DNA from: Faecalibacterium sp. I4-3-84
Lineage (GTDB): Bacteria > Bacillota > Clostridia > Oscillospirales > Ruminococcaceae
Assembly (NCBI RefSeq): GCF_023347255.1
Contig: NZ_CP094466.1
Span: 2,852,001-2,916,000, forward strand
Length of the DNA stretch: 64,000 nt
Direction of reading: 5' to 3'
How positions within the stretch are numbered: position 1 is the first letter of the stretch; each line of letters starts with the position of its first letter. The notes below the pieces were generated by a model that searched no databases, was not told the origin of the DNA, and worked only from the letters and a program-made list of their open reading frames with translations. Positions 1 through 64,000 of the stretch are shown piece after piece. The position numbers and the translations under genes are program-made.

Positions 1-1265
1 CGTTGCTGGAAGAGGTGGGCCTTGCGGGCAAACCGGTCACCGCAGAAAATGTCAGCTACGCCATTGCGCCCCGCATCAATGCGGCTGGCCGCATGGACAA
101 CGCTGTTACGGCTTTGCAGCTGGTGATGTGTGAGGACCCGGACCGCGCCGCAGAGCTGGCCCATAAACTGAACGAGATCAATACAAAGCGTCAGGAGACA
201 GAGCTGCAGATCTTCAAGGCCGCGCAGGAACTGCTGGAACAGGAACCGGAGCGGCTGGAAGACCGCGTGATGCTGCTGTGGGGCCGCGATTGGCACCCCG
301 GTGTCATTGGCATCGTGGCATCCCGGCTGGTGGAACGCACCGGCCGGCCTGTGATCGTGGTGACGATCGACGAGCACGGCGAATGCAAGGGCAGCGGACG
401 CAGCGTGCAGGGCTTCAATCTGCATGCCTGCATTGGTGCCTGCGCAGATCTGCTCATCCGCTACGGCGGCCATGCCATGGCTGCGGGCCTTTCGGTGCGG
501 GAAGAAAATCTGCCCGCTCTGCGCCGCCGCCTGAACGACTGGGCAGCACGGGAATGCCCGGTGCTGCATACCACCCCGCTGGAGTGCGACCTGCCCATCC
601 ATCTGGACCGTGTGACCGTGGAAAGTGTGCGGAAGCTCGACCAGCTGGCTCCCTATGGGGCCGAGAACCCGACCCCGGTGTTCCTTTTGCAGAACGCCGT
701 GCTGGATGGGGTATACCCGGTATCGGAGGGCAGGCACAGCCGCCTGCGCCTGCGGCAGGGCAATGCCAGCGTGTATGCCGTGTGGTTCGGCATGCCGCCG
801 GAACAGCTGCCCTATGCCATGGGCGATGTGGTGGATGCTGCGCTGAACCTTTCGGTCTACGATTCGCCCCGGGGCGCACAGCTTTCGGGCCGCATTCTGG
901 ACCTGCACCCGGCAGGGCTGGGCACAAAGCTTGCGGAGCAGGCTGCTTTTGTAGCGGCGCTGCGCCGCGGCACACCCCTGACCGAGGAACAGAAAAAGCT
1001 TATTACGCCTGAGCGCAGTGATATCGTCACAGTGTACCGTGAGCTGCAGGCGCGCCGCTGGCACGCAGAAGATCTGCAGCCGCTGTGCGCAAAACTGGGC
1101 GAGGAAAATACAGGCAAAACGCTGGTGGCGGTCACGGCTCTGGAACAGGTGGGACTGATCGCCACGGTGGAAAAGGGCGGAGCAAAGTATCTGGATCTTG
1201 TGCCTGCACAGGGCAAAAAGAACCTTGCGGATGCCCCGGTCCTGAAATGTTTGGAGGGAATGTAA
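1..1265 (+). CDS. recJ: RecJ single-stranded-DNA exonuclease, C-terminal part
   Basis: This is the 3' part of a gene that begins before the window; the frame is open from base 3. RecJ degrades single-stranded DNA 5' to 3' in recombinational and mismatch repair. The visible protein carries the RecJ signature IAPRINAAGRMD near its start and the DHHA1-type motif GGHAMAAGLS about 130 residues further on, followed by the OB-fold and a C-terminal extension. The N-terminal DHH catalytic motifs lie outside the window. relA starts one base after the stop codon, so the two are probably cotranscribed. The identification is firm; only completeness is uncertain. Confidence 0.93.
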   Translation, partial: LLEEVGLAGKPVTAENVSYAIAPRINAAGRMDNAVTALQLVMCEDPDRAAELAHKLNEINTKRQETELQIFKAAQELLEQEPERLEDRVMLLWGRDWHPGVIGIVASRLVERTGRPVIVVTIDEHGECKGSGRSVQGFNLHACIGACADLLIRYGGHAMAAGLSVREENLPALRRRLNDWAARECPVLHTTPLECDLPIHLDRVTVESVRKLDQLAPYGAENPTPVFLLQNAVLDGVYPVSEGRHSRLRLRQGNASVYAVWFGMPPEQLPYAMGDVVDAALNLSVYDSPRGAQLSGRILDLHPAGLGTKLAEQAAFVAALRRGTPLTEEQKKLITPERSDIVTVYRELQARRWHAEDLQPLCAKLGEENTGKTLVAVTALEQVGLIATVEKGGAKYLDLVPAQGKKNLADAPVLKCLEGM

Positions 1266-1266
1266 A

Positions 1267-3606
1267 ATGCCAGAGGGAAAGAAAACTGCTGTCCCGGCAC
1301 CGAAGCCTGTGCGGGAAGAGGATCTCTACTCCGCAAAGACCCACCTGCATCAGCCGGTACCGGTGCAGGAAACGGCTACCGTTTCTGCAACAGCACAGCT
1401 GGCCGATGCACCGGAAGGAACTCTGCCTTCGGAGGTGCGGCCGGAGATCGTTACCTGGGAAAAGCTGTGTGAGGCCATCAAGGCCAGCGGCCGCTCCTAC
1501 AATATGGAGATGATCGAAAAGGCATATGACCTTGCCAACACTGCCCACAAGGGGGTGTGCCGCCGCAGCGGCGAGCCGTATATCTGCCATCCGCTGGCTG
1601 TGGCACGACTGGTGCTGGACCTTGGTATGGACTCCGAGAGCATTGCTGCGGCCCTGCTGCACGATGTGGTGGAGGACACTCCCACTACACTGGACGACCT
1701 GAAAGCCGCCTTTGGCGAGGAAGTTGCCCTGCTGGTGGACGGCGTGACCAAGCTGACCAAAATCCAGTTCTCTAACATTGAGGAACTGCAGGCTGAAAAC
1801 CTGCGCAAGATGCTGCTGGCCATGAGCCGCGATGTGCGCGTGATGATCATTAAGCTGTGCGACCGGCTGCACAACATGCGCACCGGTGATGCATGGCCGG
1901 AACAGAAGCGCCGCGATAAAGCCCGCGAGACCATGGAGGTGTATGCCCCCATCGCCAACCGTCTGGGCATCCTGAACGTGAAGGAAGAGCTGGAGGACCG
2001 CAGCCTGCATTACCTTGACCCTGTGGGCTACGAGGAGATCAGCCGGATGCTCAGTGAGCGTGCAGGCGAGGAGTTCCTTGCAAAGGTGTCCGGTGTGATC
2101 GAGCGGCGGCTGGCCGAAAGCGGTATTGAGGGCGCTACCATCAAGCGCCGCGTCAAGAGTATTTACGGCATCTATCGCAAGACCATTATGCAGAACAAGT
2201 CCTTTGATGAGATCTACGATATCTATGCGGTGCGTGTCATTCTGGATACGCTGGCCGAGTGCTACAGCACTCTGGGCCTCATCCACGATATGTACCATCC
2301 GCTGCCCAACCGCTTCAAGGACTATATCTCCACTCCCAAGCCCAATGGCTACCAGAGCCTGCACACCACCGTCATCGGCCACGAGGGCATCCCCTTTGAG
2401 GTGCAGATCCGCACCCGCAAGATGGACGAGCAGGCCGAGTACGGCGTTGCGGCCCACTGGAAGTATAAAGAAGGTCTGGATGGCCACGACAAGCTGGACG
2501 AACGTCTGGCATGGGTGAGCCAGCTGTTGGAAAACCAGCGCGTCAGCGAGGATTCCGGCAATCTGCTGCACGACCTCAAGAGCGACCTGCTGCCGGAGGA
2601 AGTGTTTGCCTTTACCCCCAAGGGCGATGTCATCAACCTGCCCACCGGCGCTACCTGCATCGATTTTGCCTATGCGATCCATTCGGCGGTGGGCAACCGC
2701 ATGGTGGGCTGCAAGGTGAACAACCGCATGGTGCCCATCGACCACATCGTTTCCACCGGCGAGATCATCGAAGTGATCCTTGGCCCGGCGGACAAAGGCC
2801 CCAGCCGCGACTGGCTCAAGATCGTGCGCACCAGCGAAGCGAAGAGCAAGATCCGAAACTGGTTCAAAAAGATGCGCCGCGAGGAAAATATCACGCAGGG
2901 ACGTGATGCGCTGGCCCGTGAGCTGCGCAGGGAAATGATCATCATTCCGGACGACCAGCTGGACGATTTTATCAACAGCTGTTCCCGCCGCCTGCGCCAG
3001 AACAATGCCGAGGAGCTTTATGCCGCCATCGGCTACGGCGGCATGACCATTGCCAACTGCCTGCCCAAGCTCAAGGAGGAGTGGCAGAAGCTGAAAACTT
3101 CGGAGGAAAAGGCCGGGGAAGACCTGCCTAAGGTGGATCTGAGCCGTGTGCACGCTACCGACGGCGTGGTGGTGGAAGGCTTCGATAACACCCCCATCAA
3201 GTTTGCCAAGTGCTGCAGCCCGCTGCCGGGCGACCCCATCGTGGGCTTTATCACCCGCGGCTTTGGCGTTTCCATCCACAAGCAGAGCTGCGTGAACGCC
3301 ATTTCCAGCATGAAGGATCCCACCAATGCCCCCCGCTGGGTCAAGGCGTACTGGGCCGACAGCGTCAAGGACAGCTATAAGGCCGGCATTGAGATCATCG
3401 CGCTGAACCGCAACGAGCTGCTGCAGGATGTGCTGGCTGCGCTGGCGGATATCCGGGTGCCCATCTATGCGGTGAACGCCCGTCAGGTGGAAAACAACTG
3501 CGCTATGGTCAGCCTGACCATCGGCATCAACAATACCGAGCACCTCAACCGTGTGGTCGCAAGACTTTCCAAGGTGAAGGACGTGCTCAAGGTGACAAGG
3601 AGCTAA
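1267..3606 (+). CDS. relA: Bifunctional (p)ppGpp synthetase/hydrolase RelA/SpoT
   Basis: Rel makes and degrades the stringent-response alarmone (p)ppGpp. The 779 residues show an N-terminal extension of about 60 residues rich in Pro/Val, then the HD hydrolase domain with HDVVED at residues 132-137. The synthetase domain follows (RFKDYISTPKPNGYQSLHT), then a TGS domain (VFAFTPKGDVINLPTGAT) and a C-terminal ACT domain. An intact HD motif together with the synthetase motifs indicates a bifunctional long Rel rather than a synthetase-only RelA. The extension is longer than usual for the family, whose hydrolase normally begins close to the N-terminus. The gene follows recJ by one base and precedes dtd by three. 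Confidence 0.96.
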   Translation: MPEGKKTAVPAPKPVREEDLYSAKTHLHQPVPVQETATVSATAQLADAPEGTLPSEVRPEIVTWEKLCEAIKASGRSYNMEMIEKAYDLANTAHKGVCRRSGEPYICHPLAVARLVLDLGMDSESIAAALLHDVVEDTPTTLDDLKAAFGEEVALLVDGVTKLTKIQFSNIEELQAENLRKMLLAMSRDVRVMIIKLCDRLHNMRTGDAWPEQKRRDKARETMEVYAPIANRLGILNVKEELEDRSLHYLDPVGYEEISRMLSERAGEEFLAKVSGVIERRLAESGIEGATIKRRVKSIYGIYRKTIMQNKSFDEIYDIYAVRVILDTLAECYSTLGLIHDMYHPLPNRFKDYISTPKPNGYQSLHTTVIGHEGIPFEVQIRTRKMDEQAEYGVAAHWKYKEGLDGHDKLDERLAWVSQLLENQRVSEDSGNLLHDLKSDLLPEEVFAFTPKGDVINLPTGATCIDFAYAIHSAVGNRMVGCKVNNRMVPIDHIVSTGEIIEVILGPADKGPSRDWLKIVRTSEAKSKIRNWFKKMRREENITQGRDALARELRREMIIIPDDQLDDFINSCSRRLRQNNAEELYAAIGYGGMTIANCLPKLKEEWQKLKTSEEKAGEDLPKVDLSRVHATDGVVVEGFDNTPIKFAKCCSPLPGDPIVGFITRGFGVSIHKQSCVNAISSMKDPTNAPRWVKAYWADSVKDSYKAGIEIIALNRNELLQDVLAALADIRVPIYAVNARQVENNCAMVSLTIGINNTEHLNRVVARLSKVKDVLKVTRS

Positions 3607-3609
3607 AAC

Positions 3610-4071
3610 ATGCGTGCAGTCATTCAGGCGGTGTCTTCCGCCAGTGTGCGGGTAAACGGCGATGAGCCGCGGGCCATCGGGCCGGGCCTTATGATCCTGC
3701 TGGGTGTCAGGGATACCGACAGTCTGGACATCGTGCCCAAGCTTGCCGATAAATGCGCGGGCCTGCGCATCTTTCCGGACGCAGAGGGCAAGCTGAATCT
3801 CAGCGCAAAGGACCTTGGCTATTCGGCTCTGGTGGTGAGCCAGTTCACCCTTTACGGCGACACGAAAAAAGGCTACCGGCCCAGCTTTATCAAGGCCGCA
3901 AAGCCGCCGCTCTCCGTGGATGCTTACGAGCTGTTCCTTGCAGAGATGAACAAACAGGGCCTGAAGGATGTTCAGCACGGCGAGTTTGGCGCGGACATGC
4001 AGGTGGCTCTTGTGAACGAAGGACCCTGCACCATTATCATCGATACCGACGAGTGGAAGAAAAAGGAGTGA
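3610..4071 (+). CDS. dtd: D-aminoacyl-tRNA deacylase
   Basis: DTD hydrolyses the ester bond of D-amino acids (and glycine) mischarged on tRNA, a proofreading step in translation. The protein is 153 residues, the normal family length. It starts MRAVIQAVSSASV and carries the conserved SQFTLYGDTKKGYRPSF block and the C-terminal NEGPCT segment, a variant of the family's N-x-G-P-x-T motif. The Cys in that motif is slightly unusual. The relA-dtd-hydrolase-hemZ order is common in Clostridia. It starts three bases after relA, so it is translated from the same message. Confidence 0.95.
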   Translation: MRAVIQAVSSASVRVNGDEPRAIGPGLMILLGVRDTDSLDIVPKLADKCAGLRIFPDAEGKLNLSAKDLGYSALVVSQFTLYGDTKKGYRPSFIKAAKPPLSVDAYELFLAEMNKQGLKDVQHGEFGADMQVALVNEGPCTIIIDTDEWKKKE

Positions 4072-4076
4072 CCGCC

Positions 4077-4694
4077 ATGCAGACTTTTCATATTCCGGGC
4101 GCTGCGCCGCTGTATACCAATACCTTCCTGCTCATTTCCGACGCAGGCCATGCCGTGGTCATTGACCCGGCGGCAGATGCGCAGACCTACGATAAAATTT
4201 TAAAGGAAAACAATGCGCAGCTCACCACCATCCTGTGCACCCACGGCCACTACGACCATGTGGGCAGCGCCGAAGCCTTGCGCACCGAGTGGAACGCAAA
4301 GCTCTACTGTGAGGCTGCCGACCTTGCAGGCGACCGCATGTATCCGCTGAGCGCAGCGGACTGCGGCTACGCAGAAGGGGAGACTGTCTCGGTAGACGAG
4401 CTGCAGTTCACGGTCTGGCACACGCCCGGCCATACGCCCGGCGGCGTGGTGCTGCTGTGCGGCGAGTATCTCTTCTGCGGCGACACCCTGTTTGCAGGCA
4501 GCATCGGCCGTACCGATCTGGAGGGCGGCAGCAGTGCACAGATGGCCGAGAGTCTGCGTAAACTGGCAAAGCTGCCCATCCCGCGCGGCACGCAGGTGCT
4601 GCCCGGCCATGGCGAGTTCTCCACCTTTGGCGATGAACTGGACAACAATTACTATATCCGCAGCGCTCTGCGCGGCAACAATGATTTATTTTAA
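4077..4694 (+). CDS. Metallo-beta-lactamase-fold hydrolase (glyoxalase II-like)
   Basis: A 205-residue zinc hydrolase of the glyoxalase II/YcbL group. It has the metal motif THGHYDH, a later HTPGHTPGG histidine, the GDTLFAGSIGRTD segment that supplies the bridging Asp, and a terminal LPGHGE. I place the start at ATG 4077, five bases after the dtd stop, because AAGGAG at 4063-4068 sits correctly before it and MQTFHIPGAAPLYTN matches family N-termini. The open frame extends upstream inside dtd, but that part is not protein-like. The substrate is unknown; small thioesters such as S-lactoylglutathione analogues are typical of the family. Confidence 0.9.
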   Translation: MQTFHIPGAAPLYTNTFLLISDAGHAVVIDPAADAQTYDKILKENNAQLTTILCTHGHYDHVGSAEALRTEWNAKLYCEAADLAGDRMYPLSAADCGYAEGETVSVDELQFTVWHTPGHTPGGVVLLCGEYLFCGDTLFAGSIGRTDLEGGSSAQMAESLRKLAKLPIPRGTQVLPGHGEFSTFGDELDNNYYIRSALRGNNDLF

Positions 4695-4706
4695 AGAGTG
4701 AACAAC

Positions 4707-6176
4707 ATGAAGATTTATATTACCGGCCTGCCTTCCGGCTACGAAGTGGAGCATCTGGTGCGTTTGTTTTACCCCATGGCACCGCTCACCCTCACCCCGC
4801 CGGAGAACGCCGAGGACTGCGTCTGGGCAGAAAAAACGCCGGACGGCCTGCATGCACTGGTGCGTCAGGACGGCAGAAGTGCTGAACGACACGCACCGCT
4901 GCCTGCGCCTGTGGAACAGGGCGGCGAGACCCCGGAATTCAGCCTTGCCAGCCTGACCTATGATCTGCTGCGGGATTGGACCGGCATCCGCCCGCCATGG
5001 GGCAAAATGACCGGTGTGCGCCCGGTGCGGCTCATCCACGACAAGCGCGCCGCAGGCTGGACGGAAGCGGAGATCGACCACTTTTTCCTTGACCGGTTCG
5101 ACTGCTCCCAGCAGAAATACCAGATGGCCAAGGCCATTGCCGACCTGCAGGAGCCGATTTTGAAAGTGGGCAATGAACCCGGGACCTACAGCCTGTACAT
5201 CGGCATCCCGTTCTGCCCGTCCCGGTGCAGCTACTGCAGCTTTGTCAGCTGCAATCTGGACCGCGACCGCAAGATGGTGCAGCCCTATGTGGACTGCCTG
5301 TGCAAAGAGGTGGAAGAGATCCGCATTCAGGCAGAAAAGGCGGGGCTTACCCTTTGCAGCATCTACATTGGCGGCGGCACGCCCACCAGCCTGTCTGCCG
5401 ACCAGCTGCGGCAGCTGATGGGCACGGTCCGGGCGAATTTTGACCTCTCGAAGGTCGTGGAATATACGGTGGAGGCAGGCCGTCCGGACTGCACGGATGC
5501 CGAAAAGCTGGCGGTCATCAAGGAATACGGCGCTACCCGCATCTCCATCAACCCGCAGACCTTCTCGGACGAGGTGCTGGCGGGCATTGGGCGCAAGCAC
5601 TCGGCGCAGGACATTCTGGACTGCTATGCCGAAGCGCGCAAGGCCGGTCATGATGATATCAACATGGACCTGATCGCCGGTCTGCCCGGCGATACGGTGG
5701 AAAGTTTTGAGCGCAGCCTGCGGCAGGCCATCGCGCTGGACCCGGAGAACATCACCGTGCACACCCTCACCCTCAAGCGCGCTTCCCGCATCGTCATTGA
5801 GGACCAGAAGGAGAACGACTACGCCGATGTAGCCGCCATGCTGGAAAAGTGCCATCTGCTGGCCGAGGCGGGTTATCGGCCCTACTACCTCTACCGCCAG
5901 AAGAATACCTTGCAGAACCTGGAAAACGTGGGCTGGTGCAAGCCGGGCCACGAGGGATATTACAACATCTATATCATGGAGGAAGTCCAGACCATCCTCT
6001 CCGCCGGTGCAGGCGGCAGCACCAAGCTGGTGGCCGACGGCGGCAAACGGATGCAGCGCATTTTCAATTTTAAGTATCCGAACGAATATATCCAGCGTTT
6101 TGCGGAGGTGCTGGAACGCAAAAAAGGAGTGGCTGATTTTTATGATCACGATTTGGGTACCCAAACGTCTGGTTGA
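4707..6176 (+). CDS. hemZ: Coproporphyrinogen III dehydrogenase-like radical SAM protein HemZ
   Basis: HemZ-type radical SAM enzymes are related to HemN, which oxidatively decarboxylates coproporphyrinogen III in heme synthesis; HemW relatives act as heme chaperones. The 489 residues contain the 4Fe-4S/SAM motif CPSRCSYC at about residues 170-177, then IGGGTP and a HemN-like C-terminal half. Roughly 150 residues precede the radical SAM core, as in Clostridia HemZ. I choose ATG 4707 over GTG 4698 because AAAGAG lies about eight bases before it. With no other heme genes nearby, the true substrate is an inference. Confidence 0.88.
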   Translation: MKIYITGLPSGYEVEHLVRLFYPMAPLTLTPPENAEDCVWAEKTPDGLHALVRQDGRSAERHAPLPAPVEQGGETPEFSLASLTYDLLRDWTGIRPPWGKMTGVRPVRLIHDKRAAGWTEAEIDHFFLDRFDCSQQKYQMAKAIADLQEPILKVGNEPGTYSLYIGIPFCPSRCSYCSFVSCNLDRDRKMVQPYVDCLCKEVEEIRIQAEKAGLTLCSIYIGGGTPTSLSADQLRQLMGTVRANFDLSKVVEYTVEAGRPDCTDAEKLAVIKEYGATRISINPQTFSDEVLAGIGRKHSAQDILDCYAEARKAGHDDINMDLIAGLPGDTVESFERSLRQAIALDPENITVHTLTLKRASRIVIEDQKENDYADVAAMLEKCHLLAEAGYRPYYLYRQKNTLQNLENVGWCKPGHEGYYNIYIMEEVQTILSAGAGGSTKLVADGGKRMQRIFNFKYPNEYIQRFAEVLERKKGVADFYDHDLGTQTSG

Positions 6177-7104
6177 GATCGATCTGTACAATGTGGCAGC
6201 CCGCAGCCCGCAGGCACTTGCCGACCTGAGTGAGCAGAGCTATGCCCAAAGGGTAGATTACGCCGCCCAGAAAGTGCAGCTTTCCGGCGCAAAGATCGTC
6301 ATGCTCACCGGCCCGTCGGCCAGCGGCAAGACCACCAGCGCCCACTGCATTGCAAAGGCTCTGCAAAAGCGCGGGACCCCGGCGCAGGTGGTCAGTCTGG
6401 ATAATTTCTTCAAAGGCGCAGAGTTCTATCCGCGCCTGCCGGACGGCACGCTGGACTACGAGAACCCCGATACGCTGGATCTGCCTCTCATCAAGCAGTG
6501 CCTGCGGGAGCTGAGCGAGACGGGCAAGACCGTGCTGCCCATCTACGATTTCTCTGCCGAAAAGCGCTCGGCAGAGGTGGAGCCCATCGACCTGCAGGGC
6601 GGTGTATGCATCGTGGAGGGCATCCATGCGCTGAACCCGGAGCTGACCGGCCTTGTAAAGGGCGACGACATCTACCGCATCTATGCAGGCCTGCGGGAGG
6701 AATACTGCATCGATGGCCGCCGCGTCATCAACACGCAGGATATCCGCCTGTGCCGCCGCACCCTGCGGGACGCTGCAGCGCGCGGCCGCAGCCCGGAAAA
6801 GACCCTTGCCATGTGGGACCGCGTGCTGGACGGTGAGACGCGGTATATCAAGGGCTTCAAGACCACGGCAGATTTTCTGCTGGATACCTCCTTTACCTAC
6901 GAGCTGGGCCTGATCTCCAAGCTGCTGGGCGTGGTGCGCCGTCAGTTCACGCTGGAAGGCCACAATGCAGAGCTGTGGGACGAGACAGCCCGCCGCTTTG
7001 AGCATGTGGCACCGCTGGAGCTGGAGCTGCTGCCGGAGGACAGCATGCTGCGGGAATTCTACGGCGGCGCAGCCGACCGCAGGGCACAGAATGCCGATGT
7101 GTGA
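6142..7104 (+). CDS. Uridine kinase-like P-loop nucleoside kinase
   Basis: A 320-residue kinase of the phosphoribulokinase/uridine kinase family. The Walker A motif is GPSASGKTTSA, followed by SLDNFFKGAEFYPR, typical of the nucleoside-binding region, and IVEGIHALNP. The start at ATG 6142 lies inside the last 35 bases of hemZ; AAGGAG at 6124-6129 is rather far upstream (about 12 bases), so translational coupling to hemZ is likely. Many Firmicutes relatives carry an N-terminal TGS/threonyl-tRNA-synthetase-like half; this one has only about 55 residues before the P-loop. Substrate (uridine/cytidine or another small alcohol) is inferred from the family only. Confidence 0.82.
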   Translation: MITIWVPKRLVEIDLYNVAARSPQALADLSEQSYAQRVDYAAQKVQLSGAKIVMLTGPSASGKTTSAHCIAKALQKRGTPAQVVSLDNFFKGAEFYPRLPDGTLDYENPDTLDLPLIKQCLRELSETGKTVLPIYDFSAEKRSAEVEPIDLQGGVCIVEGIHALNPELTGLVKGDDIYRIYAGLREEYCIDGRRVINTQDIRLCRRTLRDAAARGRSPEKTLAMWDRVLDGETRYIKGFKTTADFLLDTSFTYELGLISKLLGVVRRQFTLEGHNAELWDETARRFEHVAPLELELLPEDSMLREFYGGAADRRAQNADV

Positions 7105-7184
7105 ACTTATCGTGTAAATTTAGGCCGAATGCGAAAAAATTGTTTCCAAACCGGCACCGAACTGTAAAAAATGCGGTCCGTTCG

Positions 7185-7213
7185 TTGCAAATGAGCGGCT
7201 TGTGCGCTATAAT
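7185..7213 (+). promoter_or_regulatory. Sigma-A promoter of the zinc-ribbon gene
   Basis: TTGCAA (7185-7190), a 17-base spacer and a perfect TATAAT (7208-7213) lie about 60 bases before the start at 7274. The 169-base gap after the kinase gene supports a new transcription unit here. Confidence 0.75.
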
Positions 7214-7273
7214 GGAGATAACATCCGCACATGGCCCACGATAAACAGGCCGATAGTAAGAGAGGTGTCTTTT

Positions 7274-7708
7274 ATGGATTTCAATAAGATCAAGGAAATG
7301 GGTCTGGAATATGCCGAAAAAGGCAAGAACGCTGCGCTGGATCTGGCCGAAAAGGGCAAGACTCAGGCTTTGATCGTAAATGAGCAGGGCAAGCTGCTCA
7401 AGGCACAGCGCCAGTTGGGCGCACTGGTGTACAGTCTGGCCAAGGGCAAGGAAGAAAACCAGCCGCTGGTGGATAAGTATATCGAGATGATCGATAACAT
7501 CGAGCAGGAGATCGCCCGCCTGAAAGCATCCCTGACCCCGGCGGAAGCTGCCGAGGCGGAATATGTGGTGCACGAGGAAGTTCCTGCCGACCAGCCGGAA
7601 GCCCCTGCTGCCGAAGCTGCACCGGAAGAGCACAAAGCCTGCCCGCAGTGCGGTGCTCCCGTCTCGGACGATGCACTGTTCTGCAACAAGTGCGGTGCAC
7701 AGCTGTAA
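7274..7708 (+). CDS. Zinc-ribbon protein with N-terminal helical region
   Basis: A 144-residue cytoplasmic protein of unknown function. Residues 1-85 are charged and helical and contain two near-repeats (YAEKGKNAALDLAEKGKTQA). An Ala/Pro/Glu-rich linker follows. The last 25 residues form a zinc ribbon, CPQCGAPVSDDALFCNKCG, with two CxxC pairs. Such ribbons are common on Firmicutes regulatory or scaffold proteins but do not identify a partner. The start at ATG 7274 is set by AGAGGTG at 7261. The gene is monocistronic, between its own promoter and a terminator. Confidence 0.8.
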   Translation: MDFNKIKEMGLEYAEKGKNAALDLAEKGKTQALIVNEQGKLLKAQRQLGALVYSLAKGKEENQPLVDKYIEMIDNIEQEIARLKASLTPAEAAEAEYVVHEEVPADQPEAPAAEAAPEEHKACPQCGAPVSDDALFCNKCGAQL

Positions 7709-7723
7709 TAAAACGGTTCAGCA

Positions 7724-7761
7724 ACAGGGCGGCGCTCCCCACAGGGCACCGTCCTGTTTTT
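7724..7761 (+). terminator. Rho-independent terminator of the zinc-ribbon gene
   Basis: ACAGGGCGG (7724-7732) pairs with CCGTCCTGT (7749-7757), with one G-T wobble, and runs into a T tract. Confidence 0.75.
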
Positions 7762-7808
7762 GCGAGCGGAAAATGCAGGAGAAATGCGGGAAATTTGCGC
7801 ACTTTGTC

Positions 7809-7837
7809 TTGCAAAACTGCATGAGATGCGATACAAT
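7809..7837 (+). promoter_or_regulatory. Sigma-A promoter of the mazG operon
   Basis: TTGCAA (7809-7814), 17 bases, then TACAAT (7832-7837), ending about 30 bases before the mazG start. Confidence 0.75.
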
Positions 7838-7869
7838 ATACAGTATCTTTTACAAGGCAGGTGAGCGCT

Positions 7870-8580
7870 GTGCTGGACTGGCAGCCAAAGGCACCCTATA
7901 CGGCAGAGCAGCTGCTGGAAATTCTGCGTATCCTGCGGGACCCGGAGAACGGCTGTCCGTGGGATAAGGTACAGACCCATGCTTCCATCCGGAAGAACTT
8001 TCTGGAAGAGACCTGCGAAGCGCTGGAGGCCATTGATGCTGACGATCCGCAGTTGATGCAGGAAGAGCTGGGCGATGTGCTGATGCAGGTGGCGTTCCAC
8101 GCGGTGATCGAAGAAGAGCGCGGGCGCTTTACGTTTGAGGATGTCTGCCGTGAGGTGTGCGAGAAGCTGGTGTTCCGGCATCCGAACATCTTTGCGTCCT
8201 CGGCGGCACAAAATGCGGGTATAAACGGCTGGGATGCGCTCAAAAATAAGGAAAAGGGCCGCACCACTCTGGCTGATGAGCTGGGCACAGTGCCGGTTAC
8301 GCTGCCTGCTTTGATGCGTGCCCAGAAGCTGCAGAAGCGTGCCGACCGCTGCGGGACAGAGCAGTCTGTGCCGGAAACGGCACGGCAGGCTTTGCAGGCA
8401 GCACTGGACGGCTGGAACCGGGAACAGGACGCACAGGCGGCGGGAGAACTGCTGTTTGCTGCGGCCAATGCCATGCGGCTGGCAGGTGTGGACGCGGAGG
8501 AAGCGCTGACCTTTGCATCCAAGCGCTATTGTGCAGAACTGCTGGCGCAGAAAGAACAAAGCGGTACTCAGGTCGAGTGA
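7870..8580 (+). CDS. mazG: Nucleoside triphosphate pyrophosphohydrolase MazG
   Basis: MazG hydrolyses (d)NTPs to monophosphates and pyrophosphate, cleaning nucleotide pools and moderating (p)ppGpp stress. The 236-residue protein has the diagnostic CPWDKVQTH, the metal-binding EETCEALEAID helix and EELGDVLMQV, then a second, weaker MazG-like half. I take GTG 7870 as the start because AGGTGA at 7859-7864 is spaced five bases from it; GTG 7861 is possible but has no properly spaced ribosome site. It opens a gene order matching mazG(yabN)-yabO-yabP-yabQ-divIC-yabR of Bacillus, with HU inserted next. Confidence 0.93.
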   Translation: MLDWQPKAPYTAEQLLEILRILRDPENGCPWDKVQTHASIRKNFLEETCEALEAIDADDPQLMQEELGDVLMQVAFHAVIEEERGRFTFEDVCREVCEKLVFRHPNIFASSAAQNAGINGWDALKNKEKGRTTLADELGTVPVTLPALMRAQKLQKRADRCGTEQSVPETARQALQAALDGWNREQDAQAAGELLFAAANAMRLAGVDAEEALTFASKRYCAELLAQKEQSGTQVE

Positions 8581-8634
8581 CCTGCTCCGATAGAGAAAAA
8601 AGAACACCAAGTAACAAATCTGGAGGGTATTTTT

Positions 8635-8904
8635 ATGACGAAGACCGATCTGATCGCACAGGTTGCTGCGAACACTGAGATGAGCAAGAAGAGTGCTGAG
8701 CAGGCTGTCAATGCTGTGTTTGAAGCACTGAGCAAGGCCATGTCTGAGGGCGAAAAGATCACCATTTCCGGCTTTGGCACCTTTGAGGTGCGTGAGCGCG
8801 CCGAGCGTCAGGGCATCAACCCCCGCACCCGTGAGCCGATCACCATTGCCGCTTCCCGCAGCATCGTGTTCAAGCCCGGCAAGTCCCTGAAGGACACCCT
8901 GTAA
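8635..8904 (+). CDS. hup: Nucleoid protein HU
   Basis: An 89-residue DNA-bending protein of the HU/IHF family. It starts MTKTDLIAQVAANTEMSKK and carries the DNA-binding arm region FGTFEVRERAERQGINPRT, including the prolines that intercalate into the minor groove. The length is standard. A strong GGAGGG lies about ten bases upstream, in keeping with a highly expressed gene. Clostridia often place HU between mazG and the S4-domain gene. A strong terminator follows, so HU may make a discrete abundant message with partial read-through. Confidence 0.96.
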   Translation: MTKTDLIAQVAANTEMSKKSAEQAVNAVFEALSKAMSEGEKITISGFGTFEVRERAERQGINPRTREPITIAASRSIVFKPGKSLKDTL

Positions 8905-8917
8905 GCTGTATCTGCTT

Positions 8918-8956
8918 TGCCGCCGCTGCCTGCAAGAGGGTGCGGCGGCATTTTTT
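8918..8956 (+). terminator. Rho-independent terminator after HU
   Basis: TGCCGCCGC (8918-8926) pairs perfectly with GCGGCGGCA (8942-8950), followed by six T. It separates HU from rqcP, whose ATG is only 19 bases after the T tract. Confidence 0.85.
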
Positions 8957-8974
8957 GTAACAGGAGGAAGATCC

Positions 8975-9232
8975 ATGCGTCTGGATAAATATTTGAAAGT
9001 TTCGCGCCTGATCAAGCGCCGCACCGTGGCAAACGAGGTGGCCGATGCAGGCCGCATCCTCATCAACGGCAAGATCGCCAAGGCCAGTCAGGCCGTCAAG
9101 GCGGGCGACATCATCGAAGTGACCTTCGGCAACCGGCCCATCAAGGTAAAGGTGCTCTCGGATGTGGAGCCGCGCACCAAGGATGTGGCCCGCGAGATGT
9201 ACGAGATCATTGCAGAGGGCGAGCAGGCATAA
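8975..9232 (+). CDS. rqcP: S4-domain RNA-binding protein RqcP
   Basis: RqcP (YabO) binds obstructed 50S subunits with RqcH and stabilises the P-site tRNA during C-terminal alanine tailing in ribosome quality control. The 85 residues form a single S4 domain (MRLDKYLKVSRLIKRRTVA, then ILINGKIAKASQAVKAGD), the usual size. An AGGAGG lies about seven bases upstream. Position between mazG/HU and yabP supports RqcP rather than another S4 protein. rqcH itself is not in this window. Confidence 0.9.
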   Translation: MRLDKYLKVSRLIKRRTVANEVADAGRILINGKIAKASQAVKAGDIIEVTFGNRPIKVKVLSDVEPRTKDVAREMYEIIAEGEQA

Positions 9233-9280
9233 AAGCCCCGGTCCGGTGCATAGGATGCACCAGAAAAGGGGAGACGAACC

Positions 9281-9565
9281 ATGCCGGAAAAAACACCCAG
9301 AGACCCGCAGCCCGCGCCGCACGATCTGATCCTGGAAAGCCGCGCCCGCCTGACGGTGACCGGTGTGCAGAAGGTACTGCACTGCAATGCCGACAGCGCT
9401 GCCATGGAAACGGGCAAGGGTACGCTGCACCTGACCGGGGCGCAGCTGAACATGGCGGCGCTGGATCTGGAGACCGGGGAGGCGAAGTTCACCGGCCGCA
9501 TCGACACGCTGGAATATACGGTCAGCGCACCGGCGGGCGGTTTTCTGCGCCGCCTGCTGCGATGA
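9281..9565 (+). CDS. yabP: Sporulation protein YabP homologue
   Basis: A 94-residue protein of the YabP/YqfC family, recognised from LESRARLTVTGVQKVLHCN, the LTGAQLNMAALDLETGEAKFTGRIDTLEY-type core (read at about residues 46-80) and the gene order. In Bacillus, YabP belongs to the sigma-E sporulation regulon. Its stop codon overlaps the yabQ start (ATGA). It is notable because Faecalibacterium is regarded as non-spore-forming. The frame is intact, so the gene is being maintained or was lost from use only recently. Confidence 0.82.
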   Translation: MPEKTPRDPQPAPHDLILESRARLTVTGVQKVLHCNADSAAMETGKGTLHLTGAQLNMAALDLETGEAKFTGRIDTLEYTVSAPAGGFLRRLLR

Positions 9566-10002
9566 TCCCGGTACTGCCGCCTGCAGCCCTTGGGCAGGAG
9601 ATCGCTGCCTGCACGGTGCTGGGAGCCAGTATCGGCGCACTGCGGGCTGTATTCCCGGCCAGAGGGCGTGCAGCTTTTGTGCCGGATCTGGTGTGGATGG
9701 GTGCTGTGCTGGCTGCTGTGCAGAGCTACGCAGCAGGGCAGAGCAGTGCCGGTGTTCTGCGCTGGTACATGGCTGCGGCAGCCTTTGCCGGTGCCGGTGC
9801 AGCAGCCTTTGTGCTGGGTGCACCGCTGCGTGCAGCGGGAGGCGTTTTACAGCGCCGGGTGCTCCGGCCGGCAGAGCGGCGGCGCGCCCGGCGGAGAAAG
9901 GCGCGCAAACTACGCCGCAGCGCAAAAAGAACTGCAAAAAAGAGCAAAAAGAACTTGCCAAACCAGCGCCGCATGATGTATAATTCATATGTGTCAAAGT
10001 AA
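9562..10002 (+). CDS. yabQ: Spore cortex protein YabQ homologue, membrane
   Basis: A 146-residue membrane protein with hydrophobic segments at about residues 10-30, 42-60 and 70-95, then a very basic tail rich in Arg/Lys (RRRARRRKARKLRRS, followed by a Lys-rich stretch). In Bacillus, YabQ is needed for spore cortex formation. Identification rests mainly on position after yabP and before divIC and on the three-helix layout; the sequence itself is divergent. The start overlaps the yabP stop. Function in a non-sporulating host is unknown. Confidence 0.7.
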   Translation: MIPVLPPAALGQEIAACTVLGASIGALRAVFPARGRAAFVPDLVWMGAVLAAVQSYAAGQSSAGVLRWYMAAAAFAGAGAAAFVLGAPLRAAGGVLQRRVLRPAERRRARRRKARKLRRSAKRTAKKSKKNLPNQRRMMYNSYVSK

Positions 10003-10032
10003 GAGTCAAATGCAACGGGGGCAGAAGAGATC

Positions 10033-10338
10033 ATGGCAGCACCGGACCGCAGAAAACGCAAGAAGAAAGTGGTCGTTAAAACGCTTGTACGGGTGTTTTT
10101 TGTCCTGCTGCTGCTGAGTATGCTGGCAGCATACATTTCCAATCAGGTCACCATCAGCTCCAAACATGCGGAGCTGGACACGCTGAACGAGCAGATCGCC
10201 CAGCAAAAGACTGAAAACGAGGAGATGCAGCGCATTCTCAGCGGCGATGCAGACCAGATCACCGAGTGGGTCGCGCGGGATTCTTACAATTACGCTGCAC
10301 CCAACGAGCGCATCTTTGTGGATGTGACCGGCAGCTGA
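10033..10338 (+). CDS. divIC: Septum formation initiator DivIC/FtsB-like
   Basis: A 101-residue bitopic membrane protein of the divisome. It has a basic cytoplasmic N-terminus (RKRKKKVVVK), one membrane span at about residues 18-35, then a coiled coil (HAELDTLNEQIAQQKTENEE) outside the cell and a short terminal domain. DivIC/FtsB pairs with FtsL to activate septal peptidoglycan synthesis. The neighbourhood yabQ-divIC-S1 protein is the same as in Bacillus, which supports the call despite low intrinsic sequence conservation. Confidence 0.88.
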   Translation: MAAPDRRKRKKKVVVKTLVRVFFVLLLLSMLAAYISNQVTISSKHAELDTLNEQIAQQKTENEEMQRILSGDADQITEWVARDSYNYAAPNERIFVDVTGS

Positions 10339-10377
10339 ATTGCTGCCCATTCTATGGAAAACAAGGAGTATTGAGTT

Positions 10378-10947
10378 TTGGCAATTGAGGTAGGGAACGT
10401 ATTCGAGGGGCGCGTCACCGGTGTAAAGCCGTTTGGCGCTTTTGTCGCACTGCCGGAGGGCCGTGTGGGCATGGTCCATATTTCCGAGGTGTCCAACGAG
10501 TTCGTGCAGGACATTGCAGCTGTTCTGCACGATGGTGATATCGTCAAGGTGCAGGTGATCAACATTGCACCGGACGGCAAGATCGCATTGTCCATCAAGC
10601 GCCTGCTGCCGCCTCCTCCGCGCCCGGCGCGTGAGGGCAGAGGCCCTGCAGGCAGTCCGCGCTCTGGTGGTCCCCGTCCGGGCGGCCCCCGCGAGGGTGG
10701 TCATTTTGGTGCAGGCCGCGGCGGCGCTGGCCGCCCCCCGCGTGAGGGCGGCAGAGGCCCTGCCCGCGACAGCGCACCCCGTGTATGGCAGCCCAAGGCT
10801 CCCGTCCGTTCCGATAACATGAGTTTTGAGGACATGATGAGCCGCTTCAAGAGCCAGAGCGAAGAGAAGATGGCCGATCTTGATCACGAGACCAATAACC
10901 GCCGCGGCGGTGGTTATGCGCCTCGCGGCCGCGGTGGCCGCCGCTGA
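10378..10947 (+). CDS. S1-domain RNA-binding protein with RGG-rich tail (YabR-like)
   Basis: A 189-residue protein. Residues 1-75 are a single S1 OB-fold (VGNVFEGRVTGVKPFGAFVA, then GMVHISEVSNEFV). A roughly 60-residue Gly/Arg/Pro-rich stretch follows (repeats such as GGPRPGGPREGG), then a conserved-looking SFEDMMSRFKSQSEEKM helix and a final RGG cluster. The start is TTG 10378, fixed by AAGGAG at 10363 and by MAIEVGNVFEG matching family N-termini. It is the YabR (general stress protein 13-like) position of the yab cluster. The disordered RGG region is an RNA-binding feature and is unusually long here. Confidence 0.88.
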   Translation: MAIEVGNVFEGRVTGVKPFGAFVALPEGRVGMVHISEVSNEFVQDIAAVLHDGDIVKVQVINIAPDGKIALSIKRLLPPPPRPAREGRGPAGSPRSGGPRPGGPREGGHFGAGRGGAGRPPREGGRGPARDSAPRVWQPKAPVRSDNMSFEDMMSRFKSQSEEKMADLDHETNNRRGGGYAPRGRGGRR

Positions 10948-10990
10948 GCGGAAAGGCCTGCGCTTTTCAAGCCTGATCAAAATAACGGAA

Positions 10991-11028
10991 ACAGACCTGT
11001 CTCATTTGATCGGGCAGGTCTGTTTTTT
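10991..11028 (+). terminator. Rho-independent terminator
   Basis: ACAGACCTG (10991-10999) pairs perfectly with CAGGTCTGT (11015-11023) and is followed by a T run; it ends the mazG-to-S1 gene run. Confidence 0.85.
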
Positions 11029-11052
11029 CCGTAATAAAAGAAAGGAAACACA

Positions 11053-12258
11053 ATGCCTGCAAAATTTGAACTGATCGCGCCCTGCTTTTTTGGGTGTGAA
11101 TCCACTGCAAAATTTGAGCTGACCCGCATCGGCGCAGAGAATATCCGCGTGGACGATGGCCGTCTGAGCTTTGCCGGCGGCGCAGAGATGATTGCTGCTG
11201 CAAACCTCAATCTGCGCACGGTGGAGCGCGTGATGCTGCTGCTGGCCCGCTACAGGGCCGCCACCTTTGATGACCTGTTCGACGGCGTGTACGATATTCC
11301 GTGGGAGGAGCTGCTGCCCGCAGACGCAGCCTTTCCGGTCACCGGCTCTTCACTGAACAGCCAGCTGTCCAGTGTGCCTGCCTGCCAGAGCATCATCAAA
11401 AAAGCTGTGGTCAAGCGCCTGATGGCAAAGCACCACACCTCTGTGCTGCCGGAGACCGGCGCGGAGTACAAGATCCGCTTCATGTTGCGCAAGGATCAGT
11501 GTGAGATCATGCTGGACACCACCGGCGACGGTCTGCACAAGCGCGGCTACCGCCGCAACGCCATGGAGGCACCCATTCGCGAGACTTTGGCCGCTACCAT
11601 TGCAGACCTTGGCCGTGTGCGCCGCGACAGTCTGGTGGAGGACCCCTTCTGCGGCAGCGGCACGCTGCTGATCGAAGCTGCTCAGAAAGCTATGAACATT
11701 GCCCCCGGCCTGAAGCGCCGCTTTGCCGCCGAGCGCTATGGCTTTGTGCCGGCAGCCATCTGGGCCGAGCAGCGTCAGAAGGCACTGGCCGAGGCCAAGC
11801 TGGATGTGGGCTTTGAAGCCTTTGGCTATGATATCGACCCTGCCGCTGTGGCTCTGGCCAACGCCAACGCAAAGCTGGCCGGTGTGGAAAAGCGCTGCCA
11901 CTTTGAAGTGGCTGATGTGGCCGACTTTGCCGCGAAGCAGGAGGCCATCGTGCTGACGAATCCCCCGTATGGCGAGCGCATGAGCACCATTGAAGGTGCC
12001 GCTAAGCTGGCCCGTACGCTGGGCCGGCAGATGGAAGCACACCCCTGTGCAGGCGTGTATGCGATCACTGCCGATATGGATTTTGAGACCCACTACGGCA
12101 AGCGTGCCAACAAGCGCCGCAAGATGTACAACGGCATGATCCCCTGCCAGTTGTATATGTACTACAGCGCGCTCAAGCTTGAGCACACTGCAAAGCCGAT
12201 GCCGAAGTCCGGCTTTGACGGCAAGCGCACTGCACCGAACCGCTTTAACAAGAAGTAA
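11053..12258 (+). CDS. THUMP-type class I SAM-dependent RNA methyltransferase (RlmL/YpsC-like)
   Basis: A 401-residue RNA methyltransferase of COG0116 type. The N-terminal third fits a ferredoxin-like/THUMP RNA-binding module. The Rossmann domain contains the SAM motif EDPFCGSGTLLIEAA and the catalytic NPPYGERM, a motif of N2-guanine or N6-adenine methylation. RlmL modifies 23S rRNA G2445 in E. coli; the exact base for Firmicutes homologues cannot be read from sequence. Start ATG 11053 has AAAGGAAA upstream. Bacillus has spoIIE after yabR; here that place is taken by this gene. Confidence 0.87.
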   Translation: MPAKFELIAPCFFGCESTAKFELTRIGAENIRVDDGRLSFAGGAEMIAAANLNLRTVERVMLLLARYRAATFDDLFDGVYDIPWEELLPADAAFPVTGSSLNSQLSSVPACQSIIKKAVVKRLMAKHHTSVLPETGAEYKIRFMLRKDQCEIMLDTTGDGLHKRGYRRNAMEAPIRETLAATIADLGRVRRDSLVEDPFCGSGTLLIEAAQKAMNIAPGLKRRFAAERYGFVPAAIWAEQRQKALAEAKLDVGFEAFGYDIDPAAVALANANAKLAGVEKRCHFEVADVADFAAKQEAIVLTNPPYGERMSTIEGAAKLARTLGRQMEAHPCAGVYAITADMDFETHYGKRANKRRKMYNGMIPCQLYMYYSALKLEHTAKPMPKSGFDGKRTAPNRFNKK

Positions 12259-12274
12259 TTGAAAAATGTTACCT

Positions 12275-12305
12275 GCCGCACCGGAGCTGTCCAGTGCGGC
12301 TTTTT
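12275..12305 (+). terminator. Rho-independent terminator
   Basis: GCCGCAC (12275-12281) pairs with GTGCGGC (12294-12300), followed by five T. Confidence 0.8.
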
Positions 12306-12367
12306 ACATTGCAGCCGGTAATTACCGAAAAAAAACAAAGCGGGATCTGAATTGGCAGGAGATGGAA

Positions 12368-12460
12368 ATGAACGCAAACACAGGAAGTTTTACGCTGTGT
12401 TCCGCGCCACGTGCGGCAAAGATGAGACAAATTCATGCTCTTTTTACAAAGGATGGTTGA
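12368..12460 (+). other. Possible 30-codon small ORF
   Basis: ATG 12368 is preceded by AGGAG at a workable distance and reads 30 codons to TGA 12458-12460, starting MNANTGSFTLCS. It lies in the 264-base gap before the DUF5685 gene. I see no family match and no promoter of its own; the downstream promoter's -35 overlaps its stop. Probably non-coding, listed because the ribosome site is good. Confidence 0.2.
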
Positions 12461-12485
12461 ACCCGGGCTGAAAATGGATTATACT
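12457..12485 (+). promoter_or_regulatory. Sigma-A promoter of the DUF5685 gene
   Basis: TTGAAC (12457-12462), a 17-base spacer and TATACT (12480-12485), about 40 bases before the start codon. Confidence 0.75.
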
Positions 12486-12522
12486 TACCTTATTATTCTG
12501 CGGTTCTTCCGAGGAGGAAAAG

Positions 12523-13398
12523 GTGCGTATGAAGGGTAGGATGCGGCCATATCTGCCGGAGCTCACCATCCGGGATTACAATATCTACCTGCGCTATCTG
12601 CGCGGGGTGCGGCGTCAGCTGTACGAGGCGTACGGATTATATTCCTGCCATCTGCTGCGGAGCAACGGCGTGCTGTTTGCCATCCTTTCGGACAGTCTGG
12701 CCGGGCGGCAGGCCACTTGCCAGCGCAAGCGGGTCCCGGGCACACTGGCCTGGCGCAGGCTCATGTGCCAGACCCAGGGCATCCGGCTGGCCGCACAGGT
12801 GGAGGTGCTGCTGGGCTGGCACAACCTGCAGGACCGCAAATACAGCGAGCTGCGGCCGCTCAAGCGCCTGCGCCGTGCGGTGGACCGTCTGCTGCTGCGC
12901 CGCGCCTATGAGCGTGCCGTGCAGGAGAACCCGGCGCTGGAACGGCTGTTCGTGCAGGAGCGGGATCAGGCCGTGGTGCAGATGAACCTGAGCGCCAAGA
13001 ACTACTCTCTTGCCGCTGAACCCATGAGCAACATTTACGGTGCACTGTATTCCACCCTTGCCACCGACGACCCCAGCCAGCGCAAAAGCATGCGCTACAT
13101 CGGCAGCAGCATCGGCCGCATTTTTTACCTGCTGGATAAGGCTGAGCGCTTTGAGATGGACAAGCGCAGTGGCCGCTACAACGTGTTCGTAGTCAACGAC
13201 CTGCGGGGACAGGCTGCGGCGGTGGAGAATGCCCGCCGTCAGGCACTGGCTGCCGCCAACGATCTGATTCGCGTGTACAGTATGCTGGACATCAAATTGA
13301 ACCGCGGCCTGCTGGATAACATCATGCTGCTTGGTCTGCACCATGCGGTGGACCCGCTGGAAGCCGGTGCTGAGCACGAAAACTGGGAGATCCCATGA
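12523..13398 (+). CDS. DUF5685-family protein
   Basis: A 291-residue soluble protein resembling the DUF5685 family common in Clostridia: an all-helical protein with early Cys/His residues and the late signature GSSIGRIFYLLDKAERFEMDKRSGRYN. No biochemical role is known to me. The strongly basic, Arg-rich first half is typical. GTG 12523 follows GGAGG by six bases; ATG 12529 two codons later is an equally possible start. Its stop overlaps the ATG of the next membrane gene (ATGA), implying translational coupling. Confidence 0.7.
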   Translation: MRMKGRMRPYLPELTIRDYNIYLRYLRGVRRQLYEAYGLYSCHLLRSNGVLFAILSDSLAGRQATCQRKRVPGTLAWRRLMCQTQGIRLAAQVEVLLGWHNLQDRKYSELRPLKRLRRAVDRLLLRRAYERAVQENPALERLFVQERDQAVVQMNLSAKNYSLAAEPMSNIYGALYSTLATDDPSQRKSMRYIGSSIGRIFYLLDKAERFEMDKRSGRYNVFVVNDLRGQAAAVENARRQALAAANDLIRVYSMLDIKLNRGLLDNIMLLGLHHAVDPLEAGAEHENWEIP

Positions 13399-13952
13399 AG
13401 CAAAACCATCAAAAAAGCTGGGCCATGGCTTACTGCGGCATTGTGGCGGCGCTGTGCGTCGCACTGATGCTGCTGGGAGCTGTGATCCCCATTGCCATGT
13501 TCATTGCGCCTGCAGTGGCGGGCTTTCTTGTTGCAACAGTCTGCGTGGAGTGCGGGATGCAGCTGGCTTTGACGGCCTATGCGGCAGTCAGCCTGCTGGC
13601 ACTGCTGTTCGTGCCGGATAAGGAAGTAGCGCTGATCTTTGTGTTTTTGCTGGGGTATTACCCGCTGGCAAAGCCGAAGTTTGAGCGCATCCGCCCTGCG
13701 GTTCTGTGCATTGTCTGCAAGCTGCTGCTGTGCAACGGCACAGTGCTGGCCATGTACGGGCTGGTATTTCTGTTGGTGCCGGCGGGCAGCATTTCGCAGG
13801 AGCTGCGCACCACCGCGCTGGCGGTCTCGCTGGCAACGCTGGCCATGGGCAATGTTGCCTTTGTGCTGTACGACCGGGCATTGCATAACATGCTCATGAT
13901 GTACCGGCTGGTCTGGCGGCCGAAACTTCATAAAACTTTGGGCTGGCGCTGA
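13395..13952 (+). CDS. Predicted multi-pass membrane protein
   Basis: A 185-residue integral membrane protein with about five hydrophobic segments (roughly residues 10-30, 34-50, 56-78, 98-122 and 132-156) and a basic C-terminus. It resembles small Clostridia membrane proteins of the energy-coupling-factor substrate-binding type in size and layout, but I see no diagnostic motif, so the substrate is unknown. It overlaps the DUF5685 gene by four bases, so the two probably act together or at least are co-expressed. Confidence 0.6.
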   Translation: MKQNHQKSWAMAYCGIVAALCVALMLLGAVIPIAMFIAPAVAGFLVATVCVECGMQLALTAYAAVSLLALLFVPDKEVALIFVFLLGYYPLAKPKFERIRPAVLCIVCKLLLCNGTVLAMYGLVFLLVPAGSISQELRTTALAVSLATLAMGNVAFVLYDRALHNMLMMYRLVWRPKLHKTLGWR

Positions 13953-13963
13953 GCCAGCCTTTG

Positions 13964-13972
13964 TGCTATAAT
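13964..13972 (+). promoter_or_regulatory. Extended -10 promoter of glmS
   Basis: TGC directly before a perfect TATAAT (13967-13972) gives an extended -10 element; the -35 region is weak. The transcript would begin around 13979, about 35 bases before the ribozyme cleavage site. Confidence 0.65.
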
Positions 13973-14004
13973 GGGGCATCAGAAAGGGGAGAGCGCAGCA
14001 CACA

Positions 14005-14170
14005 GGTAACGCAAAGCGCCGGGCCACGCGGGTGACAGCCGCGAGGGTGACGAGGAGAGGAATCATCGAAAGATTCGGCGGATGTTTCTCCGGCTGAGGG
14101 CTAGACCAGCCGCAGAGAAGGGCAAAAAACGGCAGCAATACCGCAACAGATCCCTTCAAAGAAAGCCATA
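14005..14170 (+). ncRNA. glmS ribozyme-riboswitch
   Basis: The leader of glmS matches the glucosamine-6-phosphate-activated self-cleaving ribozyme. It has the substrate strand AAGCGCC (14014-14020, cleavage expected between A14015 and G14016), the core GACGAGG (14049-14055) and the double-pseudoknot segment with ATCATCGAAAGATTCGGCGG (14062-14081) and GGATG. An outer helix of AAGGG with CCCTT closes near 14156. In known members, GlcN6P is the cofactor for cleavage and the cut message is degraded, which gives product feedback on glmS. The position directly before glmS agrees. The 3' boundary is approximate. Confidence 0.9.
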
Positions 14171-14253
14171 CAAGAACATAAACTGTACTAGGAAGCTGAC
14201 TGGGTATCACTGCGCCTTTTTGCGCGGGAACGGTCGGTATGGAGGTGTTTTGT

Positions 14254-16074
14254 ATGTGCGGCATTGTTGGTTATGTCGGTAAGCGCAGTGCGCAGGACGT
14301 GCTGCTGGATGGTCTGGAAAAGCTGGAGTATCGCGGGTACGACTCCGCCGGTGTGGCGCTTGCGCTGGACGGCGGCATCCGCGTGGTAAAAAGCAAAGGA
14401 CGGCTCACCGCCCTGCGGGAAAAGCTGGCGGCGCAGCAGCTGGCACAAAGCTTCTGCGGCATCGGCCACACCCGCTGGGCTACCCATGGCGAGCCCAGCG
14501 ATGTGAACAGCCACCCGCATTCGACCCCGCGTGTGAGCATTGTGCACAACGGCATCATTGAAAATTACGGGCTGCTCAAGGAGCGGCTGGCTGCAAAGGG
14601 CTATACCTTCCAGAGTGAGACGGACACCGAAGTACTGGTAAAGTTGATCGACAGCTGCTATACCGGTGACCCGCTGCGTGCACTGCAGCAGGCGCTTGCC
14701 AAGGTGCGCGGCAGCTATGCGCTGGCCGTGCTGTTCCGGGATTACCCGGACACCATTTTTGCAGTCAAGCGGGAAAGCCCGCTGATCGTCGGCTGGGGCG
14801 AGGGCGAAAACTTTGTGGCTTCGGATATTCCGGCACTGCTCAAGTATACCCGGAAATACAGCGTGCTGGAAGAAGGGGATATGGCCGTCTGCACCACAGA
14901 GGGCATCCGCTTCTACAACGAATTTGGTGAGCCAGTGGAGCGCCAGCAGCTGACGGCGGACTGGGATATGGAAGCTGCCGAAAAGGGCGGCTATCCCCAC
15001 TTTATGCTCAAGGAGATCAACGAGCAGCCTGCGGCCATTATGGCCACGGTCAGCCCCCGTGTAGAGGACGGACTGCCGGTGCTGCGCATCCCGGAGCTGA
15101 CCGATGAAGTGCTGCGCGGTATTGGCCGGGTGCATCTGGTGGGCTGCGGTACGGCTATGCATGCCGGTATGGTGGGCAAATCTGCCATCGAAACGTTGGC
15201 CCGTGTGCCCGCCGAGGTGGACATTGCCAGCGAGTTCCGTTACCGGGACCCCATTCTGGAAAAGAACGATCTGGTCATCATCATCAGCCAGTCCGGCGAG
15301 ACCAGCGACACGTTGGCAGCGCTCAAGCTGGCCAAGAGCCGCGGCGTGCCGGTGCTGGCCATCGTGAATGTGGTGGGCAGCTCCATTGCACGTGCCGCAG
15401 ATTATGTAATGTACACCTACGCCGGGCCGGAGATCGCGGTAGCATCCACCAAGGCGTATATGGTGCAGATGTGCGTGCTTTATCTGTTTGCACTGCGGCT
15501 GGCCTATGCGCGCGGACGGCTGAGCGAGGCAGAGACCCGCCGCTTTACGGCCCAGCTGCTGCGCGCACCGGAGATCATCAAGCCGCGCCTTGCAGATTGT
15601 GAGCAGATCAAGTACCTTGCCAGCCGCTATGTGAACACCCAGAGCTGCTTCTTCATTGGGCGCGGGTTCGACTATGCGCTCTCGCTGGAGGGCAGCCTGA
15701 AACTCAAGGAGATCAGCTATGTGCACTCGGATGCCTATGCAGCCGGTGAACTGAAACATGGTACCATCAGCCTGATCACCGATGGCGTGCCGGTGATCGC
15801 ACTGGCCACCCAGAAACAGGTGTACGAAAAGACCATTTCCAATGCCAAGGAGACCCGCAGCCGCGGAGCAAGGGTGCTGCTGTTTACCACAAAGGATGCT
15901 GCGGTGCCGGAAGGCGTGGCAGATGCCGTGATCCGACTGGATGAGTATGAGGATATCCTGATGCCGCTGCAGCTCATTGTGCCGCTGCAGCTATTTGCCT
16001 ATTATATGGCTGTTCTGCGCGGCTGTGACGTGGATAAGCCGCGTAATCTGGCCAAGAGCGTGACCGTGGAGTGA
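14254..16074 (+). CDS. glmS: Glutamine-fructose-6-phosphate aminotransferase
   Basis: GlmS makes glucosamine-6-phosphate from fructose-6-phosphate and glutamine, the first step towards UDP-GlcNAc and peptidoglycan. The 606 residues start MCGIVGYVGK, so Cys2 becomes the N-terminal nucleophile of the glutaminase after Met removal. GHTRWATHG marks the glutaminase domain. Two SIS sugar-isomerase domains follow (SQSGETSDT and the FIGRGFDYALSLEGSLKLKE region), and the end is KPRNLAKSVTVE. The start is set by GGAGGTG at 14240 and by the need for Cys2. Expression is expected to be under the upstream ribozyme. Confidence 0.98.
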   Translation: MCGIVGYVGKRSAQDVLLDGLEKLEYRGYDSAGVALALDGGIRVVKSKGRLTALREKLAAQQLAQSFCGIGHTRWATHGEPSDVNSHPHSTPRVSIVHNGIIENYGLLKERLAAKGYTFQSETDTEVLVKLIDSCYTGDPLRALQQALAKVRGSYALAVLFRDYPDTIFAVKRESPLIVGWGEGENFVASDIPALLKYTRKYSVLEEGDMAVCTTEGIRFYNEFGEPVERQQLTADWDMEAAEKGGYPHFMLKEINEQPAAIMATVSPRVEDGLPVLRIPELTDEVLRGIGRVHLVGCGTAMHAGMVGKSAIETLARVPAEVDIASEFRYRDPILEKNDLVIIISQSGETSDTLAALKLAKSRGVPVLAIVNVVGSSIARAADYVMYTYAGPEIAVASTKAYMVQMCVLYLFALRLAYARGRLSEAETRRFTAQLLRAPEIIKPRLADCEQIKYLASRYVNTQSCFFIGRGFDYALSLEGSLKLKEISYVHSDAYAAGELKHGTISLITDGVPVIALATQKQVYEKTISNAKETRSRGARVLLFTTKDAAVPEGVADAVIRLDEYEDILMPLQLIVPLQLFAYYMAVLRGCDVDKPRNLAKSVTVE

Positions 16075-16188
16075 CGGCATAAAACGCAGCCAGAAAGCCC
16101 TGCACAAAACAGAAATAACAAAACAGGACCCGCTCTGAATCACCGAAGTGCATTCTGTCAAGTAGAAAAAAATAATATAATGTTTTTG

Positions 16189-16222
16189 TTCGCCGTTTCC
16201 ACAAGGAGACGGCGAATTTTTT
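16189..16222 (+). terminator. Rho-independent terminator after glmS
   Basis: TTCGCCGT (16189-16196) pairs perfectly with ACGGCGAA (16209-16216), followed by six T. The 115 bases between the glmS stop and this stem hold no recognisable feature. From here to the next hairpin (16223-16365) I see no gene; one frame gives a short tail-like peptide ending at 16329. Confidence 0.82.
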
Positions 16223-16365
16223 GTGCAAAATCGGTATCAGGCAGCTCGGTTCATGGCACCGACATGAGCCTGCATCGGCATCTGGATGAACAGACGGTGC
16301 TGGTAACGGCGGTTGTTGCAGCAGTCAACAGTGAATAGTGATTGCTCTTTCTTGACATGAAAATA

Positions 16366-16414
16366 CCCCTAGAGTACTCAGAGTTTTTGTTTTTTACTCT
16401 GTCTACTCTAGGGG
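16366..16414 (-). terminator. Long hairpin, probable terminator of the transporter gene
   Basis: CCCCTAGAGTA (16366-16376) pairs perfectly with TACTCTAGGGG (16404-16414), and CAGAGT with ACTCTG inside it, leaving a T-rich loop. It lies eight bases after the stop of the minus-strand transporter gene. The minus-strand 3' flank is TATTTT, a poor but usable U tract. Confidence 0.6.
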
Positions 16415-16421
16415 CAGCATA

Positions 16422-17714
16422 TCACATGGAATGCCGGGGCTTTGTGATTGATAGATTATTTGTTTCGACAGGAGGTGCTTCCGATGCAGACGTTTCTACC
16501 GGAACATCGTCCTCCGGGTCACCGAAGTTGTCGTGGTAAGTCTGCAGCAGGTCGATCTCCTTGTTGCGCTTCAGGCCGTAGATGACCAGTTTTTTGATCA
16601 CATCATAGATGACTGCAAACAGCGGCACACCTACGATCATGCCCACAAAGCCCCACAGACCGCCGAACAGCAGGATGGCGAACAGTACCCAGAAACTGGA
16701 AAGACCGGTGGTGTTGCCCAGGATCTTGGGACCGATCACGTTTCCGTCCAGCTGCTGCAGCACCAGAACGAACAGGACGAACCACAGCGCCTTGATAGGG
16801 TTCTGAATGAGGATCAGCAGGGTGGCGGGCACGGCACCGATGAACGGGCCGAAGAAGGGGATCACATTGGTCACGCCGATGATCACGGAAACCAGAAGGG
16901 CGCTGGGGAACTTGAAGATCAGGCAGCCGATATAGCACAGCACGCCGATGATGGCGGAATCCATGATCTTGCCGTTGATGAAGCCGCCGAACATCTTATC
17001 GGCGTACTTCACTTCTTCCTTGATCAGCTCTGCCCAGCGGGGCTTGAAGATGCTGTAGAGCACCAGCTTGGCCTGCTGCACAAAGCGCTTGCGGCTGGCC
17101 AGCATATACACGGCCACGATGATGCCGATGATCAGGTTCTTGGCCATGGTCACTACGTTCAGCACACCCACTGCGGCACCGCTGACGATGTTCTGCATGG
17201 AGGGCAGGAGCCGGGTCTTGATCAGATCATCGATATTGGTGCTGATGGTGGCATAAGCAGAGTTGAGCATGTCCATGATCTGCTGGTTGTTCTCAATGAA
17301 CTCCACATGATTCGCCCACTGCACGAACTTTGCGAGGTTGCGCTGCGCAGTGTAGTACAGGGTGGTCACGCTGGTAATGAGCTGCGGAATGATCATCATG
17401 CACAAAGCGTAGATGAGGAGCAGGCCGAACAGGATGGTCAGCGCAACGGACAGCACATTGACCAGACCATGCATCTTTTCCGGGATGAACCGGCGCAGAA
17501 AGCTCTCGATGGTGTTGCACACGGGCTTGAGCAGGTAGGCGATGACGGCACCGTAGATGAACGGCATCAGAATGCCGGTCAGCGTGGAGATGGCATCGCC
17601 AAAACCATCGAAGCGGTAGATCAGGAAAAAGAAGATGATGCTCAGGGAGATTGCTCCAAATCCTGCCAACATCCCGTAGAGATAGGGCTTGATGTGCGGC
17701 TTTTTGTCCATCAT
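16422..17714 (-). CDS. AI-2E family transporter (PerM-like membrane protein)
   Basis: A 430-residue polytopic membrane protein of the AI-2E exporter/PerM family: paired N-terminal helices, a central soluble helical segment of about 100 residues, then VIIGVTNVIPFFGPFIGA, the best family signature, and four to five further helices. Members export AI-2, ions or other small molecules; the substrate here is not known. I start at ATG 17714 (MMDKKPHIK) because GGAG is correctly placed before it on the minus strand. It lies 48 bases downstream of the CoA-transferase gene and may be partly cotranscribed with it. Confidence 0.88.
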   Translation of the reverse strand: MMDKKPHIKPYLYGMLAGFGAISLSIIFFFLIYRFDGFGDAISTLTGILMPFIYGAVIAYLLKPVCNTIESFLRRFIPEKMHGLVNVLSVALTILFGLLLIYALCMMIIPQLITSVTTLYYTAQRNLAKFVQWANHVEFIENNQQIMDMLNSAYATISTNIDDLIKTRLLPSMQNIVSGAAVGVLNVVTMAKNLIIGIIVAVYMLASRKRFVQQAKLVLYSIFKPRWAELIKEEVKYADKMFGGFINGKIMDSAIIGVLCYIGCLIFKFPSALLVSVIIGVTNVIPFFGPFIGAVPATLLILIQNPIKALWFVLFVLVLQQLDGNVIGPKILGNTTGLSSFWVLFAILLFGGLWGFVGMIVGVPLFAVIYDVIKKLVIYGLKRNKEIDLLQTYHDNFGDPEDDVPVETSASEAPPVETNNLSITKPRHSM

Positions 17715-17762
17715 GATAGACTCCATTTCAGCCGCGGACAGCAGGAATCTCCGCGGCACTTA

Positions 17763-19109
17763 TCAGATTTTGTTGCTCCTGCGCCAGATGTGCATTTTTT
17801 CGGCTTCCTTGATCAGGTCTTCACGGAAGTCGGGATGTGCTACGCTGATCAGAGCTTCGGCCTTTTCCCAGGTGGTCAGGCCCTTCAGGTTCACGCAGCC
17901 GTACTCGGTGCACAGGTAGTGGATGTTGGCACGAGTATCGGTGATGATGCTGCCGTTTTCCAGAGTGGGACGGATGCGGCTCTCCAGCTGGCCGGTCTTC
18001 TTATTAAAGAAGGTAGAGGACAGGCAGATAAAGCTCTTGCCGCCCTTGGAAAGGTATGCGCCCAGAACGAAGTCCAGCTGACCGCCAGCACCGGAGATGT
18101 GCTTGAGGCCTGCAGTCTCGGCGTTCACCTGACCGAACAGGTCGATGTCCACAGCGTTGTTGATGGAAATAAAGTTATCCAGTGCGGAGATGCTGCGGAT
18201 ATCGTTGGTGTAGTCCACGGGTGCAGACATGCACTCCGGGTTATCGTTCAGGTAATCGTACATTTTCTGGGTGCCGGCACCGAAGGCGTAGACCTGACGG
18301 CCCTTGTCCAGCTGCTTGCATGCACCGGTGATCTTGCCGGCCTTGGCGATATCCACAAAGGCATCCACATACATTTCGGTGTGCACGCCCAGATCCTTCA
18401 AATCGCTCTGTGCGATCAGGCTGCCGATGGCATTGGGCATACCGCCGATGCCCAGCTGCAGGCAGGCACCATTGGGGATCTGCGGAACGATCAGGTTGGC
18501 AACCTTCAGATCCACTTCGGTAGCAGCACCGGGAGCGGCCATCTGGCCGATGGGCGGGTTCTCGCCTTCCACGATGCCGGTGACCTGAGAAATGTGGATG
18601 CAGTTCTCCATGCCGCCAAGGCAGCGGGGCATGTTCTTGTTGACCTCAACGATGATCTTCTTGGCTTTTTCGCACACAGCACCCAGATGAGATGCACTGG
18701 GGCCGAAGTTGAAGTAGCCATGCTCGTCCATGGGGGTCACCTGGAACACCGCCACATCCAGCGGATCCGGGCTTTCGCGGTAGTAGCGGGGCAGCTCGGA
18801 ATAACGGATGGGGGAGTAGAAGGAAAAGCCCTGTGCAATGGCCTTGCGCTCAATGCCGCCCATATGCCAGCTGTTCCATGTCATGTGTGCAGCGGGATCG
18901 TCGATCTGGAAGATCGCGGGCACCCACATCAGGATGCCGCCGCGGAAGTTGACACCTTCCAGCTCAGGCAGACGCTTTGCGATCTCGGCATCCACCGCCA
19001 CAGGGGTGTTCACAGCCCAGCCGTAATCCACCCAGTCACCGCTTTTGACCAGTGCGGCAGCCTGAGCGGCGGTCATTTTCTTCTGAGCATACAGTTCCGT
19101 AAAATCCAT
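17763..19109 (-). CDS. but: Butyryl-CoA:acetate CoA-transferase
   Basis: This enzyme moves CoA from butyryl-CoA to acetate, releasing butyrate, the last step of butyrate formation in acetate-consuming gut Clostridia. The protein is 448 residues, the expected length, and starts [20 protein letters not shown]. It contains the [13 protein letters not shown] and [17 protein letters not shown] segments of family I CoA-transferases (4-hydroxybutyrate/butyryl group). AGGAGAGG precedes ATG 19109. It lies divergently from coaD and the thl-etfA cluster that makes its substrate. Distinction from a 4-hydroxybutyrate CoA-transferase rests on this context. Confidence 0.92.
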
Positions 19110-19544
19110 TATAAACCATCCTCTCCTATAATAAAATAAAGGAATTGTAAATTTATCATTTACTCTTCCTGCGCGAACAAATCTTTGCAGGATGTTTACC
19201 ACCTGTTGACAATTTGAACACAGCTCTGACACAGGCGGACGATATCCTGATAACCAGCAGAAGGCAGCTGCCGGACAGGGCAGCAGATCTGCGCAACTTA
19301 GTTATAACATTAACAATGTGCGGAATCAATAGTTTATCGAGAAAATTTTGGCCGACTGGCAATATGGACAAAATTCGCAGAGTTTTTGAACGATTGTTTG
19401 GTGCTGAAAAACCAAAAATCTTTGCAAAAGGACTTGATAAAATTTTGACGATGTGGTTTACTTATAGCGTAGCAAGTTGCCGCGATGTGGCACAACGTTG
19501 ATTGTTTAAAATTTAACGATAAAACGTACAGCTTGCACAAAATC
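19110..19544. other. Divergent intergenic region between but and coaD
   Basis: An AT-rich stretch with no supported gene. It must carry the minus-strand promoter of the CoA-transferase. On the minus strand, TTGTTC with a 17-base spacer and GATAAA, close to the gene, is a weak candidate; I cannot choose with confidence. The plus-strand promoter for coaD starts at 19545. Confidence 0.5.
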
Positions 19545-19573
19545 TTGCACCCAAGACTGGAAAGTGCTATCAT
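19545..19573 (+). promoter_or_regulatory. Sigma-A promoter of coaD
   Basis: TTGCAC (19545-19550), 17 bases, TATCAT (19568-19573), 50 bases before the coaD start. Confidence 0.65.
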
Positions 19574-19622
19574 GGCAGAACCAAAACGCGCTTTTCACAG
19601 CGCCCAAGGAGGACACCAAACG

Positions 19623-20129
19623 ATGGCAACAGCAGTTTATCCCGGTTCGTTCGATCCGGTCACAAAAGGGCATCTCGATATCATCAAGCGTGCGGCAAAG
19701 ATCAACGATCATTTGATCGTGGCAGTGCTCAACAACAGCGCAAAGAATCCGCTGTTCACCGTGGAGGAACGCGTGGAGCTTCTGAAGGAATGCTGCAAGG
19801 GCATCCAGAATGTTTCGGTGGAGAGCTTCGACGGCCTGACCGTGGAGTTCGCCAAGAAACGGCACGCTTCGGTGATGGTACGGGGCCTGCGGGCGGTGAC
19901 GGATTTTGAAAACGAGATCCAGCTTGCGCAGACCAATCACGCACTGATGCCCGGCATCGAGACCATGTTTCTGGCAACGAGCATCAAGTGGAGCTACCTT
20001 TCATCCACCATTGTAAAAGAGGCAGCTTACTACGGCAGCGACATCAGCAAGTTCGTCACACCCAGTGTGGAAAAAGCGGTCAACGAAAAGTATGCGCTGA
20101 TCCGGCAGAAAAAAGACCCCGAGACCTAA
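19623..20129 (+). CDS. coaD: Phosphopantetheine adenylyltransferase
   Basis: CoaD adenylates 4'-phosphopantetheine to dephospho-CoA, the penultimate step of CoA synthesis. The 168 residues begin [20 protein letters not shown], with the nucleotidyltransferase T-x-G-H motif at residues 14-17, and carry [17 protein letters not shown] and the ATP-binding SSTIVKE. The frame extends upstream, but ATG 19623 gives the family N-terminus and has AAGGAGG ten bases before it. A CoA-supply gene directly before a CoA-thioester pathway is a suggestive pairing, though coaD is often found elsewhere. Confidence 0.96.
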
Positions 20130-20208
20130 TTTGTAAAAGCGCCTACGGGCGTTTTGATAAAAATGGCTTACGAAAAGTAACACATACACAATTCAGGAGG
20201 CTATTCAC

Positions 20209-21426
20209 ATGAAAAAGATCGTTATCGCATCTGCATGCCGTACCGCTATTGGCAAGTTCGGCGGCACTCTGGCAAACGTTCCCGCAGCTGAGCTGGGCTC
20301 CATCGTCATCAAGGAAGCTCTGAACCGTGCAAACGTCGCTCCCGAGCAGGTCGACCATGTCTACATGGGCTGCGTCATTCAGGCCGGTCTGGGCCAGAAC
20401 GTTGCTCGTCAGGCTGCTCTGAAGGCTGGCCTGCCCATCGAGACCCCGGCTGTCACCGTCAACGTGGTGTGCGGTTCCGGTCTGAACTGCGTCAACATGG
20501 CTGCTCAGATGATCGAGGCTGGCGATGCTGACATCGTGGTCGCAGGCGGCATGGAGAATATGGACATGGCTCCCTTCGCACTGCAGAAGGCTCGTTACGG
20601 CTACCGCATGGGCGCACCCATGGGCAAGAGCGAGATCGTGGATACCATGGTCAACGATGCTCTGTGGGATGCCTGCGGCTTCAACAAGCACATGGGCATG
20701 ACCGCTGAGAACGTCTGCACCAACGAGACCTATCAGAAGAAATACGGTTACAGCCCCATCACCCGTGAGATGCTGGACGAGTTCTCATACAACAGCCAGC
20801 TGAAGGCTGACAAGGCTATCAAGGACGGCGCTTTCAAGGACGAGATCGTTCCCGTTGTGATCAAGGGCAAGAAGGGCGACACCGTGTTCGATACCGATGA
20901 AGGCCCCCGTCTGAGCGCTCCCGAAGTGCTGGCAAAGCTGAAGCCCGCTTTCACCAAGGACGGCATTGTGACCGCCGGCAACTCTTCCGCCATCAATGAC
21001 GGCGCTGCTGCTCTGGTCATCATGAGCGAGGAGAAGGCCAAGGAGCTGGGCGTGAAGCCTCTGGCTACCTGGGTCGCCGGTGCTCTGGCAGGCGTTGAGC
21101 CCGAAGTCATGGGCCTGGGCCCCATCGCCGCTACCAAGAAGGTCATGGCTAAGACCGGCATGAGCGTTGCTGACATGGATCTGGTCGAGGCAAACGAGGC
21201 CTTCGCAGCACAGTCCATCGCTGTCGGCGAGGCTCTGGGCTTCGATAAGGATAAGCTGAATGTCAACGGCGGCGCAATCGCTCTGGGCCACCCGGTCGGC
21301 GCTTCCGGCGCTCGTATCCTGGTCACCCTGCTGTATGCTATGAAGCACCGTGGTGCTCACAAGGGTCTGGCTACCCTGTGCATTGGCGGCGGCATGGGCT
21401 GCGCTACCATCGTTGAGATGGACTAA
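20209..21426 (+). CDS. thl: Acetyl-CoA acetyltransferase (thiolase)
   Basis: Thiolase condenses two acetyl-CoA to acetoacetyl-CoA, the first step of butyrate synthesis. The 405 residues contain the active-site Cys88 in [25 protein letters not shown], and the C-terminal [11 protein letters not shown] and CIGGGMGCA (second catalytic Cys). Length and motifs are normal. AGGAGG lies eight bases upstream. The codons are strongly biased to C/T-ending forms, as in the other genes of this cluster, which suggests very high expression. First gene of the thl-crt-hbd-bcd-etfB-etfA run. Confidence 0.96.
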
Positions 21427-21460
21427 GTTCCACCTCTTGGAATCCTGACTGAATGACAGA

Positions 21461-21503
21461 CCCGGACGGGGAAGGGAACCGGAGAGCCTTTCCTCCGTCC
21501 GGG
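21461..21503 (+). promoter_or_regulatory. GC-rich hairpin between thl and crt
   Basis: CCCGGACGG (21461-21469) pairs with CCGTCCGGG (21495-21503), and the stem extends inward through GGAA/TTCC. A short T run follows after GGCTG. It could be an attenuator or an mRNA-stability element setting the thl/crt ratio. Confidence 0.5.
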
Positions 21504-21548
21504 GGCTGTTTGTGATAATTGATAAGATTTGAATAGGAGGTTTTCACA

Positions 21549-22334
21549 ATGGCATTTGTAAAAACCGAGGTGCAGGGCGCAGTTGAGATCATTACCATCG
21601 ACCGTCCCAAGGCACTGAATGCCCTGAACCCCGAAGTTCTGGCAGACCTGAAGGCAGCTTTTGAGGCTGTGGATCAGGAGACTGTCCGCTGCATCGTTCT
21701 GACCGGCGAAGGCGACAAGAGCTTCGTGGCAGGCGCAGATATCGGTTCCATGAGCACCATGACCAAGGCAGAGGGCGAGGCCTTCGGCAAGCTGGGCAAT
21801 GATGTGTTCCTGATGATCGAGAGCTTCCCCATCCCCGTTATTGCAGCCGTGAACGGCTTTGCACTGGGCGGCGGCAACGAGCTGGCTATGAGCTGCGACA
21901 TCCGCATCTGCTCTGACAACGCTGTGTTCGGCCAGCCGGAAGTGGGTCTGGGCATCACCCCGGGCTTCGGCGGCACCCAGCGTCTGGCACGTCTGGTCGG
22001 CATGGGTATGGCAAAGCAGCTGGTCTACTCTGCACTGAACATCAAGGCGGACGAGGCTCTGCGCATTGGTCTGGTGAACGCTGTGTATCCTCAGGCTGAA
22101 CTGATGGAGAACGTGCTGAAGCTGGCCGGCAAGATCGCAAAGAATGCACCCATCGCTGTGCGCAACTGCAAGAAGGCAATCAACGGCGGCATCAGCCTGC
22201 CCATCGAGAAGGCTGTTGAGGTCGAGGAAAAGCTGTTCGGCGACTGCTTCGAGACCCACGATCAGAAGGAAGGCATGGCCTGCTTCCTGAGCCGTGAGAA
22301 GCCGAAGCCCAAGGCAGTGTTCACCAACAACTAA
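21549..22334 (+). CDS. crt: 3-hydroxybutyryl-CoA dehydratase (crotonase)
   Basis: Crotonase dehydrates 3-hydroxybutyryl-CoA to crotonyl-CoA. The 261-residue enoyl-CoA hydratase fold shows the oxyanion-hole segments FVAGADIGSM and ALGGGNELAMSCDIRI, and the catalytic Glu regions (FGQPEVGLGITPGFGGTQRL). The N-terminal ALNALNPEVL is typical. AGGAGG precedes the ATG by nine bases. The family is broad, so the assignment to the butyrate pathway relies on the neighbours thl and hbd. Confidence 0.95.
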   Translation: MAFVKTEVQGAVEIITIDRPKALNALNPEVLADLKAAFEAVDQETVRCIVLTGEGDKSFVAGADIGSMSTMTKAEGEAFGKLGNDVFLMIESFPIPVIAAVNGFALGGGNELAMSCDIRICSDNAVFGQPEVGLGITPGFGGTQRLARLVGMGMAKQLVYSALNIKADEALRIGLVNAVYPQAELMENVLKLAGKIAKNAPIAVRNCKKAINGGISLPIEKAVEVEEKLFGDCFETHDQKEGMACFLSREKPKPKAVFTNN

Positions 22335-22345
22335 AATCGAAAAAG

Positions 22346-22479
22346 ACTCCTTCCGTCATCGCTTGCACGATGCCACCTCCCTCTGAGAGGGAGGCCTTGG
22401 CAAAACCGAAAGCTTTATCTCTTCGCCAGAGGCTCCCTCCTTGAGGGAGCTGTCACGGCGAAGCCGTGGCTGAAGGAGT
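22346..22479. repeat. REP-like palindromic intergenic repeat
   Basis: A 134-bp unit with matching ends: ACTCCTTCCGTCATCG at the left and the inverse CCGTGGCTGAAGGAGT at the right. Internal pairs are CCTCCCTC/GAGGGAGG and a perfect CACGGCGAAGCCGTG palindrome near the right end. From general experience this kind of element is scattered through Faecalibacterium and related genomes; only one copy is in this window. It lies between crt and hbd inside the butyrate cluster and could form an extensive mRNA fold. Confidence 0.75.
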
Positions 22480-22531
22480 AACCATTTGATGCAAATCAAC
22501 TACATTATTGATTGATAAGGAGAGGTTTCCT

Positions 22532-23404
22532 ATGAAGATCGGTGTTATCGGCGCTGGCACCATGGGCCAGGGCATCGCAAAGGCATTTGCACAGGTTGAG
22601 GGCAACACCGTTGCTCTGTGCGACATCAAGCAGGAGTGGGCCGAGAATGGTCTGGCAAAGATCAAGAAGGGCTACGAGAAGCTGGTTGCCAAGGGAAAGA
22701 TGACGCAGGAAAAGGCAGACGCCATCGTTGCTGCCATCACCCCGGGCCTGAAGGAAGACCTGTGCGCTGACTGCGATCTGGTCGTTGAGGCTGCTTTTGA
22801 GGATATGAAGGTCAAGCAGACCACCTTCGGCGAACTGGATAAGATCTGCAAGCCCGAGTGCATCTTCGCTTCCAACACTTCTTCTCTGTCCATCACCGAG
22901 ATCGGCAAGGGCGTTGGCCGTCCGCTGGTCGGCATGCACTTCTTCAACCCCGCAGACCGCATGAAGCTGATCGAGGTCATCGCAGGCTGCAACACTCCCG
23001 CTGAGACCGTTGAGAAGATCAAGGAGATCTCTGTTGCCATCGGCAAGCAGCCGGTTCAGGTCAATGAGGCTGCAGGCTTCGTCGTCAACCGCATCCTGAT
23101 CCCCATGATCAACGAAGCTGCTTTCATCAAGATGGAAGGCGTTTCCGATATCGCTGGCATCGACACCGCTATGAAGCTGGGTGCCAACCACCCCATGGGT
23201 CCCCTGGAGCTGGGCGACTTCATCGGCCTGGATATCTGCCTGGCCATCATGGATGTGCTGTACAAGGAGACCGGCGACAGCAAGTACCGTGCCTGCCCGC
23301 TGATCCGTAAGATGGTCCGCGGCGGCAACCTGGGCTGCAAGAGCGGCAAGGGCTTCTACGTTTACAACGCAGACCGCACCAAGACCCCTGTTGACCAGCT
23401 GTAA
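22532..23404 (+). CDS. hbd: 3-hydroxybutyryl-CoA dehydrogenase
   Basis: Hbd reduces acetoacetyl-CoA to 3-hydroxybutyryl-CoA with NAD(P)H. The 290 residues start MKIGVIGAGTMGQGIA, the dinucleotide-binding motif, and contain SNTSSLSITEI, the catalytic-His segment GMHFFNPADRMKLIEVI, and the C-terminal dimerisation domain with NHPMGPLELGDFIGLD. ATG 22532 is preceded by AAGGAGAGG; an in-frame earlier start exists but would add residues absent from the family. Together with crt it links thiolase to butyryl-CoA dehydrogenase. Confidence 0.96.
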   Translation: MKIGVIGAGTMGQGIAKAFAQVEGNTVALCDIKQEWAENGLAKIKKGYEKLVAKGKMTQEKADAIVAAITPGLKEDLCADCDLVVEAAFEDMKVKQTTFGELDKICKPECIFASNTSSLSITEIGKGVGRPLVGMHFFNPADRMKLIEVIAGCNTPAETVEKIKEISVAIGKQPVQVNEAAGFVVNRILIPMINEAAFIKMEGVSDIAGIDTAMKLGANHPMGPLELGDFIGLDICLAIMDVLYKETGDSKYRACPLIRKMVRGGNLGCKSGKGFYVYNADRTKTPVDQL

Positions 23405-23420
23405 ATTCTGATAAACGTTT

Positions 23421-23448
23421 CTCCCGACCGTGGAAAAGCGGCCGGGAG
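23421..23448 (+). promoter_or_regulatory. Hairpin between hbd and bcd
   Basis: CTCCCGACCG (23421-23430) pairs with CGGCCGGGAG (23439-23448) with one mismatch; the next bases are only weakly T-rich (AATTTGTTTG). Partial terminator or stability hairpin. Confidence 0.5.
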
Positions 23449-23508
23449 GAATTTGTTTGCACCGGGCAATTCCGGTAAATGAAAAAGACCCGTTAGGAGG
23501 ATATAGCG

Positions 23509-24678
23509 ATGGATTTTACTCTGTCCAAGCAGCAGCAGATGGTACAGAAAATGTACCGCGAGTTTGCTGAGAACGAAGTCAAGCCCCTGGCAAAGAAGGT
23601 TGATGCGGAAGAGTACTTCCCCAAAGAGACCGTCGAAAAGATGGGCAAGCTCGGCATGATGGGCATTTATTTCCCGACTGAGGTCGGCGGTGCAGGCGGC
23701 GATGTGCTGTCCTACGTCATGGCAGTGGAAGAGCTGAGCAAGGTCTGCGGCACCACCGGTGTCATCGTCTCTGCTCACACCAGCCTGTGTGCTGCTCCTA
23801 TTTATGAAAATGGTACTCCCGAGCAGAAGGCAAAGTATCTGCCCAAGCTGTGCAGCGGCGAGTGGCTGGGTGCTTTCGGCCTGACCGAGCCGGGTGCCGG
23901 TACCGATGCACAGGGCCAGCAGACCATTGCAAAGGAAGAGGATGACTGCTGGGTGCTGAACGGCTCCAAGATCTTCATCACCAATGCAGGCTTTGCTGAT
24001 GTGTTCATCGTCATTGCCGTCACCGACAATGTGCTGGACAAGAAGGGCCGTCCCACCAAGCTGTGCTCTGCTTTCATCGTGGAGCGTACCGATCCGGGCT
24101 TCTCCGTCGGTAAGGCTGAGGACAAGATGGGCATTCGCGGTTCTTCTACCTGTGAGCTGATCTTTGAGGACTGCCGCATTCCGAAGGATCGTATGCTGGG
24201 CGTGCGCGGCAAGGGCTTCCAGCTGGCTATGGCTACTCTGGACGGCGGCCGTATCGGTATCGCATCTCAGGCTCTGGGCATTGCCGAAGGCGCTCTGGAA
24301 GAGACTGTGGCTTACGTCAAGGAGCGCAAGCAGTTCGGCCGTGCCATCGCAGCTTTCCAGAACACTCAGTTCGAGCTGGCTGAGATGAAGGCCCGCGTTG
24401 AGGCTGCAAAGTATCTGGTTTACGCCGCTGCTCTGAAGAAGCAGGAGGCTATGGACGGCAAGAAGGTCCGCTACAGCGTCGAGGCTGCTCAGGCAAAGCT
24501 GATCGCAGCCCGCACCGCAAGCGATGTGACCCGCCGCTGCCTGCAGCTGTTCGGCGGTTACGGCTACACCCGTGACTATCCCATCGAGCGCATGATGCGT
24601 GATGCCAAGATCACTGAGATCTACGAGGGCACCAGCGAAGTGCAGATGATGGTCATTTCCGGCGCGCTGCTGAAGTAA
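23509..24678 (+). CDS. bcd: Butyryl-CoA dehydrogenase
   Basis: A 389-residue FAD acyl-CoA dehydrogenase that reduces crotonyl-CoA to butyryl-CoA. Visible features are GAFGLTEPGAGTDA (substrate/FAD site), GSKIFITNAG, the GIRGSSTCEL motif and the C-terminal FGGYGYTRDYPIERMMRDAKI with EIYEGTSEVQ, which contains the catalytic Glu region. Directly followed by etfB and etfA. This is the arrangement of the electron-bifurcating Bcd-EtfAB complex, which couples crotonyl-CoA reduction by NADH to ferredoxin reduction. Bifurcation itself is inferred from known complexes. Confidence 0.96.
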   Translation: MDFTLSKQQQMVQKMYREFAENEVKPLAKKVDAEEYFPKETVEKMGKLGMMGIYFPTEVGGAGGDVLSYVMAVEELSKVCGTTGVIVSAHTSLCAAPIYENGTPEQKAKYLPKLCSGEWLGAFGLTEPGAGTDAQGQQTIAKEEDDCWVLNGSKIFITNAGFADVFIVIAVTDNVLDKKGRPTKLCSAFIVERTDPGFSVGKAEDKMGIRGSSTCELIFEDCRIPKDRMLGVRGKGFQLAMATLDGGRIGIASQALGIAEGALEETVAYVKERKQFGRAIAAFQNTQFELAEMKARVEAAKYLVYAAALKKQEAMDGKKVRYSVEAAQAKLIAARTASDVTRRCLQLFGGYGYTRDYPIERMMRDAKITEIYEGTSEVQMMVISGALLK

Positions 24679-24695
24679 GGGAGGCAAGAGTTACA

Positions 24696-25490
24696 ATGAA
24701 AGCAATTGTTTGTGTAAAGCAGGTTCCTGATACCTCCGGCAAGGTCGCCGTTAAGGCTGACGGCACTCTGGATCGTGCTTCGATGGCTACCATCACCAAC
24801 CCCGATGACCTGAACGCTCTGGAGGCTGCTCTGAAGCTGAAGGACGAGACCGGCTGCGAGGTCGTTGTTGTTACTATGGGTCCCCCGCCGGCAGAAGGCA
24901 TGCTGCGTGAGCTGCTGGCCCGCGGCGCTGATAAGGCGGTTCTGGTCTCCGGCCGTGAGTTCGGCGGCTCCGATACCTTTGCAACCAGCCAGATCCTGGC
25001 TGCTGCTGTCAACAAGATCGGCGTTGGCCCCGAGGACGTTGTGTTCTGCGGCCGTCAGGCAATCGATGGCGATACCGCACAGGTCGGCCCGCAGATCGCT
25101 GAAAAGCTGCATCTGCCTCAGGTCACCTACGTGGCAGACATCCAGAAGGATGGCAACACCCTGACCGTGAAGCGTATGCTGGAAGACGGCTACATGATGG
25201 TCAAGGTGCAGACTCCCTGCCTGCTGACCTGCATCAAGGAGCTGAACCAGCCCCGTTACATGAGCGTGAACGGCATCTTCACCTGCTACGACAAGCCGAT
25301 GGAAGTGTTTGATTACAACGCACTGAAGGACGATCCGCTGATCGAGGTTGATACCATCGGTCTGAAGGGTTCTCCGACGAACGTCTTTAAGTCCTTCACT
25401 CCTCCGCAGAAGGGCGCAGGCACCATGCTGAAGGGCGACGATGTTGCTGCCCAGCTGGCTGGTATCCTGGCCAAGAAGCACCTGATCTGA
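24696..25490 (+). CDS. etfB: Electron transfer flavoprotein beta subunit
   Basis: A 264-residue EtfB. It begins MKAIVCVKQVPDTSGKVAV and has the adenine-nucleotide/FAD-binding signature region GRQAIDGDTAQVGPQIAEKL and VKVQTPCLLTC. In bifurcating Etf proteins this subunit binds the beta-FAD and NADH. It lies 17 bases after bcd and 21 bases before etfA, so the three are one translational group with matching codon bias. Confidence 0.96.
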   Translation: MKAIVCVKQVPDTSGKVAVKADGTLDRASMATITNPDDLNALEAALKLKDETGCEVVVVTMGPPPAEGMLRELLARGADKAVLVSGREFGGSDTFATSQILAAAVNKIGVGPEDVVFCGRQAIDGDTAQVGPQIAEKLHLPQVTYVADIQKDGNTLTVKRMLEDGYMMVKVQTPCLLTCIKELNQPRYMSVNGIFTCYDKPMEVFDYNALKDDPLIEVDTIGLKGSPTNVFKSFTPPQKGAGTMLKGDDVAAQLAGILAKKHLI

Positions 25491-25511
25491 TGAAAGGAGC
25501 ATAGGATTACA

Positions 25512-26606
25512 ATGGCTGATTTTAACGAATACAAGGGCGTCTGGGTCTTCTGCGAGCAGCGCCAGGGCGCACTGATGTCCACTGATTTCGAGCTGGTGAG
25601 CGAGGCTCGCAAGCTGGCTGATGAGCTGGGCTGCGAGGTCACCGGCCTGCTGCTGGGCGACAACGTGGAAGGCATTGCCAAGGAACTGGGCGGCTATGGC
25701 GCTGATAAGGTCATGGTCTGCGACAGCCCCCTGCTGAAGGACTACACCACCGATGCATACGCTAAGGTCGTGTGCGACATGGTCAACGAGTATAAGCCCG
25801 AAGTCCTGCTGATCGGTGCAACCAACATCGGCCGCGATCTGGGCCCCCGCTGCGCAGCCCGCCTGCACACCGGCCTGACCGCCGATGCTACCCATCTGGA
25901 TATCGACACTGCAAAGTATGTCGAATTCCTGAAGGAAAGCTCCACCATCGACCTGTCCAAGCAGAAGTTCGATTATGAGGATCGCAACCTGAAGATGACC
26001 CGTCCCGCATTCGGCGGCCATCTGATGGCTACCATCATCTGCCCCCGCTTCCGTCCGCAGATGTCCACCGTCCGCCCCGGCGTTATGAAGAAGGCTCCCT
26101 TCGATCAGGCCAAGGCTGATGCCTGCCAGATCGTGAAGCCCGCCTTCAGCCTGACCGCTGACGACGTTAAGACCGAAGTGCTGAGCGTTGAGAAGGCAGC
26201 TGAAAAGCTGGTCGATCTGATCGGCGCAGACGTGATCGTCTCTGTTGGCCGCGGCATCAGCAAGGATGTCAACAAGGGCATTGAGCTGGCTGAGCAGCTG
26301 GCTGCCGCTTTGGGCGGCGGCGTTGTGGGCGCTTCCCGTGCCGTCACCGATGCAGGCTGGATGACTGCTGACCATCAGGTTGGCCAGACCGGCAAGACCG
26401 TGCATCCCAAGATCTATGTTGCTCTGGGCATTTCCGGCGCTATCCAGCACACTGCTGGTATGCAGGACTCCGAGTGCATCATCGCTGTCAACAAGAATGA
26501 GGGCGCACCCATCTTCGGTGTTGCCGACTACGGCATTGTGGGCGACCTGTTCAAGGTAGTTCCCGAACTGATCAAGCAGATCGAGGCAGCAAAGGCTGCT
26601 CAGTGA
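25512..26606 (+). CDS. etfA: Electron transfer flavoprotein alpha subunit
   Basis: A 364-residue EtfA, partner of EtfB for Bcd. The C-terminal FAD domain is clear: VSVGRGISKDVN, GASRAVTDAGWM, HQVGQTGKTVHPKIYVALGI and SGAIQHTAGMQ. The N-terminal half carries the LLIGATNIGRDLGPRCAARL segment. The length is normal for non-ferredoxin-fused EtfA. It is the last gene of the butyrate operon and is followed by two terminators. Confidence 0.96.
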   Translation: MADFNEYKGVWVFCEQRQGALMSTDFELVSEARKLADELGCEVTGLLLGDNVEGIAKELGGYGADKVMVCDSPLLKDYTTDAYAKVVCDMVNEYKPEVLLIGATNIGRDLGPRCAARLHTGLTADATHLDIDTAKYVEFLKESSTIDLSKQKFDYEDRNLKMTRPAFGGHLMATIICPRFRPQMSTVRPGVMKKAPFDQAKADACQIVKPAFSLTADDVKTEVLSVEKAAEKLVDLIGADVIVSVGRGISKDVNKGIELAEQLAAALGGGVVGASRAVTDAGWMTADHQVGQTGKTVHPKIYVALGISGAIQHTAGMQDSECIIAVNKNEGAPIFGVADYGIVGDLFKVVPELIKQIEAAKAAQ

Positions 26607-26650
26607 TCGACTGACGCGAGATCTTTTTATAGCATAGCCTGAATTGTGGG

Positions 26651-26682
26651 AGGGCGGCTCTTCGGAGCCGCTCTTCTTTTTA
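26651..26682 (+). terminator. Terminator of the butyrate operon
   Basis: AGGGCGGCTC (26651-26660), loop TTCG, then GAGCCGCTCT (26665-26674) and a T-rich tail. Confidence 0.88.
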
Positions 26683-26709
26683 TATAATTTTTAAATAAGA
26701 AATACGGCA

Positions 26710-26750
26710 CAGCACAGATGGCCCTGAAAAGGCTGCCTGTGCTGTTTTTT
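26710..26750 (+). terminator. Second terminator downstream of etfA
   Basis: CAGCACAG (26710-26717) pairs perfectly with CTGTGCTG (26737-26744), followed by six T. Tandem terminators suit a very heavily transcribed operon. Between here and the promoter at 27091 I see no supported gene; the region is AT-rich and contains repeated TGCAACA motifs. Confidence 0.8.
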
Positions 26751-27090
26751 GTTGCAGAAAGTACAGCCAAAGGCCGGCTGCAGCCCAGAAAAGGGCTGCG
26801 GGAGGGGAGTGGAACGGAAAAAGCGCACACAAAAGTCTGTTATACTTTGAAATATGCATGTAAGCGAATAAACATACGGAAAAATGCATGAAAAACACTG
26901 CAGAAAAAGTGTAGAAAAATAAAATGCAACACGTAAAGTGTGACGAAACAATCCCGAAAACGGTGAAGTGCAACACAGGCGTAACAAATTTACGGGATCC
27001 TGGTTGAGCCTGTTGCACTTGTGAAACGCTTTTGGGACAGGGAATTTTGATTTTTTTGCATTTTTTCTCAAAAAAATCGACAAAAACCCC

Positions 27091-27119
27091 TTGACGATGA
27101 GATGTTCTTGTGATACTCT
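27091..27119 (+). promoter_or_regulatory. Promoter of the CAP-domain gene
   Basis: TTGACG (27091-27096), 17 bases, TACTCT (27114-27119). The leader to the start codon at 27231 is about 105 bases. Confidence 0.6.
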
Positions 27120-27230
27120 TGTTGCACAAGAGTGACACGTTTGAAACGAAAGCGTTGCGAATATGTTGCGGCACGCATTCGCAGGAATGCAAAAAAGCTT
27201 TTATATACAAAGGCTTACGGAGGATGTCTT

Positions 27231-28169
27231 ATGAAACTCGAGATGCGCACCCTGAAGAATATCGCAGCAGCAGCTATGACTCTGGCTGTAGTTTTTGTTG
27301 CTTCATCTCTCAAGCCCGTTACTGCAAACGCAGCTGAGGCTTCGGTTTCTGTTTCCATCGAAGAAGAAAATTCCTACATCAGCTTTCAGGACGAAGCTTA
27401 TCAGAACGAGTTCCTGCGCCGCGTAAACAACGAGCGCGCAAAGGCTGGCCTGAAGCCCGTTCAGCTGGGCGACAGCAGCCACAACAATGCCGCTCAGGAG
27501 CGCGCTGAAGAGCTGGCTGTTTCTTACTCTTACGTTCGTCCCAACGGTCAGCGCGATTTCACCATCTTCGCCGAGAATGGTATTGACGATGTGTCCGTTG
27601 GCGAAAACTACATAGCTGGCGTTTCTACCCCCGATGCAGCGGTGGATCAGTGGATGAACATTGATTTCGCACGTGAGCGCATGCTGAATGCGGATGTGAC
27701 CACCATGAGTGTGGGCCACTACGAAGGCGGCGTTTACAACAACTACTGGGTGCTGATCTTCTCTTACCCCGAAAACTCTTACACCAGCAACTACCGTCAG
27801 GAAGTTCTGGATCTGGTCAATGCCGAGCGTGCAAAGTACGGCCTGCAGCCCCTGGTCATGGGCGATGCAAAGCTCACCGCAGCTGCTCAGCAGCGCGCCG
27901 AAGAGATCGCAACCGTCAATTCTCACGTTCGTCCCAATGGTACCAAGTGGTACACTGTTCTCAGCGAGTACGGCGTGACGGATGCCGCTGCTGGCGAGAA
28001 TGCCGCATGGGGCAGCGTTTCTCCTGAAGAAGTCGTGAATGCCTGGATGAATTCCGAAGGCCATCGCGCAAACATTCTGGATCCCGAAGCTCGTGCAATG
28101 GGTGTTGGCTACTACTACAACAGCTCCAGCACTTGGGGCCATCAGTGGATCCAGCTCTTTACGAAGTGA
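27231..28169 (+). CDS. Secreted protein with tandem CAP (SCP/PR1) domains
   Basis: A 312-residue exported protein. Residues 1-35 form a signal peptide (MKLEMRTLKN, hydrophobic IAAAAMTLAVVFVASSL, cleavage near TANAAE). Two CAP domains follow, at about 58-180 and 190-312. The second has the family's conserved His232 in SHVRPNG and His278 in MNSEGHRANIL. The first has Tyr101 and an ARER segment in those places, so it looks degenerate. No wall anchor or transmembrane tail is seen, so it is probably released or loosely bound. ATG 27231 has ACGGAGG upstream. Bacterial CAP proteins have few known functions. Confidence 0.88.
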   Translation: MKLEMRTLKNIAAAAMTLAVVFVASSLKPVTANAAEASVSVSIEEENSYISFQDEAYQNEFLRRVNNERAKAGLKPVQLGDSSHNNAAQERAEELAVSYSYVRPNGQRDFTIFAENGIDDVSVGENYIAGVSTPDAAVDQWMNIDFARERMLNADVTTMSVGHYEGGVYNNYWVLIFSYPENSYTSNYRQEVLDLVNAERAKYGLQPLVMGDAKLTAAAQQRAEEIATVNSHVRPNGTKWYTVLSEYGVTDAAAGENAAWGSVSPEEVVNAWMNSEGHRANILDPEARAMGVGYYYNSSSTWGHQWIQLFTK

Positions 28170-28193
28170 TCATCTGCTTTCTTCTAATAAAAG

Positions 28194-28226
28194 ATCGGCT
28201 GAGCTGCAAGGCTTGGCCGATTTTTT
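28194..28226 (+). terminator. Rho-independent terminator of the CAP gene
   Basis: ATCGGC (28194-28199) pairs with GCCGAT (28216-28221), followed by T6. Confidence 0.75.
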
Positions 28227-28306
28227 GTTGCGCTTTTTTCTGGCAGAGGACATGCGGGCAGCAGTACAGGAAGATGCCCTTGACATAAAAACGTATGCGG
28301 CAGTGG

Positions 28307-28334
28307 TTGCACAACGGACGATTTATGTTATACT
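28307..28334 (+). promoter_or_regulatory. Promoter of the YigZ-family gene
   Basis: TTGCAC (28307-28312), 16 bases, TATACT (28329-28334). A consensus TTGACA at 28280-28285 has no matching -10. Confidence 0.65.
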
Positions 28335-28364
28335 TGATTTGAATAACATGCAGGAGGAACCACA

Positions 28365-28985
28365 GTGGAGGATTACCGCACCATCCGTGGCACGGCCACC
28401 GGAGAATACGAGGAAAAGAAGAGCCGCTTCATTGCGTCGCTGTCATTTGCGGACAGCGAGGAAGCTGCCGTTGCATTTCTGGAACAGGTGCGTGCGGCCA
28501 ACCGCACCGCCCGCCACAATGTGTATGCCTACCGCCTGCGGGAAGGCAACCGGGAACGCTATTCAGATGATGGGGAACCGGCCAAGACGGCGGGCACACC
28601 AGCGCTGGAGGTGCTGCAGCACAGCGGCCTGACGGATCTGATCGTGGTGGTGACCCGTTACTTTGGCGGCGTGCTGCTGGGCACCGGCGGCTTGGTGCGT
28701 GCATACACCACGGCTACGGCCCGTGCACTGGAAAATGCCGAGGTGGTCACGGTGCGCAGCGTGGTGGAGCTGAGCGTGACGGTGGATTACTCCCTTTATG
28801 AGCGTGCATCGCTGCTGATCGATGCGGCGGGAGCAAAACAGGCAGCGCCGCAATTCACGGACCGCGTGACCCTGTGCTGGCAGATGCCGGAACACACCGA
28901 AGGCCCGCTGCTGGAACAGCTGCGGGAGCTGACGCGCGGCGGCGCGCAGGTGACGGTATCCGACCCGTTCTACGCACCGTTCTGA
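28365..28985 (+). CDS. YigZ/IMPACT-family protein
   Basis: A 206-residue protein of the YigZ/IMPACT family. The N-terminal UPF0029 domain shows EYEEKKSRFIASL, ARHNVYAYRL and the hallmark RYSDDGEPAKTAGTPALEVL, followed by VVVTRYFGGVLLGTGGLVRAYTTA. A C-terminal DUF1949-like ferredoxin fold of about 65 residues completes it. Members are thought to bind nucleic acid or ribosomes, but the bacterial function is not settled. GTG 28365 is the start, with AGGAGGA upstream. Confidence 0.92.
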   Translation: MEDYRTIRGTATGEYEEKKSRFIASLSFADSEEAAVAFLEQVRAANRTARHNVYAYRLREGNRERYSDDGEPAKTAGTPALEVLQHSGLTDLIVVVTRYFGGVLLGTGGLVRAYTTATARALENAEVVTVRSVVELSVTVDYSLYERASLLIDAAGAKQAAPQFTDRVTLCWQMPEHTEGPLLEQLRELTRGGAQVTVSDPFYAPF

Positions 28986-29152
28986 ACCCGGCAGCGGCAA
29001 AAATAAAAAAGCAAGCATTATTTTGCGAACCGACAGGCTTTTTCCCCCTTCGACAAAGCGGGTGTGCTACAATTGCCGCAGACGCAGCAATTGGGATCGG
29101 CTGTGCCGAAACAGAGAGGGGGAATGGCGACAAAAAGGGAGGGCGACTTTGT

Positions 29153-30151
29153 ATGGATGTACGTCAGCGCACAGAAGAGATCGAACATATGACCTTCGCG
29201 CCGTGGGCTACCTTCAGCGACCAGAGCCGCGGCCGCATGCTGCCGGAAGAGCAGGACCCGATCCGGCCGGTGTTCCAGCGTGACCGTGACCGGGTGCTGC
29301 ACTGCAAGGCGTTCCGACGGCTCAAACAAAAGACGCAGGTGTTCCTCTCGCCGGAGGGAGACCTGTACCGCACCCGACTGACCCATACGCTGGAGGTCTC
29401 GCAGATCGCGCGGACCATTGCCCGCGCCCTGCGGCTGAACGAAGATCTGACCGAAGCGATCAGCCTTGCCCATGATCTGGGCCACACGCCGTTTGGCCAT
29501 GCCGGGGAGCGCGCGCTGAATGAGCTGTGCCCGGACGGCTTCAAGCACTACATGCAGAGCCTGCGTGTGGTGGACAAGCTGGAAAAGGACGGCCGGGGCC
29601 TGAACCTGACGTGGGAGGTGCGCAACGGCATCGTGACCCACACAAAGGGCACCTGGGCGGCAACGCCGGAAGGGCGCATCGTGCGCATGGCGGATCAGAT
29701 CGCCTATGTGAACCATGACATTGAGGACGCGGTGCGCGCCGGTGTGCTGGACCCAGCCACCCTGCCGAAGGAATGCACCGCCGTGCTGGGCCAGACAAAA
29801 TCTGCCCGCATCACCACCATGATCAACAGTATCCTTGCCAACAGCGATGGGGATGTGAAGGTGGGCGCAGAGGAAAACGAAGCCTTCCTTGCGCTGCGGG
29901 ATTTCATGTACGCCACCGTGTACGTGGACAAGACCGCCAAGCGGGAAGAGCAGAAGGTGGACAAGGTGATCGGGGAACTGTACGATTACTACCTGAACCA
30001 TGTGGACCGGATGTCCAACTTCTACATCCAGCTGGCTTATCAGGAGGGCGGAGAACGCGCAGTGACCGATTACATCAGTGGCATGAGCGATGAATTTGCC
30101 ATCCGCACTTTTGAGGAATTGTTTGTGCCCCGGAAGTGGCATGTCCTATAA
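29153..30151 (+). CDS. dgt: Deoxyguanosinetriphosphate triphosphohydrolase-like protein
   Basis: A 332-residue HD-domain dNTPase that cleaves dGTP (or other dNTPs) to the nucleoside and triphosphate. Metal ligands are visible in RLTHTLEVSQIAR and SLAHDLGHTPFGHAGE, the HD pair; QIAYVNHDIED gives the last Asp. The RDRDRVLHCKAFRRLKQKTQ N-terminus is typical. ATG 29153 fits a GGAGGG upstream; the frame continues open into the preceding gene but that is not protein-like. An extended -10 (TGC-TACAAT, 29065-29073) could drive it. dgt-dnaG-rpoD is a common Clostridia order. Confidence 0.92.
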   Translation: MDVRQRTEEIEHMTFAPWATFSDQSRGRMLPEEQDPIRPVFQRDRDRVLHCKAFRRLKQKTQVFLSPEGDLYRTRLTHTLEVSQIARTIARALRLNEDLTEAISLAHDLGHTPFGHAGERALNELCPDGFKHYMQSLRVVDKLEKDGRGLNLTWEVRNGIVTHTKGTWAATPEGRIVRMADQIAYVNHDIEDAVRAGVLDPATLPKECTAVLGQTKSARITTMINSILANSDGDVKVGAEENEAFLALRDFMYATVYVDKTAKREEQKVDKVIGELYDYYLNHVDRMSNFYIQLAYQEGGERAVTDYISGMSDEFAIRTFEELFVPRKWHVL

Positions 30152-30176
30152 ATCCGAAAGGTCGTTTGAAAGATCC

Positions 30177-31952
30177 ATGATCCCACACGAATACATTGAA
30201 GAACTGACCCGCCGCACCGACATTGTGGAGCTGGTGGGCAGCTATGTGCAGCTCAAGCGCAAGGGACGTTTGTATGGCGGCCTGTGCCCCTTCCACAGCG
30301 AAAAAACGCCCTCATTCTACGTCTACCCGGACACCCAGAGCTTTTACTGCTTTGGCTGCGGCGCAGGCGGCGATGCCATTACCTTTACGAAAAAGATCAA
30401 CAGCATCGATTACCCGGAGGCCGTTAAGCTGCTGGCAGCGCGGGCCGGTATGCCGGAGCCGCAGGAGGACGACAAAACAGGCCGGATGCGCAGCCGCATC
30501 CTCTCCATGAACAAGGAGGCGGCACGGTTTTTCCACGCCTGCCTGAACTCCACCGTGGAGGAAGCCCGGCAGGCCCGTGCCTACTGGCGGCGGCGCGGTC
30601 TGGACGACAAGACTATCGTCCGGTTCGGGCTGGGTTATGCGCCCAACGACGGACAGGCGCTGTATCAGTTCCTGCGCGATAAGGGCTATAATCAGCAGGA
30701 GCTGGATGCCAGCGGCCTGTTCAAGCGCAGTGCGTCCGGCCGCATCTACTGCCTGTTCTGGAAGCGGGTGATGACCCCCATCTTTGACCTGCGCGGCAAC
30801 ATCATTGCGTTTGGTGGGCGCGTGCTGGACGATTCAAAACCGAAATATGTCAACAGCCCGGAAACGCTGGTGTACCACAAATCAGAGACGGTGTTTGCGC
30901 TGCAGATCGCAAAGCGCAGCGCGGTGCGCCGGTTCGTGCTGTGCGAGGGCTACATGGACGTGATCAGTATGCATCAGGCAGGCATCGACACAGCAGTGTG
31001 TGCCTGCGGCACGGCCCTGACCCCGGAGCAGGTGCGGCTCATCAGCGAGTATGCTGACGAGGTGATCCTGAGCTACGATTCGGACGAAGCAGGCCAGAAG
31101 GCCACGCTGCGCTCGCTGGAACTGTTCCGCAACAGCCCGGTAAAGGTGGGTGTGCTGCAGATCCCCGGTGCAAAGGACCCGGACGAGTACATCAAAAAGT
31201 ATGGCGCAGAGCGATTCAAAGCCCTGCTGGATGGTGTGGGCAATGCACTGGACTTCCGGCTGGGCCGTCTGCGCAGCCAGTATGATCTGGCACAGGATGC
31301 CCAGCGGCTGGAATACGTGAAGGAAGCTGTGAATATGCTGGCAGAGCGCTCCAACCCTACCGAGCAGGAAGTGTATGCGGGGCGTCTGGCTGAGGAGACC
31401 AACATCTCCAAAACAGCTATCATGACCCAGCTGGAGACCGCCGTGAAGAGGGCGGGCAGCAAGCACCGCTGGGAGAAAAAGCAGCAGGCGCTCAAGTCCG
31501 GTGAGATGAATCAGATCAACGTGCCGTACAGTGCGGGCGGCAGTCAGGCGCTGGGCATTGCCAGTGCACAGCAGCGGCTGCTGGCGGCCATACTGAGGGA
31601 GCCGCACTATATCGATCTGGTGCAGGGGCAGCTGACCGCAGAACAGTTTGTGCTGCCGCAGCAGAAGGAGCTGTTTGAAGCCATGCTGCGCTGCCGACAG
31701 GAGGGCATTGAGATCAGCCTGACCACGCTGCGCGCTTTTGTAAGCGAAGAAGCGCTGAATGAACTGAGCCATCTTGCGGCACAATACAGCGATGTGAATT
31801 GTACGCCGGATGATATCCGGCTGTATCTGGACCGCATTGCCCGGGGGATGCCCATGGCAGGCAAGGCGGCGCATATGTCCAATGAGGAACTGAGTGATTA
31901 CCTCCAGTCGATGCGCGAAAAGAAGCAGGGAAATGTGCCTGTAGAAGAATGA
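30177..31952 (+). CDS. dnaG: DNA primase
   Basis: DnaG makes RNA primers for replication. The protein (591 residues) has the N-terminal CHC2 zinc finger ([11 protein letters not shown] at about 37, then [11 protein letters not shown] at about 57-65). The TOPRIM core includes [18 protein letters not shown] and the acidic [10 protein letters not shown] motif. A C-terminal helicase-binding domain completes it. I favour ATG 30177 ([18 protein letters not shown]) from comparison with family N-termini. ATG 30141, inside dgt, would add 12 residues and cannot be excluded because neither has a strong ribosome site. The stop overlaps a possible rpoD upstream start. Confidence 0.95.
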
Positions 31953-32002
31953 TCCCCCGCTTTCCCCTCCGGCTGGAGCAGGAGAGGGAAGGAGCAGGAA
32001 CC

Positions 32003-33082
32003 ATGCAGAAATTGTCGCAAACGGAGGAATTGGCCAGAACATTGGCTGCGCGGGCACGCCACCATGCCCTGACACCGGAGCAGATCAGCCGTGCCATGGA
32101 CGAACAGGATTACGATGTGGCGCAGCTGGACGAGCTGTATACGGCACTGGAGGATCGCGGCGTGCACCTGACCGAAGAGGAAGCGGACCTGCCTGCGTTG
32201 GATGAAACGCAGATCGGCAGGCTGGAACATGAGCTTTCGGCAGAGGGGGTGGCGCTGGACGACCCGGTAAAGGCCTATTTGAAGGAGATCGGCCGGGTGC
32301 CGCTTCTGACGGCAGAACAGGAAACGGAGCTTGCCCGTGCCGCGCAGGCCGGGGACGAGGATGCCCGGCGGAAGCTCAGCGAAGCGAACCTGCGGCTGGT
32401 GGTGTCGGTGGCAAAGCGCTATGCAGGGCGGGGCCTGCCGTTTCTGGATCTCATTCAGGAAGGCAATCTCGGTCTGATGAAGGCGGCGGAAAAGTTTGAG
32501 CCGGAGCGCGGCTTCAAATTTTCCACCTATGCCACGTGGTGGATCCGTCAGTCCATCACCCGCGCCATTGCGGATCAGGGGAGGACCATCCGCATCCCGG
32601 TGCACCTTGTGGAGAGCATCAACCGGGTCAAAAAGACGACGGGTGACCTGCTGCGGAAAAATGGCCGGGAGCCTACCGCGGAAGAGATCGCTGTTCAGCT
32701 GGACATGGAGCCGGACCGTGTGCGGGAATTGCTGCAGCTGGCGCAGGATCCCATCAGCTTGGAAACGCCGGTGGGCGAGGAAGAGGATGCCCACCTTGAA
32801 GATTTTATTCAGGACGAGGATGCAGGCGTCCCGGTGGATGAAGCCGGGCGGCAGCTGCTGCGGCGGGAACTGTTCAGCGTGCTCAAAAGCCTGACACCGA
32901 GGGAAGAGCGGGTGATCGCACTGCGCTTCGGGCTGGAGGATGGCCGGGCGCACACGCTGGAAGAGCTGGGTAAGGAGTTCAATGTGACCCGGGAGCGGGT
33001 GCGGCAGATCGAAGCCAAGGCCCTGCGCAAGCTGCGGCATCCCAGCCGTGCAAAACGCCTGCGGGATTATCTGGATGAGTGA
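32003..33082 (+). CDS. rpoD: Primary RNA polymerase sigma factor (SigA/RpoD)
   Basis: The housekeeping sigma-70 factor, 359 residues. Regions: 1.2 ([17 protein letters not shown]), 2.1-2.4 ([16 protein letters not shown] through [17 protein letters not shown]), region 3, and 4.2 ([29 protein letters not shown]). The short region 1.1 is usual in Firmicutes. ATG 32003 has AAGGAG upstream; the frame extends to 31949. The consensus-like -35/-10 boxes throughout this window (TTGACA, TATAAT) fit recognition by this factor. The dnaG-rpoD pair is the conserved core of the macromolecular synthesis operon. Confidence 0.96.
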
Positions 33083-33149
33083 ACGATTATAATTGCCGCC
33101 GCTTGCGCTCTGGCAATACAATATTAGAGGAAACATTATTTTTATATTT

Positions 33150-33190
33150 GCAGCTCAGAAAAGCCTGTGAGCTTTTCTGAGCTGCTTTTT
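33150..33190 (+). terminator. Strong terminator after rpoD
   Basis: A perfect 15-bp stem, GCAGCTCAGAAAAGC (33150-33164) with GCTTTTCTGAGCTGC (33171-33185), loop of six, then five T. From here to 33408 the AT-rich sequence holds no gene that I can support. Confidence 0.95.
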
Positions 33191-33408
33191 CACAAAAAAG
33201 GGCCGCAAGGGAAAATGGGCATATCCGACTGTAAAAGTAATACGCCAAAACACAAGGGCAAAGATAGACAAATTGCACAAGGGGATTATGAACAGGAACG
33301 TGCAAAATAAAAAAATCAAGCCCTAAAACAGCAAAATACAACACGCTGCCGGGCGTACGAAAATGAAAGAAAAAATAAATTTGTTTTGGCAAAAATCTGA
33401 AAAACGGC

Positions 33409-33437
33409 TTGACAGCAAGGCTTTTAGGGTGTATACT
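33409..33437 (+). promoter_or_regulatory. Consensus sigma-A promoter of rpoBC
   Basis: Perfect TTGACA (33409-33414), 17-base spacer, TATACT (33432-33437). rpoB therefore has its own promoter; rplJ/rplL do not precede it here. Confidence 0.88.
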
Positions 33438-33632
33438 GCATTAGTATCACATAATGGACTAGTGCGCCAAAAAGGGGAATACGCAGGCGGCGGCTGGACG
33501 GGTCAAACCGAAAAGTTTGTGAAAAACGCCGAAAGGTTCCCTTCGACGCGGGTCGAATTATGTGTGTCTGCTCAAATTTGACCCGTGTATACGACATCCC
33601 GTAGAGTATAAAAGTAAGGAGTGGTTGATTTT
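33438..33632 (+). promoter_or_regulatory. Structured 5' leader of rpoB
   Basis: A leader of about 190 bases between the promoter and rpoB. ACGGGTCAAA (33498-33507) is perfectly complementary to TTTGACCCGT (33577-33586), closing a 69-base domain that contains the hairpin TTCGAC-GCGG-GTCGAA (33542-33557). No T tract follows, so it is not a simple terminator. It could be a cis-regulatory or processing element. I know of no described family that it matches. Confidence 0.5.
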
Positions 33633-37475
<3,843 letters not shown>

Positions 37476-37603
37476 TCAGACAAAGAACACAAGCCTCAAG
37501 CCCCCTGTTCCGCGTGCTGCGGCAGGGGAGAGGGGCCTGTGGTCTGAACAAGAAAGCCGCCTGTATCATCGAGACAACTAGAGATTAAGAAAGGGTTCGT
37601 TTC

Positions 37604-40600
37604 ATGGAAAACAACGTTTTCGATTCCATCAAGATCGGCCTTGCCTCCCCGGAGCAGATCCGCAACTGGAGCTACGGCGAGGTCAAAAAGCCTGAGACCA
37701 TCAACTACCGTACCCTGAAGCCGGAGCGCGACGGCTTGTACTGTGAGCGCATTTTTGGACCTACCAAGGACTGGGAGTGCCACTGCGGTAAGTATAAGCG
37801 CATCCGCTACAAGGGCAAGATCTGCGACCGCTGCGGCGTTGAAGTGACCAAGGCTAAGGTCCGCCGTGAGCGCATGGGCCACATTGAGCTGGCCGCTCCC
37901 GTCAGCCACATCTGGTACTTCAAGGGCATCCCCAGCCGCATCGGCCTGATGCTGGACATCAGCCCCCGCCTGCTGGAGAAGGTGCTGTACTTTGCAAGCT
38001 ATATCGTCACTGATCCGGGTGCTACCCGTCTGGAAAAGAAGCAGCTGCTCACCGAGAGCGAGTATCGTGAGATGCGCGACCACTACGGTGATGAGTTCGA
38101 GGCTGCTATGGGCGCTGAGGCCATTCAGGATCTGCTGAAGGAGATCGATCTGGATCAGCTGAGTGAAGAGCTGACTGCCGAGGTGGAAAAGTCCTCCGGC
38201 CAGAAGCGCGTGCGCATCCTCAAGCGTCTGGAAGTAGTTGAGGCATTCCGCATTTCCGGCAACCGTCCTGAATGGATGGTCATGGATGTGCTGCCTGTTC
38301 TGCCGCCTGACCTGCGCCCCATGGTCCAGCTGGACGGCGGCCGTTTTGCCACCTCCGACCTGAACGACCTGTACCGCCGCGTGATCAACCGCAACAACCG
38401 TCTGCGCCGTCTGCTGGAGCTGGGCGCTCCCGACATCATCGTGCGCAACGAGAAGCGTATGCTGCAGGAAGCAGTGGACAGCCTGATCGACAACGGCCGC
38501 CGCGGCCGTCCGGTTACCGGCCCCAACAACCGCGCACTGAAGAGCCTTTCCGATATGCTGAAGGGCAAGCAGGGCCGCTTCCGTCAGAACCTGCTGGGCA
38601 AGCGTGTTGACTACTCCGGTCGTTCTGTTATCGTCGTCGGCCCTGAGCTGAAGATGGATCAGTGCGGTCTGCCCAAGGAAATGGCTCTGGAGCTGTTCAA
38701 GCCCTTTGTCATGAAGGATCTGGTGGAGAAGGGCATTGCCAACAACATCAAGTCCGCCCGCAAGATGGTGGAGCGCGCTAAGCCCGAAGTGTGGGACAGC
38801 CTGGAGACTGTGATCAAGGGCCACCCCGTTCTGCTGAACCGTGCACCTACCCTGCACCGTCTGGGCATTCAGGCTTTCAACCCGGTGCTGGTGGAGGGCC
38901 GTGCAATCAAGCTGCACCCGCTGGCATGTACCGCATTCAACGCCGACTTCGACGGTGACCAGATGGCAGTGCATCTGCCTCTGGGCGAGGATGCCTGCCG
39001 TGAGGCCAAGATGCTGATGCTGGCTTCTGGCAACCTGCTGAAACCCTCTGACGGCGCACCTGTTACCGTGCCTACGCAGGATATGATCCTGGGCAGCTAC
39101 TACCTGACCACCGTTCGTGAAAATGACGAGGGCGCAGGCAAGGTGTTCCGCGATGAGAACGAAGCCCTGATGGCTTATGCAGAGCACATCGTTACCCTGC
39201 ACGCACCCATCAAGGTGCGCCGCACCATGACCATTGACGGCGTGGAGCGCACCGGTCTGGTGGAAGCCACCGTCGGCCGCATCATCTTCAATAACCCTGT
39301 TCCTCAGAATCTGGGTTATATCGACCGTACTGATCCCGAGCACTGGCTGGAGTACGAGGTCAGCTTCCGCGTGACCAAGAAGACTCTGCCCGACATCATT
39401 TCCCGCTGCATGACCCGCAACGGCACCCGCAAGTGTGCAAAGATGCTGGATGCCATCAAGGCGCAGGGCTACAAGTACTCCACTCTGTCTGCGATCTCCG
39501 TCGCTGTGTGCGACGCTGTGATCCCGCCGCAGAAGCAGGAACTGATCGCTGAGGCTGACCAGCAGATCGCAAAGGTCGGCAGACTGTTCAACCGCGGCCT
39601 GATCTCCGACAACGAGCGTTACAACCAGACCATCGCCATCTGGCAGGCTACCACCGATAAGGTCTCCAAGGCTCTGGCAGACAACCTGCCCAAGGATAAT
39701 GAGATCTATATGATGGCTGACTCCGGTGCTCGTGGTTCTATGAACCAGATCAAGCAGCTGGCCGGCATGCGCGGCCTGCTGGCAAACACCGCCGGCCACA
39801 CCATCGAGATGCCCATTCGTGCCAACTACCGTGAAGGTCTGAATATTCTGGAATATTTCGTTTCTGCCCGTGGTGCCCGTAAGGGTCTGGCCGATACCGC
39901 TCTGCGTACCGCTGACTCCGGTTACCTGACCCGCCGCATGGTCGATGTCTCTCAGGATGTCATTGTGCGCGAGATCGACTGCGGCACCACCGACGGCCTG
40001 TGGGTGTCTGAGATCCACGAGGGCAAGGAGAAGATCGAGAGCTTCCGCGAGCGCTTGATCGGCCGTTTTGCTGTGGGCGATGTGGTCAACCCCGTCACCG
40101 GCAAGGTGATCGTGCCGGAAGGCAAGATGATCGACCTGTACGATGCAAACGAGATCGAGGCTGCTGGCATTACCAAGCTGAAGATCCGCAGCCTGCTGAC
40201 CTGCCGTGCAAAGACCGGTGTCTGCGCACGCTGCTACGGTTCCGATATGGCAAACGGCGAGCCGGTCCGTCTGGGCGAGTCTGTCGGCGTTATCGCCGCA
40301 GAGTCCATCGGCGAGCCTGGTACTCAGCTGACCATGCGTACCTTCCATACCGGCGGTATCGCATCTGCTGAAGATATCACGCAGGGTCTTCCCCGTGTTG
40401 AAGAGCTGTTCGAGAGCCGCCGTCCCAAGAGCATGGCCATCATGAGCGAGATCTCTGGTGTCGTTTCTCAGGACGATACCAAGAAGAATGTCGTTATCAA
40501 GGTGACCGGCAAGGACGAGAACGGTGCCGAGGTCGTAAAGAGCTACTCCATCCCGTTCACCCAGCATTCCCGCGTGATGCCGGGTGACCGTGTGGAGAAG

Positions 40601-41176
40601 GGCGACATCATCACCCGTGAAGGTGTTCTGTATCCGCAGGATATTCTGGCAATCAAGGGTCTGGAGGATGTCCAGAACTACCTGATCAACGAAGTTCAGA
40701 AGGTCTACCGTCTGCAGGGCGTTGAGATCAACGATAAGCATATCGAAGTCATCGTCCGTCAGATGTGCCGCAAGGTGCGCGTGACTGATTCCGGTTCTTC
40801 CAACCTGATCGGCGGTGCACTGGCAAGCCGTCTGGAAGTGGAGAGCATCAACGCCGATCTGCAGCAGCGCATCGACGCTGGTGAAGAGGGCCTGAAGCTG
40901 GTCGAGTACCAGCAGGTGCTGCTGGGCATCACCAAGGCTGCTCTGGCAAACGACTCCTTCCTGTCCGCTGCATCCTTCCAGGAGACCACCCGCGTGCTGA
41001 CCGAGGCTGCCATCAAGGGCAAGGTCGACCCGCTGGCCGGCCTGAAGGAGAACGTCATCATTGGTAAGCTGATCCCCGCAGGTACCGGTCTGCCGGAAGT
41101 CCGTGAGGATCTGAAGAACCGTGAGGCTGAGCGCGATGCTGAGATCGCTGCCGAACAGGCAGCTGCTGTACAGTAA
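37604..41176 (+). CDS. rpoC: RNA polymerase beta' subunit
   Basis: A 1190-residue subunit holding the catalytic Mg site [12 protein letters not shown]. The N-terminal zinc site is [20 protein letters not shown]. The bridge/trigger regions are seen in [19 protein letters not shown], and the second zinc cluster in [13 protein letters not shown]. The 128-base gap from rpoB includes a GC-rich hairpin (CCCCTG...CAGGGG) that does not look like a strong terminator, so rpoBC is probably one transcript. The length is typical of Firmicutes. Confidence 0.98.
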
Positions 41177-41208
41177 GCAAAGCTCCTTCTTCTGAAATAA
41201 AACAATGG

Positions 41209-41245
41209 ACCGCTCTGTGGGCATCCGCCTGCAGGGCGGTTTTTA
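41209..41245 (+). terminator. Terminator after rpoC
   Basis: ACCGCTCTGTGGGC (41209-41222) and GCCTGCAGGGCGGT (41227-41240) form an imperfect GC-rich stem followed by five T. Confidence 0.8.
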
Positions 41246-41349
41246 TATGCCCGGAAAAGCGGAAACAGGGGAGAAAACCGTGCGTTTTACGTCGAAAAAA
41301 TGCTGAAAGAAAAAATCTGGAATAAATGCAAAAAACTTTGCAAAAACTG

Positions 41350-41378
41350 TTGACATCCGCCTGTAAAGCGAGTATTAT
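41350..41378 (+). promoter_or_regulatory. Promoter of the str operon
   Basis: Perfect TTGACA (41350-41355), 17 bases, TATTAT (41373-41378). The leader to rpsL contains two small hairpins (one around CATCCC-TCAT-GGGATA at 41392, one TCGGA/TCCGA at 41423), which may take part in autoregulation. Confidence 0.85.
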
Positions 41379-41465
41379 ATAACTGTTGCGCATCCCTCAT
41401 GGGGATAGTGCGGCAAAAAAGTCGGAAAAAAGTCCGATGTGCATTATTAAGAAAGGAGAAACAAA

Positions 41466-41894
41466 ATGCCTACTTTTAACCAGCTTGTACGCAAGGGCCG
41501 TCAGGTTCTGGCTACCAAGAGTACCGCTCCCGCACTGCTGAAGAGCTACAATTCTCAGAAGAAACAGTATTCTGATCTGAACAGCCCCCAGAAGCGTGGT
41601 GTCTGCACTGCTGTTCGTACCATGACCCCCAAGAAGCCCAACTCTGCTCTGCGTAAGGTTGCTCGTGTCCGCCTCACGAATGGTATCGAGGTCACCTCTT
41701 ACATTCCCGGTATCGGCCATAACCTGCAGGAGCACTCCGTCGTGCTGATCCGTGGCGGTCGTGTTAAGGACCTGCCCGGTGTGCGTTACCACATCATCCG
41801 TGGTACCCTGGATACTCAGGGTGTGGCAGGCCGTAATCAGGCCCGCTCCAAGTACGGCGCAAAGCGTCCTAAGGCCGGTGCTGCAAAGAAGTAA
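41466..41894 (+). CDS. rpsL: 30S ribosomal protein S12
   Basis: S12 sits at the decoding centre and affects fidelity and streptomycin response. The 142 residues start [12 protein letters not shown] and contain [20 protein letters not shown], with the Lys (PKKPNSAL) whose changes give streptomycin resistance in other bacteria in its wild-type state. [25 protein letters not shown] is the second conserved block. AAAGGAG lies upstream. First gene of rpsL-rpsG-fusA-tuf, in the usual str operon order. Confidence 0.98.
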
Positions 41895-42055
41895 TTGAGG
41901 ACAACCGCCATAAACGGCTTTCCATTATATAAATAACAAGTCCGCTTGCAAAGCGGAGGGCAACAGTTTATGTAAAGGTCAGCTCTTTGTGACACAACGG
42001 GAGTTTTATTACTTTCGAGTACCGATGATATCATTCTGTGAAGGAGGGAAGAAAG

Positions 42056-42526
42056 ATGCCTAGAAGAGGTAACATTGCTAAGCGCGATGTCTTAGCTGAT
42101 CCTATTTACAATTCCAAGATGGTCACTCGTCTGGTCAACAGCGTTATGCTGGATGGCAAGAAGGGCGTCGCTCAGAAGATCGTTTACGAAGCTTTCTCCA
42201 TGATTCAGGAGAAGACCGGCAACGATCCTCTGGAGACTTTCGAGAAGGCGATGGAGAACATCATGCCCAGCCTCGAGTGCAAGACCCGCCGCGTTGGCGG
42301 TGCTAACTACCAGGTTCCTCTGGAAGTCAGCCCGGCTCGCCGCGAGACCCTGGGTCTGCGCTGGCTGACTGCCTACAGCCGCAGCCGTGGTGAGAAGACC
42401 ATGGCTCAGCGTCTGGCTGCTGAAATCATGGATGCTGCCAACAACACTGGTAACGCCGTGAAGAAGCGTGAGGATACTCACAAGATGGCAGAGGCTAACA
42501 AGGCTTTCGCTCATTTCCGTTATTGA
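42056..42526 (+). CDS. rpsG: 30S ribosomal protein S7
   Basis: S7 nucleates assembly of the 30S head by binding the 3' major domain of 16S rRNA. The 156 residues start [20 protein letters not shown] and contain [28 protein letters not shown] 42056 is seven bases after AAGGAGGG; a spurious upstream in-frame start was ignored. The 160 bases between rpsL and rpsG hold a small hairpin (TCCGCTT-GCA-AAGCGGA, 41941-41957). In other bacteria S7 represses its own operon by binding near here. Confidence 0.98.
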
Positions 42527-42550
42527 TCTGTTCTGTAGGAGGTTAATTTC

Positions 42551-44677
42551 ATGGCTACACCCAGAGAAGTTTCTCTTCAGATGACGAGAAATATCGGCAT
42601 TATGGCCCACATTGATGCTGGTAAGACTACTACTACCGAGCGTATTCTGTACTACACCGGTATCAACCACAAGATCGGCGAAGTTCATGATGGCGGCGCT
42701 ACCATGGACTGGATGGTTCAGGAGCAGGAGCGTGGTATCACCATCACTTCCGCTGCTACCACCTGCTACTGGAGCCACTCTGAGACCCAGAAGGATCCGG
42801 TTGCATTCAAGAAGAACCGTCACCGCATCAACATCATCGACACCCCGGGCCACGTGGACTTCACTGTTGAGGTCCAGCGTTCCCTGCGCGTGCTGGACGG
42901 TTCTGTGACCGTTCTGGCTGCAAAGGGCGGTGTTGAGCCGCAGTCTGAGACCGTTTGGCGTCAGGCTGACGAGTACAAGGTTCCCCGTATGGTGTACGTT
43001 AACAAGATGGACACCATGGGTGCCGACTTCTTCCGCTGCATCAAGATGCTGCACGATCGTCTGCACGCAAACGGCGTGGCGATCCAGCTGCCTATCGGTC
43101 AGGAGGATACCTTCCGCGGTATCGTTGACCTGGTCGATATGAACGCTGAGGTCTACTACGACGATATGGGTAACGACATGCGCACTGAGCCCATCCCCGA
43201 GGATATGCGTGAGCAGGCCGAGGAGTACCACAACATTCTGATCGAGGCTGTTGCTGAGAACGACGAAGAGTTGATGGAGAAGTACCTCGAGGGCGAGGAG
43301 ATCACCCGTGCCGAGCTGAAGGCTGCGATCCGCAAGGAGACCATCGCTAACACGCTGGTTCCCGTTGTCTGCGGTTCTTCCTACAAGAACCGTGGTGTCC
43401 AGAAGCTGCTGGACGCTATCGTTGACTATATGCCCGCTCCTACCGATGTCCCTGACATCAAGGGCGTGAATCCCGAGACTGAGGAAGAGGAGACCCGTCC
43501 GTCTTCTGACGACGCTCCCTTCGCAGCTCTGGCCTTCAAGATCGCTACCGACCCGTTCGTTGGTAAGCTGGCATACTTCCGTGTTTACTCCGGTAAGGTT
43601 GAGGCAGGTACCACTGTCTACAACTCCGTGAAGGACAGCAAGGAGCGTATGGGCCGCATCCTGCAGATGCATTCTAACCACCGCAAGGATATCGACTGCT
43701 GCTACGCAGGTGATATCGCTGCTGTTGTCGGTCTGAAGAACACCACTACCGGTGACACTCTGTGTGATGAGAATCATCCCATCATTCTGGAGTCCATGAA
43801 GTTCCCCGAGCCTGTTATCCGTGTTGCCATCGAGCCTAAGACCAAGGCCGGCAACGAGAAGATGGGCATCGCGCTGGCAAAGCTGGCCGAAGAGGATCCG
43901 ACCTTCAAGACCTACACTGACGAAGAGACCGGTCAGACCATCATCGCCGGTATGGGCGAGCTGCACCTGGAGATCATCGTTGACCGTCTGCTGCGTGAGT
44001 TCAAGGTTGAAGCAAACGTGGGTGCACCTCAGGTTGCTTACCGTGAGACCATCCGCAAAGAGGCCAACCAGGAGACCAAGTACGCACGTCAGTCCGGTGG
44101 TAAGGGCCAGTACGGTCATGTTAAGATCAAGATCGAGCCCAACGAGCCCGGCAAGGGTTACGAGTTCGTCAACGCCATCGTTGGCGGTGCCATCCCGAAG
44201 GAATACATCCCGGCTATCGACAACGGTATCCAGGGTGCTATGAAGTCCGGTGTTCTGGCTGGCTATCCTGTCGTTGATGTCAAGGTTACCCTGTGGGATG
44301 GTTCTTATCATGAGGTCGACTCCTCTGAAATGGCCTTCTCCATTGCTGGTTCTATGGCGTTCAAGGATGCTATGCGCAAGGCTGATCCTATCATCACTGA
44401 GCCTATCATGAAGGTTGCAGTTATCGTTCCCGATGAGTATCTGGGCGATGTTATCGGCGACCTGAATGCACGCCGTGGTCAGATCCAGGGCATGGAAGCT
44501 ATGGCTGGTACTCAGCGCGTCAATGCATTTGTGCCTCTGGCTCAGATGTTCGGCTACGCTACCGACCTGCGTTCCAAGACTCAGGGCCGTGGCCAGTATG
44601 TCATGGAGCCGTCTCACTACGAGCCGGTGCCCAAGAACATTGCTGACCAGATCATTGCTGGCCGCACCAAGGGCTGA
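42551..44677 (+). CDS. fusA: Elongation factor G
   Basis: EF-G drives tRNA-mRNA translocation and, with RRF, ribosome recycling. The 708 residues have G1 [19 protein letters not shown], the G2 ERGITI, G3 DTPGHVDF and G4 NKMD motifs, then domains II-V with [16 protein letters not shown] and the domain [20 protein letters not shown] precedes ATG 42551. The codon bias is strong. The regular length and intact motifs argue for the housekeeping factor rather than a Tet(M)-type ribosome protection protein. Confidence 0.98.
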
Positions 44678-44698
44678 TTCCTGAAAAATGGATAAAGA

Positions 44699-44773
44699 TT
44701 TTGCCGGGGTAGTGTAACCTCGGCAAAATTTCCTGTAAAAGCACTTGATTTTACAGGGCAAATTTAGTAGAAT
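44699..44773 (+). promoter_or_regulatory. Hairpin and internal promoter before tuf
   Basis: ATTTTGCCG pairs with CGGCAAAAT (within 44699-44731) as a weak terminator/attenuator. It is followed by TTGATT (44745-44750), 17 bases and TAGAAT (44768-44773). tuf can thus be transcribed separately from fusA. Confidence 0.7.
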
Positions 44774-44852
44774 AGCCTTGCAATGCAATGTCTGCATCTT
44801 GCAGGGTTGTTGTAACCAAATATCAAAACCTAAATTAAGGGAGGATATTCCA

Positions 44853-46058
44853 ATGGCTGAAAAGGCAAAGTTCGACCGTTCTAAGCCGCATGTGAACATC
44901 GGCACCATCGGTCACGTTGACCACGGCAAGACCACTCTGACCGCCGCTATCACCAAGTACCTGGCTCTGAAGGGCGACGCAGACTTCATGGATTATGCCA
45001 ACATCGATAAGGCTCCTGAGGAGCGTGCTCGTGGTATCACGATCAACTCCGCTCACGTTGAGTATCAGACCGACGCTCGTCACTATGCTCACGTTGACTG
45101 CCCGGGCCATGCTGACTACGTTAAGAACATGATCACTGGTGCTGCTCAGATGGACGGCGCTATTCTGGTCGTTGCTGCTACCGATGGTCCCATGCCCCAG
45201 ACCCGTGAGCACATCCTGCTGGCTCGTCAGGTCGGCGTGCCCTATATCGTCGTGTTCATGAACAAGTGCGATATGGTCGACGACGAAGAGCTGCTGGATC
45301 TGGTCGAGATGGAGATCCGTGAGCTGCTGAGCGAGTACGACTTCCCGGGCGACGATACCCCGATCATTCGTGGTTCCGCTCTGAAGGCTCTGGAGTCTAC
45401 CTCCACCGATCCCAATGCTCCCGAGTATGCTTGCATCAAGGAGCTGATGGACGCTGTTGACACCTATATCCCCAACCCCGATCGTGAGGAAGACAAGCCC
45501 TTCCTGATGCCCATCGAGGATGTCATGACCATTTCTGGCCGTGGTACCGTTGCAACCGGTCGTGTTGAGCGTGGTATTGCTAAGGTTGGCGATGCTATGG
45601 AGATCGTCGGCATCAAGCCCGATCGTCTGAGCACCACCATCACCGGTCTGGAGATGTTCCGTAAGTCTCTGGACTTCGCTGAGGCTGGCGATAACATCGG
45701 CGCTCTGCTGCGTGGTGTTGATCGTACCCAGATCGAGCGTGGTCAGGTTCTGGCTAAGCCCGGTTCCGTGCACCCCCACAAGACCTTCGAGTCTCAGGTG
45801 TACGTTCTGACCAAGGACGAAGGCGGCCGTCACACCCCGTTCTTCTCCAACTATCGTCCTCAGTTCTACTTCCGCACCACCGACGTGACCGGTATCATCA
45901 CTCTGCCCGAAGGCACTGAGATGTGCATGCCCGGCGATAACGTCATGATGCACGTTGAGCTGCTGACCCCTGTTGCTATGGAAGAGGGCCTGCGTTTCGC
46001 TATCCGTGAGGGTGGCCGTACCGTTGGTTCTGGCGTTGTTGGCAAGATCATTGAGTGA
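44853..46058 (+). CDS. tuf: Elongation factor Tu
   Basis: EF-Tu delivers aminoacyl-tRNA to the ribosome as a GTP complex. The 401 residues start [20 protein letters not shown]. They carry the P-loop [44 protein letters not shown] and [12 protein letters not shown], then beta-barrel domains 2 and 3 ending [24 protein letters not shown] precedes ATG 44853. This is the only tuf in the window; a second copy elsewhere cannot be excluded. Confidence 0.98.
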
Positions 46059-46104
46059 TTTTGACCCTTCGCGCCTTTCCTAAGGCTAAAGGTTAAACTT
46101 ACGA

Positions 46105-46147
46105 GAGACCTTCCCATTCCGGAGAGTGGGAAGGTCTCTTTTTGTTT
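46105..46147 (+). terminator. Terminator of the str operon
   Basis: GAGACCTTCCCA (46105-46116) pairs perfectly with TGGGAAGGTCTC (46127-46138), then a T-rich tail. Confidence 0.92.
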
Positions 46148-46206
46148 TAGATCCTCTGTCTGTAAGGGCAGGGGATTTTTTTTTTGCGGCATGTCACAAC
46201 TCTTTG

Positions 46207-46235
46207 TTTACAAAACAAGGTTGTTCTGGTATACT
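46207..46235 (+). promoter_or_regulatory. Promoter of the YjbR/GyrI-like pair
   Basis: TTTACA (46207-46212), 17 bases, TATACT (46230-46235), 50 bases before the gene. Confidence 0.72.
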
Positions 46236-46284
46236 GAAAAGCAGAAAGAGGATGTGCATCTGAATCAGAATGGAGGGTGGATGG

Positions 46285-46668
46285 ATGAAATATCCATGGA
46301 TCGATGAATATCTGCTGTCAAAGCCCGGTGTGACAAAGAACTTACAGGCAGAGTGGAACTGGGTGCGTTACCAGATCGGAGACAAAATGTTTGCTGCGGT
46401 CTGTCTGGATGATTCCAGCGGAAAGCCGGTCTATATTACTATGAAGCTCGATCCCGCAGAAAGCGAATTTCTGCGTCAGCAGTATGAGGATATCATCCCG
46501 GGTTATTATATGAACAAAACGCACTGGAGCTCTGTCAAAGCGGAGGGGAATGTGCCGGATGAACTACTGCAGGAAATACTGGAAAAGTCCTATCGGCTGG
46601 TGCTGAGAGGATTCAGCAAAAAGAAACAGCGTGAACTTCTGGAAGAGGTGAAGGGCAATGCCGTTTGA
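46285..46668 (+). CDS. MmcQ/YjbR-family protein
   Basis: A 127-residue protein of the MmcQ/YjbR family (CyaY-like fold, often described as DNA-binding). Typical features are the early WIDEYLLSKPGVTKN, a central KMFAAVC strand, KLDPAESEFLRQQYEDIIPGYYMNKTHW and the terminal SYRLVLRGFSKKKQREL. ATG 46285 is preferred over ATG 46270 because GGAGG lies eight bases before it. It overlaps the next gene by 11 bases, so the two are translated together. No physiological role is established. Confidence 0.82.
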   Translation: MKYPWIDEYLLSKPGVTKNLQAEWNWVRYQIGDKMFAAVCLDDSSGKPVYITMKLDPAESEFLRQQYEDIIPGYYMNKTHWSSVKAEGNVPDELLQEILEKSYRLVLRGFSKKKQRELLEEVKGNAV

Positions 46669-47290
46669 TTATAAGAAAGAGTACAGGGAATTTTATCTCC
46701 CGCCGAAAAAACCGCATCTGATTACGATACCTCGTATGAATTTTGTGGCAGTGCACGGCAAGGGCGACCCGAATGCTCCGGGTGGAGCCTATCAGGAGGC
46801 TATGGGAGTGCTGTACGGCATTGCTTTCACCATCAAAATGAGCTATAAGGGCAGCCACAAGATGGACGGCTATTTTGAATATGTGGTTCCACCGTTGGAG
46901 GGCTTGTGGCATCAGAAGGGCGTGGATGGCGTTGACTATGCGCATAAAGAATTATTTGAGTGGACATCTATGATCCGCCTGCCGGAATTCGTGACGTCGG
47001 AAGCGTTTGATTGGGCCGTACAGGAAGCAACGGCAAAAAAGAAAAAGGATTTTTCCAAGGCGGAATTCCTGACCTATGACGAGGGACTTTGCGTTCAGTG
47101 CCTGCATATCGGCCCTTATGATGAAGAACCGAAAACGCTGGCGCAGATGGATGCCTTTGCCGTAGAGCAGGGGTATAGGCTTGATTTTTCAGAGACACGC
47201 TTCCACCACGAGATTTATCTGGGTGATCCTCGCCGCGCTGCACCGGGAACACTGAAAACAGTTCTGCGGCATCCCATACGTGAAAAATAA
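46658..47290 (+). CDS. GyrI-like small-molecule-binding protein
   Basis: A 210-residue protein with a GyrI-like (SOUL/BacR-type) fold: it starts MPFDYKKEYREFYLPPKKPHLITIPRMNFVAVHGKG and continues with LYGIAFTIKM and the late CLHIGPYDEEP. Such stand-alone GyrI-like proteins bind or hydrolyse small hydrophobic molecules in some cases. No DNA-binding domain is present. The pairing with a YjbR protein is frequent in Firmicutes, which hints at a shared detoxification role, but this is inference only. Confidence 0.8.
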   Translation: MPFDYKKEYREFYLPPKKPHLITIPRMNFVAVHGKGDPNAPGGAYQEAMGVLYGIAFTIKMSYKGSHKMDGYFEYVVPPLEGLWHQKGVDGVDYAHKELFEWTSMIRLPEFVTSEAFDWAVQEATAKKKKDFSKAEFLTYDEGLCVQCLHIGPYDEEPKTLAQMDAFAVEQGYRLDFSETRFHHEIYLGDPRRAAPGTLKTVLRHPIREK

Positions 47291-47392
47291 AAACGGGAAA
47301 ATTCACAAATGATGTCGCTTTTATTTGGCAGATGTGATATACTGATTCTATCTGTAGAAACACATTGAATGGATAAGGGAGGAGAGAACTTC

Positions 47393-48943
47393 ATGCAGCA
47401 TGAAACTGTCATCGTGCTGGACTTTGGCGGCCAGTACAATCAGCTGATCGCGCGCCGCGTCCGCGAGAACAATGTCTACTGTGAAATCTATTCCTATAAA
47501 ACCGATCTGTCGGTTATCAAGGCAAAGAACCCCAAGGGTATCATCTTTACCGGTGGCCCCAACAGTGTTTATCTGGAGGATTCTCCCACGATCGACCCTG
47601 AGATCTTCAACTGGGGTGTGCCTGTGCTGGGCATCTGCTATGGCAGCCAGCTGATGATGCATCTGCTGGGCGGCCATGTCTGCCGCGCACCGGAGCGCGA
47701 ATATGGCAAGACTGAGGTGTTCGTGGACACGAACAGCAAGATGTTCACCGATGTGCAGCCCTCCACCATCTGCTGGATGAGCCATAACGACTACATTGAG
47801 CAGGCAGCGCCCGGCTTTAAAATCACTGCTCACACGGTCAACTGCCCGGTAGCTGCGGCAGAGAACGAGGAAAAGGGCCTGTATGCGGTCCAGTTCCACC
47901 CGGAAGTGCTGCACACTGCGGAAGGCAAGAAGATGCTGCGCAACTTCGTGTACAACGTCTGCGGCTGCACCGGCGACTGGAAGATGGACTCCTTTGTGGA
48001 AAACAACGTCAAGGCCCTGCGTGAGCGCATCGGCGATGGCAAGGTGCTGTGCGCCTTGTCCGGCGGCGTGGATTCCTCCGTTCTGGCAGCTATGCTGGCT
48101 AAGGCCATCGGCAAGCAGCTGACCTGCGTGTTCGTGGATCACGGTCTGCTGCGTAAGAACGAGAAGGAAGAGGTCTGTGCAGTCTTTGGTCCGGGCAATG
48201 CCAATGGCTTTGATATCAACTTTATCTGTGTGGATGCCCGCGCCCGCTACTTTGCAAAGCTGGCTGGTGTCACCGAGCCGGAGCGCAAGCGCAAGATCAT
48301 CGGCGAAGAGTTCATCCGTGTGTTCGAAGAGCAGGCCAAGAAGATCGGCAAGGTGGATTTCCTGGCACAGGGTACCATTTACCCGGATGTCGTTGAGAGC
48401 GGTCTGGGCGGTGAGTCCACTGTTATCAAGAGCCACCACAACGTCGGCGGTCTGCCCGACACTGTGGACTTCAAGGAGTTGGTGGAGCCGCTGCGCAACC
48501 TGTTCAAAGACGAGGTGCGTCAGGCTGGCCGTGAGCTGGGCCTGCCCGAATATCTGGTCAGCCGTCAGCCGTTCCCCGGCCCGGGTCTTGGCATCCGCAT
48601 CATCGGTGAGGTGACCCCGGAGAAGGTGGCAATCGTGCAGGATGCCGACGCGATCTGGCGTGAGGAGATCGCAAAGGCGGGTCTGGATAAGGAGATCAGC
48701 CAGTACTATGCAGCCTTGACCAACATGCACAGTGTGGGCGTCATGGGCGACGAGCGCACCTATGATTACGCTGTGGCCCTGCGTGCTGTGACCACCACCG
48801 ACTTCATGACTGCAGAGAGCTATAATATGCCTTGGGATGTTCTGGGCACTGTCACCAGCCGCATCGTCAATGAGGTCAAGCATGTGAACCGCGTGTTCTA
48901 TGATTGCACCGGTAAGCCGCCGGCAACCATTGAGCTCGAGTAA
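47393..48943 (+). CDS. guaA: GMP synthase (glutamine-hydrolysing)
   Basis: GuaA converts XMP to GMP with glutamine as the nitrogen donor. The 516 residues have the glutaminase triad region [10 protein letters not shown] (Cys) and [12 protein letters not shown] (His/Glu), the ATP pyrophosphatase P-loop [15 protein letters not shown], and the C-terminal dimerisation end [19 protein letters not shown] 47393 follows AGGGAGGAGAG. An extended -10 (TGA-TATACT at 47335-47343) lies 50 bases upstream; no purine-riboswitch core is visible. A mobile element has integrated at the last codons without changing the reading frame or stop. Confidence 0.97.
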
Positions 48944-48946
48944 TCT
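48932..48946 (+). repeat. attL, left attachment repeat
   Basis: GAGCTCGAGTAATCT, spanning the last three sense codons and stop of guaA. It matches attR (58514-58528) at 14 of 15 positions. Confidence 0.88.
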
Positions 48947-48963
48947 GCAAAACCTGAAAAGTA

Positions 48964-49022
48964 TTGATACAATGCGATATTTTGAGAACCAAAAGGTGCT
49001 CTGATACTGCTTTGATACTATC
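48964..49022 (+). repeat. Left arm-type integrase binding sites (candidate)
   Basis: Three copies of a TGATAC-centred motif: TTGATACAA (48964), CTGATACT (49001) and TTGATACTATC (49012). Two matching copies lie just inside attR at 58392 and 58403. The position next to both att sites is what is expected for arm sites of a tyrosine integrase. Confidence 0.6.
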
Positions 49023-49052
49023 AGGCGATTATTCATAAAGAGAGACATGAGA

Positions 49053-49094
49053 ATGCCCTCTGAGAAACGGTAAGTTTTTCAGAGGGCATTTTTG
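49053..49094 (+). terminator. Terminator inside the left element end
   Basis: ATGCCCTCTGA (49053-49063) pairs perfectly with TCAGAGGGCAT (49079-49089), then five T. It stops guaA transcription from entering the element and replaces the terminator lost by insertion. Confidence 0.88.
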
Positions 49095-49100
49095 TGTCTT

Positions 49101-49604
49101 TTATTCTTTACGCCACTTTTTCTTCGGCTCGTACCGGCCGCAGCTGTCGGCGGTCTGTGGCCAGTTGAGCTTCCATTCCAGATACTCTTCCTTGGTGATC
49201 TCGCCCTCCCGGAGCTGCTTCTTACGGAGTTGCCACTCCTTTAAGAACTCATCCAGCAGGCGATACCGGAAGCTGACTGCCATGTGCTTTTCCGGGAGGT
49301 CCGGGTCGGCGGTGTCTGTGACCTCATAGAGCCGGGTGCCGGGGTAGTGCTCATCCAGTTCGAACAGAGTGTACATCACATCCTCTGCGGCGTACAGGGT
49401 CGGCTCATAGAGAGACCGATAGTTCACATCCAATACCTCCGCAATCTTGCGGAGCAGCTCTTCTTTAGGAGTGCGGGTGTTGCTTTCGTATTGTGCGATG
49501 CGGATGTCTGCGCTTTTCTCCTCAAACCCGATGGCAATGCCCAGTTCTTTCTGGGTCATACCTCGGAGGTTGCGGGCACGTTTGATGCGGTCACCGACTG
49601 CCAT
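49101..49604 (-). CDS. XRE-family repressor of the element
   Basis: A 167-residue regulator. Residues 4-65 are a helix-turn-helix of the Xre/Cro type (DRIKRARNLRGMTQKELGIA, NTRTPKEELLRKIAEVLDV). The rest is a helical acidic domain with no recognised peptidase or ligand motif. ATG 49604 has AGGAGG correctly placed on the minus strand. It is divergent from the excisionase/integrase genes and faces their promoter, so it is the likely master repressor. The intergenic region has two TGACTTAA copies (49617-49624 and 49715-49722), one overlapping the -35 of the rightward promoter, that could be operators. Confidence 0.82.
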   Translation of the reverse strand: MAVGDRIKRARNLRGMTQKELGIAIGFEEKSADIRIAQYESNTRTPKEELLRKIAEVLDVNYRSLYEPTLYAAEDVMYTLFELDEHYPGTRLYEVTDTADPDLPEKHMAVSFRYRLLDEFLKEWQLRKKQLREGEITKEEYLEWKLNWPQTADSCGRYEPKKKWRKE

Positions 49605-49713
49605 GCGATTGCCTCCTGACTTAAACATATTTGTTGAACCTAGTATAGCACAGAAAAATAGGAGGTGCAATAGAAAATAAACAAAAAAGTTTAAGATTTT
49701 ACCTGAAAACCTC

Positions 49714-49742
49714 TTGACTTAACGGAATGTGTTTAGTATAAT
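49714..49742 (+). promoter_or_regulatory. Rightward promoter of the element
   Basis: TTGACT (49714-49719), 17 bases, perfect TATAAT (49737-49742). The 195-base leader before the excisionase carries no gene that I can support. Confidence 0.82.
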
Positions 49743-49937
49743 GAGAGTGCAAAAAGATAAGCAAAAATGCTTAGTAAAATTGAATGACCGCCAAACTGAT
49801 CCAAACCGCCAAGACCTTCCGAAAGGAAGCGAGCGCTCCACAAGGGGACGGCACAGCACCGCAAAGGGGATATGCCTGCCGGAAGTCAGCGAGGATGAAG
49901 CGGCACCGAAACGAAACCGACAAGGAAAGGACAAAAA

Positions 49938-50123
49938 ATGGCAAACAGCATTTTTATCAAGGCAGACGAGCTGGCAAAGGAACTGGACATCTCCCAGGGT
50001 CTGGCGTACAAGATGATCGCCCAGTGGAACGAGGAACTGAGGGCCAAAGGCTACACGACCGTGGGAGGCCGGGTAAGCAGGAGGTACTATCAGGAGAAGA
50101 TCTACGGGGCAGGGGAGGAGTGA
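49938..50123 (+). CDS. xis: Excisionase-like helix-turn-helix protein
   Basis: A 61-residue basic protein (MANSIFIKADELAKELDISQ, then AYKMIAQWNEELRAKGYTTV) of the short MerR/excisionase type that precedes tyrosine integrases in Firmicutes elements. It would bend DNA at the att site and steer recombination towards excision. AAGGAAAGG lies before the ATG. It ends four bases before the integrase ATG. Function is inferred from size, fold and position. Confidence 0.78.
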   Translation: MANSIFIKADELAKELDISQGLAYKMIAQWNEELRAKGYTTVGGRVSRRYYQEKIYGAGEE

Positions 50124-50127
50124 TAGG

Positions 50128-51193
50128 ATGCCAGCCTACAAGGACAACAGGCAGGGCACATGGTACGCTTCCTAACTGGCAAGGTGTGAAGCAGAAGAAG
50201 CTGAAACGGGGATTTGCCACCAAGAAGGATGCTCTGGCGTGGGAGCGGGAGTTCCTTCTTCAACAGGCGGCAGACCTGACCATGACATTTGAAGCCTTTG
50301 TGGAAATTTATATCACGGACAAAAAGAAGCGACTCCGGGAAAACACATGGTTTACCAAGGAGCATATCATCCGAACGAAAATCTTACCGTATTTCAAAGA
50401 AAAGCGGCTCAGCGAGATAAAGCCACGGGATGTGATTGCATGGCAGAACGAGATGCTGAACTACCGGGACAAAAACGGCAAGGCCTACTCGCCGACCTAC
50501 CTCAAGACGCTGCATGGACAACTCAGTGCCATTCTGAATCACGCCGTCCGGTTCTACGGGCTGAAATCAAACGCAGCAGCCACAGCCGGGTGCATGGGGT
50601 CGGAAAAGCACAAGGAGATGCTCTTTTGGACAAAGGAGGAGTACCTCAAGTTCGCGGAAGCGATGATGGACAAGCCGCAGTCCTATTACGCTTTTGAGGT
50701 CCTCTACTGGTGTGGCATCCGGGAGGGCGAGCTGCTGGCTCTGACTCCAGCAGACTTCGATTTGGACAAGGGGCTGCTCTCCATCACCAAATCCTATCAA
50801 AGGCTGAAAGGCCGGGATGTGATCACCGACCCGAAAACATCCAAGAGCGTCCGGGTCATCCAGATGCCGCAGTTTCTGACGGACGAGATCAGGGACTATC
50901 TGAAATCCCTCTACAAAGTCCAGCCGGATCAGCGGATCTTTGAGGTGACCAAGAGCTACCTGCACCACGAGATGGACAGGGGAGCCAAGGAAGCCGGGGT
51001 GAAGCGCATCCGAATCCACGACCTGCGGCACTCCCATGTATCGCTGCTGATCGAGATGGGCTTCTCGGCGCTGGCAATCGCAGACCGGGTGGGGCATGAG
51101 AGCGTGGACATCACCTATAAGTACGCCCACCTCTTCCCCTCAAAGCAGCAGGAGATGGCGCAGAAGTTGGATATGGAGCGAAAGGAGGGATGA
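50128..51193 (+). pseudogene. int: Tyrosine integrase, frameshifted near its N-terminus
   Basis: The gene starts at ATG 50128 (MPAYKDNRQGTWYAS) and hits TAA at 50173-50175. The rest of the protein continues in the +1 frame from AAC 50174 (NWQGVKQKKLKRGFATKKDA) to the stop at 51193. Relatives read about four more residues (an aromatic pair and Thr) at the break, which suggests an 11-base deletion. The remaining 335 residues from GTG 50186 keep the core-binding domain and all catalytic residues: Arg in GIREGELLAL, His/Arg in HDLRHSH, His in GHESVD and Tyr in YKYAHLF. The integrase may be inactive, made by frameshift or re-initiation, or this may be a sequencing error. Confidence 0.8.
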
Positions 51194-51195
51194 AG

Positions 51196-51519
51196 ATGGA
51201 ACGAGTACTCGACCAGCAAGGCCGCTGGCGGAACAAGGTGGTAGCCTTCCGAATGTCCCCGGAAGAGGACGAGGTTCTGGAAGCCAAAGTAAAGCTCTCC
51301 GGGCTGACCAAACAGGAGTATATCATCCGCCGCTTGACCGATCGGGAGATCACCGTGGTAGGCAACCCAAGGGTCTACAAAGCCCTGCGAGACCAGATGA
51401 AGCTGATCTATCAGGAATTGCAGCGGCTGGCCGTGGATGAAGAAGTTCCGCCGGACTTGCTGGAGACCCTGCAAATGGTGGCTCTGACGTTGAACGGACT
51501 TAAGGAGGAATGCGAATGA
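51196..51519 (+). CDS. MobC-like relaxosome accessory protein
   Basis: A 107-residue protein with a ribbon-helix-helix-like segment (NKVVAFRMSPEEDEVLEAKV, then LSGLTKQEYIIRRLTDREI). It resembles the plasmid mobilization proteins grouped as MobC, which help open oriT for the relaxase. ATG 51196 is six bases after AAAGGAGGG, making it a better start than ATG 51190. It is separated from the relaxase by the RepA-like gene, whose start it overlaps. Assignment is by fold and context. Confidence 0.62.
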   Translation: MERVLDQQGRWRNKVVAFRMSPEEDEVLEAKVKLSGLTKQEYIIRRLTDREITVVGNPRVYKALRDQMKLIYQELQRLAVDEEVPPDLLETLQMVALTLNGLKEECE

Positions 51520-52640
51520 CGGACAATAGAAAAACGACCGTACCGGGTGCATCTGTTGGCGCAGATGCGGTACAGTCGTCTCACAAAACTAGCACCAATA
51601 TTATAACAAATTCGGACAAGCAAATCAATCTGCAAGCCGCGAAAAAATCAAACAATTTCGGGCTGAACACGATATCAATGACCGAACTGTATGACACGGT
51701 CTATCCACCAAGGAAACCAATCGTGAATGACCTGCTTTACAGCGGAACGTACCTCTTCGTAGGTGCGCCAAAGGTGGGCAAGTCCTTCTTCATGGGGCAG
51801 CTTGCCTACCATGTGGCGATGGGGCTTCCGCTGTGGGAGTACGAGGTGCATCAGGGAACAGTCCTCTATCTGGCCTTGGAAGACGATTACGCCCGGTTGC
51901 AGCGGCGGCTCTCCCGGATGTTCGGGGTGGAGGAGACCAGCAATCTCTACTTCGCAACACAGGCCAAGTCCGTGAGCGAAGGACTTGACCAGCAGCTGGA
52001 AGGCTTCATCCGGGAGCACCCGGATGTGCGGCTCATCATTATCGACACCCTGCAGAAGGTGCGGGAGATCGGCGGTGAACGATATAGCTACGCCAGCGAC
52101 TACGAGATCGTGACCAAACTGAAAACTTTCAGCGACAGGTACGGCATCTGCCTGCTGGTGGTTCATCACACCCGGAAGATGGAAGCCGAGGACAGCTTCG
52201 ATATGATTTCCGGCACCAACGGTCTGTTGGGTGCAGCGGATGGCGCGTTCATCATGCAGAAGAAGCGGCGTACAGATAATACCGCTCTGCTGGACATCGT
52301 GGGGCGTGACCAGCCGGATCAGGAGCTGACATTGGAGTTTGACCGGGAACGCTGCGTGTGGGAGTTCCAAGGAGCCGAAACGGAACTTTGGAAGCTGCCG
52401 CCCGACCCGCTTCTGGAAGCGGTGGCAAAGATGCTCAGCCCGGAACAGCCAGAGTGGAGCGGTACGCCCACGGAGCTGCTGGAACGTCTGTCTGGTGTGA
52501 GCATACAGGCAAACATCTTGACCCGGAAGCTGAACGTGAGTGCCGACAGGCTCTACAACGATTATGGAATTCGGTACGAAAGCAAGCGCACCCATGAGGG
52601 CAGAGTGGTCAAATTAACGCTGGAAAATTCTGAGGCGTGA
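51516..52640 (+). CDS. RepA-like RecA-fold AAA ATPase
   Basis: A 374-residue ATPase of the hexameric RepA/DnaB-like helicase group (AAA_25). A polar N-terminus of about 50 residues precedes Walker A GAPKVGKS (83-90). Later come YLALEDDYARLQRRL, Walker B RLIIIDTLQKV, and the motif LLVVHHTRK, typical of this group. A C-terminal winged-helix-like part ends the protein. ATG 51516 overlaps the MobC-like stop, with AAGGAGG upstream. Such proteins unwind plasmid origins; in mobilizable elements they may allow brief replication after excision. Repeats directly downstream support this role. Confidence 0.75.
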   Translation: MTDNRKTTVPGASVGADAVQSSHKTSTNIITNSDKQINLQAAKKSNNFGLNTISMTELYDTVYPPRKPIVNDLLYSGTYLFVGAPKVGKSFFMGQLAYHVAMGLPLWEYEVHQGTVLYLALEDDYARLQRRLSRMFGVEETSNLYFATQAKSVSEGLDQQLEGFIREHPDVRLIIIDTLQKVREIGGERYSYASDYEIVTKLKTFSDRYGICLLVVHHTRKMEAEDSFDMISGTNGLLGAADGAFIMQKKRRTDNTALLDIVGRDQPDQELTLEFDRERCVWEFQGAETELWKLPPDPLLEAVAKMLSPEQPEWSGTPTELLERLSGVSIQANILTRKLNVSADRLYNDYGIRYESKRTHEGRVVKLTLENSEA

Positions 52641-52694
52641 CGATTCGTGACGGTTGTGACGGTATTTTTGCTACTATGTAAAATACCGTCACAA
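52636..52694 (+). repeat. Iteron-like repeats and 15-bp inverted repeat (candidate origin)
   Basis: Three GTGACG copies lie at about 10-base steps (52637, 52647, 52656). The last runs into TTGTGACGGTATTTT (52654-52668), which is perfectly inverted as AAAATACCGTCACAA (52680-52694) around an 11-base spacer. The 3' arm starts no T tract, so a terminator is unlikely. Position just after a RepA-like gene suggests a replication or regulator-binding site. Confidence 0.6.
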
Positions 52695-52722
52695 TCGACA
52701 CAACCGACACGGGATGGTGATA

Positions 52723-52959
52723 ATGATGAAAAATGTGCAGATTTCGCAGGAACTTTTCGTCGCCTTGCTGCATTATCATTTGAGCGGCGAAAATGAGTAC
52801 GAAGAGGTCATTGAGCAGGGTCTGGAGCAAAAATTGGATGCGATGTTGCGGCATGAGCTGTATGCCCAGTACAAGACAGCACCCACCGAGGAACAGCGGG
52901 AGCAGGCTCGGCAGGAGTATCTGGACAGACGAGGCGTGCCAGAAAGCTTCCGCTGGTGA
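52723..52959 (+). CDS. Small conserved element protein, function unknown
   Basis: A 78-residue acidic helical protein (MMKNVQISQELFVALLHYHL, then EQGLEQKLDAMLRHELYAQY and a charged tail ending GVPESFRW). I recognise it as a type of small protein that often accompanies mobilization genes in gut Firmicutes, sometimes named complexin-like, but no function is known. The exact start is unsure: ATG 52714, 52723 and 52726 are in frame and none has a strong ribosome site. It may help in replication control or mobilization. Confidence 0.6.
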   Translation: MMKNVQISQELFVALLHYHLSGENEYEEVIEQGLEQKLDAMLRHELYAQYKTAPTEEQREQARQEYLDRRGVPESFRW

Positions 52960-52978
52960 GCCCCTCTATTGGCAAAGT

Positions 52979-53200
52979 ACAGGAGCGTGTCACGCTCCTG
53001 TGAATGCAATCATGCAGGAAGGTGGTGTTGGACCGGGTAGCGGTGAGGTGCAGCGAAACCTCGTCCGCAGACGGAAGCCCCCGGCAGGGCGCAAAGGCAT
53101 CTTTTGATGGACGGAACGTCTGTCAAAAGTGCTTTTGCGTTACTTTCGACGAAAGTAACAAAGCCTTTGCCGTGTCCGGCACCAGTTACTTCCACAGAGA
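52979..53200 (+). other. Candidate oriT region upstream of the relaxase
   Basis: The gap before mobV is rich in inverted repeats. ACAGGAGCGTG (52979-52989) is perfectly inverted at 52991-53001. CAAAAG-TG-CTTTTG lies at 53124-53137. GTTACTTTC-GAC-GAAAGTAAC lies at 53139-53159. GCAAAGGC near 53090 is complementary to GCCTTTGC near 53163. MobV relaxases nick at inverted repeats directly upstream of their own gene, so this is the expected place. The nick site itself cannot be assigned. Confidence 0.6.
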
Positions 53201-53212
53201 AAGGACGTGCGA

Positions 53213-54481
53213 TTGAAAAGAACCATTTCCGCAATGCGGGGTCCCGGCTCCCTCAACCATAACCGGAGAAGTTTCACCGCTGAAAACGTAGACCCGAAGC
53301 GCAGCAGTCTGAATGTCGTGTACCGTGATGAGTCGATTCAGAAGGTGTACCACGAACTGTTTGACGAGGCAGTGAAGCGTTACAATGCCAAGCAGAAGCG
53401 CAAGGACCGCTGTATCACCGACTACTATGAGCACCTGCGGACAGGCAAGCAGGAAAAGCTTTTCCATGAGCTGATCGTCCAGATCGGCAACAAAGATGAT
53501 ATGGGTGTCCTGACCGAGAATGGCGCACTGGCGAAGGAACTGCTGGACGAGTATATGCAGGGCTTCCAAGAGCGGAACCCGACACTGCGGGTGTTCGGGG
53601 CTTTCCTCCACATGGACGAAGCTACGCCCCATCTGCACATCGACTTCGTGCCGTATGTGTCCGGCTGGAAGGGCAAAGGACTGGACACCAAGGTGTCCCT
53701 GAAGCAGGCGCTGAAAGCCTTGGGCTTTGCAGGCGGTTCTAAACGGGAATCCGAGCTGAACCAGTGGATCAACGCCGAGAAAGAGCAGCTTGCCGCCGTG
53801 ATGGAGCGGCACGGCATCGAGTGGGAACAGAAATGCATCCACGAAGAGCACTTGTCTGTGCTGGACTTCAAAAAGCAGGAGCGTAGTAAAGAGGTAGCGG
53901 CTCTGGAAGCTGCCAAGCAGGAGTGCCAGACCGACCTGACCGAGATGCAGGAACAGCTGGAAACAGCGCAGACAGCCGTAGAAGCCGCTGAACAGCGGGT
54001 ACAGAAAGCAGAGCTGACCTACCAGAAGCAGAGCCAGAAGCTGAACAAGCTGGCTCCCATCATGGAGGGGCTGGAAAACCTGTCAGCGCAGTACTCCCAG
54101 CGGCCAGAAGAATGGGTGCCGGAAGCAGCCATGTTTGAGACCGCCAAGAGTTACCGAGAGAAAAAGGCCATGCCGCTGATCCAGAAGTTGGTGAAGGTAC
54201 TCTTTGCCCTCCATCGGAAGTACTGGGAGGTCAAGGATGAGCGGGATAAGTATCTGTACTTCTATCAGGACGAGAAGAAAGCTACCCATCATCTAAGCCA
54301 GCGGCTGAAAGAGGTGGAGGCTGAAAACTCTCAGCTCTATGCGATGAAACGTGATTTCAGGCGAGTATGGAACTATTTCGGTGCCGAAAAGATGCAGCAG
54401 GTCATTGGGCTTATGAGGGGGCAGGAACAGACCGCGGATAGAAGCCAGAAGAAGAACAGGCAGAACAGCGTAGAACTGTAA
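53213..54481 (+). CDS. mobV: MobV-family relaxase (plasmid recombination/mobilization protein)
   Basis: A 422-residue relaxase that would nick oriT and lead the strand into a recipient. The N-terminus MKRTISAMRGPGSLNHNRRS is the family's motif I. The metal/catalytic motif III HMDEATPHLHIDF is at residues 133-145. Residues 225-300 form a long coiled coil (LEAAKQECQTDLTEMQEQLE and onward). TTG 53213 is the start, eight bases after AAAGG; GTG 53207 is too close to the ribosome site. A hairpin at 54491 ends the unit. Confidence 0.9.
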   Translation: MKRTISAMRGPGSLNHNRRSFTAENVDPKRSSLNVVYRDESIQKVYHELFDEAVKRYNAKQKRKDRCITDYYEHLRTGKQEKLFHELIVQIGNKDDMGVLTENGALAKELLDEYMQGFQERNPTLRVFGAFLHMDEATPHLHIDFVPYVSGWKGKGLDTKVSLKQALKALGFAGGSKRESELNQWINAEKEQLAAVMERHGIEWEQKCIHEEHLSVLDFKKQERSKEVAALEAAKQECQTDLTEMQEQLETAQTAVEAAEQRVQKAELTYQKQSQKLNKLAPIMEGLENLSAQYSQRPEEWVPEAAMFETAKSYREKKAMPLIQKLVKVLFALHRKYWEVKDERDKYLYFYQDEKKATHHLSQRLKEVEAENSQLYAMKRDFRRVWNYFGAEKMQQVIGLMRGQEQTADRSQKKNRQNSVEL

Positions 54482-54490
54482 GCATAGCGG

Positions 54491-54520
54491 CCCTTACTAC
54501 CAGCACATTGATAGTAAGGG
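54491..54520 (+). terminator. Hairpin after mobV
   Basis: CCCTTACTA (54491-54499) pairs perfectly with TAGTAAGGG (54512-54520). The following sequence is AT-rich rather than a pure T tract. The base composition becomes clearly AT-richer from here to 58380. Confidence 0.65.
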
Positions 54521-54625
54521 CTGCTAAATATTAAAATATTAACAGAAAGGAACAAAGAAATGCGAAATAGAAAGACAAAAACTGTAAAGAATTTATATAA
54601 AATCTCACAATATTATGAGATAATC

Positions 54626-54654
54626 TTGATTTTTGCAATTGTACTCGATATACT
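54626..54654 (+). promoter_or_regulatory. Promoter of the defence operon
   Basis: TTGATT (54626-54631), 17 bases, TATACT (54649-54654), about 35 bases before the XRE gene. No other promoter or terminator is obvious up to 58373. Confidence 0.75.
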
Positions 54655-54688
54655 AATAATTAAGAATGGGATGAAAACGAGGGGTATA

Positions 54689-54901
54689 ATGCAGATTTCA
54701 TATGATAAGCTATGGAAATTGCTAATAGACAAGAAAATGAGTAAGACAGAATTAAAAGATTTAGCAGGCATTAGCTTTAATATTATTGCGAAACTGGGAA
54801 AATGCGAAGCGGTGTCAATGGAGAGTATGTACAAGATTTGTACCGCATTGGATTGTAATATAGGTGATATTATGGAATTTTTGAAACCGGGGGTGGTTTA
54901 A
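54689..54901 (+). CDS. Small XRE regulator, controller-protein-like
   Basis: A 70-residue single-domain helix-turn-helix protein (MQISYDKLWKLLIDKKMSKT, GISFNIIAKLGKCEAVSMES, then MYKICTALDCNIGDIMEFL). Size, fold and position first in an operon with a methyltransferase and nuclease are those of a C (controller) protein, which delays nuclease expression when the system enters a new host. However, this HTH type is also widespread in mobile elements. ATG 54689 follows GAGGGG. Its stop overlaps the methyltransferase ATG (TAATG). Confidence 0.75.
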   Translation: MQISYDKLWKLLIDKKMSKTELKDLAGISFNIIAKLGKCEAVSMESMYKICTALDCNIGDIMEFLKPGVV

Positions 54902-55809
54902 TGAATGGGAAGATTCCTCATATTGTGCAATATCAAGGTTCAAAAAGAGTATTGGCACCTCAAATACTGCAATATATGCCGGAGCGATTTAACAGATTGA
55001 TAGAACCATTTTCTGGAATGGCGGCAATTAGCATTGCGACAGCATACGAAAATAGGACGAATAGCTTTTTGGTAAATGATCTTAATAAGCCATTGGTAGA
55101 CATGCTTCAAGAGGCCATTGAAAAGCCTGAGCAGTTGATCATGAATTACTCAAAAGTGTGGGAAGAACAATTTTCCTACGGAGAAAATCATATCCAACAT
55201 TTTTATGATGTACGAGAGCGTTTCAATAATGGGGAGAAAACATCCGCCAATATGCTATATTTGCTGGCTCGCTGTGTTAAAGGAGCGGTCAGATATGGGA
55301 AAAATGGAAATTTCAATCAGTCCCCTGATAAGCGGCGACATGGAACAAACCCTAAGACTTTGGCACAGAATGTCTACAAGGTATCGCGACTTTTAAAAGG
55401 AAAGACGGAGTTTGTATCAAAAGACTACCATGAAATTTTAGAGATGGCCCAACCTGGCGATTTGGTTTATATGGATCCGCCGTATCAAGGCGTTACAAAT
55501 GTTCGGGATAATCGTTATTTTTCAGGTGTTCCCTTTGATGAGTTCGCAGAATCTTTGAAAATCCTTAATAAAAAAGGTGTTGACTATCTTATCAGCTATG
55601 ATGGTGAATGTGGAGGAAAAGAATATGGAGAAGACCTGCCGGAAGATTTGAAATGTAAAAAAGTTATGCTGAATGCGGGGCTTTCAAGTCAAGCACTTTT
55701 GCTGGGAAAGAAACAAACAACATTTGAAGCTTTGTATATAAGTGAAGCATTGATTCAAGAAATTGATAAAGAACCTGAACAATTATCCTTTATGGAGGCA
55801 ATCGGATGA
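54901..55809 (+). CDS. D12-class DNA adenine-N6 methyltransferase
   Basis: A 302-residue type II methyltransferase of the Dam/DpnM alpha class. Motif I-like IVQYQGSKRVLAPQILQYMP and PFSGMAAISIA lie in the N-terminus, and the catalytic DPPY is at residues 192-195 (VYMDPPYQGVT). The target-recognition region lies between, at about 85-170. It would methylate adenine in the site cut by the HNH nuclease encoded next, which overlaps it by four bases (ATGA). The recognition sequence cannot be told from sequence. The AT-rich codon use differs from host genes, a sign of recent transfer. Confidence 0.9.
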   Translation: MNGKIPHIVQYQGSKRVLAPQILQYMPERFNRLIEPFSGMAAISIATAYENRTNSFLVNDLNKPLVDMLQEAIEKPEQLIMNYSKVWEEQFSYGENHIQHFYDVRERFNNGEKTSANMLYLLARCVKGAVRYGKNGNFNQSPDKRRHGTNPKTLAQNVYKVSRLLKGKTEFVSKDYHEILEMAQPGDLVYMDPPYQGVTNVRDNRYFSGVPFDEFAESLKILNKKGVDYLISYDGECGGKEYGEDLPEDLKCKKVMLNAGLSSQALLLGKKQTTFEALYISEALIQEIDKEPEQLSFMEAIG

Positions 55810-56516
55810 CAGAATACCCCAAAGAATTCTTGGAGCTATTGGAGAGTGTGACAGCCAAGAGACCCAGAACGGTAATTCAGCATATATTAAAAAATGGATA
55901 TATTACGTCTGAGGAATTAAAGGATGTTTATGGGTATAATCATCCGCCGCGTGCAGTAAGAGATGTTCGCGAGTATGGAATACCGCTTGTGACATATAGA
56001 GTCCAAGGGTCGGATGGCAGAAAGATTGCAGCATATAAATTTGGCGACCCTCACGAAGTACAAAATGCATTATCGAAAACAGCGGGACGAACGGTTTTAT
56101 CAAAAGCATTAAAACAGGCCCTTATTGAAAAATATGGAGCTAGATGCTTTATCTATCTTGAAGAGATGGATGAGTCAAAACTGCAAGTAGATCACAGAGT
56201 ACCGTATGAGATTGGCGGAGAACATGATGAAAAAGACATAGATTATTTTATGTTGCTTAGCCCATCGGCAAACCGTGCAAAATCGTGGACATGTGAGCAT
56301 TGTGAAAACTGGGAAACGAAAAATCCGAGTTTTTGTATGAGGTGCTATTGGGCACATCCTGAAGATTATGACCATGTTGCTGGAAAACCGGAAAAGTTGG
56401 TGTCAATTGTGTTCACGGGCGATGAAGTTGATGACTATAATAAGTTAATTGCATTATCTGGCGAAGATACTGCGCAGGCGGTAATAAAAAGGATTTTGCA
56501 TGAGCACCTGAAGTGA
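55806..56516 (+). CDS. HNH restriction endonuclease
   Basis: A 236-residue nuclease. Residues 20-80 look like a winged helix (RTVIQHILKNGYITSEELKD). The HNH core is LQVDHRVPYEIGGEHD (Asp129-His130), with Asn156 in SPSANRAKSW. Two CxxC pairs (CEHC at 163-166, CMRC at 177-180) form a zinc site within or just after the core. The tail of about 40 residues is acidic and unrecognised. Its overlap with an adenine methyltransferase and the C-protein-like gene upstream make it the cutting enzyme of a type II system. The specificity is unknown. Confidence 0.82.
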   Translation: MTEYPKEFLELLESVTAKRPRTVIQHILKNGYITSEELKDVYGYNHPPRAVRDVREYGIPLVTYRVQGSDGRKIAAYKFGDPHEVQNALSKTAGRTVLSKALKQALIEKYGARCFIYLEEMDESKLQVDHRVPYEIGGEHDEKDIDYFMLLSPSANRAKSWTCEHCENWETKNPSFCMRCYWAHPEDYDHVAGKPEKLVSIVFTGDEVDDYNKLIALSGEDTAQAVIKRILHEHLK

Positions 56517-56538
56517 ATGAAGGAAAGGAAAAACAGAA

Positions 56539-57507
56539 ATGAGAAAGGCGTTGGTTGTAGGCATTGATCAATATACGGGTTGTCCATTACATGGATGCTG
56601 CAATGATGCAGATGCCATTGCAAATGTCCTCAGTAAAAATGGTAATGGTTCTCCTAATTTTGACGTAAGGATAGAAAAGAATGTTTCTAGCAAAGCAGAA
56701 CTTCGTGGGATGATTGATGAATGCTTTGCGGGCGATTCTGATATTTCGCTTTTTTATTATTCAGGGCACGGATACATAGATTCTGTTGGTGGCTATTTGG
56801 TGACACCTGATGCTACACAGCACGATTATGGAGTCTCCTTGCAAGATGTTTTGACAATTGCCAATAATTCAAAAGCAAAGGAGAAAATCATTATTTTGGA
56901 TAGTTGCTATTCTGGCTTTATGGGAAACATAAACACATCGGGGCAACAAACAGCAATAATTAATGAGGGTGTAACAATATTAACAGCTAGTCGGTCGAAT
57001 GAAACATCTGTGGAATCTCATGGACACGGAGTTTTTACCTCGCTGTTGATTGAAGCACTAATGGGAAGTGCTGCTGATGTGACGGGTCATGTTACGCCAG
57101 GCGGAGTGTATGCGTATATTGATAAAGCGTTAGGACCTTGGGAACAACGCCCGGTTTTTAAGACAAATGTTACGAGGTTTACATCACTGCGCGATGTTAC
57201 ACCTCAGGTGGATTTGTCTGTTATTAGGAAACTGTGCGATTATTTCTCTAGCGAAAATGAAAACCTGAACATTGATCCGTCTTATGAACCTACGAATTCT
57301 CCAACCGTCACACATGAGGTTATAGAGCCTTATGCAGTTGAAGAGCATACCAAAATCTTTTCGGATTTACAGAAGCTGGAGGGAGTAGGCTTAGTTGTAC
57401 CAGTAGGCGAAGAACATATGTATTATGCTGCAATGAAGTCAAAAGCATGTGCCTTAACAGCTATCGGAAAACAATATTGGAGATTGGTCAAAGCTGGACG
57501 CATTTGA
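56539..57507 (+). CDS. Caspase-like protease (peptidase C14), defence effector
   Basis: A 322-residue protein. The p20-like caspase domain starts at once: MRKALVVGIDQYTGCPLHGC and CNDADAIANVL, the catalytic His77 in FYYSGHGY and the catalytic Cys123 in ILDSCYSGFMG. After residue 220 comes a linker and a C-terminal domain of about 60 residues (SDLQKLEGVGLVVPVGEEHM, then YYAAMKSKACALTAIGKQYW) that looks like a small winged helix. No signal peptide or membrane span is seen, so it acts in the cytoplasm. The neighbours are two TIR proteins. In type IV Thoeris, a TIR-made cyclic ADP-ribose isomer switches on a caspase-like protease that kills the infected cell; this gene fits that effector. Confidence 0.88.
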   Translation: MRKALVVGIDQYTGCPLHGCCNDADAIANVLSKNGNGSPNFDVRIEKNVSSKAELRGMIDECFAGDSDISLFYYSGHGYIDSVGGYLVTPDATQHDYGVSLQDVLTIANNSKAKEKIIILDSCYSGFMGNINTSGQQTAIINEGVTILTASRSNETSVESHGHGVFTSLLIEALMGSAADVTGHVTPGGVYAYIDKALGPWEQRPVFKTNVTRFTSLRDVTPQVDLSVIRKLCDYFSSENENLNIDPSYEPTNSPTVTHEVIEPYAVEEHTKIFSDLQKLEGVGLVVPVGEEHMYYAAMKSKACALTAIGKQYWRLVKAGRI

Positions 57508-57528
57508 ACAAAAGAAAGGGTGTGAACT

Positions 57529-57918
57529 ATGGCAAAAAAGAGAGCATTTATTAGTTTTGATTATGATAACGATGTGGATTTGAAGGCTTTGCTGGTAGGG
57601 CAAGCTAGAAATCCAGATTCACCTTTTGAAATTGTGGATATGTCCATAAAAGAAACGATTGAAAGCAACTGGAAGGAGAACGCGAGACGAAGAATAAAGG
57701 GCTGTGATGTCGTAATTGTAATATGCGGAAGATACACAAATTTTGCTACAGGTGTTAGCGCAGAAGTAAAAATTGCTCAAGAGGAAAATGTTCCATATTT
57801 TTTACTGTGGGGCAGATCGAGTGGTACATGTGTTAAACCGGTAGCAGCAAGATACACGGATAAAATTTATACTTGGACGTGGGCAAACTTGAAAAAGCTA
57901 ATTGGGGGTGCAAGATAG
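57529..57918 (+). CDS. ThsB-like TIR protein (DUF1863/MTH538 type)
   Basis: A 129-residue single-domain protein of the TIR-like family found in Thoeris ThsB: MAKKRAFISFDYDNDVDLKA at the N-terminus, VDMSIKETIESNWKENARRR, and the strand CDVVIVICGRYT. Glu79 in GVSAEVKIAQ sits where the NADase Glu is in this family. Such proteins sense phage and convert NAD into a cyclic ADP-ribose signal. It lies 21 bases after the caspase gene and overlaps the second TIR gene, so all three are co-expressed. Enzyme activity is inferred. Confidence 0.82.
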   Translation: MAKKRAFISFDYDNDVDLKALLVGQARNPDSPFEIVDMSIKETIESNWKENARRRIKGCDVVIVICGRYTNFATGVSAEVKIAQEENVPYFLLWGRSSGTCVKPVAARYTDKIYTWTWANLKKLIGGAR

Positions 57919-58373
57919 TGAAAATTTTTATTTCACATAAGCAAGAAGACTCGGATACAGCAAATAGACTTGCAAGTGAATTGAGATCATTAGGGATACC
58001 CTATTATCTCGATATTCTTGATTCTACGGTAACGACAAGTGGCAAGGCATTAACGGAACATATAAAAAGCAACTTAAATGATTGCACAGATATTATTGTT
58101 ATAATGTCGGAGGCAACACGGTTCTCGCAATGGGTTCCGTTTGAAGTGGGAATGTCAGCACAAAATGATATGCCAACGGCAACGTTTCTTAAGAGCAACG
58201 TTTCGTTACCTGAATTTCTGGAGTATTGGCCTAGATTAAAATATCCAAGCGATATTGCTAAATACGTTAGTACCAGAAGAGAAGTCCAGGATGAATATGT
58301 GAGATATGATATGGCGCAAACGACAAAGTCGCAGACAGAACGTTTCTATGATGTGTTGAAGCGAAGATTGTAA
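57918..58373 (+). CDS. Second TIR-domain protein
   Basis: A 151-residue TIR protein of a different branch: MKIFISHKQEDSDTANRLAS, GIPYYLDILDSTVTTSGKAL, then CTDIIVIMSEATRFSQWVPFEVGMS, in which Trp72 and Glu76 match the W-x-x-x-E NADase pattern. A C-terminal helix of about 50 residues (YPSDIAKYVSTRREVQDEYV) follows the fold. GTG 57918 overlaps the previous TAG by one base and follows GGGGGTG. It may be a second sensor for other phages, or a partner of the ThsB-like protein. Last gene of the defence operon. Confidence 0.82.
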   Translation: MKIFISHKQEDSDTANRLASELRSLGIPYYLDILDSTVTTSGKALTEHIKSNLNDCTDIIVIMSEATRFSQWVPFEVGMSAQNDMPTATFLKSNVSLPEFLEYWPRLKYPSDIAKYVSTRREVQDEYVRYDMAQTTKSQTERFYDVLKRRL

Positions 58374-58391
58374 TTCAAAGACAAAATTTGC

Positions 58392-58410
58392 GTGATACTA
58401 TCCTGATACT
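58392..58410 (+). repeat. Right arm-type integrase binding sites (candidate)
   Basis: GTGATACTATC (58392-58402) and CTGATACT (58403-58410), direct copies of the motif next to attL. Confidence 0.6.
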
Positions 58411-58513
58411 AAAAAATCAGCAAGCCACATCTAGCACAGCAATCTCATGAAAAAGTGAACATTCAAGAATAGCGTTACTAAACAAATTTGTTTAGCGAGA
58501 ATCCAAACTTACC

Positions 58514-58528
58514 GAGCTCGAATAATCT
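58514..58528 (+). repeat. attR, right attachment repeat
   Basis: GAGCTCGAATAATCT; one base differs from attL (G to A in the Glu codon third position). The bases beyond it represent the original sequence downstream of guaA. Confidence 0.88.
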
Positions 58529-58561
58529 TTCTTGATAAAACTGGATCAGGTAAACTTGTAA

Positions 58562-58597
58562 GCCCCCTGCCGGTGATGAACTGGCAGGGGGCTTTTT
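58562..58597 (+). terminator. Displaced guaA terminator
   Basis: GCCCCCTGCC (58562-58571) pairs perfectly with GGCAGGGGGC (58583-58592), then five T. It is 34 bases past attR, with no gene on the plus strand between, so it is most likely the former guaA terminator. Confidence 0.85.
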
Positions 58598-58642
58598 ATG
58601 TGTGTACGGGTAGTTTAACAGAATACTTGATGTTTGCCGCGA

Positions 58643-60598
58643 TTACGACGCATCCAGCAATTCGTCCGGGTCCTCGATGGCTTCTTCGATGGTCTCTTCC
58701 TCAGGAGTGGGTTCATCGACATCGGACGGAGCGAACAGGTCACAGATGAAGTCGCGCAGGAGGACGAGGCTGTTGTCAAGGTCGGCATCCTCGCTCAGCA
58801 GCTGCTGGATCATATCCGGCTTATCGGTGATCAGGTCGTCCACGCCGATGCTCAGCAGTTCGCTGGCATCCTCTTCGCGGTTGACGGTCCATGCGGAGAT
58901 CGTCTTGCTGCGCTTATGGATCTGCTGCACCATACCGGAGGTGATAAAGGTGGACTGTACGCTGAAGAAATCTGCGGCAGGCAGATCGTAATAACTGCCC
59001 ACGCCCAGTGCAAGGATATAGCCGGTCCGGATCTCCGGTGCCAGCTCCTTGACCTTGCAGAGGGTCTCATAACTCTGCGAGGTGATGGTGCAGTCCTGCG
59101 CAAAGCCTTTTTCGCGGATGATGCGGATGGTTTCCGCTTCCAGCTCCGGGGTGGCGGCATTGGGCTTGATCTCAATGTTCAGCTGGATCTTACCTTTGCA
59201 CAGGTCCAGCACTTCTTCCAGTGTGGGAACTTTGGCACCAGTGTACTTCTGGCCGAACCAGCGCCCGGCATCCAGCTTGCGAACCTCGTTACAGGTCAGG
59301 TCGTAGATGTTCTCGTTGCGGCCGGTGCAGCGGCGCAGGCTGGTATCGTGGGTCACCATGACCACGCCGTCCCTGGTCATCTGCACATCCAGCTCGGCCC
59401 ACTCGCAGCCCTGATCGATGGCCAGCTGGAAAGCGGGCAGGGTGTTTTCCGGTGCGGCAGCGGAGTAGCCGCGGTGCGCGGTGACTACCGGCGCAACGCC
59501 GCCCAGCATGGAGAGCAGCTCGTCGTCTCTGGGTAGGGCAAGGTAACAGAATGCCAGCGCAAAGGTGAGCAGAGTAGCACCCGCAACCGATGCACCCAGA
59601 AGCAGCCTGCCGGTGGAACGGTGATGCTTTCCGCTCTGGACCGGCTCCGGCTCAGAGGGGAGAGATTCCCGCAGGCGGCAGTACAGCATGGCGAGGATCG
59701 TGCACTGCGCCATGGTGATGGCGCAGTCGATCAGGAACTGGAAGAAAGGCATCTCAATGGCCAGCGCCGCGCGGGACAGTGCAAACATAGCCTGTGTGCT
59801 CTGCAGCCCGACCGCGATGATGATGCCGTACAGCGGCACGGCAACCGCTGCCGTCAGCAGCAGGGAACGTAGGACGACCGAGAGGTTCCAGCGCAGCAGC
59901 AAAAGAAAAGCGCGGAAGACGCGCCTGCGGATGCAGCAAAAGCTTTCCTTTACCGACTGCCACAGGCTTTTGCGCTCCAGCACGAACAGCGGCAGCACCA
60001 GCACCCAGCTGACACAGAGGAACAGCAGGGCGGCACCGGCAGCCAGATAGAGCAGGTAATACCGGCTGTTTGCCCGGATGACACCCATGATGTATTCCGG
60101 CACGGCAAGCTGCGTGATATAGTTATAGGCGAGGAAGAAGTTGGTGAACGGGATCAGCACGGCACTGTAGACCAGAACGAGCCAGTTCTGCGGCAGGAAT
60201 GCGTGGCGGATATCTGCAAGAGAGGTGCGCAGCAGGGCGGGCAGGCGGATCGTTTCGCCCTTGCGGGCAAGATCCAGCCCATGCAGCAGGACGGAAAACT
60301 CATACAGCGCCCAGAACGCGGTCAGGATGGCAATGAGCGTGATGCACAGGATGATCGCGGGGGAGGAAAAGATATCAGAAGCGTTGTTGTTGTTCAGGTA
60401 GTGCATGGGTGCGAACCGCAGCGTGAGCGACCAGAGCTGCTGCATCAGGGGGACGAACAGCAGGTTCGTTGCAGCCTTATACAGGACGATGACCGCGAGC
60501 AGGGGGATCTCGGCGCGGCGGATGATAGCCCGGGCGGAGTGCTTCATGGAGTGGTAGGTTTCGTTGGAGGCGCGGAGTGAAGTGAGCAGATCTTTCAA
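58643..60598 (-). CDS. Membrane-anchored glycerophosphodiester phosphodiesterase
   Basis: A 651-residue protein. The first 350 residues form a multi-pass membrane domain (about eight spans) of the type fused to GDPD in Firmicutes. The catalytic domain follows from about residue 370: VTAHRGYSAAAPENTLPAF, ELDVQMTRDGVVMVTHD, then NIEIKP. It would split glycerophosphodiesters, or perhaps lipoteichoic-acid-type polymers, at the outer face. An acidic tail ends it. The start appears to be TTG 60598 with AGGAAGG about ten bases upstream. A four-codon ATG frame overlaps that TTG (60606-60595). The first in-frame ATG is 17 codons in. Confidence 0.9.
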   Translation of the reverse strand: MKDLLTSLRASNETYHSMKHSARAIIRRAEIPLLAVIVLYKAATNLLFVPLMQQLWSLTLRFAPMHYLNNNNASDIFSSPAIILCITLIAILTAFWALYEFSVLLHGLDLARKGETIRLPALLRTSLADIRHAFLPQNWLVLVYSAVLIPFTNFFLAYNYITQLAVPEYIMGVIRANSRYYLLYLAAGAALLFLCVSWVLVLPLFVLERKSLWQSVKESFCCIRRRVFRAFLLLLRWNLSVVLRSLLLTAAVAVPLYGIIIAVGLQSTQAMFALSRAALAIEMPFFQFLIDCAITMAQCTILAMLYCRLRESLPSEPEPVQSGKHHRSTGRLLLGASVAGATLLTFALAFCYLALPRDDELLSMLGGVAPVVTAHRGYSAAAPENTLPAFQLAIDQGCEWAELDVQMTRDGVVMVTHDTSLRRCTGRNENIYDLTCNEVRKLDAGRWFGQKYTGAKVPTLEEVLDLCKGKIQLNIEIKPNAATPELEAETIRIIREKGFAQDCTITSQSYETLCKVKELAPEIRTGYILALGVGSYYDLPAADFFSVQSTFITSGMVQQIHKRSKTISAWTVNREEDASELLSIGVDDLITDKPDMIQQLLSEDADLDNSLVLLRDFICDLFAPSDVDEPTPEEETIEEAIEDPDELLDAS

Positions 60599-60890
60599 TT
60601 TGACATGGCCTTCCTTTTATATTCTGCAAAATGACCCGTCCCGAAGCTTCCCGGCGGGCTGTTCTGCGAAAAAAATTTACATATTAAATATAGTGTAACA
60701 TAACTTCCTATAAAATAAAATGCAGCAGGAGCAGACAGAATCCACAAAATTGAAAGAGAATTTTTGACAGCCGAATGTGCGGCGCAAAATGCCCGCAAAA
60801 AGGCGGGAAAGCAGAGAAACGATGAATCGTTAAAAAATTGTAGAACTTTGCGCGACAGATGTTGATTCGCATGGACTTTTATAGAATCTC
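60599..60890. other. Divergent intergenic region
   Basis: An AT-rich gap between the minus-strand phosphodiesterase gene and the decarboxylase operon. I see no gene. It must carry the minus-strand promoter; TTACACT-type sequence near 60698 on the minus strand is a weak candidate for its -10. Confidence 0.45.
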
Positions 60891-60919
60891 TTGCATTTTT
60901 ATGGAAAATTCAGTATAAT
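60891..60919 (+). promoter_or_regulatory. Promoter of the decarboxylase operon
   Basis: TTGCAT (60891-60896), 17 bases, perfect TATAAT (60914-60919), 45 bases before the first gene. Confidence 0.82.
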
Positions 60920-60964
60920 AAAACTAATTTTGAAAGCTCACACAGACAACCAGGAGGTCTTACC

Positions 60965-62284
60965 ATGGCTTCAAAGATCAATAAGGGAGAAATCCTCGCC
61001 AAGTTTTTTGATGACGGGGAATACACTGCACTGTTTGCTGACGGTGCAGTGAGCGCTGCCTGCGGCTATGCGGCAGGTCAGCAGGCTTACGCTGTTTACC
61101 AGAACGGCGAAGCTGTTACCGTAAAGGATGTTGAAAAGAACATCAAGGTTCTGGAGATGGCAGCACAGACTGGCTGCCCGGTCGTCACCTTCTATAACTC
61201 CGTTGGCGCAAAGCTGGCTGAGGGTCTGGACGTGCTGACCGCCAGCGCAAAGCTGAATGCGCAGATCGCAAAGGTTTCCGGCGTGATCCCGCAGGTGGCT
61301 GTTGTTCTGGGTGTCTGCGGCGGCACCAGCGCACTGAGCGCTGCCAATGCAGATGTCTGCATCATGGCTGAGGGCGCAGAGCTGTTCTTCACCGCTCCGT
61401 TCACCTCTGCTGCCAAGGGCGACAAGGTGACCGATGCCGGCACCGCAGCCGCCGCTGCAAAGGCTGGCGTGGCCGCCATTGTGGCACCCACTGCTGAGGA
61501 AGCTGCCGAGAAAGCTGCTCACATCGTGGGCCTGCTGCCGGCCAACAACCTGACCGGCCCTGCGATCTTTGAGTTCGAGCAGCCCACTGCTGCTCTGGCT
61601 GCCGGTGCAGAGCCTGCAAAGGCTGCTGCTGCCGTGGTCGATAAGGACAGCGCTGTGGAGCTGTATGCAGGCTTTGGCAAGTCTGTTTACACTGCATTTG
61701 CCACCGTGGGCGGCAACGCCGTGGGCGTTGTGGCCACCGGCAAGACCCTGTGCCACAACTGCGTGGCCAAGGCTTCCCGCTTTGTGCGTCTGTGCGATGC
61801 CTTCAGCGTGCCGGTGATCACCATTGTGGATACCGAGGGCTTTGTGCCCAGCGCGACCGACGACATTGCAGGCGGCATCCGTGAGGCTGCCCGTCTGGCT
61901 GCTACCTATGCCGACGCTACCACCGCAAAGGTGGCTGTGCTGGCTGGCAAGGCCGTCGGCCCTGTTTACACCGCTCTGGCTGCTGCCGATCTGCGCATTG
62001 CCGTGGCTGGCTGCACCGTCAGCGCACTGGAACCCAGCGCAGCGGTCAGCGTCCTGTACAAGGAAGAGATCGATGCTTCCGACAACATCATTGCAGCCAC
62101 CAACGCAAAGGCTGCTGCTTACACCGCCGAGGTGTGCAGCGCAGCAAATGCAGTTGCCTGCGGCGCTGCTGACCTGACCTGCGATGCAGCCAATGTGCGT
62201 GCAAGCGTTGTTGCCGCACTGGAACTGCTGAGCACCAAGCGTGCTGCCCGCCTGCCCAAGAAGCACGGCAACATGGCTCTGTAA
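60965..62284 (+). CDS. Divergent biotin-dependent carboxyltransferase (MmdA/PccB-like)
   Basis: A 439-residue protein with two crotonase-fold halves of the acyl-CoA carboxyltransferase family (VVLGVCGGTSALSAANADVC in the first; VVATGKTLCHNCVAKASRFV and VPVITIVDTEGFVPS in the second). It is clearly shorter than classic MmdA (about 510-520) and unusually rich in Ala. It is followed by a biotin carrier and an oxaloacetate-decarboxylase-type alpha subunit. Together they suggest a transcarboxylase or Na+-pumping decarboxylase module; the acyl-CoA substrate is not evident. CAGGAGG lies before the ATG. Confidence 0.75.
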   Translation: MASKINKGEILAKFFDDGEYTALFADGAVSAACGYAAGQQAYAVYQNGEAVTVKDVEKNIKVLEMAAQTGCPVVTFYNSVGAKLAEGLDVLTASAKLNAQIAKVSGVIPQVAVVLGVCGGTSALSAANADVCIMAEGAELFFTAPFTSAAKGDKVTDAGTAAAAAKAGVAAIVAPTAEEAAEKAAHIVGLLPANNLTGPAIFEFEQPTAALAAGAEPAKAAAAVVDKDSAVELYAGFGKSVYTAFATVGGNAVGVVATGKTLCHNCVAKASRFVRLCDAFSVPVITIVDTEGFVPSATDDIAGGIREAARLAATYADATTAKVAVLAGKAVGPVYTALAAADLRIAVAGCTVSALEPSAAVSVLYKEEIDASDNIIAATNAKAAAYTAEVCSAANAVACGAADLTCDAANVRASVVAALELLSTKRAARLPKKHGNMAL

Positions 62285-62333
62285 TCGTCTGTATAAATCT
62301 TTTTGATACGATTTTGATTTGGAGGATCCTTCC

Positions 62334-62714
62334 ATGAAGTACTACAATATTACCGTCAATGGCGTTGCTTACAGCGTCTCCGTGGAGGAGACTGCCGCTG
62401 GTGCTGCTCCGGTTGCTGCTGCAGCTCCTGCCGCACCCGCTGCTCCTAAGGCTGCTCCGGCTCCCGCTGCTGCTCCCAAGGCTGCTGCAGGCGCTGCTGG
62501 TGCCGTTGCCGTCAAGGCTCCCATGCCCGGCAACATTCTGGATGTCAAGGTCAAGGCCGGTGCATCCGTGAAGGCTGGCGACGTGCTGGTGATCCTGGAG
62601 GCCATGAAGATGGAGAACGAGATCGTTGCTCCGCAGGATGGCACTGTGGCTTCCATCAACGTCAACAAGGGCGACACCGTCAACTCCGGTGACGTTCTGG
62701 TTTCCATGAACTAA
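62334..62714 (+). CDS. Biotin carboxyl carrier protein
   Basis: A 126-residue biotin carrier. The N-terminus MKYYNITVNGVAYSVSVEET leads into an Ala/Pro linker of about 35 residues that allows the arm to swing. The biotinyl domain follows with EAMKMENEI (Lys is the biotinylated residue) and PMPGNILDVKVKAGASVKAG. It resembles the gamma/biotin subunits of sodium-pump decarboxylases rather than the acetyl-CoA carboxylase AccB. ATG 62334 follows GGAGGA; an in-frame start five codons earlier is ignored. It lies between its two carboxyltransferase partners. Confidence 0.92.
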   Translation: MKYYNITVNGVAYSVSVEETAAGAAPVAAAAPAAPAAPKAAPAPAAAPKAAAGAAGAVAVKAPMPGNILDVKVKAGASVKAGDVLVILEAMKMENEIVAPQDGTVASINVNKGDTVNSGDVLVSMN

Positions 62715-62730
62715 GGGAGAGGTGACAATC

Positions 62731-64000
62731 ATGGCCAAAAAGCCGATCAAGGTTACTGAGGTCGTCCTGCGCGATGCCCACCAGTCTCTGCTGGCCACCC
62801 GCATGACCATGGATGAGATGCGTCCCATCCTGCCGGAAATGGATAAGATCAACTACTTCTCCGTGGAGTGCTGGGGCGGCGCTACGTTCGACAGCTGCAT
62901 CCGCTTTCTGGACGAAGACCCGTGGGAGCGCCTGCGCATCCTGCGCAAGGAGCTGCCCCACCAGAAGCTGCAGATGCTGTTCCGCGGCCAGAACATGCTG
63001 GGCTACCGCCCCTACGCAGACGATGCCGTTGAGTACTTTGTGCAGAAGTCTGTTGCAAACGGCATCGACGTGATCCGTATTTTCGATGCACTGAACGATC
63101 CGCGCAACCTGCAGACCGCCATCAAGGCAGCCAACAAGGAAGGCGCTCATGTGCAGGGCTGCATCAGCTACACCCTCAGCCCCGTGCACAACAACGAGTA
63201 CTTTGCAGCCTACGCTAAGACCCTGGAGGAGATGGGCGCAAACTCCATCTGCATCAAGGATATGGCCGGTCTGCTGACCCCCTATACCTGCTACGATCTG
63301 GTGAAGAAGCTGAAGGAGACCGTCAGCATCCCTGTTGACATCCACAGCCACTACACCGCAGGTCTGGCTTCCATGTCCATCCTGAAGGGCATCGAGGCAG
63401 GTGCCGACATCATCGATACCGCCATGAGCCCCCTGAGCCTGGGCACCAGCCACATGCCCACCGAGAGTCTGGTCGCTGCCCTGCAGGGCACCGATTACGA
63501 CACCGGTCTGGATCTGAAGCAGCTGAACGTTGTGCGCGCATACTTTGCAAAGCTGCGCGAGAAGTACATTGCCAACGGCCAGATCAGCCCGAAGAGCCTG
63601 GGCGTGGATGCAAACACCCTGCTGTATCAGGTGCCGGGCGGCATGTTCTCCAACATGCTCAAACAGCTGAAGGATGCCGGCAAGGAAGATAAGCTGGACG
63701 AAGTGCTGGCAGAGATCCCCCGCGTCCGCGAGGATGCAGGCTATCCGCCGCTGGTCACCCCCACCAGCCAGATCGTTGGTACACAGGCTGTGTTCAACGT
63801 GATCCTGGGTGAGCGCTACAAGATGGTCACCAAGGAGTTCAAGGGTCTGGTCCACGGTGATTACGGCAAGACTCCCGCTCCCATCAAGCCCGAGTTCACC
63901 AAGAAGATCCTGGGCGACGAGCAGCCCATTACCTGCCGCTTTGCTGATACTCTGGCTCCTGAGATGGACAAGCTGAAGGCAGAAGCTGCCAAGTGGGCAA
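62731..64000 (+). CDS. oadA: Oxaloacetate decarboxylase alpha / pyruvate carboxylase B-type carboxyltransferase, 5' part
   Basis: The gene runs off the window end; 423 codons are visible. It starts MAKKPIKVTEVVLRDAHQSL, the metal/pyruvate-binding HMGL-like TIM barrel, then FRGQNMLGYRPYADD, DVIRIFDALND, the catalytic-Lys/Cys region CIKDMAGLLTPY and HSHYTAGLASM. This is the alpha subunit that moves CO2 between oxaloacetate/pyruvate and biotin. GGGAGAGG precedes ATG 62731, 16 bases after the biotin carrier stop. Whether the C-terminus carries its own biotin domain cannot be seen. Confidence 0.92.
   Translation, partial: MAKKPIKVTEVVLRDAHQSLLATRMTMDEMRPILPEMDKINYFSVECWGGATFDSCIRFLDEDPWERLRILRKELPHQKLQMLFRGQNMLGYRPYADDAVEYFVQKSVANGIDVIRIFDALNDPRNLQTAIKAANKEGAHVQGCISYTLSPVHNNEYFAAYAKTLEEMGANSICIKDMAGLLTPYTCYDLVKKLKETVSIPVDIHSHYTAGLASMSILKGIEAGADIIDTAMSPLSLGTSHMPTESLVAALQGTDYDTGLDLKQLNVVRAYFAKLREKYIANGQISPKSLGVDANTLLYQVPGGMFSNMLKQLKDAGKEDKLDEVLAEIPRVREDAGYPPLVTPTSQIVGTQAVFNVILGERYKMVTKEFKGLVHGDYGKTPAPIKPEFTKKILGDEQPITCRFADTLAPEMDKLKAEAAKWA

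Follow-up and report, generated by a model that had tools for sequence, protein, structure and literature searches.

Type IV Thoeris, reportedly described by Rousset et al. in 2025, is said to consist of a TIR protein and a caspase-like protease. A glutamate is the catalytic residue of TIR proteins. According to PMC12847820, the operon of type IV Thoeris pairs the gene of a caspase-like protease with a TIR gene of the NADase type. The same arrangement is found in the window (the whole stretch of 64,000 nucleotides that was analysed), where a caspase-like protease with a His/Cys dyad shares an operon with TIR proteins carrying a catalytic-type Glu (57529-57918 and 57918-58373); in comparison with that description, a second TIR family has been added. 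Two TIR proteins per effector are also known from the type I Thoeris system of Staphylococcus (PMC12578639). There, one of ThsB1 and ThsB2 binds a capsid protein and recruits the other, and one makes the signal. The Staphylococcus effector is a ThsA with a STALD domain that cleaves NAD+, whereas the effector in the window is a caspase, and the second TIR protein of the window (TIRb) need not correspond to either ThsB; the gene arrangement is compatible with a phage-induced complex of that kind. A STALD search gave no match in the window's genome, and none in any control genome either.

The caspase also resembles the EACC1-associated caspases of NCBIfam (NF047832), which it matches over residues 3-198 with 105.9 bits, under the curated cut-off of 140 bits. 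Systems with EACC1-associated caspases presumably hold partners other than the TIR proteins found beside the caspase here. No statement on a type IV operon with two TIRs was found in the excerpts of open-licence literature, which included PMC12847820, PMC13373217, PMC7272460, PMC12578639, and PMC13232231. Overall, the locus is ordinary as a TIR-caspase system and informative as a rule-bound two-TIR variant in which the exchange of the core TIR is visible. It may represent a type IV Thoeris-like variant on a mobilizable element, with an exchangeable core TIR and a co-operating second TIR, a tentative reading given slightly less than an even chance.

The operon and its proteins

The three genes (Table 1) lie on the + strand and take up 1.84 kb together (window 56539-58373), so that the three linked genes announced there by an earlier note on this DNA are indeed present; they are called an operon on the basis of gene spacing and strand. 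Chance ORFs were ruled out by family matches, folds, and invariant residues. The most likely start of TIRb is GTG 57918, which gives 151 aa and has one base in common with the TAG stop of TIRa. With this start, the numbering Trp72/Glu76 given earlier for the second TIR is right. In the five close relatives inspected (L012, L013, L014, L018, and L021), TIRb begins with ATG within a short overlap with TIRa at the same place. A promoter scan of 54300-58700 returned 14 sites against 12.9 expected.

Table 1. Features of the operon and of its surroundings, by position in the window
Feature	Position	Strand	Evidence and remarks
guaA	47369-48943		GMP synthase by NCBIfam
Proposed attL, guaA 3' end	48932..48946	+	14/15 direct repeat with 58514-58528; G028 homology ends 48944
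Tyrosine integrase of carrier element	49784..51193	+	PF00589 1.3e-17; PF14659 4.1e-20; start uncertain
NikA-like mobilization protein	51190..51519	+	PF21983 9.1e-15
AAA_25 ATPase of carrier element	51510..52640	+	PF13481 1.7e-30; presumably RepA-like
Mob_Pre/MobV-like relaxase of carrier element	53207..54481	+	PF01076 1.6e-16; NCBIfam MobV under its cut-off
Small HTH regulator	54560..54901	+	PF13443 4.7e-17
Dam-family adenine methyltransferase, probable partner of restriction gene	54901..55809	+	TIGR00571 138.5 bits (cut-off 114.85); PF02086 1.3e-34
Type II restriction endonuclease-like	55806..56516	+	PADLOC PDLC03566 REase_II 3e-51; 22 bp upstream of caspase gene
Caspase-like protease, putative effector	56539..57507	+	322 aa; His77/Cys123; PF00656 E 1.7e-18 over residues 1-178
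TIRa, ThsB-type, core TIR of operon	57529..57918	+	129 aa; Glu79; PF08937 ThsB_TIR E 1.3e-7
TIRb, TIR_2-type second TIR, C-terminal helices	57918..58373	+	Glu76/Trp72; PF13676 TIR_2 E 1e-10
Proposed attR	58514..58528	+	Repeat partner of 48932-48946; G028 homology resumes 58475

TIRa and TIRb are distinct families of one fold. The highest score of TIRb among Pfam models is that for TIR_2. The term unrelated, which had been used for the second TIR, is nevertheless too strong, because the Thoeris ThsB cut-off of PF08937 (21.2 bits) is passed by TIRb (26.4 bits; E 9.6e-6) as well as by TIRa (32.4 bits). The search against Thoeris and caspase profiles that had been proposed gave PF00656 for the caspase and PF08937 for both TIR proteins; the best ThsB models of PADLOC (2023) gave just 22.7 bits for TIRa and 41.9 bits for TIRb. 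Searches of the window's genome with PF08937 and PF13676 found no TIR besides these two, and the genome has one such caspase.

The caspase residues His77 and Cys123 were invariant in all 55 aligned caspases, in agreement with the intact dyad reported before, and the part of about 100 aa past the caspase domain is conserved as well. For TIRa, whose ThsB-like character with Glu79 had also been recognised correctly, the glutamate was found in 93/93 relatives, a set limited to matches >100 bits and leaving out the canonical ThsB proteins (TIRc); F10, D37, S39, W48, G75, and W116 were invariant too. For TIRb, Glu76 and Trp72 were invariant in 24/24 relatives >100 bits, together with F4, S6, D11, W104, and P105. 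Such a conserved Glu is no proof of activity, because Staphylococcus ThsB1 has the putative residues and mutating them left immunity undisrupted (PMC12578639).

AlphaFold2 gave a caspase fold for the protease (pLDDT 92.9), with MALT1 as the top PDB match (E 1.7e-13). The model of TIRb (pLDDT 88.1) has a TIR-like fold with EcThsB as the top match (E 5.6e-5), at a TM-score of just 0.49; TIRs of SPARTA systems and further TIRs came next, interspersed with deoxyribosyltransferases. Sequence searches of solved structures found no close relative: the best match of the caspase was metacaspase-9 (E 2.4e-6), TIRa was without a credible match, and TIRb reached E 0.033.

Distribution of the caspase and linkage of TIRb

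Relatives of the caspase were found in 109 plasmid records, all at <60% identity and 45 of them with 80% of the query covered, in 13 viral contigs, and in more than 500 genome stretches (at least 532 relatives). Phage records gave two caspase matches and two weak TIRb matches. The caspase is uncommon. It was present in 8/398 genomes drawn from the phylum, that of the window among them. A TIR-like ORF lies next to it in all eight, with a score of only 47-54 bits in three. Within the order, a full-length match occurred in this genome only out of 394, four others giving 18.8-45.6 bits, and within the genus the caspase occurred in 1/31 genomes, with two others weak.

The genome loci compared were the best 80 of at least 532 relatives, and thus near relatives of the window's caspase. 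A script counted TIR-like neighbours within 2.5 kb of these caspases: 50 loci had a single one, 24 had two, 2 had three, and 4 had none; since several contigs end inside the searched span, these counts may be low. Two or more were therefore counted in 26/80, or 24-26 after doubtful cases. These include L036, where the second count is a 302-aa protein on the opposite strand, and L015, where it is a 97-aa ORF; in L055 the script took an 8xMP membrane protein for a third TIR, in L035 the only neighbour counted has 1121 aa and matches weakly, and both L056 and L058, with a script count of zero, have a TIR_2 protein. The earlier note had singled out two TIR proteins from different branches serving one protease as the standout of the locus. 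As stated, this was not borne out: the 26/80 loci led to rejection of the view that two TIRs per caspase are unusual, and PMC7272460 gives multiple ThsB proteins per ThsA for over half of the Thoeris systems. In its reading of a type IV Thoeris-like system with dual sensors, the TIR-caspase operon and the co-inheritance of the TIRs with the protease have stood, and the two TIRs as a peculiarity have not.

Co-inheritance had been named beforehand as a point on which the reading could fail, and it did not fail. When TIRb served as the query, which gives no bias towards caspases, this caspase lay nearby in 15/17 loci, the window included (12/13 plasmid contexts, 1/2 viral contigs, and 2/2 genomes of the 398-genome draw); the linkage rests on these TIRb-started loci only, caspase-started loci not being counted. 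The plasmid records of TIRb numbered 17, and the contexts of 13 were inspected (12 fetched and L008), with H31-H33 and H36 left out. In the 12 plasmid loci the caspase lies within about 2.5 kb; L113 and L120 have a broken caspase frame. Matches to TIRb >100 bits occurred in 2/398 genomes of the draw, the window's and G534, both beside the caspase and both with TIRa as well; the draw also gave two weaker TIR matches, at 40-42 bits, with no caspase in the 3.2-3.3 kb around them. That TIRb shares the island by coincidence is held unlikely, since 15/17 of the TIRb-started loci have this caspase. No caspase was seen near the TIRb relatives of L123, a TIR array, and L125, where the left flank has 472 bases.

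TIRb was found in 25 caspase loci overall, a set that mixes caspase-started finds (10 of the best 80 of at least 532) with TIRb-started ones, and in 24 of them it was accompanied by another TIR, either TIRa or TIRc. The exception is L036, whose contig begins 118 bases before TIRb and whose available sequence shows no further TIR on the same strand. TIRa and TIRc are often the sole TIR beside the caspase; in none of the 50 single-TIR loci among the best 80 of at least 532 is that TIR TIRb. The partner of TIRb is TIRa in most loci and TIRc in L019, L020, and L055, and in L114 it is a protein 37% identical to the TIRc of L019. Three TIRc proteins scanned (L016, L019, and L055) matched PF08937 at 3e-15 to 5e-17. 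TIRb lies 2.3-2.4 kb from the caspase in L151 and L152, as does TIRc in L020, past an opposite-strand ORF. The caspase is on the strand opposite to the TIRs in L100 and L114, and TIRb is on the opposite strand in L152. L001 (a copy of the window's stretch) and L124 (a copy of the L100 contig) were left out of the counts, and L081 out of alignment A6. A Fisher test (p 1e-4) was not used as proof, because TIRb itself raises the TIR number.

Four gene orders exist among the 17 loci with all three genes, namely C-a-b, a-b-C, a-C-b, and b-a-C, where C is the caspase; the order differs between lineages, so the linkage has been kept through rearrangement. Exchange of the core TIR is seen as canonical ThsB taking the place of TIRa in some close relatives. 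Caspases 71-76% identical to that of the window (best 80 of at least 532) come with three TIR sets: a+b in L012, L013, L014, and L018; b+c in L019 and L020; and c alone in L016 and L017, whose contigs end 0.2-0.7 kb further on. In the same identity group, L015 has TIRc and the 97-aa TIR-like ORF. The set b+c is also found in L055 and L114. In L055 the caspase is full-length, and a decayed relic of TIRa (L055:5960-6370; 70% identical over 91 residues, with stops inside) separates it from TIRb; TIRc lies further downstream, and the gene of the 8xMP membrane protein sits between TIRb and TIRc. From its genes, this locus looks like a core TIR under replacement while TIRb stays.

Across 17 loci, distances between caspases and between TIRb proteins were correlated with r 0.61 (Mantel p 2e-4), compared with r 0.40 for TIRa and TIRb and r 0.31 for the caspase and TIRa over 85 loci; the Mantel values are partly common descent, and two loci entered with caspase pieces. 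On the caspase tree, which is a quick one with unsure long rows (e.g., L121) and with plasmid rows picked for holding TIRb, TIRb requires 9 changes (shuffles about 18.6), 6 of them forced by well supported branches. TIRb has thus been repeatedly gained or lost, which marks it as dispensable.

Other observations were made in these loci. The 302-aa protein of L036 (L036:3094-4002) has a weak TIR-like start and is grouped by the script network with the 8xMP protein of L055. On an Enterococcus faecalis plasmid, the TIR-caspase locus L006 has a second TIR (L006:4778-5347) that matches a PADLOC ThsB model at 1.2e-54, and a Thoeris ThsB family is thus found beside a caspase. In the alphaproteobacterial loci L115, L117, and L118, the caspase is immediately followed by a small unknown gene and by one for a metallophosphoesterase. 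S8 peptidase genes occur near TIRb in the TIR-caspase loci L151, on a Sphingomonas plasmid, and L152, on an Agrobacterium Ti plasmid, the latter with several CHAT-domain genes too.

Possible roles of the two TIR proteins

Judged from their families, the TIR proteins would quite probably turn NAD+ into a cyclic ADP-ribose signal on infection, and this would be N7-cADPR if the described type IV system is followed. It is likewise probable that the signal would turn on the caspase-like protease, perhaps via its conserved C-terminal part, and that the protease would then degrade cell proteins and halt phage growth. The comparison of loci shows the class of TIRa alone with the caspase elsewhere and its replacement by TIRc, and TIRa would accordingly act as the exchangeable core TIR. 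TIRb, with its invariant TIR active-site residues, may be a co-operating second TIR that depends on a core TIR for its work; its likeliest role would be that of a co-sensor or a partner cyclase, joined to the core TIR by a phage component, and the chance of this falls just below half. A precedent for two co-operating TIRs is given by Staphylococcus ThsB1 and ThsB2, which are brought together by a phage component (PMC12578639). Co-operation is suggested here by the constant presence of TIRb with a core TIR.

The main alternative holds that TIRa and TIRb are two independent sensors, which would detect different triggers, make the same signal, and share the caspase, widening the range of phages seen. 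This is possible, if on the doubtful side. A printed proposal for multiple ThsB copies has each sensing a different phage component (PMC7272460). The catalytic Glu is kept without exception in both TIR proteins, and intact glutamates are explained by either co-operation or independent sensing. The exchange of core TIRs under caspases 71-76% identical points to a small molecule, probably a common product, as what the caspase reads, and not to one protein partner. TIRb was never the sole TIR in the 24 caspase loci free of a contig-end cut, nor in any of the single-TIR loci counted above, which argues against a fully independent sensor. We would place co-operation somewhat above independent sensing. 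There are counterpoints. TIRb stays where TIRc has replaced TIRa, which argues against TIRa and TIRb as a close-fitting pair and would be expected just as much if TIRb were a second, independent sensor with a common signal; the invariant Glu76 could also mean that TIRb makes signal by itself.

It is improbable that TIRb is a modulator, which would bind or degrade the signal or keep TIRa inactive until infection. Its occurrence with a core TIR in 24/25 loci and its accessory place on the caspase tree would suit such a role, as would the overlapping TIRa and TIRb genes, which suggest joint expression; against it, all 24 TIRb relatives keep F4, W72, and E76 and none shows decay, and the conserved glutamates in both TIRs argue against a dead modulator. 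Least probable is that TIRb is a separate NAD+-depleting defence gene sharing only the island: stand-alone TIR NADases such as SpbK exist (PMC12847820) and the sequence of L123 and L125 shows relatives of TIRb and no caspase, but the caspase lies nearby in 15/17 TIRb-started loci, the window included, and the linkage is kept in four gene orders.

Under the co-operation of a core TIR with TIRb, a two-key alarm can be imagined, in which N7-cADPR, or a second signal, would be produced only once the phage has engaged both TIRs, whereupon the caspase would kill the cell, the core being swapped while caspase and co-TIR stay fixed. This version is rather unlikely. If it were true, bacteria would update the alarm by swapping the core TIR. 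The reason for several TIRs in many Thoeris systems is still being worked out, and similar caspases with the TIR sets a+b, c alone, and b+c form a natural swap experiment. This set allows a direct test of what determines which phage is seen, be it the signal, the sensor, or a complex between TIRs, and also of whether canonical ThsB makes a different cADPR isomer when the effector is a caspase. As TIRb is kept with another TIR in related operons, the question of why one executioner needs two sensors becomes testable.

The carrier element

The operon is cargo of a mobilizable element of about 9.6 kb at guaA, where it lies beside a restriction-modification pair. The same-species genome G028, without such a caspase, has about 1.9 kb of other DNA between the match edges at 48944 and 58475. 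The att sites are a proposal: the repeat has 14/15 bases only and was found by looking beside the known breakpoint. The G+C content falls to 0.33-0.43 over 54500-58499, and no tRNA was found in 44000-64000. Related integrase, NikA, AAA, and HTH genes are present near the caspase operon of L013.

The HTH, methyltransferase, and REase-like genes (54560-56516) lie directly upstream of the caspase. The fetched caspase loci held no relative of the restriction gene and one weak relative of the methyltransferase (L052), and because of this near-absence the pairing with the caspase looks local. The 3' end of guaA with adjoining bases (48929-48996) recurs about 64 kb from guaA in two genomes of the same genus, G029 and G009. 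This is as expected of a larger element at the same site, and guaA may be an integration hotspot.
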